Positions 1-35,417 of a stretch of 35,417 nucleotides of DNA are shown in pieces (the stretch's first letter is position 1; each line of letters opens with the position of its first letter). The translations under genes and the position numbers were made by a program. The notes under the pieces were generated by a model. The model had not been told where the DNA came from. It ran no database searches and saw only the letters and a program-made list of their open reading frames with translations. Origin of the DNA: Aerophototrophica crusticola. GTDB lineage: Bacteria > Pseudomonadota > Alphaproteobacteria > Azospirillales > Azospirillaceae. The stretch is taken from NCBI GenBank assembly GCA_001939945.1, contig MOEB01000042.1, positions 1 to 35,417 of the forward strand. The letters are read 5' to 3'.

Positions 1-3000
1 GCCCGTCGCCCGCGCGCCCGCCACGGCGCGGGAAGTCAGGGAAAGGTCGCCGCCGTCCACCACCAGGGTGGCGTTGCCGGTGTCGGACCCGTAGGCGCCG
101 TCGATGCTGACCGGCCCGCCCGCCGTGCGGATGTCCAGGTCGCCGGTGGCCGTCACCTGTAAGCCGAAGCCGTTGTAGACGGAGCCCAGGATGTTCACCC
201 GGTTGGCCGCCAGCAGGCTGACCTCCGCCGTGGACTCGATGGCCAGCCGGTCCACCGTCAGCGGCGCGTTCGCCGCCTGGGTGATGCCGGCCCCCTGCAA
301 CAGCAGCACGACACCCGTGGGCAGGGTGACCGGTGCGGTGAAGGTGATGCGGCCGCTGGCCGGCTGGGTGAACTGCGGCCGGCCGCCGATGCGGACCAGG
401 TTGGTCTCCGCGGCCAGCTGCGCCACCTCCGCCGCCGACAGCTCCAGCGTGTTGGCCGTGTCGTCGCGGGTGGAGCCCACGTCCACCAGCCGCCCGGCGG
501 TGAAGGGGAAGATGCCCATGCCGCGGGTGTTCCGCACCCGGAACCCGCCGCCGATGATGGCCCGGTCCGCCCAGATGTCGAGGGCGGAGCCATAGGTGGT
601 CGTCCCGTCGCTGCCGACCAGGGCGTTGCTGCTGCCGTCCGGCGTCACCGTGCTGAACAGGCCGTTGGCCTGGTTCACCCGCAGGCTCACCGCGCCGCTG
701 CCGGTGGTGAACAGCCGCGTCCGGATGGTGGGGTCGGGGCCGAAGCTGATGCCGAAATGGTCCGCCCCCGTGCCGCTGCTGGACCCGTTGACCGACAGGA
801 ACGCGTTCTCCGTCCGCAGCAGGCTGCCATTGCCGATATGCACGCCCGAGGCATAGGCGTTCGTGAAGGGCGTCTGCACGCTGGCCTGCCCGCCGATGCC
901 CAGGATGCTGATGACCCCCGTGCCGCTGGTGGTGACGGTGGCGTTGTCCAGCTCCACCCCGATGCTGCGGGCACCGGAGGAGACCCCCTTGCCCCGCATC
1001 AGGATCTCGCCGCCGCCCGCATTGATGGTGGCGCCGCGAACCAGGATGCCGCGGCCCTGGGTGATCCCGCCCACGCCTGCGCGGGCATAGCCGGTGGCGA
1101 AGTCCGACGTGGCCCCCAGCAGGATCTGCCCACCATTGCTGGTGAGGGACGCCCCGTTGGTGATGCGGATGGCGCCGGTGACGGTATTGTCGTCCGGGTC
1201 CAGCGGCGCGCCGAAGCGGGATCGCAGGTCCATCAACTGGCCGTTGGTGACCAGCGTGGCCCCGTCCAGGTCCAGGTCGCCACCGCTGAAGATGCGGATG
1301 GCGCCCGCGTCGGCCCCTGTGCCCGTCTCCAGCCGCCCGGTGACCCGGACCAGCGACCCGCCGTCATTGCGGAACAGCACGTTGGACCGGAAGGCGGCGC
1401 CGGTGATGCTGATCGTCCCGGTGGTGAACTGGTTGCCGAAGAAGACGTCCTGGAAGCCCGTCTGGATGTTCGCCACTTCCGCGGCGGTGAGCTGGAGCGT
1501 CCCCGCCGCCCCGTCGCCGACACCGATGGAGGTGGTGTGGTCCTGGGCGCTGATGGACAGGAAGCCCACGCCGTCCAGGGTGCCCAGCAGGTCCATGCTG
1601 TTGGCGAACAGATGGATGTTACGGGTCGCGCCACCGCCCAGGCTGGTGCCGCTTGCCAGGATGATCCCCTGGCCGTTGGTGCCCGCGGTGCCGCTCAGTT
1701 GGATGTCGCCGCCGCTGCCGGAACGGACGAACGACCCGCCGGTGACGTAGATGCCGTCATTCCCGGTTCCCCCGGTGGCGAAGGACCGGCCGAACAGGAA
1801 GGTCTGGCCGCTGCCGCCGATGATCCCGCTGCCCCCGCCCAGCAGGATGCCCACGGCATCGGTCAGGGTGCCGCCGCTGGCGGTCTCCCCCGTCACGGTG
1901 ATGGTGCCGCCCCCGGCCGTGTCAACCCGGGCGCCGTCGCGCAGGTGGACGCCGACGCCGGTGTTGCCCGTCCCGGCGCCCTGGCCGAACAGGGTGATGC
2001 TGCCGCCGGTGCTGGTCACCCGGGTCCCGCCAGTCCCGCCCAGGAAGATGCCGGCCGACTGGTCGCCCGCACTCTCCCCCGCCAGGCCGGTCAGGGTGAT
2101 GGTGCCGCTGCCGCTGCTGATCCGGGCACCGTTCAGCAGGGTGATGCCATCCAGCTCCGTCCGGCCGACGGCGGTGCCGCCGCGGCCCGACAAGGTGATG
2201 GCGCCGGCGTCTGTGGACAGGGTGGCCCCGTCGATCACGATCCCGGAAATGGAATTGACGTCGGCCCCGCCGCCGGTGCCGATGACGTCGATGTGGCCGG
2301 CGCCCGTGGTCCCCACCTGGCTGCCCGCCCCGATGGAGACGCCCGATCCCCCCGACGCGCCCCCGTTGCCCACCAGGGTCACCGCCCCGCCGCCCGCGGC
2401 CAGGATGTTGTTCCCCGCCAGCGAGACGCCGCCCAGGGACGTGCTGCCGCCCGTGTTGGACAGCAGGGTGATGCCGCCGCCATTGGTGCGGATGGCCACC
2501 CCGTTCGCCAGGGCAAGGGTACCGCCCGCGTCGGCATAGACGCTGCCCTGGCCGGCCGCGGCGCCGCGCGTGTCGATGCTGCCGTCGAGCTGGATGTTCC
2601 CGGCGGTGAAGAAGGTCAGGTTGGCCGCGGTGGTCAGGTTCGTCGCCAGCCGCAGGGTGCCCGACATGAACGGCGCGCCGAACTCCAGCGCGCCGAAGCC
2701 GCTGATGGCGGCCAGGGTGGCGCTGTCGAGCGACAGGTCGGACGTGCTGCCGCTGCCCCCCAGCACCATGCCCCCGGCCGGGTTTGCGGACCGGATCTTC
2801 AGGGTCGCCGTCCCGGCATTGGCGAATGCCGTGGCGTTGCTGGACAGGTCCAGCGACCCGGCTTCCAGGGAAAGCGTGCTGCCGGCGCCCATGGTGATGC
2901 TGCCCGGCAGCCGGATGGTGCCGAAGCTTTGCAGCAGCGCGTCGGGCCCCTCCACCGTCAGGGCCTGGGACAGGACCAGGTTGCCGCCTGCCGACAGGGT

Positions 3001-4887
3001 CTTGCGCAGGATGGCCAGCGGCGTGGGCAGGGCGGTGGAGCCCAGGAAGGTGATGCTGCCGGTGCCCAGGCTGACCGTGCTGTCGATCACCGTGCCGCCG
3101 CTGCCGGCCCGCAGGGTGACGGCGCCGCCGCTGGTGGTGATGGTCTGGTCCACCAGCAGGGTGCCGTTGCCGCTCTGGTCGCTGTCCCCGTCAAGGGTGA
3201 TGGCACCGGTCACCGTCTGGACGGAGCCGCCCAGGTCGATCCCGTTCGCCGCCTCCAGCGTGATCGGCGCGAATTCCGCGCTCAACCGCCCGGCCCGGAT
3301 CAGCCCGTTGCCCGGCGTGGCCCCCGGCGCCTGCATGGTGATGGCGCCCAGGCTGAGGGCGCTGATCCCGTTGGAGACGTTGTCGAAGGTGATGTTGCCG
3401 GTGTCGGCGATCAGCCGCAGGCTGACGCCCGGTTGCAGGTTGATGGTGCCGTCGCCGGCCAGGTCACGGATAAAGATGCTGATGCTGGCCTGCAGCAGGA
3501 TCTCCGACCCGGTGAAGGCCTCCAGCGACTCCACCGACACGCCCTGGTCGTTGGGCCCGATGGGGGTGGCCAGGTCCGCCGCGTCGTCGATGAAGATGTT
3601 GTCCGGGTCCAGCAGGAAGGTCCCGCCCCGGCCCCTGGCGGCGCCCAGGTCGATGCGGCCCGACAGGGCCACCCTGCCCTTGGACGACACCTCCACGAAG
3701 CCGCCGTCGCCGCCCCTGGCGCCACCCTTGCCGCTGATGCTGCCGGCCAGGGCCGTCCGTTCCTCCGACCAGAGGATCACCGTCCCGCCCTTGCCCCTGG
3801 TGGTGGCGTCCGCCTTGATGGCGCTGTCCTTGTCCACCGTCACCGTGCGGGCCTTGGGCAGGCCGGGCCCGCCCCGCTCCGCCCCGCCGACGCGCACCGT
3901 GCCGCCGCCGGCGCTGCCGCTGGCGTCCACCGCCGCCGCGGCCAGGGCGATGCTGCCGCCGGTGATGTCCACCCGGCCGCCGGTGCCGGCGGCGTTGCTG
4001 GCGTCCACGGTGCCGGAGATGGTGACGGCGGCATCCTCCCCGCCATCGATGATGATCGTGCCGCCGCTCTCCCGCACGCCGCGGGCCTCGATGACGCCCG
4101 TGGTGTTGATCACGCCGGCCATGGCGTCCCGGGCGCCGCGGGCGGTGAGCAGCACCGTGCCCCCGTCGGCGCGCAGGGTGCCGGTGTTCACCACCTGGCC
4201 AGCCACCTCCCCCGCCTCCGCCTGGAAGCTCAGCAGCCCGTCGCCGGCCACGTCCACCGTGAAGGCGCCGCCGCCCGCCAGGGCCACTGTGCCCAGCCGC
4301 GCCTCCACCACGCCGCTGTTCTCCACCGTCGCGGCGGCCAGCAGGGCGTACCCGCCGTCGGCCACCTTGATGGCGCCGGCGTTTGCCACCTTGGCGCCCA
4401 GGTCAGTGCTGGGCCGGGTGAAGGCGAGCTGCCCTTCCGCGAAGGCCTGCTCATCCAGGTCGGTGGTGGTGGCGATGAAGCCGGCGCTGTCGATGCGGGC
4501 GTCCTTGCCCACCAGCACGCCCGCCTGGTTCAGGATCACCACCTGCCCGTTGGCGGTCAGGGTGCCGTCGAACCGGGTGGCCGTGCCGGAGCGCACCCGG
4601 TTGACCAGCAGCGCGTCCCGCCCCGGCTGGTCCACCTGCACCGTGTGGCCCTTGGACGTGTCGAAGCTGCGCCAGTCCACCAGCGCCCGCTGGCTGGACT
4701 GGGTGATGGTGGTGCGGTTCCCCGTGGCGCTGACCCCCACCGCCCCCTGAACGACGCTGGCCCCGCCCGGCCCCTCCGCCAGGGCGGGCGACGCAAGGGC
4801 GAACAGGCTGGTGCCGGACAGCAGGGCCAGCACCCGGGCGGTGCTGCGGGTCCGGCGGGGGGCGGTACGGGCGCGGCGGCTGGTCAT
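1..4887 (-). CDS. Two-partner secretion exoprotein TpsA (filamentous haemagglutinin-like), C-terminus beyond window
   Basis: Large secreted adhesin or exoprotein of the TpsA family, exported through the outer membrane by the TpsB partner just upstream. The frame is open from the ATG at 4887 to the window edge, 1629 codons without a stop, so the C-terminus is missing. Residues 1-37 are a long Arg-rich signal peptide ending ALA. The TPS secretion domain follows (about 45-260), with W72-R-S-F and the motif LNQAGVLVGKDARIDSAGFI near 119-138, matching the NPNGV.FG..A..D.GG.I signature of haemagglutinin N-termini. The rest is Gly/Thr/Ser/Asp-rich beta-helix sequence with many irregular units such as GAITLSG or GTITVTG. 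Cysteine is essentially absent, as usual for TpsA. A strong RBS (AGAAGGGGG) precedes the ATG, 14 bases after the tpsB stop. The cargo function (adhesion, haemolysis, contact-dependent inhibition) cannot be told without the C-terminus. Confidence 0.93.
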   Translation of the reverse strand, partial: MTSRRARTAPRRTRSTARVLALLSGTSLFALASPALAEGPGGASVVQGAVGVSATGNRTTITQSSQRALVDWRSFDTSKGHTVQVDQPGRDALLVNRVRSGTATRFDGTLTANGQVVILNQAGVLVGKDARIDSAGFIATTTDLDEQAFAEGQLAFTRPSTDLGAKVANAGAIKVADGGYALLAAATVENSGVVEARLGTVALAGGGAFTVDVAGDGLLSFQAEAGEVAGQVVNTGTLRADGGTVLLTARGARDAMAGVINTTGVIEARGVRESGGTIIIDGGEDAAVTISGTVDASNAAGTGGRVDITGGSIALAAAAVDASGSAGGGTVRVGGAERGGPGLPKARTVTVDKDSAIKADATTRGKGGTVILWSEERTALAGSISGKGGARGGDGGFVEVSSKGRVALSGRIDLGAARGRGGTFLLDPDNIFIDDAADLATPIGPNDQGVSVESLEAFTGSEILLQASISIFIRDLAGDGTINLQPGVSLRLIADTGNITFDNVSNGISALSLGAITMQAPGATPGNGLIRAGRLSAEFAPITLEAANGIDLGGSVQTVTGAITLDGDSDQSGNGTLLVDQTITTSGGAVTLRAGSGGTVIDSTVSLGTGSITFLGSTALPTPLAILRKTLSAGGNLVLSQALTVEGPDALLQSFGTIRLPGSITMGAGSTLSLEAGSLDLSSNATAFANAGTATLKIRSANPAGGMVLGGSGSTSDLSLDSATLAAISGFGALEFGAPFMSGTLRLATNLTTAANLTFFTAGNIQLDGSIDTRGAAAGQGSVYADAGGTLALANGVAIRTNGGGITLLSNTGGSTSLGGVSLAGNNILAAGGGAVTLVGNGGASGGSGVSIGAGSQVGTTGAGHIDVIGTGGGADVNSISGIVIDGATLSTDAGAITLSGRGGTAVGRTELDGITLLNGARISSGSGTITLTGLAGESAGDQSAGIFLGGTGGTRVTSTGGSITLFGQGAGTGNTGVGVHLRDGARVDTAGGGTITVTGETASGGTLTDAVGILLGGGSGIIGGSGQTFLFGRSFATGGTGNDGIYVTGGSFVRSGSGGDIQLSGTAGTNGQGIILASGTSLGGGATRNIHLFANSMDLLGTLDGVGFLSISAQDHTTSIGVGDGAAGTLQLTAAEVANIQTGFQDVFFGNQFTTGTISITGAAFRSNVLFRNDGGSLVRVTGRLETGTGADAGAIRIFSGGDLDLDGATLVTNGQLMDLRSRFGAPLDPDDNTVTGAIRITNGASLTSNGGQILLGATSDFATGYARAGVGGITQGRGILVRGATINAGGGEILMRGKGVSSGARSIGVELDNATVTTSGTGVISILGIGGQASVQTPFTNAYASGVHIGNGSLLRTENAFLSVNGSSSGTGADHFGISFGPDPTIRTRLFTTGSGAVSLRVNQANGLFSTVTPDGSSNALVGSDGTTTYGSALDIWADRAIIGGGFRVRNTRGMGIFPFTAGRLVDVGSTRDDTANTLELSAAEVAQLAAETNLVRIGGRPQFTQPASGRITFTAPVTLPTGVVLLLQGAGITQAANAPLTVDRLAIESTAEVSLLAANRVNILGSVYNGFGLQVTATGDLDIRTAGGPVSIDGAYGSDTGNATLVVDGGDLSLTSRAVAGARATG

Positions 4888-4901
4888 CGGGTGCCCCCTT
4901 C

Positions 4902-6590
4902 TCAAAACGCGATGGAAAGGTCGAGGAAGTAGCGCGTGCCGGGGTCCCGCAGGCCGGGCAGGGCCAGCTTCTCCAGCGGCTGGGCGATCTCCAGCCCCAG
5001 GTTGACCCCCCTGGGCAGCTCGGCCCGGACGCCGCCGCCGACGGAGGCCAGCTCGTCATTGAGCGCGATGGAGCCCCAGACCCGCGCCCAGTCGGCGAAG
5101 CCGTACAGGGTCATGGAGGGAACCAGGGCCGTGCCCGTGTCCACGGCGTAGCGCGTCTCCCACGTCACGGCCAGGCCGCGCGGGCCGCTGAGGTCGCCGT
5201 TGTTGTAGCCGCGGCCATAGCGGGCGCCGCCCAGGGTGAACTCCTCCCCCGACACCAGGGTGCGGGCGCTGTACTGCCCGGCCACGTTCACCAGGGTGGT
5301 CAGCCCGGGCGCCAGGGCGATGCCGCGTTCCAGCTCCGCCGTGAACTTGGTGAACTCCGGCCGGATGTTGTCGCGGGAGGTCAGGTCGCCCTTGCGCGTG
5401 TCGCTGGCGTCCAGCAGGTCCAGCCCCTGGACCACGCCCACGGTGGCGTAGAGCGTGCCCTTGCGGAAGGCCGCGTCGGACCAGGTCACCCGCGCGTCCA
5501 CGGTGCGCCAGCGGTCCAGGGTGAAGGGGCTGCCCAGCAGGTCCACCTTGGACCGGTTCACGGTCCAGCCCAACTCCACCGCGGCGTTGCGCAAGCGGCT
5601 GCGCAGCAGCGGGTACGCGGCGCGCTGGCCCACGCTCCAGCTCCGCGTCCGCACGGCGAAGGGCTTCAGCGCGGCACCCGGGGCGCCCTTCGCATAGGAC
5701 CCGGTGGTCAGCAGCGACAGGCCACCCGCCGTCAGCGGCTGCAGGTAACGCAAGGCGGCGGCGCGCTGCTCGTCCCCCTTGGGCGTGCCGGACAGGGTGA
5801 CGCCCACCTGCTCCCCCATCCCGGCCATCCCGTTGGCGAACAGGTCGGCATAGGCGGTCCAGGGGCCGGCGAATCGGCTGTTCCGGTTGCTGGTGCCGAT
5901 GGTGCCGCCATAGCGGTCCTCATCCACGCTCACCAGCAGCTCGGCGGCGCCGAACTGGTCGCCCGGCCGCAGCAGGCCGGACAGGGACACGCCCGGCAGG
6001 TCGTCCGCCAGCAGCAGCCCGCGTTCCAGCTCCGGGACCAGGGCGGGTTTCGTCTCCAGCGCGGGTTGCAGGCGCGCCTCGATCCGGTCCCGCAGGCCCG
6101 GGCTCGCCCCCTCCACCAGCACGCGGGACACGAACCCCTCGATCACCCGGATGCGGATGGTGCCGTCCGCCAGTTCCTGCGCCGGGACATAGGCCCGAGT
6201 CAGGGCATGGCCCAGCTCCAGGTAGCGGGCCTGGATGGCGTCCGCCAGGGCCGTCACCTCCGCCAGGGTCACCGGCCGACCCAGCAGCTTGGCCGCCAGC
6301 GGGTCGTAGAAGTCCGGCCCGACGACGCTCGCACCCTCCACCAGGACGCGCTTCAGGGTGAACCTGATCTCCGCACCCGGCTTCTCCCCGCCCTTGCGTT
6401 GGGTGGGGATGGAGAATTGCAGCTTGGCCTCGGGTGCCTTGGGGGCTGCCGGTGGCTGGGTGGCCTGGCGCCCGGGTTCCGCCGCACCCGGAAGCCGGTC
6501 CGGGACGGGCTGGGCCAGCGCCATCCCCGCATGTGCCAACACCAGGGCGGCCACTGGGGCCGCCTTGCCCGCCATTTTCCCGAAACCCAT
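4902..6590 (-). CDS. TpsB outer-membrane transporter (ShlB/FhaC/HecB family)
   Basis: Omp85-superfamily pore that exports the neighbouring TpsA protein; 562 aa, typical for FhaC/ShlB. A signal peptide (about 1-26, ending MALAQ) is followed by a Pro/Ala-rich linker and POTRA domains. The first POTRA is near 75-153 (FTLKRVLVEGASVVG, then DGTIRIRVIEGFVSRV), the second near 155-225. The C-terminal beta-barrel covers about 226-562. The L6-loop RGY signature of the family is present at about 460-462 (GRGYNNGDLSG), and the protein ends in Phe (LDLSIAF), as outer-membrane barrels do. The start is the ATG at 6590; an internal Met6 would also leave a signal peptide. It lies 14 bases upstream of tpsA in the usual B-A order. 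Function rests on family motifs and context. Confidence 0.94.
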   Translation of the reverse strand: MGFGKMAGKAAPVAALVLAHAGMALAQPVPDRLPGAAEPGRQATQPPAAPKAPEAKLQFSIPTQRKGGEKPGAEIRFTLKRVLVEGASVVGPDFYDPLAAKLLGRPVTLAEVTALADAIQARYLELGHALTRAYVPAQELADGTIRIRVIEGFVSRVLVEGASPGLRDRIEARLQPALETKPALVPELERGLLLADDLPGVSLSGLLRPGDQFGAAELLVSVDEDRYGGTIGTSNRNSRFAGPWTAYADLFANGMAGMGEQVGVTLSGTPKGDEQRAAALRYLQPLTAGGLSLLTTGSYAKGAPGAALKPFAVRTRSWSVGQRAAYPLLRSRLRNAAVELGWTVNRSKVDLLGSPFTLDRWRTVDARVTWSDAAFRKGTLYATVGVVQGLDLLDASDTRKGDLTSRDNIRPEFTKFTAELERGIALAPGLTTLVNVAGQYSARTLVSGEEFTLGGARYGRGYNNGDLSGPRGLAVTWETRYAVDTGTALVPSMTLYGFADWARVWGSIALNDELASVGGGVRAELPRGVNLGLEIAQPLEKLALPGLRDPGTRYFLDLSIAF

Positions 6591-6599
6591 GTCCCCCGC

Positions 6600-6700
6600 C
6601 CTAACCCATTAGGCTTGCCCCTATGGTTATAAGGCCAATTTTTGTATCGGGATAGATTGGATTTTAGAATGAATTAGTCGGAAATATTTCCATGCTGCGA
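6600..6700 (-). promoter_or_regulatory. AT-rich promoter region of the tpsBA operon with a 12-bp palindrome
   Basis: This is one of the few AT-rich stretches in the window and lies directly upstream of tpsB. On the minus strand a TATAAC box (6631-6626) sits about 36 bases before the ATG, but no good -35 box stands at normal spacing. A perfect 12-bp palindrome, GGAAATATTTCC, lies at 6680-6691 and could be a dimeric regulator site. Promoter and operator roles are inferred from composition and position only. Confidence 0.35.
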
Positions 6701-6713
6701 CAGGTTGCCTGGG

Positions 6714-7844
6714 CTACTTGCCCCCGGCGCCATCCAGGCGTGTTTCCACCGTGTATTCGCCGGCCCCGCCGCAGCAATGGCTCACCTCCAGGGCATAGGC
6801 CCCGGGCCGCACCGGCACCTCCAGCCGGAACCGGTAGCCGCCCCCGCCGTCATCATCGGCGGCCACCACCTTTCCGTCCGGCCCCCGCAGCACGGCCCGC
6901 AGGTCGGTGCCGCCCAGGCTGCGCACCGACAGGGTGCCGGCCCGGTCCACCAGCAGCTCATGCCGGACCGGTGCCCGCCCCGGATCGACCAGCCCGGTGG
7001 CGGACTGCCCGGCCTGGATCGGCCGCGGCATGCCGGGCGGCAGGGGTGCCGCGGCCTCCCCCGGCAGGACCTTCAGGGTCCAGGTCGCCAGCGCCGTGAG
7101 GCGTGAGCCCGGCGCATAGGCCAGCAGCGACACCTCCCCCACCGGCACGCCGGGTGCGGCCCGCAGGGTGGCGACCAGGTCGCCGTTCGCCTCCCGCCGC
7201 AGCCCGTGTACCGTCAGCCCCGGCGGCCCGGCCAGCAGGGGCAGTTCCCCGCCCGCCAGGGAAAGGCCCTGGATCCGGATGGTCACCTGCCCGCCTTGGG
7301 CCAGGCTGGCCAGCGGCGCCTCCCCCGCCCGGCCCTTCGACAGGCTGGCCAGCACCGCCGCCGGGCCGCCCGCGGCGGCGGCGTTCGCCATGTCCACGCC
7401 CGCGTCTGCCAGCAATTGGGCCAGCAGGAAGCCCATGGCCTCGCACGCGTCGCCGAAGGGTCGCCCGCCCTGCCCGTCCGCCGCCACGAACAACCCAGCC
7501 GGCCCCAGCCGCAGCAGGTAGGCCCGCCCGCCGCCCGCCCCGCCGGCCAGCCGCCGCACCAGGGTGACCAGCTCAACCGCGTCCTGGGCCAGGGCCCCGG
7601 CGGGCCCCTCCAACCCTTCCGCCCCGCTGACCCGGGCGGCCGGACCCGCCGTCTCCAGCCGCAGCACATGCTCCCGCGCCAGCCCCGCCACCGCCTCCCG
7701 CGCCCGGCGGCACAGGGCGTCGTCCTTCAGCAGGGCGGGGGTGGTGCCGGAGAGGTACCCGTCGATCCCGCCCTCCACGGACAGGGTCTGGGCGTGGGTG
7801 GGACCTGCCAGCGCGGCAATGCAGAGGATCGGGAAAATCCGCAT
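6714..7844 (-). CDS. Exported protein with C-terminal PPC-like beta-sandwich domain
   Basis: Not assigned to a named family. The ATG at 7844 gives 376 aa beginning with a clear signal peptide (MRIFPILCIAALAGPTHAQ). The frame stays open a further 138 bases upstream to 7982, but that part only translates the inverted repeat at 7861-7954, so the shorter start is preferred although its RBS is weak. The middle is Ala/Gly-rich and low in recognisable motifs. The last 80 or so residues (RHELLVDRAGTLSVRSLGG, then GPDGKVVAADDDGGG, then PGAYALEVSHCCGGAGEYTVE) resemble bacterial pre-peptidase C-terminal (PPC) domains. It lies 134 bases downstream of gspD on the same strand and could be the last gene of the secretion operon or a substrate; both are guesses. 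Confidence 0.75.
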   Translation of the reverse strand: MRIFPILCIAALAGPTHAQTLSVEGGIDGYLSGTTPALLKDDALCRRAREAVAGLAREHVLRLETAGPAARVSGAEGLEGPAGALAQDAVELVTLVRRLAGGAGGGRAYLLRLGPAGLFVAADGQGGRPFGDACEAMGFLLAQLLADAGVDMANAAAAGGPAAVLASLSKGRAGEAPLASLAQGGQVTIRIQGLSLAGGELPLLAGPPGLTVHGLRREANGDLVATLRAAPGVPVGEVSLLAYAPGSRLTALATWTLKVLPGEAAAPLPPGMPRPIQAGQSATGLVDPGRAPVRHELLVDRAGTLSVRSLGGTDLRAVLRGPDGKVVAADDDGGGGYRFRLEVPVRPGAYALEVSHCCGGAGEYTVETRLDGAGGK

Positions 7845-7860
7845 CCCCCACACCCGACCG

Positions 7861-7954
7861 CTTCCCCCGCGAAGGCGGGGGTCCACAGTCCTTGGCCCGC
7901 CTTCCACCGACACCGACTCAGAAGAACCGTGGGCCCCCGCCTTCGCGGGGGAAG
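7861..7954. repeat. 26-bp imperfect inverted repeat with nested hairpins (REP-like element)
   Basis: Two arms (7861-7886 and 7929-7954) are inverted copies matching at 25 of 26 positions, with a 42-base spacer. Each arm is itself palindromic: CCCCCGC, loop GAAG, GCGGGGG. The element can form one long stem or two short hairpins. It lies between the gspD stop and the next start. Repeats with this kind of core are, from general knowledge, dispersed in many alphaproteobacterial genomes; no second copy was noticed in this window. It may limit read-through or protect the 3' end of the gspD message. Confidence 0.85.
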
Positions 7955-7978
7955 CAGGAAAATGCGACCGGGCCGCCC

Positions 7979-10123
7979 TCACCGCCCCGCCCCCAGGGGC
8001 GCGATCTCCGCCAGCGCGCGGAACTTCTGGCGCAGGGTGCGGGTGATGCCCTCCGCGTCCTCGGGCGTCGCGATGATGCTGGGGGTCAGCAGCACCACCA
8101 GCTCCGTCCGGGTGGCGCTGTTGCGGGTGTTGGAGAAGGCGGAGCCCAGCACGGGGATGTCCTTCAGCACGGGGATGCCGCCCTGGCCCCGCTCGCTCCG
8201 GTCCTGGATCAGGCCGCCCAGCATCACCGTCTGCCCGTCGCGGACGGAGACGGTGGTGAGCAGCTTGCGCTGGCGGATCGTCGGGCTGTCGATGGCGGAG
8301 GTGGTGGTGCGGGCCACGTCGCTCACCTCCTGGCTCACCTCCAGGGAGACGTTGCCGCCGTTGCTGACCCGCGGCGTGACTTGGAGCAGCACGCCCGTGT
8401 CCCGGTACTCCACCGCGTTGGTGACCACCTGGCCCGTGCGGTCGTTCACCACGTTCACGCTGCTGGTATTGGTGCTCTGCTGCACGATGATGGGCACGCT
8501 GTCGCCCACCTGGAGCGTGGCCGGCTGGTTGTCCAGGACCACCAGCTTGGGGGAGGAGACGACCTTCACGTCCGTCTCCCGCGCCAGCGCCTCCAGGATC
8601 ACCTCCGGCGCGCCCCGGTCGCCCAGGAAGAAGGCGAAGCCCGGCAGGCCCGGGGTCAGGGGCAGCTTGGTGTTGGTGTCGGTGAAGATGGCCCCGCTGT
8701 CGCCCAGCCCGCCGATGCGCCCGGTCCGCAGGGCGTACTGCACGCCGAAGCGCAGGCTGTCATCCAGCACCACCTCGACGATGCTGACCTCGATCATCAC
8801 CTGCAAGGGCGTGATGTCGAGCTGCCGGATCAGGTCGCGGACCTGCTGGTACTCCGCCGCGGTGGCGGAGATCAGCAGCGCGTTGTTCTGCGCGTCCACC
8901 GCCACGCGCGGGCCCGTGCCCTTGTCCGCCACCGGCCCTGGCAGGGTACCGATGTCCGCCGCCGGGCCGGGCGCCGTGGGGGCCGGGCTGTCCAGGGCGC
9001 CGGCCGGCAGCATGGGCCCGGGCACGCTTTCTGCCGTCATGGCCACCACCGGTGCCGCGGGCGGGGCCTGGAGGGAACCCTGGCCCAGCAGTTCGCGCAG
9101 GCTGACGACGATGTCCGCCGCCTTGCGGTTCTGCAGGTTGTAGACATGCATGCGCCGCCCGGCCGCGGGTTGGGCGCGGTCCAGCCGCTCCACCCATGAC
9201 AGGGCCCGGTCCAACAGCCCCTCACCCCGGGCCAGCACCACCAGCCCGTTCAGCCGGTCCAGCGGCACGAAGCGGATGGAGCCGCCGCCGGGGCCCTGCC
9301 GCTCCGGCCCGAACACGTCTTCCAGCTCCTGCGCCAGCGTCTCCGCCCGCGCATGGACCAGCCCGACGAAGGCGGAGGACATGCCCGCCATGGCGTCCAC
9401 GTCGAAGGCGGCCACCGCGTCGGCGATGCGCTGCCGCTCCGCCGCCGTGCCGCGGACGACGAGGAGGTTCTCCACCCCCGGCACCGCCACGGCCCGGTCG
9501 GGCAGGCCGGCGGCGGCCAGCAGCTTGCCCATCTCCCCCGCCGCCACATGGCGCAGCCGCACCAGCTCCGCCGGCTGGCTGGGCAGGGCCGGCGCCGCCG
9601 TGCCCGGCGCGGGGCGGGAGACGCGGAACACCCCGCCCTCCTCCGTCAGGGCGAGGCCACGGCTGGACAGCAGGGCGGCGAACACGGGCAGAACGTCCGC
9701 GGGGGCCAGCCGGTCCACGGTGCGGAAGGTCAGGGTGTCGTCGATCCCCGCATCCACCACATGGTCGCGCCGCAGGATCTGGCCGAAGACGATGCTGGCC
9801 GCATCGCGCACCGGGGTCTGCTGGAAGTTGAGCTGCACCGCGTCCGGGCCCGGGTCTGCCGCCCTGCGGCCCGTGCCCAGGGCCCGTGGGCCCGAGCCGG
9901 CCGTCGCGGGCAGCCGCTCCACGGTGCGCCTGGGCGCGGTGTCCCCCGGTTCCGCTGCCCGGCCAACCTCGGCGGCGCGCAACGGCGCGGTGCGGGCGAG
10001 GGGGCGGATGGGGTCCGCGTCAGGGGTGGCGACGGGCACTTCCGGCGGCTTTGCGCATCCCGCCAGCACAAGCAGGGCACAGCCCAACACGGCGCCGACC
10101 CGCCGCCCAAGAATAAACGCCAT
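7979..10123 (-). CDS. gspD: Type II secretion secretin GspD
   Basis: Outer-membrane secretin that forms the exit pore of the type II system; 714 aa from the ATG at 10123 (RBS GGTGGGGCGGGG). A GTG at 10144 in frame is less likely. The N-terminus is a lipoprotein signal with lipobox LVLAGC. The N0 domain is visible as VQLNFQQTPVRDAASIVFGQ, followed by N1-N3 repeats (VRLRHVAAGEMGKLLAAAGL; RMHVYNLQNRKAADIVVSL) and an Ala/Pro-rich insert. The C-terminal secretin domain is complete: RQLDITPLQVMIEVSIVEV, VKVVSSPKLVVLDNQPATL, and the signature VMLGGLIQD followed by GIPVLKDIPVLGSAFS. The lipobox suggests self-targeting; no pilotin gene is seen. It is the last gsp gene, as in the xps order, 38 bases after the XpsN-like gene. 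Confidence 0.96.
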   Translation of the reverse strand: MAFILGRRVGAVLGCALLVLAGCAKPPEVPVATPDADPIRPLARTAPLRAAEVGRAAEPGDTAPRRTVERLPATAGSGPRALGTGRRAADPGPDAVQLNFQQTPVRDAASIVFGQILRRDHVVDAGIDDTLTFRTVDRLAPADVLPVFAALLSSRGLALTEEGGVFRVSRPAPGTAAPALPSQPAELVRLRHVAAGEMGKLLAAAGLPDRAVAVPGVENLLVVRGTAAERQRIADAVAAFDVDAMAGMSSAFVGLVHARAETLAQELEDVFGPERQGPGGGSIRFVPLDRLNGLVVLARGEGLLDRALSWVERLDRAQPAAGRRMHVYNLQNRKAADIVVSLRELLGQGSLQAPPAAPVVAMTAESVPGPMLPAGALDSPAPTAPGPAADIGTLPGPVADKGTGPRVAVDAQNNALLISATAAEYQQVRDLIRQLDITPLQVMIEVSIVEVVLDDSLRFGVQYALRTGRIGGLGDSGAIFTDTNTKLPLTPGLPGFAFFLGDRGAPEVILEALARETDVKVVSSPKLVVLDNQPATLQVGDSVPIIVQQSTNTSSVNVVNDRTGQVVTNAVEYRDTGVLLQVTPRVSNGGNVSLEVSQEVSDVARTTTSAIDSPTIRQRKLLTTVSVRDGQTVMLGGLIQDRSERGQGGIPVLKDIPVLGSAFSNTRNSATRTELVVLLTPSIIATPEDAEGITRTLRQKFRALAEIAPLGAGR

Positions 10124-10161
10124 CCCCGCCCCACCCGGATGCACTTGCTGACCGCATGGTT

Positions 10162-10623
10162 TTACCGCTTACGGGCGGGCTGCTCAAAACGAATTACCTG
10201 TTCGGACGAAGCTTGCCTCAGCACGAGCTGGTCCAGGTCCAGCCGGACCACGGTCCAGCCATCAAGCTCATCCCCCACCGACACCGGGCGCAGCTCCCCA
10301 CCGCCCACCGGGGCGAGCAGCACGCTGGCCTTGCCGCCCTGGGACAAGGCGCCGGCAACGGTCCACTTGCCCAGCACCTGCGCCCGCCCGGCGTCTGCCG
10401 CCACGGGGGCTGCGGGTTCCAGGGCACGCCGGGCGGGGGTGAACAGGGGGCGGTCGCGGGTCTGGGCCAAGCCCGCCAGGGGCGGCGGGGGCTCCGGCAC
10501 CGCCCCGGGCGCGTCCGTCCCCGACGCGGCGGGGGGCGGGACCGTCGAGGTCGAAAGCTGCCCGGCCAGGGCGGCAAGGCCGCCCAGCAGCAGCGCCAGC
10601 AGGAAAAGGCGCAGCAGGGTCAT
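10162..10623 (-). CDS. Type II secretion XpsN/GspC-like inner-membrane protein
   Basis: 153 aa. One N-terminal membrane segment (about 4-22) is followed by a Pro-rich linker and the motif RDRPLFTPARR, typical of GspC/GspN-type proteins. A small beta domain (about 80-147) resembles the GspC homology region: VAGALSQGGKASVLLAPVGG, then VSVGDELDGWTVVRLDLDQL. It lacks the PDZ or coiled-coil domain of classical GspC, so it is nearer to the short XpsN of Xanthomonas, which links the inner-membrane platform to the secretin. Its place between gspM and gspD matches xpsN. Its ATG overlaps the gspM stop (ATGA). The role is inferred from motif and synteny. Confidence 0.82.
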   Translation of the reverse strand: MTLLRLFLLALLLGGLAALAGQLSTSTVPPPAASGTDAPGAVPEPPPPLAGLAQTRDRPLFTPARRALEPAAPVAADAGRAQVLGKWTVAGALSQGGKASVLLAPVGGGELRPVSVGDELDGWTVVRLDLDQLVLRQASSEQVIRFEQPARKR

Positions 10624-11159
10624 GGCGCACCCCCCGCGGGCGGCAGCCAGGGCACGGTGACCAGAAGCTCCGCCACCAGCATGCCGCCCGTCCCCGCCTC
10701 CACCGCCAGGGCGCGCACCGCCAAGGCCGGGGTGCCCGTCTCCAGCCCATGCAGCACGGCCTGCAAGCCCTTGGTGTCCGTGGCGAAGCGGGCGCGGAGC
10801 TGCACCAGGGTCGCCCCGCCCGCCTGCTGCGGCGGCAGCGGGTCCAGCCGGTCCAGCCGACCGCTTGCCGACGAGACAACCCCCTTCACCCGGTCCTGCA
10901 AGGCCGCCGCCGCCTGGGCCACACTGGGGGCGGGCAGGGACAGGGCCGCCAGCCTCGCCTCCACCGCCGCCGGGTCCAACCCCGCCACGGGGGCGAGGGC
11001 GCGGAGCCGGGTTGCCAGCGCTTCCGCCTGGTCGGCCTCCGCCGTCATGCGGTCAAGCGCCTGCTGCCACAACCCATGGGCCTGCGCCGCCGCCAGGGCC
11101 AGCAGGCCCGCGAACAGGGCAATGCCCAGCAGCCGTAGAGGCGCGAAGGCTACGCTCAT
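10620..11159 (-). CDS. gspM: Type II secretion inner-membrane platform protein GspM
   Basis: 179 aa bitopic protein from the ATG at 11159, which overlaps the gspL stop as ATGA. It has a short cytoplasmic tail, one membrane segment (about 9-27), a helical stretch rich in Ala, Arg and Glu (LWQQALDRMTAEADQAEALA), and a C-terminal ferredoxin-like part (about 95-170; GGATLVQLRARFATDTKGLQ, MLVAELLVTVPWL). This is the layout of GspM/PilO-like proteins, which pair with GspL and stabilise the assembly platform. Sequence conservation in this family is low, so the call rests on topology, length and position between gspL and the XpsN-like gene. Confidence 0.85.
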   Translation of the reverse strand: MSVAFAPLRLLGIALFAGLLALAAAQAHGLWQQALDRMTAEADQAEALATRLRALAPVAGLDPAAVEARLAALSLPAPSVAQAAAALQDRVKGVVSSASGRLDRLDPLPPQQAGGATLVQLRARFATDTKGLQAVLHGLETGTPALAVRALAVEAGTGGMLVAELLVTVPWLPPAGGAP

Positions 11160-12082
11160 GGCTGCCCCTCCGCGAACACCAGCCGGAATCGGAACCGCTC
11201 CACCCCCAGGGCGGGGTCCAGCACCGTGGGCGCGGCGAAGCTGACCGAGGCCACGCCGGGGATCGCCTCCAGCTTCGGCACCAGGGCGGCGGCGCTGGCG
11301 GCGGTGCCTTCCAGTTCCAGCCCCTGCCCGTCCAGCACCAGCCGCTTCACCCAGGCCTCGTCCGGCAGGGCGGCGGTGACGCGCTCCAGCAGCAGGCTCA
11401 CCGAGCGGGACCGCGCCGCCCTTTCCACCAGGGCCAGCACCTGCCGCCGGTCCTGCCCCTGCGCGGGGGCCAGGGCGGAAAGAGCCGATGCCTCCGCCCG
11501 CACCCGTTCCAGCCGTTGCGCCTGTTGCCACAGGGGCAGCCCCGCCGCCGCCAGAAGCACGGCGATGGCCAGCCCGGCCAGCAGCCAGTCCGGCCGCCCG
11601 ACCCCGCCACCGCCCCGGTCCAGCAGCACCAGGGTGCCGCCACCCGCATCCGTCACCGCCAGGGCCGACAGCCGGGCCCCACGGGCGCCCAGGTCCGCCT
11701 CGATCCCCGCCGCCTCCTCCACCGGCAGGGCGGCCAGCCGCACGGCCAGCCCCTCCGGCCCGCGCGATTCCACCCGCCAGCCAAAAGCGCAGGCCTCTGC
11801 CGGGAAGGGGAACTGCCGCCCCACCTCATGCCGCAGCAGGGCCGGCAGGTGCCTCTCCGCCGTCGCAGGCAGCACCAGCCGCTTCTCCAGCGCGCTGCCG
11901 GTGGGCAGCAGCAGGGCCACCACCTGCCCACGCCGGACGGTGCCCATGTCGGTGACCCAGCGCCGGGGCCGCAGGTCGCGGGTCAGCGTGTCCGTCAGCC
12001 CGGCCAGCCAGCCACGCCAGGCCCGCCCCGCCAGGGACGGCAGGCTCGCCAGGGTGGTGGGGGATGATGTCGGGGCATGCAT
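11156..12082 (-). CDS. gspL: Type II secretion platform protein GspL (PilN-like C-terminus)
   Basis: 308 aa. It has a cytoplasmic N-terminal part (about 1-160; e.g. VALLLPTGSALEKRLVLPAT and EVGRQFPFPAEACAFGWRV, an actin-like GspL/PilM fold), one membrane segment (about 166-185), and a periplasmic PilN-like helix plus ferredoxin-like domain (ALPDEAWVKRLVLDGQGLEL, then GVASVSFAAPTVL). GspL recruits the ATPase GspE and pairs with GspM. It is somewhat short for the family, whose members are often 380-400 aa. The gene follows the inserted ClpP-like gene rather than gspK directly. No strong RBS stands upstream of the ATG at 12082, so it may depend on transcription from further up. Confidence 0.88.
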   Translation of the reverse strand: MHAPTSSPTTLASLPSLAGRAWRGWLAGLTDTLTRDLRPRRWVTDMGTVRRGQVVALLLPTGSALEKRLVLPATAERHLPALLRHEVGRQFPFPAEACAFGWRVESRGPEGLAVRLAALPVEEAAGIEADLGARGARLSALAVTDAGGGTLVLLDRGGGGVGRPDWLLAGLAIAVLLAAAGLPLWQQAQRLERVRAEASALSALAPAQGQDRRQVLALVERAARSRSVSLLLERVTAALPDEAWVKRLVLDGQGLELEGTAASAAALVPKLEAIPGVASVSFAAPTVLDPALGVERFRFRLVFAEGQP

Positions 12083-12141
12083 GCCGTGAGGCGCCTATGC
12101 CTTGCTTCTGGATGTTGGCGGGTGGTGTGTTTCCCTTTAGC

Positions 12142-13083
12142 TCAAGGGCACTCGTGCTGCCTGCAATATTCGTCGACGGGCAAGAACGACTCCTCGCCCT
12201 CATCCCAGACCAGCTTGATGATGTTCGCCCCGGCGGCCTCGCGGAGGCCGAGAGGTGTCTCGCTCTGCGCTTTCATGCGTGAGATGAAATCCGCCGACGC
12301 GCCATAGGTCAGAAACCGCTCGTAATATTGGTTTAAATCGTTGGCGATGACCGCCTTCGCGTCCGCATCCAGGATGGTCACCGCTGGCTGTGGATTATGG
12401 AACAGCAGTTGGGTGCCCGGGATGACAGCACCCCTCGGCGACGCGGCCAGGACCAGGAGGCAAGACGAGGCACAGGCACCCTCGGTAACCACCATGATCT
12501 CACGTTCCCGGACAAGGTCGGCCAGCCGGAACGCATCCGTGAGCATGCCACCCGCGCTGCTGATGATCAGGAACCGGCGGTCTGGCTGCTTGAAGTGCTC
12601 CAGTACGGCGTCCACGGAGGACGGGTTGATATAGCCCACCAGCGCGATGTCCGATGTTTCGGTCATTTGGATGGAGTACTGCGTGCCGATGTCAGACTGC
12701 CGCAGCAGAATCACCTGGACCAGATCGTGGGTCACGGGGCCAAGGGTCCAGATGCTTTGCGCGAGGCCGACCCCCACCATGACCCTGGCGAGATAGGGTA
12801 GGAACCTCGGTTCCGGCGGGACTGAAAGCTTTCCCTTGCGCAAGGTCTCCCCTGCCGAGCGCCAGACGCCGACCAGGGCCCAGGCCGTGTAGACGATGAC
12901 CACCATGTTCATCGCCAGGGCAAGGGTGGGATTTCCCATCACCGGCGGCGTCAGGCTGAGAAGCCCTACGCAGAGCCCGAGGACCGCACCGATCAAAACG
13001 CCGTTCAGCCAATATGACTTGCCAAGGGATAGCTGCCCGCGCCAATGCGCCACGACGTAACCGAGCATTCTTCCAGAATCCAT
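12142..13083 (-). CDS. Membrane protein with ClpP-like (COG3904-type) domain inserted in the gsp operon
   Basis: About 313 aa. The start is uncertain: ATG 13083 is preferred, with GTG 13101 six codons earlier and ATG 13068 also possible, and none has a good RBS. The N-terminus carries the YVVAHWRGQLSLGKSYWLNG motif seen at the head of many small bacterial membrane proteins, then about three membrane segments (to about residue 125). The C-terminal domain (about 140-300) has the ClpP/crotonase-like pattern of COG3904 proteins: IISSAGGMLTDAFRLADLV, then CASSC (about 204-208, Ser206 the candidate nucleophile), then LLFHNP (His229). It may be a membrane-bound protease. Base composition is visibly less G+C-rich than its neighbours, and the gene separates gspK from gspL, which suggests insertion. 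Confidence 0.82.
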   Translation of the reverse strand: MDSGRMLGYVVAHWRGQLSLGKSYWLNGVLIGAVLGLCVGLLSLTPPVMGNPTLALAMNMVVIVYTAWALVGVWRSAGETLRKGKLSVPPEPRFLPYLARVMVGVGLAQSIWTLGPVTHDLVQVILLRQSDIGTQYSIQMTETSDIALVGYINPSSVDAVLEHFKQPDRRFLIISSAGGMLTDAFRLADLVREREIMVVTEGACASSCLLVLAASPRGAVIPGTQLLFHNPQPAVTILDADAKAVIANDLNQYYERFLTYGASADFISRMKAQSETPLGLREAAGANIIKLVWDEGEESFLPVDEYCRQHECP

Positions 13084-13171
13084 TCGGGCAATGGGATTCA
13101 CAGCAGGCTATATCAGCAAGCGTTTGCGCATAAGAGACAATCACCTTGCGATCACGCTGAAAGTGTACAGC

Positions 13172-13984
13172 TCAGCGGTACTCCAGGAAGCGATATGGGT
13201 GGCCGCCCCCCGGCGCAAGGGCGACGGTGGCCCGCCGCCGGACGGTCACGGCCCCGGCGCCATCCAGCACTTCCGCCACCAGCACGAAGACCTGCCCGTC
13301 GCTGACCGCCAGGGGGCCCTTGCGGAAGCTGTCCGGCGGGGTGACGGCCGAGCCCGCGCGCCGGGCCAGGAGGAAGGCCTGCACCTCCCCCGCCGGCGCG
13401 CCCGTGGCCGGCTGCAACACCGGCGCAGGGGCTGAGAACGGGTCGATTGTCGCGGAGCCGGAATGGACGGTGACCAGTGGCAGCAAGGCCTTCAGAAGGT
13501 CGGGCGTCATGCCCGGCAGGTCTGCCAGGACCGACGCGTGGCGGAGCCCCGCGGGTTTCTCCCCGCCCCCCTCCTCCGGCCGGCGCAGAGCCACCAGCAC
13601 TCCCACGGCCCGCGCCGCGTCCCCCTCCGCCATGCCTGCCTGCCGGAACAGGGCGGCCAGGAAGGCCGGCTCGGCCTGGTTCACATCCGCCAGCCCGCGC
13701 ACGTCCTGGATGGAAAGCCGTGTGCGGTGGCCCAGATGGTCCGCTTCCACCGGCGTGCCGTCACGGGGCAGGCGGCCCCGCTCCGCCGGGTCCAGCAGGG
13801 CGAAGACGCCGCGCTGCACCAGCCCGTCCGCCGCGGCCTCCGCCAGGGCACGGGCCCGGTCCAGCCGCGCCCGGTCCGCGGTGGAGGTGCCCAGCGACAG
13901 CACCAGCATGGCGACCACCGCCAGGGCCAGGCTGCCCCAGACCGCCAGCAGGTAGGCGCTCCCCCGCTCCCCCGGCCGTCTCAC
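13172..13984 (-). CDS. gspK: Type II secretion minor pseudopilin GspK
   Basis: 270 aa from the GTG at 13984, whose GTGA overlaps the gspJ stop and which has GGGGG about nine bases upstream; a GTG four codons earlier is possible. After a short basic leader comes RGSAYLLAVWGSLALAVVA, the hydrophobic pseudopilin helix. Like other GspK proteins it lacks Glu at position 5. The large periplasmic domain contains the GspK pattern LSIQDVRGLADVNQAEP and two helix-hairpin-like segments (FLAALFRQAGM; LADLPGMTPDLLKALLPLV). GspK forms the pseudopilus tip with GspI and GspJ. It ends 88 bases before the inserted ClpP-like gene. Confidence 0.92.
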   Translation of the reverse strand: MRRPGERGSAYLLAVWGSLALAVVAMLVLSLGTSTADRARLDRARALAEAAADGLVQRGVFALLDPAERGRLPRDGTPVEADHLGHRTRLSIQDVRGLADVNQAEPAFLAALFRQAGMAEGDAARAVGVLVALRRPEEGGGEKPAGLRHASVLADLPGMTPDLLKALLPLVTVHSGSATIDPFSAPAPVLQPATGAPAGEVQAFLLARRAGSAVTPPDSFRKGPLAVSDGQVFVLVAEVLDGAGAVTVRRRATVALAPGGGHPYRFLEYR

Positions 13985-14535
13985 CGCCGCCCCCACTCAG
14001 CTTGGCGAAGCTCCACCGTCAGGGTCGCCCCGCCTTCCCCCGCCAGCCGTACCAGCCGGGGCAGGCCCTGGTCCCGCCACTCCCCCCGCCAGTCCCGCCC
14101 GTCGCCATAGGCCACCGCCAGCCCGCCCCAGCCCGGCACCCGCAACCGCTCCGCCCAGTTCCCGCCGGGGCATTCCGGGGTCCAGTCCCGGCCCAGCGGG
14201 CAGCGCTCCAGGATCAGGTCTCCACCACTGTTCCGAAGCCGGAACAGCGTCGGCAGGCCGTCCCCCGCCGGCCCGTCCGCTATCGCAACGAAGGTCAGCT
14301 CTGCCGCCTCCCCCCGGAAAAGCCGTTGGGTGGCGTCAGCCCAGCCGGACTCCGCGCGTTCCAGCAGGTGCCGCAGCGTGGCCCGGGCGGCCGTGTCCGT
14401 GACCCGTTCATTCCGGTGCCGTTCCAGCTTGCCCAGCACCCGCGCGCCGAAGCCCAGGCTGTCGGAGACCACCAGCAGCCCCAGCCCCAGCAGCACCAGG
14501 GCCACCAGCACCTCCAGCAGGCTGAAGCCCCTCAC
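13981..14535 (-). CDS. gspJ: Type II secretion minor pseudopilin GspJ
   Basis: 184 aa from a GTG at 14535 that overlaps the gspI stop (GTGA). The leader is only VRG, followed by the prepilin peptidase site G|FSLLE and a hydrophobic helix (VLVALVLLGLGLLVVSDSLG). Glu5 of the mature protein is present. The C-terminal globular part has the GspJ-like pattern of short beta strands (AELTFVAIADGP, TLFRLRNSGGDLILERCPLG, RLVRLAGEGGATLTVELRQA) with a Cys pair (ERCPLGRDWTPEC). It is part of the pseudopilus tip complex with GspI and GspK. Length is normal for the family. Confidence 0.93.
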   Translation of the reverse strand: MRGFSLLEVLVALVLLGLGLLVVSDSLGFGARVLGKLERHRNERVTDTAARATLRHLLERAESGWADATQRLFRGEAAELTFVAIADGPAGDGLPTLFRLRNSGGDLILERCPLGRDWTPECPGGNWAERLRVPGWGGLAVAYGDGRDWRGEWRDQGLPRLVRLAGEGGATLTVELRQAEWGRR

Positions 14536-14906
14536 GGCCCGGCCCCCGCCGGCAGCAAACGCTGGGTCGCCAGTTCCAGCACCGGCCCGCCCGCGTCGCT
14601 GACCCGTACCGTCACCCGCACCAGCGACAAACCGACCCGCGGCGCCAAACCCGGTTCCGGCACCAGCTCGGCCGCCGCCTCCAGGTCCCCCGCCCGCCGC
14701 GACACCGGCCGCCCGGTGCTCGCCGCCTCCGCCAGCACGTCCTGCGCCAGGGCGATGCGCGCCGCATCCCGCCCCGCCAGCTCCGCCGCCCGCAGGCCCC
14801 CGCCCAGGACGGCGGACAGGGCCGCTGCGGCCAGGGCGATGATGGTGAATCCCACCACCACCTCGACGATGGTGAAGCCGTGCTCGCCGGGCTGCCTGGT
14901 CGCCAT
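14532..14906 (-). CDS. gspI: Type II secretion minor pseudopilin GspI
   Basis: 124 aa from the ATG at 14906, five bases after the gspG stop. The leader MATRQPGEHG ends at the prepilin peptidase site G|FTIVE, with Glu5 present, followed by a hydrophobic helix rich in Ala. Length and order (after gspG, before gspJ) fit GspI, which starts the pseudopilus tip complex. The segment ARIALAQDVLAEAASTGRPV matches the conserved A..LA...L.E helix of GspI. A GspH gene would normally stand between gspG and gspI; there is no room for one here, so this 124-aa protein is either GspI or, less likely, a GspH/GspI stand-in. Confidence 0.88.
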   Translation of the reverse strand: MATRQPGEHGFTIVEVVVGFTIIALAAAALSAVLGGGLRAAELAGRDAARIALAQDVLAEAASTGRPVSRRAGDLEAAAELVPEPGLAPRVGLSLVRVTVRVSDAGGPVLELATQRLLPAGAGP

Positions 14907-14911
14907 GTCCG

Positions 14912-15349
14912 TCAGTTGTGCACGTCCGCGTTCTCCCCCTCCCCACCGGGGGCGCCGTCGGCGCCGAGGGAGATGACGTCGAAGGCCACGCCGTGGCGGG
15001 GCGGGATCCGGTACTGGTAGGGGCGGCCCCAGGGGTCCATGGGCAGGGTCTTGGAATTCAGGTATGGCCCACGCCACCCGGCCACCCCGGCGGGTGCGGC
15101 CACCAGGGCCTGGAGCCCCTCGGCCTCGGTGGGATAGCGGCCCACCTCCAGCCGGAACAGGTCGATGGCGGCGGCGATGTTCTTGACCTGCATCTCCGCC
15201 GTCTTGGCTTGGCTGGAGCCGAGCCAACCCACCACCCGTGGCGCCACCAGGGTCAGCACCAGCGCCATGATGCTGAGCACCACCAGCACCTCGATCAGGG
15301 AGAAACCCTGCTCCCCCGCGTGACCAGACCGTTCCCGCACGTAACCCAT
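14912..15349 (-). CDS. gspG: Type II secretion major pseudopilin GspG
   Basis: 145 aa from the ATG at 15349 (CGGGGGTCC as RBS). It forms the main shaft of the pseudopilus. The leader ends at the prepilin peptidase site G|FSLIE, followed by VLVVLSIMALVLTLVAPRVV. Family hallmarks follow: KTAEMQVKNIAAAIDLFRLE, GRYPTEAEGLQALV, DPWGRPYQYRIP and the calcium-loop region VISLGADGAPGGEGENAD. The usual final Trp is missing; the chain ends ADVHN. The frame extends upstream to 15490 but that part covers the hairpin row and shows no pseudopilin leader, so the shorter start is used. Confidence 0.96.
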   Translation of the reverse strand: MGYVRERSGHAGEQGFSLIEVLVVLSIMALVLTLVAPRVVGWLGSSQAKTAEMQVKNIAAAIDLFRLEVGRYPTEAEGLQALVAAPAGVAGWRGPYLNSKTLPMDPWGRPYQYRIPPRHGVAFDVISLGADGAPGGEGENADVHN

Positions 15350-15364
15350 CCGGACCCCCGACAA

Positions 15365-15451
15365 GCGGCGGCAATGCCCATTGCCGCCGCAGGCCGCCGA
15401 CTGGCGGCCCGCGCCCCCATGGGCGCGCAAGCCAAGCCCGCGGATGCGGGC
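15365..15451 (-). promoter_or_regulatory. Row of four stem-loops between gspF and gspG
   Basis: Four perfect hairpins stand almost back to back in the 130-base gap: 15365-15390 (12-bp arms GCGGCGGCAATG/CATTGCCGCCGC), 15392-15409 (GGCCGCC, loop gact), 15411-15426 (GCGCCC, loop ccat) and 15436-15451 (GCCCGC, loop ggat). There is no T-run after them on the minus strand, so they do not look like a simple terminator. A plausible job is mRNA processing or stabilisation that raises GspG over the upstream genes, or attenuation. The structure is seen; the role is inferred. Confidence 0.6.
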
Positions 15452-15479
15452 GCCCGGCGCCTGAGGGAAAACGAAAAAG

Positions 15480-16676
15480 CTACCCAGCAAGATCGTAAAG
15501 CTCCATCACGGCGCTGACCAGTGACAGGACCACGCCGCCCACCAACACGCCCAGGACAAGGGTGAGCAGCGGCGCCACCAGGCTGGTGAAGCGCTGGGCC
15601 ATGCGCGCCGCGTCGGCCGCGAACAGGCCCGCCAGGGTACCGAGGCAGGGGCCCAGGCGGCCCGTCTCCTCCCCCACCGCCGCAAGCTCCGCCGCCACGT
15701 CGGGCAGGGTACCGTCGGCGCGCAGACTGTCCGACAGGGACCGGCCCGCGCGCACCGCCGTGCCCGCCCCCGCCCAGGCGTCGCCCACCGGCCCGGCCGC
15801 GGCCTTCGCCGCCAGGGGCAGGGCCTCCGCCAACGGCACGCCGCTTTGCAAAAGCAAGGAAAGGGCGCGTGTACTGCGTTCCAGCAGCACCGCCCGCACA
15901 TAGCCGCCGATGCCGGGCAGGCGCAGCGCCAGGGCCGCCAGCCCGTCCGACACCCCGCCGCGGCCCCGGCGCCAGACCGTCCACCCCGCAACGCCCGATC
16001 CCACCAGCAGCAGGGCCGGCCCATAGGATGCCAGCAGGCCGGACAGGCCCAGCATGACCCGGGTCAGGGGCGGCACCGGCCGGCCCATGGCCTCGAACAC
16101 CAGCTCGAACCGGGGCAGGACGACGCCCAGCAGGATGAGGAGCGCCACCGCCGCCACGCACAGCACCACCAGCGGATAGGTCAGGGCCCCGCGCAGGCTG
16201 GCCGCCAGCTCCGCCGAGCGCCGTTCGCCCTCGGCCAGCGCGCGCAAACCGGGCCCGAGCTTGCCCGCCGCCTCCCCCGCCGCCAGGATGGCCGCCGCCG
16301 CCTCGCCCAGCGGGTCGCCTTCGCCGTGCAGGGCCGCCGACAGGCCTTGTCCCGCCCGCACCCGGTCCCGCAAGGCCCGGGACAGGTCGCGCACCGGCTG
16401 CGCGCCCCGGTCGGCCCGGCCGGCCAGCAGGGCCAGGGCTCGTTCCAGGGGCAGGCCTGCCTCCACCAGCGTCGCCAGCTCCTCCAGGAAGCGCGCCCGC
16501 GCCTCCCGCCCCAGCGGCTTGCGCCCGGCGCGGGCACCCGCGGCCGGGGTGGCACGGATGGGCAGCAGGCCCTCGCCCTGCAGGCGGCGAATGGCCTCCG
16601 CCTCGCTGCCCGCGTCCATCTCGCCGTTGACCTGCTCCCCCGCCGGGGTCAGGGCGGTATAGGCGAAGCGGGGCAA
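15480..16676 (-). CDS. gspF: Type II secretion inner-membrane platform protein GspF
   Basis: 398 aa polytopic protein that couples the ATPase GspE to pseudopilus growth. The start is a TTG at 16676, three bases after the gspE stop. It is chosen because it gives the conserved GspF N-terminus (PRFAYTALTPAGEQVNGEMD), and no ATG precedes it. Two tandem GspF domains are visible. The first (about 70-190) begins FLEELATLVEAGLPLERALA. The second (about 270-395) begins STRALSLLLQSGVPLAEALP. Membrane segments lie near 170-190 (TYPLVVLCVAAVALLILLGV), 220-240 and 370-395 (LLTLVLGVLVGGVVLSLVSA). Length is standard for GspF/PilC. Confidence 0.95.
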   Translation of the reverse strand: MPRFAYTALTPAGEQVNGEMDAGSEAEAIRRLQGEGLLPIRATPAAGARAGRKPLGREARARFLEELATLVEAGLPLERALALLAGRADRGAQPVRDLSRALRDRVRAGQGLSAALHGEGDPLGEAAAAILAAGEAAGKLGPGLRALAEGERRSAELAASLRGALTYPLVVLCVAAVALLILLGVVLPRFELVFEAMGRPVPPLTRVMLGLSGLLASYGPALLLVGSGVAGWTVWRRGRGGVSDGLAALALRLPGIGGYVRAVLLERSTRALSLLLQSGVPLAEALPLAAKAAAGPVGDAWAGAGTAVRAGRSLSDSLRADGTLPDVAAELAAVGEETGRLGPCLGTLAGLFAADAARMAQRFTSLVAPLLTLVLGVLVGGVVLSLVSAVMELYDLAG

Positions 16677-16679
16677 GGC

Positions 16680-18314
16680 TCAGTCCCCCGCGCCCAGGGC
16701 CGCCACCAGCTCGGCATAACCCACGGTGCCGGCTGCCACCTGGGCCAGCCCTTCCTCCCGAAGGTCGCGGAAGCCTGACGCTTCGGCCGCCGCGCGCAGC
16801 CCGTCCGGCCCCGCCCCCTCCGCCACCGCCCGGCAGAAACCCGCATCCGCGACCAGCAACTCCGCCACCGGTACCCGGCCCGCATGGCCCCGTCCGTGGC
16901 AGGCCGGGCATCCGCCCTGCCGGTACCAGTCCGCCATGCCCACCCGGTCGCGCAAGGCCGCGGGTACCGGTTCCCGCTGCCGGCAATGGGGGCACAGTTT
17001 CCGCACCAGCCGCTGGCTCAACGCCCCCCGCAGAACCCCCGCCAGAAGGTACGGCTCCACCCCCATGTCCACCAGCCGCGCCACGCTCTCCACCGCCCCG
17101 TTGGCGTGGACGGTGGCCAGCACCAGGTGCCCGGTGAGGGCCGCCTGCACCGCCGTGCGCGCGGTTTCCCCGTCGCGCACCTCACCCACCATCAGCACGT
17201 CGGGATCGTGCCGCAGGACGCTGCGCAGGATGCGGGCGAAGTCCAGGCCGATGCCGTGGTTCACCTGGACCTGGGTGACGCCGGGCAGGTCGAACTCCAC
17301 GGGGTCCTCCACCGTCACCACTTTGCGGGTACCGTCCAGCACCTGGCCCAGCAGGGCGTAGAGGGTGGTGGTCTTGCCGCTGCCCGTCGGTCCGGCCACC
17401 AGCACCAGCCCGTGCGGCAACCCCGCCAGCCGTCCCAACCCCCCCGCCACCGCGGGCGGCAGGCCCAGGGCGCCCAGGTCACGGGCCTGCGCCGCCTTGT
17501 CCAGCACGCGCAGCACCGCCCCTTCCCCGAACAGGGTGGGCAGGATGGAGACGCGAAGGTCCACCGGCCGCCCCCGCACCGCCAGCCGGCAGCGCCCGTC
17601 CTGGGGCATCCGCCGCTCCGCCACGTCCAGCCGGGCCAGCACCTTCAGCCGCGCCACCAGCGCCGCCGCCAGGTCCGGCAGCAGCGACCGGTGGGTGACC
17701 AGCTGCCCGTCCACCCGCAGCCTCAGGCACAGCCGGTCCCGTTCCGGCTCCAGGTGGATGTCGCTGGCACCGCGGTCCACGGCTGCCTCCACCAGCTCAT
17801 CCAGCAGGCGGATGGCCGGCTCCTCCCGCCGCCCGTCGCGCAGGCGGGCCGCATCCTCCCCGTCCGCGGCACCGCCCGCCGGCGGGGCCGCGGCCGCGGA
17901 CGGCGGCGCCTCTCCCCGCAGCAGGGCCAGCACTGCCCCCACCGTACCCACCCGCACCGGCAGGTCCTGGCCCAGCGACCGGGCCGCCGCGGCGCGGGCG
18001 AAGCTGTCCGTCGGGTCGGCCAGCAGCAGGGCCGGGCCGCCCGGCCCCTCCACCGGGGCCAGCAGGTGCCGCTCCAGGAAGGCCGGCGACAGCCGCCGCG
18101 CCAGGGGGGACAGGGCGATGCCGTCCGTCCCCGCCAGGTCCAGCCCCTCGGCCCGGGCCAGGGCCCCGGCCATGTCCTCCTCGGCCACCAGCCCCAGCCG
18201 GGCCAGGGCCGCCACCGTCGCCTCCCCGGCGGCGACGGCCAGCCGTTCCGCCCGGCCGGCGGCGGTCTCGTCCAACAGGCCGGCCGCCACCAGCCGCCGC
18301 AGGGCCGTGCTCAT
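16680..18314 (-). CDS. gspE: Type II secretion ATPase GspE
   Basis: 544 aa cytoplasmic hexameric ATPase that powers pseudopilus assembly, from the ATG at 18314, 19 bases after the stop of the receptor gene upstream. An N-terminal GspE/MshE-like domain covers about 1-130, followed by an Ala/Gly/Pro linker. The core shows RGASDIHLEPERDRLCLRLR (about 181-200), Walker A GPTGSGKTTTLYALL (308-322), the Asp box VTVEDPVEFDLPG (333-345), Walker B with VLMVGEVRDGETA (373-385) and the His box TGHLVLATVHAN (394-405). The zinc-binding tetracysteine motif is CPHC (441-444) and CPAC (469-472). All catalytic elements are intact. Confidence 0.97.
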   Translation of the reverse strand: MSTALRRLVAAGLLDETAAGRAERLAVAAGEATVAALARLGLVAEEDMAGALARAEGLDLAGTDGIALSPLARRLSPAFLERHLLAPVEGPGGPALLLADPTDSFARAAAARSLGQDLPVRVGTVGAVLALLRGEAPPSAAAAPPAGGAADGEDAARLRDGRREEPAIRLLDELVEAAVDRGASDIHLEPERDRLCLRLRVDGQLVTHRSLLPDLAAALVARLKVLARLDVAERRMPQDGRCRLAVRGRPVDLRVSILPTLFGEGAVLRVLDKAAQARDLGALGLPPAVAGGLGRLAGLPHGLVLVAGPTGSGKTTTLYALLGQVLDGTRKVVTVEDPVEFDLPGVTQVQVNHGIGLDFARILRSVLRHDPDVLMVGEVRDGETARTAVQAALTGHLVLATVHANGAVESVARLVDMGVEPYLLAGVLRGALSQRLVRKLCPHCRQREPVPAALRDRVGMADWYRQGGCPACHGRGHAGRVPVAELLVADAGFCRAVAEGAGPDGLRAAAEASGFRDLREEGLAQVAAGTVGYAELVAALGAGD

Positions 18315-18333
18315 GCCGCCCCCCGGGCCGGGA

Positions 18334-19722
18334 TCATGCCGAGCGCGCCCGCAGGGGGGCGGGCTCGGCCGCTTCCCCGGCCTCCGGCGCCAGGAAAGCC
18401 AGCACCCCCTGCCGCCGGACGGGCAGCAGGGCCGCCAAGTCGGCGCCCAGGGTCGCGGGGGCCAGATGGCCGAACTGGTCCATGTAGCGGCCCAGCGTCT
18501 CCGACGCGTCGGAGGACAGCATCTCCAGCACCGCCGTGCGGCCGGGCTCCAGGAACAGGGTCGGCCGCTCCCGCACCTCCCCGCCCAACACCTCCCACAC
18601 GGCCAGCCGCCGCGACCCGGCGGCCCAGCGGGCCACAAGGATGCGCGCGTCGGGGAAGGCATGGGCCACCCGGCCCAGGGTGGCGCCCGGGTCCCGCTCG
18701 TCCGCCAGCAGGCCGCGCAGCAGCTTGGCCGCGGCACGGCCGCCGGCCACCCGGTCCAGCGGGTCGGTCCAGTCCATCCGCCCCAGCACCAGCCAGGCGT
18801 CCCCGTCGCCCTCCCACAGGTCGAGGAAGCCGGTGCCGTCCGGCTTCAGGCAGCGCGCGTCCACCGCCACGCCGGCCACCGTGCCGGACAGGGGGGCCGC
18901 ATAGCGGCGGGCCAGGGTGTCCAGCAGGTCGTCCATGTCGCGGAGCTGCTCGTTCTCCAGCATGCCCTGGCGGGACTTCTCCAGCTCCTTGCGCATCACC
19001 GCCTGCACGGTGCGCAGGCTCTCGTCCAGCTCCTCGATCTCACGCAGGCCGCCCGCGGGCTGCCAGCGCTCCACCTCGCCCGAGGCCACCAGCCAGACCC
19101 CGGCCTTCAGCTTGCGCAGGGGCCGGGCGATGCGCCACGTCACCCACAGGCTGACGGCGACCCCCGCCACGACGATCACCGCGGTCAGCGCGATGATCAG
19201 GTCGCGCATGCGCTGCAACTCGGCGCCGTACTCGTTCATGTCGGTGCGCAGCCGCAGGATGGCCGACAGCTTGCCCTCCCCGTCCAGGATGGGGACGAAG
19301 GCCACCGTCATGAAGCCCTCCTCCGGGCTCGGGATGACGCGGGAAACGAAGGGCCTGCCGCCCGCGACGCTCGCCTGTACCTCGGCCGACCTGGCCAGGG
19401 CGTCGATATAGCCCTTGGACTCCCCGAACTCGAACAGCGAGGTGCCGTCCGGCAGGACCAGGCTGACCCGCTCGATCCGGTTGGGCCCGGCCACCGCCTC
19501 CACCCGCTTGCGCAGCCGGTCCGGCATGCCCTGCCGGTCGGCGGCGCGCAGCCATTCGGCGCGGATGAACTCCGCCATGGTCACGGCGGCGGCCTGGGTG
19601 CGGGACTGGGCGCCCCAAACCATCTCCTGCTGCTTGTTCAGGAAGATCAGGGCGCCGCTGACAAGCGCCAGCCCGATGAACAGGGGCATGATGGCCGCGA
19701 GGGCCTGGGCCGGCAGCTTCAT
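18334..19722 (-). CDS. HAMP membrane receptor with degenerate PP2C (SpoIIE-like) C-terminal domain
   Basis: 462 aa. TM1 lies near 10-28, a periplasmic domain near 30-172 (ERVSLVLPDGTSLFEFGES; TVAFVPILDGEGKLSAILRL, single-Cache-like) and TM2 near 174-194. HAMP covers about 195-247 (RIARPLRKLKAGVWLVASG) and a coiled coil about 225-270. The C-terminal 180 residues follow the outline of the SpoIIE phosphatase fold when set beside the complete enzyme at 24744. However, the metal motif GGDLYD is replaced by TGFLDL (about 297-302) and GDVSGKG by GRMDWTD (about 314-320), so both metal Asp positions are lost. I infer a pseudophosphatase that signals by binding. The ATG overlaps the CNB gene stop (ATGA), and gspE follows at once. 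The PP2C relationship is by eye and needs a profile search. Confidence 0.75.
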   Translation of the reverse strand: MKLPAQALAAIMPLFIGLALVSGALIFLNKQQEMVWGAQSRTQAAAVTMAEFIRAEWLRAADRQGMPDRLRKRVEAVAGPNRIERVSLVLPDGTSLFEFGESKGYIDALARSAEVQASVAGGRPFVSRVIPSPEEGFMTVAFVPILDGEGKLSAILRLRTDMNEYGAELQRMRDLIIALTAVIVVAGVAVSLWVTWRIARPLRKLKAGVWLVASGEVERWQPAGGLREIEELDESLRTVQAVMRKELEKSRQGMLENEQLRDMDDLLDTLARRYAAPLSGTVAGVAVDARCLKPDGTGFLDLWEGDGDAWLVLGRMDWTDPLDRVAGGRAAAKLLRGLLADERDPGATLGRVAHAFPDARILVARWAAGSRRLAVWEVLGGEVRERPTLFLEPGRTAVLEMLSSDASETLGRYMDQFGHLAPATLGADLAALLPVRRQGVLAFLAPEAGEAAEPAPLRARSA

Positions 19723-20126
19723 GGCACACCTCCCGCGGCATCGCCTTCCACGGGCGCCACCGTGTCACAGAACCCGATCACCAGCGCGGGACATTCGTTC
19801 ACCAGGGTACGGAAGTGGCGCTTGGCCACCAGCAGGGCCCGCGCCCCCTCCGCCCGGCTGGCATGCAGGGCCGCGGCCGCGGGCCGGTCGAACAGCAGGT
19901 CCGCCAGCCCCACCACACCGGGCAGCGGCCGGCCCTCCCCGTCCTCGAAACCGCCGGAGCAGGCGACGTAGAGCTGCGCCACCGGCGCGCCGGCGGGCAG
20001 CACCAGCTCCCCCGGGGCGTAGGTCACCCAGCGGCTGACCTCGCCCACCGCCAGCAGTTCCGGCACCCGCAGCCGGTCGAAGGGCGGCACCCGGCGCAGG
20101 GCGAACATGGTGTCGATCAGGCTCAT
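19719..20126 (-). CDS. Small stand-alone cyclic nucleotide-binding-fold protein, probably degenerate
   Basis: 135 aa from the ATG at 20126, which overlaps the upstream stop (ATGA); its own stop overlaps the next ATG in the same way. The sequence follows the CNB (CRP-like) beta-roll: ALRRVPPFDRLRVPELLAVG, YAPGELVLPAGAPVAQLYVA, then a C-terminal helix LVAKRHFRTLVNECPALVIG. The phosphate-binding cassette, normally G-E-x-A-L with R-A/T-A-T, reads GLADLLFDRPAAAALHA here, so both the Glu and the Arg that hold the cyclic phosphate are missing. No DNA-binding domain is attached. It is likely a protein-protein module of the surrounding signalling operon rather than a true cAMP/cGMP sensor. Confidence 0.75.
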   Translation of the reverse strand: MSLIDTMFALRRVPPFDRLRVPELLAVGEVSRWVTYAPGELVLPAGAPVAQLYVACSGGFEDGEGRPLPGVVGLADLLFDRPAAAALHASRAEGARALLVAKRHFRTLVNECPALVIGFCDTVAPVEGDAAGGVP

Positions 20127-21406
20127 GCCCCGTCCCCCGCCGGATGGATGCGCCAGGCCTGGCCCGGCGACAGGGCGACCGTTGCCCGGCCGGTCAGCAC
20201 GTCGGGCCGCGACCCGTCCCGTTCCAGCACCAGCGGCCGCACCGTGGCCACGTGCAGCATCCCGCCGTCCAGCAGCACCAGCCCGCGCAGCTCCGGGCCG
20301 AGCAGGGCCGGCAGCGCGTGGGGCAGGCCGGGCCCGCCCGGCTCCTCCGGCAGCATCCGGGCCAGCAGGGCCCGCCAGGACCGCCGCTCCACCGCCGCGG
20401 CCAGGGGGTCCTCCGGCAGGTCCACCCACCACCACAGGGTCCGCCCGCTGCGGTCCAGCCGCCCGTCGGCGCGAACCGGTCCCTTGCCCGGCGGCTCCTC
20501 CTGCAGCAGGCGGATGATCTCCCGCTCCCGCCGCTCCTCCTCCGTGCGCCGGTCGGTTTGGCGCAGCGTCTCCAGCCGTTCCCGCAGCGTCGCGCTCATG
20601 CGGTTGAAGCCGTGGGCGAGCGCCCGCAGCTCCGTCGGCCCGGTGGGCTCCACCTGCAGGCCGAACTTGCCGGCCGAGACCTCGAACCCCGCATATTTCA
20701 GCTTGCGCATGGGTGCCGCCAGCCGCACGGCGATGGCATAGGCGATGGCCGTGCCGATCAGCAGGGACAGGCCGCCCACCACGCCCACATTCACCAGCGC
20801 GATGCGGGTCCGCCGCTGGATGGAGGTGATGTCCACGTCCGCCCCAGCCATGGCCACGGGCTGGCCGGCGGAATCGCGGATGGGGGAGAAGGCGGTCTTG
20901 ATCAGGCCCCACTGTTCCCAGGCCTGGATGGGGGTCAGGTGGACCACCCCGTCCGTCACCACCTTGCGGATGTTGTCCGCGTCGTCCTCCGGCATGGTGT
21001 CGGCATAGCCGGGGGGGCTGTGGTTGTCGTCGGTGTTGGCGTCGAACAGGTAGACGATGTCCAGCACGCCGGTGACCTTCTGGGAGTACAGGTAGGTCAG
21101 GTCCAGCTTGGCCTTGATCTCCCGCATCGGCTCCACCGTGTCCAGGAACTCGCGGGAGGCTTCCATGGCGGCGGCGTCGAAGTCCGGCTCCCTCAGCCGG
21201 GCGGCCATCTCCTGGTGCTTGTCGCCGTCGATGAAGGCGGCGGTGATGGTGGACACGGCCACCAGCTTCCCGTCGAAGCCGGCCAGGATGGTCTGGTACA
21301 GCTCACGATAGATCAGCACACCCGAGGCCACGGTGATCAGCACCAGGATCGGGATGGTGGTGCGCAGGACCAGTGCCTGCAGCCCGTATGTGGCGCGCCG
21401 GCTCAT
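20123..21406 (-). CDS. Sensor protein with extracytoplasmic Cache-like domain, HAMP and degenerate PP2C-like tail
   Basis: 427 aa. TM1 lies near 12-33, an extracytoplasmic sensor domain near 34-200 (Cache-like; DIVYLFDANTDDNHSPPGY and IKTAFSPIRDSAGQPVAMAG), TM2 near 203-226, HAMP near 227-280 (RLAAPMRKLKYAGFEVSAG; HGFNRMSATLRERL), and a charged coiled coil near 275-302. The last 120 residues keep the strand order of a shortened SpoIIE domain (RTLWWWVDLPEDPLAAAVE; GLVLLDGGMLHVATVRPLVL; TVALSPGQAWRI) but have no GGDLYD-type metal motif and no FTDGVTE motif. The ATG at 21406 overlaps the upstream stop. It is similar in plan to the receptor at 18334 and to the active phosphatase at 24744. The output is unknown; a binding role is inferred. 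Confidence 0.75.
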   Translation of the reverse strand: MSRRATYGLQALVLRTTIPILVLITVASGVLIYRELYQTILAGFDGKLVAVSTITAAFIDGDKHQEMAARLREPDFDAAAMEASREFLDTVEPMREIKAKLDLTYLYSQKVTGVLDIVYLFDANTDDNHSPPGYADTMPEDDADNIRKVVTDGVVHLTPIQAWEQWGLIKTAFSPIRDSAGQPVAMAGADVDITSIQRRTRIALVNVGVVGGLSLLIGTAIAYAIAVRLAAPMRKLKYAGFEVSAGKFGLQVEPTGPTELRALAHGFNRMSATLRERLETLRQTDRRTEEERREREIIRLLQEEPPGKGPVRADGRLDRSGRTLWWWVDLPEDPLAAAVERRSWRALLARMLPEEPGGPGLPHALPALLGPELRGLVLLDGGMLHVATVRPLVLERDGSRPDVLTGRATVALSPGQAWRIHPAGDGA

Positions 21407-24400
21407 GCCGCGGACATCCTCGTCTCAAGCAGCCTGAGCGCCAGGCTGGGGAAGGTCTGGGCCGCCGCCAGCAGCACGCCGCGCGGGATCACGACGATCT
21501 CTGCCCCCTCCAGGGTGGCCGTGCGGGCATAGCGGCCGCCATGCAGGCTTTCCGTGCCGAACAGGGTGCCCTGCGCCACGGGCGTGGCGCCGCCGGGGCC
21601 GGACAGGGTGCAGTGGCCGCGGTGCAGGATGAACAGGCTGTCCGCCGGCTCCCCCGCCGCGAAGATCTCCAGCGTCTCCGGCGCCAGGCAGCTTTCCGAG
21701 GCCAGAGCCACGGGCAGCAGGTCGCGCAGGCTGATGTCCTGGAACAGCTCCGTCCGCGCCAGGGAGGCCAGCCGGCGCACCAGGGTCAGGTCGCTGCGGT
21801 GCTTCTCGATGTGCAACAGTTCCCGCAGGGTGAACTGCAACGGGTCGGACCTGTCGGGCCGCAGCCGCTCGCGCAGCCGCCCCGCCGCCTTGTCGGGGTA
21901 CAGGTCCCACAGGACCTGCATGGCCGCGGCCCCCAGCAGCCCCTCCCCGTCCGCCGCCGCGGCGTCCAGGATGGAATCGGCGTCCGCCACCGCCACGCGC
22001 CGGGCCGCCAGCCGTTCCTCCGCGGACCGGCCGTCCACCATGGGGCGCAGCTTGGCATAGGTGTCCCGGTGGACACCCTGCTCCAGAGCCTCCAGCGCGT
22101 TGCCCCGCACCTTCGGGTTGGGCGACCGCAGGCTGCTGAGCAGCAGGTCGAAGTCCGGCAGGTCGCCGTTCAGGCAGAGCAGCAGCAGGGCCAGGTCGAT
22201 GCCGTCCCGCTCCGCGTCGCGGTAGCAGCGCCACAGCAGGTACATGCCGTCCGACGTCTCCGCCCGCGCGGCCAGGGCCGCACCCTTGGCCAGGCTGGCA
22301 TAGGCCTGGTCGATCTCCCCCGCCACCAGCTCATGGGCGATGGCCTGGAACTGGGGCAGGGACAGGCGCGCAAGGGCGCGCGCCGCCACGGCCCGGCCGC
22401 TGACGTTGGCGTTGCGGTCACGCAGGTGCGACACCAGCATGGGGATGGCCGGGGTGCCCATGCCGATGGCCATCCGCTCGGCCATGCGGCGTTCCAGCGG
22501 GGTGAAGCCGTCGGTGCGCAGCAACACGCCGCGCAAGGACCCGGGGTCGCCGGAGGAGCCCAGCACCTCCATGGCCGTCACCCGCATGTCGGCCGTGGCC
22601 CCGTCCAGGGTGGCCAGCACGGGCGGCACAAGCCGGGTGCTGGCCAGCGGCCCCATCTCCTTCAGGGCCAGCAGCGCCTCCCGCCGGACCTGGGGGCTGC
22701 GGTCCTCCAGGAACTGCGCCACGAGGTGGCTGAACTGCGGCTGGCGGAGCTGGCCCAGGGCGCGAACGGCGGCGCAGCGCTCCGCCTCCTCCCCCACCCG
22801 CAGCTCGTCCAGCATGCCCAGCGCCCGCAGGCCGTCACGGGATTCCGGGCTGTGCCACAGGGGCACCAGCAGGGCGCCGCGCTGGCCCGCCTCCTCCGCC
22901 GCGGCCATCAGGCGGCCCAGCTCCGTCCGGTCGATCAGGCGGAAGTTGCCCAGCTCCTCCACCACGGACGGGCTCTTCAGCAGGTCGGCCCGGTGCAGGG
23001 CCTCCACCGCCGCCAGGATCGTCTCCACCTCCCCGCCGCCCAGCACCTGGCGCAGCATGGGCTTGGCCTCCCGGCGCCCCTCCTCGTCGGTGCGGGCCAG
23101 GAAGGCCACCAGCGGGTCCAGCAGCTCCCCCGGCGCCTTGTCGCTCAGGCAGCGCAGGGCGAACAGGGCGTCCTCCGGCGCGCTCTCCGGGTCGGAGGCG
23201 ACCATGGAGAGCTGCTGCAGCTCGTCCTTGCCCAGGGGGCCCACCATCTCCGCCTCGCCCCGGGTCAGGTCCAGCCAGCCGCGGCGCAGATTCTCGATCA
23301 TGGACTGGCGGTAAAGCCCGCCCAGGGCAAGCACCAGGCAGATCAGCAGGATGGCCAGCCCGATGCCGACCGCCGACAGGGATTCCGCCGACATGGCCTT
23401 GGCCGTGGCCAGCAGGAACAGGCCGGTCAGGCAGGTCACCACCGGCTCCCCCAGCCCTTCCACGAAGGTGCGCACCTGCTTGCGGTAGCGGGCCTGGATG
23501 GCGTTGAACAGGAAGTTGGCGTTGTTGAAGTCCACGGAACTGACCAGCCCGTGCAGCACCACGAACCCGAACAGGGCCGCCGCCATGCCCCGGTCCACGA
23601 AATAGAAGGTGAACAGGGCCAGGTAGAAGGCGGGCACCACCAGGGCCACGTTGCGCACGCCGATGCGCAGGACCATCCGGTTGAAGACGAACAGGTTGAT
23701 GACGAGGTTCACCACGTTCGCCGCGCCGTAGAGCTGGCCCAGCAGGCCGGCCAGGGCGTTCTCGTCCCGGCCTTGCGACAGCACGTTCAGGTACTGGTAC
23801 TCGTTGATGTTCGCCAGCACCAGCCACAGCATGAAGACGGTGACCAGGACCGGCACATAGGCGTTGCCCACCAAGGCCTGCCCGATGCCGCGCACCTGTT
23901 CCGCCAGCCCGCCGGGCGCCTCCTCCCCCTCCGATTCGGTCAGCGCCGGCAGGCGGTTGCGGATGCGCCGCAGCACCGGCAGGGTCAGCAGGGCCGTGCC
24001 CGCCCAGACCAGGTACCAGGTGCCGACGCTCACCGTCTCCGCCACCGGGCCCATGACGCTGCCGGCCAGCACGCCGCCCATGGCGGTGCCGGCGGACAGC
24101 AGGGCGAACAGGCGCTTGCCGTCCTGGATGTCGAAATACTCGTCCGCCAGGTTCCAGAACAGGGTGTACAGGCCGATGTACCAGATGGCCGAATAGATCC
24201 GCAGGGCATAGAAGGCCCATTGGTCGAAGGGGGCGGAAAGCTGCACGCCCCCGTCCAGCAGGAACCAGAATCCCACCCCGCCGACCACCAGCACGCCCAT
24301 GGCCAGTTCCAGCACCCGCGACACGGGGAGTGACCCGGTCAGCAGGGAGAAGACGGGCGTGTAGACCGCCATGACGACGGGCATCAGCACATAGATGACG

Positions 24401-24561
24401 GGCAGGCTGTCGGCGCCGACCTTGGACAGGAACATGGCGTCGCCCGCGGACATGCCGATGTTCAGCCCGAACTGCAGCAGCACGGCAAGCAGGCCGAAGG
24501 ACAGCACCCTCGGCAGGTCGCCCCGCTCGACCCGCAGGAATCTTAACAGTCCCGCCGTCAT
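21403..24561 (-). CDS. NTT-like (ATP/ADP translocase-like) membrane domain fused to HEAT repeats and a C-terminal CNB domain
   Basis: 1052 aa from the ATG at 24561, with GGGGACTT as RBS; a GTG at 24606 is a weaker choice. Residues about 1-420 hold 10-12 membrane segments in the pattern of NTT/Npt nucleotide transporter-like proteins (GDAMFLSKVGADSLPVIYVL; YTLFWNLADEYFDIQDGKRL; GQLYGAANVVNLVINLFVFN). Residues about 440-900 are HEAT-like helical repeats (CAAVRALGQLRQPQFSHLVA; SPQVRREALLALKEMG; GRAVAARALARLSL). The last 110 residues are a CNB domain (LEIFAAGEPADSLFILHRGH; GTLFGTESLHGGRYARTATL) that keeps the cassette Arg but has Thr where Glu is usual. Fusions of this type are known in bacteria, but their function is not settled. 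It heads the four-gene signalling operon; a transport or sensory role is inferred. Confidence 0.85.
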   Translation of the reverse strand: MTAGLLRFLRVERGDLPRVLSFGLLAVLLQFGLNIGMSAGDAMFLSKVGADSLPVIYVLMPVVMAVYTPVFSLLTGSLPVSRVLELAMGVLVVGGVGFWFLLDGGVQLSAPFDQWAFYALRIYSAIWYIGLYTLFWNLADEYFDIQDGKRLFALLSAGTAMGGVLAGSVMGPVAETVSVGTWYLVWAGTALLTLPVLRRIRNRLPALTESEGEEAPGGLAEQVRGIGQALVGNAYVPVLVTVFMLWLVLANINEYQYLNVLSQGRDENALAGLLGQLYGAANVVNLVINLFVFNRMVLRIGVRNVALVVPAFYLALFTFYFVDRGMAAALFGFVVLHGLVSSVDFNNANFLFNAIQARYRKQVRTFVEGLGEPVVTCLTGLFLLATAKAMSAESLSAVGIGLAILLICLVLALGGLYRQSMIENLRRGWLDLTRGEAEMVGPLGKDELQQLSMVASDPESAPEDALFALRCLSDKAPGELLDPLVAFLARTDEEGRREAKPMLRQVLGGGEVETILAAVEALHRADLLKSPSVVEELGNFRLIDRTELGRLMAAAEEAGQRGALLVPLWHSPESRDGLRALGMLDELRVGEEAERCAAVRALGQLRQPQFSHLVAQFLEDRSPQVRREALLALKEMGPLASTRLVPPVLATLDGATADMRVTAMEVLGSSGDPGSLRGVLLRTDGFTPLERRMAERMAIGMGTPAIPMLVSHLRDRNANVSGRAVAARALARLSLPQFQAIAHELVAGEIDQAYASLAKGAALAARAETSDGMYLLWRCYRDAERDGIDLALLLLCLNGDLPDFDLLLSSLRSPNPKVRGNALEALEQGVHRDTYAKLRPMVDGRSAEERLAARRVAVADADSILDAAAADGEGLLGAAAMQVLWDLYPDKAAGRLRERLRPDRSDPLQFTLRELLHIEKHRSDLTLVRRLASLARTELFQDISLRDLLPVALASESCLAPETLEIFAAGEPADSLFILHRGHCTLSGPGGATPVAQGTLFGTESLHGGRYARTATLEGAEIVVIPRGVLLAAAQTFPSLALRLLETRMSAA

Positions 24562-24574
24562 AAGTCCCCGCACC

Positions 24575-24594
24575 ACCCCCGTAAGGCCGGGGGT
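24575..24594 (-). promoter_or_regulatory. Hairpin in the 5' leader of the NTT-HEAT-CNB gene
   Basis: ACCCCCG, loop TAAGGC, CGGGGGT forms a perfect 7-bp stem 14 bases upstream of the ATG at 24561, just before the RBS. It might influence translation or mRNA stability. No known riboswitch class was recognised. Confidence 0.35.
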
Positions 24595-24610
24595 CGCCCC
24601 GTCCACCTGT

Positions 24611-24641
24611 ATTATATCCGGGTCTTCAGAAAATGTGTTAA
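24611..24641 (-). promoter_or_regulatory. Candidate sigma-70 promoter of the NTT-HEAT-CNB signalling operon
   Basis: On the minus strand a perfect TATAAT (24616-24611) lies about 50 bases before the ATG, with TTAACA (24641-24636, one mismatch to TTGACA) upstream at 19-base spacing, slightly long. It sits in an AT-rich patch within the 182-base divergent gap. If it is real, it may also serve the downstream type II secretion genes, because no other gap that large occurs until gspF/gspG. Confidence 0.45.
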
Positions 24642-24743
24642 CCCTTTGGCGCGGACATTTTAGGGTGAGCCGCGTGCGTGTTCCGGCGGCAATACCTGCC
24701 TCGTGCCCGACAGGGCCCGACTTGAATTCTGGGGTGCTTGACG

Positions 24744-26348
24744 ATGACCATCAGGCTGGGTGTTCGGCAAAAGCTGCTGTTGCTGCTTTTCCTCCTCAAC
24801 CTGACCAGCGCCGCCGCTTACTCGTTCCTGTCCTACACGGCGTTGCATGACGCGCAGATGGAAGGAATTGACGCCCGGTTGCAGGCTGCGGCCTACGGCA
24901 CACTCAAGATCACGTCCCGGGCCTACCATGACCGGATCGTGGATGAGGACAGCGTCCCCGAAGCCGAATACCTGGCCATGATGACCCGGCTGAACGAGTT
25001 CGCGGTCATGACGGGCATGACCTATGTCTACACCTACATGCCCCATGGCGACGGCTTCGTGACCACGGCCACCAACGCCACGGAAGAGGAGCTGGCGAAG
25101 AAGACCTTCGACCGCTTCTTCCACCAGTACGACGCCTCCGACCTGATGAAGGAGGCGGTGGCGAAGCGGGAGATCAGGTACGAGAACCTGAAGGACGAGT
25201 ACGGCACCTTCCGGTCCGTCTACATCCCCTTCACCACGGAAAGCGGCAAGATCTTCATCGCCGGCGCCGACCTGCCCATCGACTTCGTCAACAAGAAGAC
25301 GCAGGAGGTGGTGGTCCTGTCCGTGGCCATCGGCGTGGCCAGCTTCACCCTGTTCTTCATCGTGGCCGGCATGGTGCTTGGGCGGATCATCCAGCCGCTA
25401 ATCGCCCTGACGGGACACACCCGCTCCCTCGCCTCCAACAACTTCCAGGTGGACCCTTGCACCCGTGAGGCGCTGCGCGACATCCGCCGCAGCCGCGGGG
25501 ACGAGGTGGGGGAATTGGCCCGCGCCATGTCCACCATGCTGACCCAGCTCGAGGCCTATATCGAGGACCTGAAGGAGACGACCGCCGCCAAGGAGCGGGT
25601 GGAGGGCGAGCTGTCCGCCGCCCGCGACATCCAGATGGGCATCCTGCCCCGCGACTTCCCCGCCTTCCCGGAGCGGGCGGAGTTCGACCTGCATGCGGTG
25701 ATGGAGCCGGCCAAGTCCGTGGGCGGCGACCTCTACGACTTCTTCCTGATGGACGAGGACCACCTGTTGTTCCTGGTGGGCGACGTGTCGGGCAAGGGCG
25801 TGCCGGCGGCCCTGTTCATGGCGGTCGCCAAGACCCTGTTCAAGGGCAGCGCCGTCCGGCCGGGCGATTCGGTCAGCACCATCATGCACCAGGTGAACCT
25901 GACCCTGGCGCGGGAGAACCCGTCGGAGCTGTTCATCACCGCCTTCGTCGGCGTGCTGAACCTGCGCACGGGGGAGGTGGAGTACTGCGACGCCGGCCAT
26001 GACGCGCCCTTCATCATGCATGCCGACGGGAAGGTGGAGCGGGTGACCAAGGTCCCCGGCCTGGCGCTGTGCGTGTATGAGGAGTTCGAGTACCGGGTGG
26101 GCAAGCTGCGCCTCACCCCGGGCGACCGGCTGGTCCTGTTCACCGACGGCGTGACCGAGGCGCACAATCCCACGGCGGACGTTTTTGGCTTCGACCGGGT
26201 GGCCGCGGCAATCCGGGAGGCCGGGCCCGGCGCCAGCCCGTCCACCATCACCGGCACCCTGCACCAGGCGGTGACGACCTTCGCCGACGGGGCGGAGCAG
26301 TCCGACGATATCACCATCCTCGTACTGGAATTCCGCGGCCCCGGCTGA
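24744..26348 (+). CDS. Membrane-bound Cache-HAMP-PP2C serine phosphatase (SpoIIE/RsbU family)
   Basis: 534 aa from the ATG at 24744 (GGGGTG upstream); a TTG two codons earlier is possible. TM1 lies near 8-28, an extracytoplasmic Cache-like domain near 30-185 (MTGMTYVYTYMPHGDGFVTT; YIPFTTESGKIFIAGADLP), TM2 near 188-212 and HAMP near 212-270. The PP2C domain (about 285-531) is complete: ARDIQMGILPRDFPAFP, SVGGDLYDFF (Asp329), LVGDVSGKGVPAALFMAVAK (Asp347), CDAGHDAPF, LVLFTDGVTEAHNP (Asp468) and QSDDITILVLEF (Asp521/522). It should dephosphorylate a STAS-type anti-anti-sigma protein in a partner-switching pathway in response to a periplasmic signal; the STAS protein at 33829 is a candidate substrate. 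It is divergent from the pseudophosphatase operon. Confidence 0.94.
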   Translation: MTIRLGVRQKLLLLLFLLNLTSAAAYSFLSYTALHDAQMEGIDARLQAAAYGTLKITSRAYHDRIVDEDSVPEAEYLAMMTRLNEFAVMTGMTYVYTYMPHGDGFVTTATNATEEELAKKTFDRFFHQYDASDLMKEAVAKREIRYENLKDEYGTFRSVYIPFTTESGKIFIAGADLPIDFVNKKTQEVVVLSVAIGVASFTLFFIVAGMVLGRIIQPLIALTGHTRSLASNNFQVDPCTREALRDIRRSRGDEVGELARAMSTMLTQLEAYIEDLKETTAAKERVEGELSAARDIQMGILPRDFPAFPERAEFDLHAVMEPAKSVGGDLYDFFLMDEDHLLFLVGDVSGKGVPAALFMAVAKTLFKGSAVRPGDSVSTIMHQVNLTLARENPSELFITAFVGVLNLRTGEVEYCDAGHDAPFIMHADGKVERVTKVPGLALCVYEEFEYRVGKLRLTPGDRLVLFTDGVTEAHNPTADVFGFDRVAAAIREAGPGASPSTITGTLHQAVTTFADGAEQSDDITILVLEFRGPG

Positions 26349-26363
26349 TTGCATGGCCGTGGC

Positions 26364-26381
26364 CGCTTCGGTCCCGAAGCG
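26364..26381 (+). terminator. Stem-loop after the PP2C phosphatase gene
   Basis: CGCTTCG, loop GTCC, CGAAGCG is a perfect 7-bp stem beginning 15 bases after the stop at 26348. A second smaller stem (CGGGC-aat-GCCCG) follows at 26397-26409. No T-run follows either, so this may be a weak terminator or a 3'-end protecting structure only. Confidence 0.35.
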
Positions 26382-26476
26382 CCGCCCGCAGCCTTTCGGG
26401 CAATGCCCGTCCGGCCGCTTCCCGGCGCGGGGCGCCTGCCTTACCTTCCTGCCGCATCGCAACAACGGACCCCGCC

Positions 26477-27277
26477 TTGACCCCCCAAGCCATCATCTCC
26501 GAGATCGCCCGGGACTTCCCGGACGCCTGGGCCGGACAGGGCATCCCCGAGGCGGACCTGGCGGCCCTGCGCGCCGCCGCCGGGGGTGACCCCGCCCGCT
26601 TCCGCACCCTGCTGAAGCGGCGGCTGGCCGGCGATCCCGTGGCCTATGTGCTGGGGCAGATCCATTTCCGCGGCCGCCGCTTCCGCATGGACCGCCGCGC
26701 CCACATCACCGACCCGGAGACCTCCCACCTGGTGGAGGCGGTCCTTGCCGCCGCCCGCGACCTGCCCGACGGCGCGGTGGTGGCGGAGGTCGGGGTGGGC
26801 GCCGGGGCGCTGGCCATCTCCGTCGCCCTGGAGGCGCCCCGCGTCACCCTGGTGGGCCTGGACGTGGATTCGGACGCGCTGGCCCTCTGCCGCGCCAACC
26901 AGGCCCTGCACGGGGTGGGGTTCGACCTGCTGGAAAGCGACATGCTCCACGGCTGGGGCGACCGGCAGCCCCCGGCCCTGGTCTTCGGCGACCTGCCCTG
27001 GGGCGACGAGACCACCGTGTATGACGAGTTCCGGGACGTGCGGCACTACCTGCACATGCCCCCCGCCGCCGCCTTCCCCCTGGGCGACCGCACCTCCGCC
27101 CAGCGGGAACTGATCCAGCAGGTGATGCGCCTGGGCTGGCCCAGCCGCGTCATCCTGAACTGCGGCACCCTGCCCGAGGCGGACATCCAGTCCCTTGCCG
27201 CCGCCGCCCCCGGCCGCCGCGCGGTGATCCACCGCCCCGCGGCCACCGCCGCCTTGCTGGACATCACGGTGGGCTGA
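26477..27277 (+). CDS. PrmC/HemK-like SAM-dependent methyltransferase with altered NPPY motif
   Basis: 266 aa from a TTG at 26477; no earlier ATG fits. The N-terminal helical part and linker match PrmC/HemK glutamine methyltransferases: LLKRRLAGDPVAYVLGQIHF (45-64), then RAHITDPETSHLVEAVL where PrmC has LIPRPETE.LVE. The Rossmann fold has motif I VVAEVGVGAGALAIS (101-115) and the acidic end of strand 2, VGLDVDSDALALC (126-138). The catalytic NPPY tetrapeptide reads GDLPWGDE (171-178): the Asn that binds the target amide is replaced and only the second Pro is kept. It is therefore a paralogue that may modify another substrate or act on small molecules. A strong terminator follows at 27347. It is not clearly linked to its neighbours. 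Confidence 0.8.
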   Translation: MTPQAIISEIARDFPDAWAGQGIPEADLAALRAAAGGDPARFRTLLKRRLAGDPVAYVLGQIHFRGRRFRMDRRAHITDPETSHLVEAVLAAARDLPDGAVVAEVGVGAGALAISVALEAPRVTLVGLDVDSDALALCRANQALHGVGFDLLESDMLHGWGDRQPPALVFGDLPWGDETTVYDEFRDVRHYLHMPPAAAFPLGDRTSAQRELIQQVMRLGWPSRVILNCGTLPEADIQSLAAAAPGRRAVIHRPAATAALLDITVG

Positions 27278-27346
27278 GGGTCATTCCTTCGCCGACCTAC
27301 CCCGGTCGACATAAGCCCTGAAGGCGTCTACCCCTCCCTTTCGGAT

Positions 27347-27376
27347 GATATAGGTCAAGGCGGCCTATATCTTTTT
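27347..27376 (+). terminator. Rho-independent terminator of the PrmC-like gene
   Basis: GATATAGGTC, loop AAGGC, GGCCTATATC forms a 10-bp stem with one G-U pair, followed directly by TTTTT. It lies 69 bases after the stop at 27277 and upstream of the peroxidase gene. It is the clearest intrinsic terminator in the window and stands out as AT-rich. Confidence 0.85.
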
Positions 27377-27510
27377 GGTGGCAAGAATAAGCGAGCCCGA
27401 TGGTTCGCGTTCAAGACCTCGGGCAAGCTCAGCGGCCCGGGGCCGCGCCCGGCATTCAGGGTTGTTCCGACCGGGGGCGGCCCGGGCCCCCAGCCCGGAG
27501 TCGCCCTGCC

Positions 27511-28557
27511 ATGGCGTTCGCCAGGAAATTCGTAACCGCGCTGCTCGCCGCCACGAGCCTGCTCTGCCTCACCCCCGCCGCCCCGGCCGCCGATCCCGCC
27601 GGGCCGTCGTTGCAGGCGATGAAGCGGGACTATGCCCGCCCGACCGCCGTCCCGTTCCCCGCCGACAACCCCTATACGGTGGAGAAGGTGCGGCTGGGCC
27701 AGCAGCTCTTCTTCGACCCGCGTCTGTCGGGTGACAACACCCGGTCCTGCGCCACCTGCCACAACCCGGCCCTGTCCTGGGGCGACGGCCTGGCCAAGGG
27801 CATCGGCACCGGCGGCACGCTGGGCCGGCGCAGCCCCACCATCCTGAACCTGGCCTGGGCCGAGCTGCTGATGTGGGACGGCCGCAAGGACAGCCTGGAA
27901 GCCCAGGCCCTCGGCCCCATCGAATCGGGCATGGAGATGAACCTCGCCCTGAAGGACGTGGTGCCGAAGCTGGAAAAGGTGGACGGCTACCGCACGGCCT
28001 TCGCCTTGGCCTTCCCCGGCGAGGGGCTGACCCTGGCCAACGTGGCCAAGGCCATCGCCACCTATGAGCGCACGGTCGTCTCCGGCACCGCCCCCTTCGA
28101 CCGCTGGGTGGCGGGGGAGGAGGGGGCGATCAGCGACGGCGCCAAGCGCGGCTTCCGGCTTTTCAACACCAAGGGCAACTGCGCCGCCTGCCATTCCGGC
28201 TGGAACCTGACCGACCATTCCTTCCACGACATCGGGCTGCCGGACAAGGACATCGGCCGGGCGGAGCACCTGCCCCTGCCCTCCATGCGGCATGCCTTCA
28301 AGACGCCCACCCTGCGCGACGTGGCCCGCCGGGCGCCCTACATGCATGACGGCTCCCTGCCCGACCTGTGGGCGGTGGTGGAGCACTATGACAAGGGCGG
28401 CACCGCCCGCCCCAGCCTGTCGCCGGAGATGCGGCCCCTCCGCCTGACCCCGCAGGAGAAGGCGGATCTTGTCGCCTTCATGCTGACCCTCACCGGGGAG
28501 GCCGACCCCGTCACCCTTCCCGCCCTGCCCGTGCCGGCCCAGCCGGCGGGCTTCTGA
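27511..28557 (+). CDS. Di-haem cytochrome c peroxidase, MauG/CcpA family
   Basis: 348 aa periplasmic protein from the ATG at 27511 (CGGAG ten bases upstream). The frame stays open upstream to 27400, but this start gives a clean signal peptide (MAFARKFVTALLAATSLLCL, ending AAPAA). Two c-type haem sites are seen: CATCH (C80-H84) and CAACH (C224-H228). Family segments include VRLGQQLFFDPRLSGDNTRS, LGRRSPTILNLAWAELLMWD, GPIESGMEMN, FKTPTLRDVARRAPYMHDGS and VVEHYDKGG. Such proteins reduce peroxide with electrons from a small donor or, as MauG, oxidise a partner protein. The cupredoxin gene 24 bases downstream is the obvious electron partner. Which activity applies cannot be settled from sequence alone. 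Confidence 0.93.
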   Translation: MAFARKFVTALLAATSLLCLTPAAPAADPAGPSLQAMKRDYARPTAVPFPADNPYTVEKVRLGQQLFFDPRLSGDNTRSCATCHNPALSWGDGLAKGIGTGGTLGRRSPTILNLAWAELLMWDGRKDSLEAQALGPIESGMEMNLALKDVVPKLEKVDGYRTAFALAFPGEGLTLANVAKAIATYERTVVSGTAPFDRWVAGEEGAISDGAKRGFRLFNTKGNCAACHSGWNLTDHSFHDIGLPDKDIGRAEHLPLPSMRHAFKTPTLRDVARRAPYMHDGSLPDLWAVVEHYDKGGTARPSLSPEMRPLRLTPQEKADLVAFMLTLTGEADPVTLPALPVPAQPAGF

Positions 28558-28581
28558 GACCCATTTCCGAGAGGTCCCCCC

Positions 28582-28902
28582 ATGCCCCTCCGCCCCGCCC
28601 TGCTGGCCGCCGCCCTGCTGCTGGCCGCCGGCCCCGCCCTGGCCGAGACCCATGTGGTCGACCAGGCGAACAAGAAGTTCAGCGCCACCGAACTGGCCGT
28701 GAAGGCGGGCGACACCGTCCGCTTCGTCAACAAGGACAGCATCACCCACAACGTCTACTCCCAGTCCCCCGGCAACGCCTTCGACGTGAAGACCCAGAAG
28801 CCGGGCGAGTCCAGCGACGTGGTGCTGAAGTCGGCCGGCGAGGTGGAAGTGCGCTGCGCCATCCACCCCACCATGAAGCTGAAGGTCACGGTGAAGGACT
28901 GA
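28582..28902 (+). CDS. Periplasmic amicyanin/pseudoazurin-like blue copper protein
   Basis: 106 aa with a signal peptide ending PALA|E (cleavage after residue 21). It is a type 1 copper cupredoxin with ligands His56 (SITHNVYS), Cys92, His95 and Met98 in the spacing CAIHPTM. This C-x2-H-x2-M loop is that of amicyanin and pseudoazurin rather than plastocyanin (C-x2-H-x4-M). It probably carries electrons to or from the di-haem peroxidase, whose gene ends 24 bases upstream; an RBS (GAGAGG) lies in that gap. Proteins of this kind are often labelled methylamine utilisation protein, but no methylamine dehydrogenase genes are present here. A small GC hairpin (28960-28975) follows without a T-run. Confidence 0.92.
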   Translation: MPLRPALLAAALLLAAGPALAETHVVDQANKKFSATELAVKAGDTVRFVNKDSITHNVYSQSPGNAFDVKTQKPGESSDVVLKSAGEVEVRCAIHPTMKLKVTVKD

Positions 28903-29045
28903 TGCCGGCCGCATGGGCCGCCAACCCATGCCCCGCAGCCCGGCAGCTGCATGGACCAAGGGCGCGGATGCGCCCGCCCGGCGACAAAAGGGGCCGGTCA
29001 ACGGCCGCTCGTATGAGCCCGCAACACCCGTCCCAGGGGGAATGA

Positions 29046-30953
29046 ATGCTCGCCCACACCAGCATCCGGGCCAAGCTCTACGGTGGCTTCCTGGCCCTGC
29101 TCGTCCTGTGCGGACTGGCGGGGCTGCTGGCCCTGTACAACCTGTTCCAGACCGGCCGGATCGCCGTGGTCCTGTATGACAGCGTGTTGCAGGCCACCGA
29201 CGCGGCCCGCTCCGCCCAGGCGGACTTCAGCGACCTGCGCCGCTTGGCGATGCAGTCCCTCTCCCCCGACCAGGGCGTGCGGGAGGAGGCGCGCAAGGCC
29301 TATGGCGAGGCGCGGGAGATGCTGGACGGCAACCTTTCCATCGCGGCGGAACGGGCGCCCACCCCCGCCCTGCGCGGCCATGTGGATGCGGTGGCCGCGT
29401 CCCTGAAGGACTGGGACGCCCGCGTCTTCGCCCTGTTCGGCGGCACCGGGGGCGACGCCGCCCTGGCAGAGGTGGAGGGCATGGCCGCCGACATCCGCGG
29501 CAAGATCGATGTGGCTGTGGAGGAGACCAAGGCCCACGGCTTCGAGTTCATGGAGGCCGGGCGGGAACAGATCGCCACGGCCCAGATCGTGACCGTCCTG
29601 TCCGGTGCCGTCGCCGTGGCGCTGGGCGTGGCCCTGGCGGTGCTGCTGGCCCGCGACATCCTGCTGGCCCTCGGCGAGGCGGTGCGCCGCGCCGCCGCCG
29701 TGGCCGGGGGTGACCTGTCGGAGCGGCCCGACCCCGGCCGGACGGACGAGTTGGGGCGCCTGCTCAACTCCCTCGACAGCATGCGCCGCAGCCTGCTGGA
29801 GCAACAGGCGCGGGAAGCCGCCCTGGCCGCCGCGGCGGAGCAGGCGCGGGAGAACGCCCTGCGCGGCATGGCCGAGACGGTGGAGCGGGAGGCCGGCCGT
29901 GCCGTGGCGGAGGTGGCCCGCTTCACCGGGGAGCTGCGGCAGGACGCGGAGGCCATGTCCGGCTCGGCGGAGCGGCTGAGCGGCAATGCCCAGAGCGTCG
30001 CCGCCGCCTCGCAGCAGACCCTGTCCAACGCCCAGGCGGTGGCCGCGGCGGCTGAGGAACTCGCCGTCTCCATCCAGGAGATCACGGCCCAGGTTTCCCA
30101 TTCCGCCAGCGTCACCCGGCAGGCGGTGGAGGCCGGCGGCCAGGCACAGGCCAGCATCGCCACCCTGTCCGACGCGGTGGGTCGCATCGGCGAGGTGGCG
30201 ACCCTGATCCGCGACATCGCCGCCCAGACCAACCTGCTGGCCCTCAACGCCACCATCGAGGCCGCCCGCGCCGGGGAGGCCGGCAAGGGCTTCGCCGTGG
30301 TGGCGCAGGAGGTGAAGATCCTGGCCAACCAGACCGCCAACAGCACGGAGGAGATCGCCCGCCAGATCGCCGGCATCCAGCAAGCCACCGGCGGCGCCGT
30401 GGCAGCCGTCAGCGCCATCGGCGGCGCCCTGGGCCGGGTGGAGCAGGTTTCCGGCACCATCGCTGCCGCCATGGAGCAGCAGGCCGCCGCCACGCAGGAG
30501 ATCAGCCGCAACGTGGCCGTCACCTCCGACGCGGCACGGGAAGTTTCCGCCCGCATCGCCGCCGTGTCGGAGGATGCGGTGCTGACCGGCCAGCAGGCAG
30601 GCCACGTGCGCGGCAGCTCGGCGGAGATCGCCGGCAGCGTGGAGGCGCTGCGCCACGTCCTTGTCCGGGTCGTCCGCACCAGCGTGGAGGAGGTGGACCG
30701 CCGCCGCCACCCTCGCCAGGACACGGACGCCCCCTGCCTGCTGGCGGTGGCCGGCCAAGTGGCGGAGGGGCACCTGTCCGACCTGTCCGAGGGCGGCGCC
30801 CGCGTCGTCGCCGACCTGGACGCGGACCCGGGCGACACCGGCACCCTGACCCTGGACGGCGTGGCCCGCCCGGTCATGGTCATCGCCCACGCCAACGGCA
30901 CCCTGCGCCTGCGCTTCACCGACGCGGCGGGTGAGGCGGTCGACGCCGCCTGA
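29046..30953 (+). CDS. Methyl-accepting chemotaxis receptor with C-terminal PilZ domain
   Basis: 635 aa. TM1 lies near 8-30, a helical periplasmic domain near 31-180 (4HB-like), TM2 near 184-207 and HAMP near 207-262 ([20 protein letters not shown]). The signalling coiled coil covers about 300-540, with the conserved hairpin tip [20 protein letters not shown] near 392-411 and [19 protein letters not shown] after it. The C-terminal PilZ domain (about 550-630) keeps both c-di-GMP motifs: RRHPR (R553 and R557, RxxxR) and DLSEGG (D579-G584, D/NxSxxG). The layout resembles Azospirillum brasilense Tlp1, whose PilZ domain binds c-di-GMP. It probably tunes CheA signalling to the c-di-GMP level. The RBS is GGGGG, six bases before the ATG. 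No che genes are nearby. Confidence 0.95.
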
Positions 30954-31153
30954 GGGGCACCCTGGTGGACGGTGGGTCAGCGCCCTCGCCCTGGGACCTG
31001 TCCGCAGGCCCAGCCAACATGCGTGACTGGCCGCTTGCGGACGCTGCCCCCGCCGATTCGTGATGCGCTGGCCGTGTGGCAGGCCTTGGCCGCCCGTCCT
31101 ATCCCAAAACCTCGGCCGGGGAGGAGAACGAGGATGGGGTGCTAGTGAGCTCC

Positions 31154-33163
31154 TTACCCCCACCGCTGCACGTGGTAAACCGCGTCCTTCCCGAAGTTCT
31201 TCGCCAGCGACATCACCCCCACATAGCTGCACGCGGCCACCGGGGCGAACGCCTCCCCCGCCGCCTCCGCCTCATGCCGCCGCTGGCTTTCCTCCGTCGT
31301 CAGCAGGGCGACGAACTGTTGGGTGGCGTAGATGTGGCCGGGGACGGTGACCGGCTCCAGCCGGGCCGCCCGGTTGATGTGGCTGCCGAAGAAGTTGGGG
31401 CGGTCGTTGAAGGGGTCGCGGCCCATGAAGACCGGGCCGGCGTGGAGGGAGATGCGGATGTCCAAATAGATACCGGCATCCTTGTCCGTGGTCCGGTGCC
31501 GGCGGATCGCCTCTTGCAGGGCGAAGGCGAAGCGGGCCAGGTCGGTGGCCCGGGGCATCACGGCGAAGACGGCGTCGCCCCAGGTATTGATCACCTCCGG
31601 CTTCGGCAGGTCTTCCCCCAGGTCGGCCGCGACTTTTCCTAAGAACTCCATGAAATAGGGGATCGCCGCCTCGGACAGCTTGCTGTAGCCCACCAGGTCG
31701 GCGAACAGCATGGCGCGGATCACCCGTTCCGGCGACACCGTGCGCACCGGGCGGGGCGCCGGTACCTTGCCGGGATCCAGGGTCACCGTCTCTGCCGCCT
31801 CGGGCAGGCCATAGCGGATCTCGTCGATGTCGATGATCTGCAAGCGGCTGATGTCGGCCCACTGGTCGATGAAGTCTGCCGCACCGCCGGACAGGCTGCC
31901 CTCCATCATGTCCCAGACGGCCAGCAGGTTGGGGGCGGTCTCCAGGAACTCGGCCCGCAGGGTGCTCAACCCGTGCAGCATCTGGTTCTGGAAGCGGAAA
32001 AGCTGTTCGTGGCCCAGCCAGTTCTCCTGCGTCGCATGGACCACGGAATGGGCCAGCCGCAGCACGTTGCGGAACCGCCGCTCCCACCGCGGCCCGGCGA
32101 AGGCCACGTTGGTGGCCACGTAATCCTCCGTGTCGAAGGGCAGGACGATGTTCGCCTCCCCGTCCCGCTCCAGCAGCGCCTCCACGAACAGCAACTCGGC
32201 CCCGCAGGCGGCGCCCGAATAGCCCACCTGCACGTCCATCCGCTCCAGCCGCCTTGCGATCTCCGCCCGCAGGGCCGTTTCCAGCCGGGGCGGGAAGCGT
32301 TCCTCCGCCTGCCCCGGCCGGTCCATCATGTGGCCGGTGAAGACCACCACCCCCGGCGGCTTCAGCACCATGTCCACGTCGGCCGGCACCTTGACGCCTT
32401 CTGCCCGCAGCTTCCGCGCCAGCCGCAGGAACGGCACCACCTGGGGGCTGCGGCGGCCAAGGTCCTCCACCGCCAGGCCGAACAGGTCCACCGCCTGCCC
32501 GGTCTTCCCCGCCAGCAGGGCCGCCAGGCCGCGGGACGCGCCGATCCTGAAGGCCGTCTCCCCGTCATTCACCCCGGCGGGGTCCGGTGCGGCCAGCACC
32601 TGGGCCGCCAGGGCCCCCGCCGCCTCGGCCCGGCCCAGCAGGTGCAGGGTCACGGCCGCCGACGCGCCCGCCCGCACGTCCCCGCCCAGGGCGAAGCCTT
32701 CCTCCAGCAGGGTGTGGGCCGTCTCCAGCAGGGCGGGATCCCCCACCTTCTGCCAGGCCTCCAGGTGCAGTTCCCCCAGCCGGGTCAGCAGGTCCGGCTC
32801 CACCTGGCCCTGGCGCAGGCCGGCGTTGCGCACCGCGTCCAGGCTGTGCACCAGCTCCGCCATCGCCGCCAGCGCGGCACGGCCTTCCGGGTCCTTCTTC
32901 AGGCTGGCCAGCGTCGCCTGCAAGGCGCCCTTGGCCGCCAGCAGCGGCTTGGTGTCGAACCGTGCCAGCACCGGCTTCAGGGTGGCCACCGCCTCCGCCA
33001 CCGCGCCGGTGCGGATCAGGGCCAGCGCCACCAGCATGCGCAGACGCACGCTTTCCGGATGGGCCTTCAGCCCCTCCCCCGCCAGGTCCTGGGCGATGAA
33101 GACCTGCCCGCTTTCCAGCAGGGCGGCGACGCGCTCTTCCAACTGGTGCAGGCTGTCGCCCAT
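31154..33163 (-). CDS. TPR-Rossmann-class III nucleotide cyclase
   Basis: 669 aa, no membrane segment. Residues about 1-250 are helical TPR-like repeats. About 270-405 is a Rossmann-like domain (VVVFTGHMMDRPGQAEERFP; GYSGAACGAELLFVEALLE; NIVLPFDTEDYVATNVAF), similar to SLOG-type or TRAFs-binding-associated domains that accompany TPRs in bacteria. The C-terminal class III cyclase domain (about 478-625) has both metal Asp residues, FADLVGYS (D489) and WGDAVFAV (D530), plus HAGPV and NFFGSHINRAAR with Asn597 and Arg601 for transition-state binding. The purine-selecting residues are Asn526 and Asn590, unlike Lys/Asp of adenylyl or Glu/Cys of guanylyl cyclases. The start is the ATG at 33163. It is convergent with the chemoreceptor and divergent from the RsbW-like gene. 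Confidence 0.9.
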   Translation of the reverse strand: MGDSLHQLEERVAALLESGQVFIAQDLAGEGLKAHPESVRLRMLVALALIRTGAVAEAVATLKPVLARFDTKPLLAAKGALQATLASLKKDPEGRAALAAMAELVHSLDAVRNAGLRQGQVEPDLLTRLGELHLEAWQKVGDPALLETAHTLLEEGFALGGDVRAGASAAVTLHLLGRAEAAGALAAQVLAAPDPAGVNDGETAFRIGASRGLAALLAGKTGQAVDLFGLAVEDLGRRSPQVVPFLRLARKLRAEGVKVPADVDMVLKPPGVVVFTGHMMDRPGQAEERFPPRLETALRAEIARRLERMDVQVGYSGAACGAELLFVEALLERDGEANIVLPFDTEDYVATNVAFAGPRWERRFRNVLRLAHSVVHATQENWLGHEQLFRFQNQMLHGLSTLRAEFLETAPNLLAVWDMMEGSLSGGAADFIDQWADISRLQIIDIDEIRYGLPEAAETVTLDPGKVPAPRPVRTVSPERVIRAMLFADLVGYSKLSEAAIPYFMEFLGKVAADLGEDLPKPEVINTWGDAVFAVMPRATDLARFAFALQEAIRRHRTTDKDAGIYLDIRISLHAGPVFMGRDPFNDRPNFFGSHINRAARLEPVTVPGHIYATQQFVALLTTEESQRRHEAEAAGEAFAPVAACSYVGVMSLAKNFGKDAVYHVQRWG

Positions 33164-33252
33164 GCTGCCCTCTCCCCCCGGGGTAACCCGGCGCAGGATA
33201 GCAGAGCGGCCGCGCCACCGCGCCGTGATTCCTTCGGTCTGGGAAACATCTA

Positions 33253-33264
33253 CCCCGATCGGGG
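33253..33264. promoter_or_regulatory. Perfect 12-bp palindrome in the cyclase/RsbW divergent gap
   Basis: CCCCGATCGGGG lies in the 197-base gap between the cyclase start (33163) and the kinase start (33361). It could be a regulator site acting on either gene or a small hairpin. In a sequence this rich in G+C such palindromes arise fairly often by chance. Confidence 0.3.
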
Positions 33265-33360
33265 AGGGTTCGGCGCGATGGATCGTTGCGGCCGGGCCGC
33301 ATCCGTCATACCCTCGGGGCCAGAACCAGCGCCGCGGGGCGCACCCGGCGGGGGGACAGC

Positions 33361-33780
33361 TTGGCCGAATCGCTCGACCTCGTGCTGAAGAACGACCTGG
33401 GGGAGCTGGACCGCCTGCTCTCCCTGGCGGAGGAATTCTGCGAGGGGCACGGCGCCTCGCCCAAGGTCACCTACCAGGTGGGCCTGGTGCTGGATGAGCT
33501 GTTCACCAACATCGTCTCCTACGGCTTCGACGACGGGCGGGACCACGACATCCGGGTGCGCCTGTGGCTGGGCGACGGGTCCCTGCACGCGGAACTGGCC
33601 GATGACGGCCGCCCCTTCGACCCGTTGAGCGAGGCGGCGGAACCGGACCTGGCGGCGGAGGTGGACGACCGCGCCATCGGCGGCCTGGGCGTCCATTTCG
33701 TGAAGACGTTCATGGACGGCACGCGCTATGAATACGTGGATGGGCAGAACCGCCTGCGCTTCTGGAAGGCGCTGGGCTGA
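33361..33780 (+). CDS. RsbW-like anti-sigma factor serine kinase (HATPase_c_2)
   Basis: 139 aa from a TTG at 33361, chosen because GGCGGGGGGACAGC stands just upstream and because the frame further upstream lacks family sequence. The GHKL ATPase motifs are complete: N-box LVLDELFTNIVSYGF (E46, N50), G1 box ADDGRPFDP (D82, G83) and G2 box AIGGLGVHFVKTFMD (107-111 Gly-rich). In partner switching such kinases bind and inactivate a target (sigma factor or other effector) and phosphorylate a STAS antagonist; the STAS gene is 48 bases downstream. No sigma factor gene is in the window, so the target is unknown. Confidence 0.93.
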   Translation: MAESLDLVLKNDLGELDRLLSLAEEFCEGHGASPKVTYQVGLVLDELFTNIVSYGFDDGRDHDIRVRLWLGDGSLHAELADDGRPFDPLSEAAEPDLAAEVDDRAIGGLGVHFVKTFMDGTRYEYVDGQNRLRFWKALG

Positions 33781-33828
33781 GACAACTTCCGCCGGGCGCA
33801 GGCCCGGCCGGACCAGGGAGCGGTGAGG

Positions 33829-34164
33829 ATGGACGTGGTGGAGACCCAGGCCGGCGACGTGACCGTGCTCGCGCCCGGCGGCCGGATCGACAGCGTGACC
33901 TGCAAGGCGTTCGAGGAGCAGGTGATGGCCCGCATCAACGGCGGCACCACCCGCCTGCTGGTGGATTTCGGGAACCTGGACTACATCAGCTCCGCCGGGT
34001 TGCGGGTGCTGCTCATGGCCGCCAAGCGCCTGAAGGCCGCCAAGGGCCGCTTCGCCATCTGCGCCATGAAGGACCATATCCGCGAGGTGTTCGAGGTCAG
34101 CGGCTTCGCCGGCATCCTGGACATCCAGCCGGACCGGGACACCGCCCTGGCGGCCATGGGGTAA
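33829..34164 (+). CDS. STAS-domain anti-sigma factor antagonist (RsbV/SpoIIAA-like)
   Basis: 111 aa single STAS domain from the ATG at 33829 (GGGAG eight bases upstream); a GTG two codons earlier is too close to that RBS. The segment VDFGNLDYISSAGLRVLLMA holds the conserved phosphorylation loop; Ser55 aligns with the SpoIIAA phospho-serine. It is the natural partner of the kinase just upstream and a likely substrate of the PP2C phosphatase at 24744. Together they would form a kinase, phosphatase and antagonist trio. Pairing is inferred from adjacency and family knowledge. Confidence 0.94.
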   Translation: MDVVETQAGDVTVLAPGGRIDSVTCKAFEEQVMARINGGTTRLLVDFGNLDYISSAGLRVLLMAAKRLKAAKGRFAICAMKDHIREVFEVSGFAGILDIQPDRDTALAAMG

Positions 34165-34193
34165 GGATGGCGGCGAGCCAGGCGAAGATCAAT

Positions 34194-34215
34194 GGGCGGG
34201 TCGGGGGACCTGCCC
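34194..34215. terminator. Stem-loop between the convergent STAS and two-TM protein genes
   Basis: GGGCGGGTC, loop GGGG, GACCTGCCC gives a 9-bp stem with one mismatch in the 78-base gap between convergent genes. No T-run follows on either strand, so a bidirectional terminator role is only tentative. Confidence 0.3.
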
Positions 34216-34242
34216 CAAGCTAACGGCCCCGTCGGCTCGGCG

Positions 34243-34845
34243 TCACATGTACCATTCCGTCAACGTCTTGTGCCGCTTGGCAAAGGCGAGGACTTCCTTG
34301 AACACCTCCTCGGCCGGCCGGCGCGCCGGTGTGAGGGGTATGTAGAAGCCGTAACCGAATGCCATGGAGGGTTCACCCGGCGGGTTGCGCATCATGATTT
34401 TCAGCGCGGGGAAGTTCCCTTGGTTGACATGCATGCAGACATTGATGATTTCTTCCCAGGGCACAAGGTCGCCCCCCTTTGGCCGCACCCCTTCCGCGGA
34501 AAATGTCGCGACGACCACCTCCGGGCGCCGGCAGGCAAGCCAACGGGTGGCCCGGTCGCCGATCACATAGGCGGCCCATCCCGCGGGCAGCAGGATGACG
34601 AAGAATGCCAAGCCGTACAGCATCGCCCCGCCCACCGTCTCCGGACCGGGTACGTGGTGCTGGAGGCTGAAAAGCGTCCACACGAATAGGCATGCTGGCC
34701 CAAGATGCCAGAACACCCGCCATGCCATGGGAACTTTGGCGAGCCGGACTAGGTACACATCATGCTGGTCGGAACATTTAGCCGCCGAGGAGGGCTTGGT
34801 TTCTTCAAGGCCCCTGATATCTGCCGGACCTGCCCGTTCAAACAT
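34243..34845 (-). CDS. Two-TM membrane protein of unknown function (PH-like tail)
   Basis: 200 aa from the ATG at 34845, two bases after the ccmI stop. Two membrane segments (about 45-62, VFWHLGPACLFVWTLFSL; about 73-95, GAMLYGLAFFVILLPAGWAA) are followed by a cytoplasmic domain of about 100 residues: VVATFSAEGVRPKGGDLVPW, then EEIINVCMHVNQGNFPALKI and YIPLTPARRPAEEVFKEVLA. The shape resembles bacterial PH-like or YcxB-like membrane proteins, but no family is recognised with confidence. The base composition is slightly lower in G+C than in its neighbours. It is probably co-transcribed with ccmI; a role in cytochrome maturation is not implied by sequence. Confidence 0.7.
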   Translation of the reverse strand: MFERAGPADIRGLEETKPSSAAKCSDQHDVYLVRLAKVPMAWRVFWHLGPACLFVWTLFSLQHHVPGPETVGGAMLYGLAFFVILLPAGWAAYVIGDRATRWLACRRPEVVVATFSAEGVRPKGGDLVPWEEIINVCMHVNQGNFPALKIMMRNPPGEPSMAFGYGFYIPLTPARRPAEEVFKEVLAFAKRHKTLTEWYM

Positions 34846-34847
34846 CC

Positions 34848-35417
34848 TCACGGCCCCTTCAGCGCCTCGATCCGCTTCTTCAGGTCCGTATGGTCCGGGC
34901 TGCCCTCCGGGAACTGCGCCAGCAGGCGGCGCCACAGGGCCTCGGCCTCCACCCGCTTCCCGTCCGCCGCGGCGCCCAGGCCCAGGTACCACAGGGCGGC
35001 CTGGTTCTGCGGGTCCAGGGCCAGCACCTTGGACAGCTTGTCGAAGAAGGGCTGGCCCGGGCGGCTGCCATCCTCCGGCATGCCGGCCATCGCCTCGGCC
35101 AGCAGCACGTCGGCACGGGCTGGCGCGGCGGCCACGGCCTTGGCGAAGGCGTCCCGCGCCTCATCCTTGCGGCCCAGCACCGTGTAGGCCCGGCCCAGCC
35201 GGAGCCACCCGTCGGCGTCGCCCGGCTCGCTTTTCAGCCGCTCCGCAAGGCCGGCCACCATCTGCTCCACCATGGCCTGCTGCTGCTCCGGCGCCATGGC
35301 CTCGGCGGCCTGCACCTCCTCCTGGCTCAAGGGCCGGGCGGCGGTCTGGGGGGTGGGCGCGGCGGGAGCGGCCGGGGCGGCGGGCGCGGTGGGCACGGCG
35401 TTGCGGATGGCGTTGGC
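34848..35417 (-). CDS. ccmI: Cytochrome c biogenesis protein CcmI/CycH, C-terminal part (cut by window edge)
   Basis: The last 189 codons are seen; the frame is open to the right edge, so the membrane N-terminus lies outside. An Ala/Pro-rich linker is followed by TPR repeats: MVEQMVAGLAERLKSEPGDA, then DGWLRLGRAYTVLGRKDEAR, LSKVLALDPQNQAALWYLGL and AEALWRRLLAQFPEGSPDHT. This is the periplasmic TPR part of CcmI/CycH, which presents apocytochrome c to the haem ligation complex. A link to the di-haem peroxidase in this window is possible but general. Another TPR protein cannot be fully excluded without the N-terminus. Confidence 0.85.
   Translation of the reverse strand, partial: ANAIRNAVPTAPAAPAAPAAPTPQTAARPLSQEEVQAAEAMAPEQQQAMVEQMVAGLAERLKSEPGDADGWLRLGRAYTVLGRKDEARDAFAKAVAAAPARADVLLAEAMAGMPEDGSRPGQPFFDKLSKVLALDPQNQAALWYLGLGAAADGKRVEAEALWRRLLAQFPEGSPDHTDLKKRIEALKGP

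Follow-up and report, generated by a model that had tools for sequence, protein, structure and literature searches.

Partner switching by a PP2C phosphatase, a kinase and a STAS protein is the mechanism of the RsbU-RsbV-RsbW and SpoIIE-SpoIIAA-SpoIIAB systems. STAS domains also regulate anion transporters, and RssB of Escherichia coli carries a degenerate PP2C. For the SiaABCD system of Pseudomonas aeruginosa, the available text describes the phosphatase SiaA and the kinase SiaB as balancing the phosphorylation of SiaC (PMC7647112), and a partner-switching system has been predicted in Rhodobacter capsulatus (PMC3999984, available text). Both NTT-HEAT and NTT-HEAT-cNBD fusions have been published as proteins of unknown function, and the available text of that work reports that in some genomes a cNBD gene lies just downstream and that HEAT/cNBD fusions are labile (Major et al., 2017, PMC5381601).

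The window (the whole stretch of 35,417 nucleotides of Aerophototrophica crusticola that was analysed, itself one complete contig) holds four minus-strand genes, here called A to D, which lie between a divergent phosphatase gene (U) and gspE, with genes for an RsbW-type kinase and a STAS protein further along (Table 1). The open reading frames and overlaps given for these genes by the first-pass annotation were confirmed by direct reading of the sequence, with ATGA common to each of the adjacent pairs A/B, B/C and C/D, as was the short distance to gspE. It is rather likely that, within a partner-switching locus of nine genes, A-D form the half that senses at the membrane and would set the balance of RsbW and U on the STAS protein. 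This is suggested by the conserved gene order and overlaps, the retained Asp residues of U, a kinase and a STAS protein of the right families and natural fusions of D with RsbW. The earlier proposal of a membrane sensory complex in a partner-switching pathway is backed by the same phosphatase, kinase, STAS protein and fusions.

Table 1. Coordinates of the block A-D and associated genes in the window, with the basis of each assignment
Feature	Position	Strand	Description and basis
A	24561-21403	minus	1052 aa; NTT-like membrane domain, HEAT repeats and C-terminal CNB; Pfam
B	21406-20123	minus	427 aa; sensor half homologous to that of U, HAMP; Pfam, HHalign
C	20126-19719	minus	135 aa; small CNB-fold protein, broken cassette; profile against solved structures
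D	19722-18334	minus	462 aa; sensor, HAMP-like and PP2C-like domain without catalytic Asp; AlphaFold2, Foldseek
D-gspE gap	18333-18315	minus	19 bases; read directly
gspE	18314-16680	minus	PF00437 1.7e-115; conserved locus without gspE, adjoins D in this genome only
U	24744-26348	plus	Sensor-HAMP-SpoIIE PP2C phosphatase, divergent from A; PF07228 2.2e-49
RsbW-type GHKL kinase	33382-33780	plus	PF13581 1.1e-23
STAS protein with SSAGLR	33829-34164	plus	PF01740 1.2e-16; alignment

The likeness to RsbU-RsbV-RsbW and SpoIIE-SpoIIAA-SpoIIAB lies in the SpoIIE-type PP2C, the RsbW-family GHKL kinase and the STAS protein with conserved serines. Beyond the parts of RsbU-RsbV-RsbW, the locus encodes an NTT-HEAT protein, a CNB protein, a SET methyltransferase, a decarboxylase and two further membrane sensors, the PP2C-like domain of one of them (D) being dead; no sigma factor was found among its conserved neighbours in the 27 loci described below. 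The AlphaFold2 model of D matches the SiaA PP2C structure 6k4e_B (Foldseek E 6.7e-3, TM-score by target 0.53), but in contrast to SiaABCD the conserved order contains no such diguanylate cyclase gene and there is an extra NTT-HEAT protein and pseudo-phosphatase. In the available part of its description, Rv1364c (3ke6) combines a PP2C with an RsbW domain in a single chain, like the D-RsbW protein of Niveispirillum irakense; it differs in that the PP2C-like domain of D is without the catalytic Asp and that D is a predicted membrane protein. The closest PP2C-type structure to this domain is that of RssB (3f79, E 2.9e-6; 8t85 also matched), but where RssB has a receiver domain, D carries membrane helices and a sensor domain. 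Protein A shares the NTT-HEAT-cNBD architecture with the published fusions; a partner-switching or SET/decarboxylase setting is not given in the available text of that paper, and the CNB gene C is here placed after B (Major et al., 2017, PMC5381601). No description of the wider gene combination was found in the open-licence PubMed Central literature. The first-pass annotation had known of no described system with this gene set; the NTT-HEAT fusions in themselves have been published (PMC5381601, available text). The locus is apparently undescribed, and apparently a form of partner switching with unusual parts.

Twenty-seven loci were scored with home-made profiles, namely the window, L048-L052 and L122-L142 (L016/L017 duplicate L048/L049 in position and were counted once). 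Profile A matched in all 27, and in each U was adjacent and divergent, with B, C and D following A in the same direction. The earlier note would have been refuted by scattering of the four genes in relatives, but they were found together in the 26 loci other than the window. In 22 of the 27 the order was extended beyond D by a STAS gene on the opposite strand and then by RsbW, SET and decarboxylase genes in the direction of A-D; L131 was kept in this number, its apparent STAS/RsbW swap being a frame-midpoint effect. As annotated in Sphingomonas paeninsulae, the genes from U to D encode a PP2C, an MFS transporter, a HAMP protein, a Crp/Fnr regulator and a hypothetical protein, followed by a STAS protein, an ATP-binding protein, a SET methyltransferase and a diaminopimelate decarboxylase, with the RsbW, SET and decarboxylase genes overlapping by 4 bases. 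Overlaps of 4 bases were found at B/C in 26/27 loci and at C/D in 26/27, and of 4 or 11 bases at A/B in 25/27, counts that are favoured by the choice, among nearby starts, of the start codon nearest the upstream stop.

Outside the common order, the N. irakense locus has RsbW fused to D, then STAS, with SET and decarboxylase genes beyond PrmC. The Azospirillum sp. RU38E locus also has RsbW fused to D and SET and decarboxylase genes beyond PrmC; no STAS gene follows D there, an RsbW-STAS pair lying elsewhere (L088). The second half of the Phenylobacterium locus L050 is on another contig (L087), and in L140 the contig ends inside D. In the window genome the nine-gene set is dispersed, with RsbW-STAS about 14 kb from D and the SET and decarboxylase genes on another contig. 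The distance in the window and the lack of STAS after D in RU38E indicate that linkage is not strict. RsbW was present in 25/27 loci and elsewhere in the Phenylobacterium genome, and was absent only from L140 (contig end).

The A-B-C-D block is rare. Full-length A was found in 2/10 other genomes of the genus (those of N. irakense DSM 11586 and RU38E), in both with the order PrmC-U followed by A-B-C-D. Within the order, A matched in 4/82 genomes, three of them strongly. A class sample gave A at 1e-20 in 4/385 genomes, strongly in the genome of the window only, using a 3-row profile that would miss distant members, and a phylum sample gave 2/398, namely this genome and one already counted. One Phenylobacterium and two Erythrobacter records came from scanning named genomes with a pattern; strong A matches were found in 15/299 genomes of the family of the Phenylobacterium record G415 and in 8/347 of the family of the Erythrobacter record G416 (both records included). 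G1341 and G769, which share contig coordinates, were taken as one genome, and weak A matches (G017, G022, G026, G033, G035, G111, G357 and G1108) were not taken as instances of the system.

Three parts of a partner switch were recovered: a SpoIIE-type PP2C with catalytic Asp, an RsbW-type GHKL kinase and a STAS protein with a conserved serine. The catalytic Asp residues of U were kept at all five tested sites in 27/27 loci, the RsbW motifs appeared intact by eye, and SSAGLR was present in 24/24 STAS proteins. In N. irakense and RU38E, D ends in a fused RsbW-type kinase domain, and the RsbW protein of the window matches this domain in both genomes (G001/G002); in N. irakense no RsbW match other than the D-fused one was found at 1e-3. 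These two natural fusions imply that D and RsbW would touch.

The NTT-HEAT-CNB architecture proposed earlier for A was upheld by Pfam matches to HEAT (2.8e-12) and TLC/NTT (PF03219, 9.6e-6) in one chain, with cNMP_binding just below the cut-off (25.2 against 27.5 bits). The length of A is 1051-1052 aa in three loci and 767-886 aa in the other 24, which leaves no length for a CNB. It was observed that NTT-HEAT sister proteins adjoin histidine kinase and response regulator genes, and that the SET + NTT-HEAT pairing recurs in sister systems, where it is connected to a histidine kinase with its response regulator.

Neither C nor D matched a Pfam family as a single sequence. A profile built from 17 of the 27 C proteins matched CNB structures at 1e-17, in line with the earlier description of C as a stand-alone degenerate CNB protein; C alone gave an AlphaFold2 model too low in confidence to use (pLDDT 41.5). 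The phosphate-binding-cassette Arg, sought as a mark of a cyclic-nucleotide receptor, is mostly lost, with R in 5/17 proteins and A in the window at the column that we picked for it by its motif.

B and D had both been described as carrying a degenerate PP2C, which stands for D by fold and is not borne out for B. B has a HAMP domain (5.1e-7, Pfam) and a sensor half resembling the N-terminal half of U (HHalign 99.2%), but its C-terminus is short and variable among loci and no PP2C likeness was found against the PP2C of U (HHalign 1.9%, then 1.5% and 0.2%). The sensor half of D also resembles that of U, less surely (91.6%), and HHalign found no match between the D C-terminus and the PP2C of U. 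However, in an AlphaFold2 model of D from 6 sequences (mean pLDDT 74.3 and pTM 0.43, with block means of 70-92 for residues 271-450), the C-terminal domain resembles the PP2C domains of RssB, RsbX, RsbU, Rv1364c and SiaA, with TM-scores by target of 0.38-0.59 for the named PP2C matches with E < 2e-4. The N-terminal domain resembles WalK/CitA sensors, and the best Foldseek match overall was a whole-length WalK model. The metal-binding Asp of an active PP2C is lost in D, the GD column and the motif-1 column each having it in 1/26 loci (for the latter, the window), as judged from columns picked by reading the sequence without structural superposition and with the truncated D of L140 excluded. An HHalign match of the D C-terminus to RsbW (99.9%) was rejected, as it was due to the fused kinase of L048/L049 and fell to 0.2-0.8% once this was trimmed.

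The PLP decarboxylase resembles diaminopimelate decarboxylase 1knw (1.6e-47), which aligns with EPGR and CESGD where the subfamily has EPGD (22/24) and GNI[NT]EA (23/24); EPGR and C[ED]SxD were found in 0/24. The decarboxylase of L137 is cut by a contig end, and the motif given for it is not the true one. The subfamily (E < 1e-200) was found in 3/11 genomes of the genus, the same three that have A (Fisher 0.006). In the 299-genome sample A was present in 15, the decarboxylase in 15 and both in 14 (p 5.8e-22), the exceptions being G899 (A without decarboxylase, contig ending in D) and G992 (decarboxylase without A). Inheritance together as one locus explains much of this number. In the window genome, however, the SET and decarboxylase genes lie together on contig C109, the nearer end of which is 97 kb away, so that the two have been retained although unlinked to the block. 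It is probable that the SET methyltransferase and this unusual decarboxylase act as outputs or modifiers.

The position of gspE behind D had suggested that the sensors and the secretion ATPase share one mRNA. A consensus scan of positions 16500-25000 detected no promoter or terminator, including in the 19-base gap, and thus read-through into gspE remains likely in this genome; a transcript common to D and the gsp genes is plausible and local to this genome. In the U/A region, EcfG, sigma54, sigma32 and sigma70-like pair motifs were found in 0/27 loci. A TATAAT was spotted by eye at 24616-24611 of the window, with TTAACA 19 bases before it. We give an even chance to coupling of expression only, in which the A promoter region would also drive the gsp genes here with no protein contact. 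The short gap and the lack of a detected consensus promoter ahead of gspE favour it and it requires no feature common with relatives, although a consensus scan misses other promoter types. It is compatible with the partner-switching explanation rather than a full alternative to it.

It is unlikely that A is a working nucleotide transporter regulated by B, C and D, with the phosphatase, kinase and STAS protein as its regulators. The TLC/NTT match and the association of STAS domains with transporters in other proteins (PMC8256260, available text) point in this direction, but the match covers residues 110-175 of A only, and the histidine kinase and response regulator neighbours of the NTT-HEAT sisters fit signalling.

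A cyclic-nucleotide pathway, in which the CNB domains of A and C would read a nucleotide from a neighbouring cyclase, is less probable again. Besides the two CNB domains, a TPR-cyclase gene lies beside RsbW in the window, and a further conserved gene labelled cyclase-like faces U in 23/27 loci. This label is weak: no PF00211 match was found in the 9 members scanned, a profile of 9 of the 23 members only touches 1ybt at 0.0092, and no match was found in G000-G002 (the window genome, N. irakense and RU38E). The structure 1ybt is presumably a mycobacterial adenylyl cyclase. This distribution, the A proteins without CNB length and the replaced Arg of C disfavour cyclic-nucleotide sensing as a shared core.

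Profiles of gspE, gspF and gspD matched only the window among the 27 loci, and gsp genes lay beside the block in 0/26 of the others, where 4.8-6.6 kb downstream of D was covered in 24 loci, 1.5 kb in L137 and none in L140 (contig ends in D). The four-gene order thus does not always precede gspE, the gating of GspE/GspF by A-D proposed earlier is not borne out, and the gsp genes were probably placed behind D in this genome by rearrangement. N. irakense has the block and a best GspE match of just 38% over 137 residues, and A-D adjoin gspE in 0/4 other gsp loci looked at in the genus; in RU38E the type II secretion genes lie elsewhere, and gspD, not A-D, adjoins gspE. A sensor complex dedicated to type II secretion and acting on GspE, GspF or GspL, as the 19-base gap without detected promoter or terminator might suggest, is therefore highly improbable.

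In the partner-switching explanation, the sensor domains of B, D and U would read signals outside the membrane, the dead PP2C-like domain of D would hold RsbW, and perhaps STAS, at the membrane, and A (transporter-like, with a HEAT scaffold) and C (CNB fold) would complete the complex with the membrane sensors. Signals would tip the balance between phosphorylation of STAS, the presumed role of RsbW, and its dephosphorylation, the presumed role of U, these opposite actions being suggested by family knowledge, and the freed partner would act on a target. Tentatively, the NTT-HEAT protein and one or two dead sensor phosphatases might form a standing platform that holds RsbW, with pseudo-enzymes deciding the switch at the membrane and with an output that consists of lysine methylation of proteins and an altered PLP enzyme (SET and EPGD/INEALD decarboxylase), not of a sigma factor; this is possible but doubtful.

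The locus ties one group of NTT-HEAT fusions to a defined signalling chemistry, with STAS phosphorylation as a measurable readout, and the natural D-RsbW fusion points to the contact of first interest. It would also be a case of a partner switch that incorporates a pseudo-phosphatase, and it presents an unexplained association of NTT-HEAT with a SET methyltransferase and with a decarboxylase subfamily whose active site is altered.

A sister arrangement in the genome holding the window and in four relatives contains a row of genes for a SET-like protein, a paralogue of the NTT-HEAT-CNB protein, a membrane histidine kinase and a response regulator, with the SET, kinase and regulator genes assigned by eye and the assignments in L020 and L021 resting on the first 30 residues only.

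Within the window, the gene with a Clp-protease-like match is situated among the gsp genes, with the two-partner secretion pair lying behind them on the same strand and its exoprotein gene interrupted by the contig end. The TPR-cyclase gene is divergent from the genes for the RsbW-like GHKL kinase and STAS protein.

Features and their locations
Feature	Location	Remarks
Sister arrangement	L018 (contig C307, own genome) 7546-13272	Also in four relatives, L019-L022
Conserved protein facing U (SpoIIE-type PP2C phosphatase)	L051 3425-4216; L050 7471-8256	Same gene in 21 other loci
Diaminopimelate-decarboxylase-like subfamily	L157 9015-10818	Plus set of 24 decarboxylase sequences
Two-partner secretion exoprotein and its ShlB-type transporter	Window 1-6590	TPS domain, 2.6e-29
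Gene with Clp-protease-like match	Window 12142-12942	PF00574, 2.9e-5
Chemoreceptor	Window 29046-30953	PilZ domain, C-terminal
TPR protein with class III nucleotide cyclase domain	Window 31154-33163	PF00211, 6.7e-10

The conserved protein facing U was found to be without a Pfam family. It contains the motifs DMxGST and WKxMGDE and, judged by eye, appears cyclase-like. The decarboxylase subfamily carries EPGD and GNINEALD at the sites of EPGR and CESGD in the known enzyme, and its activity may be changed relative to that enzyme.
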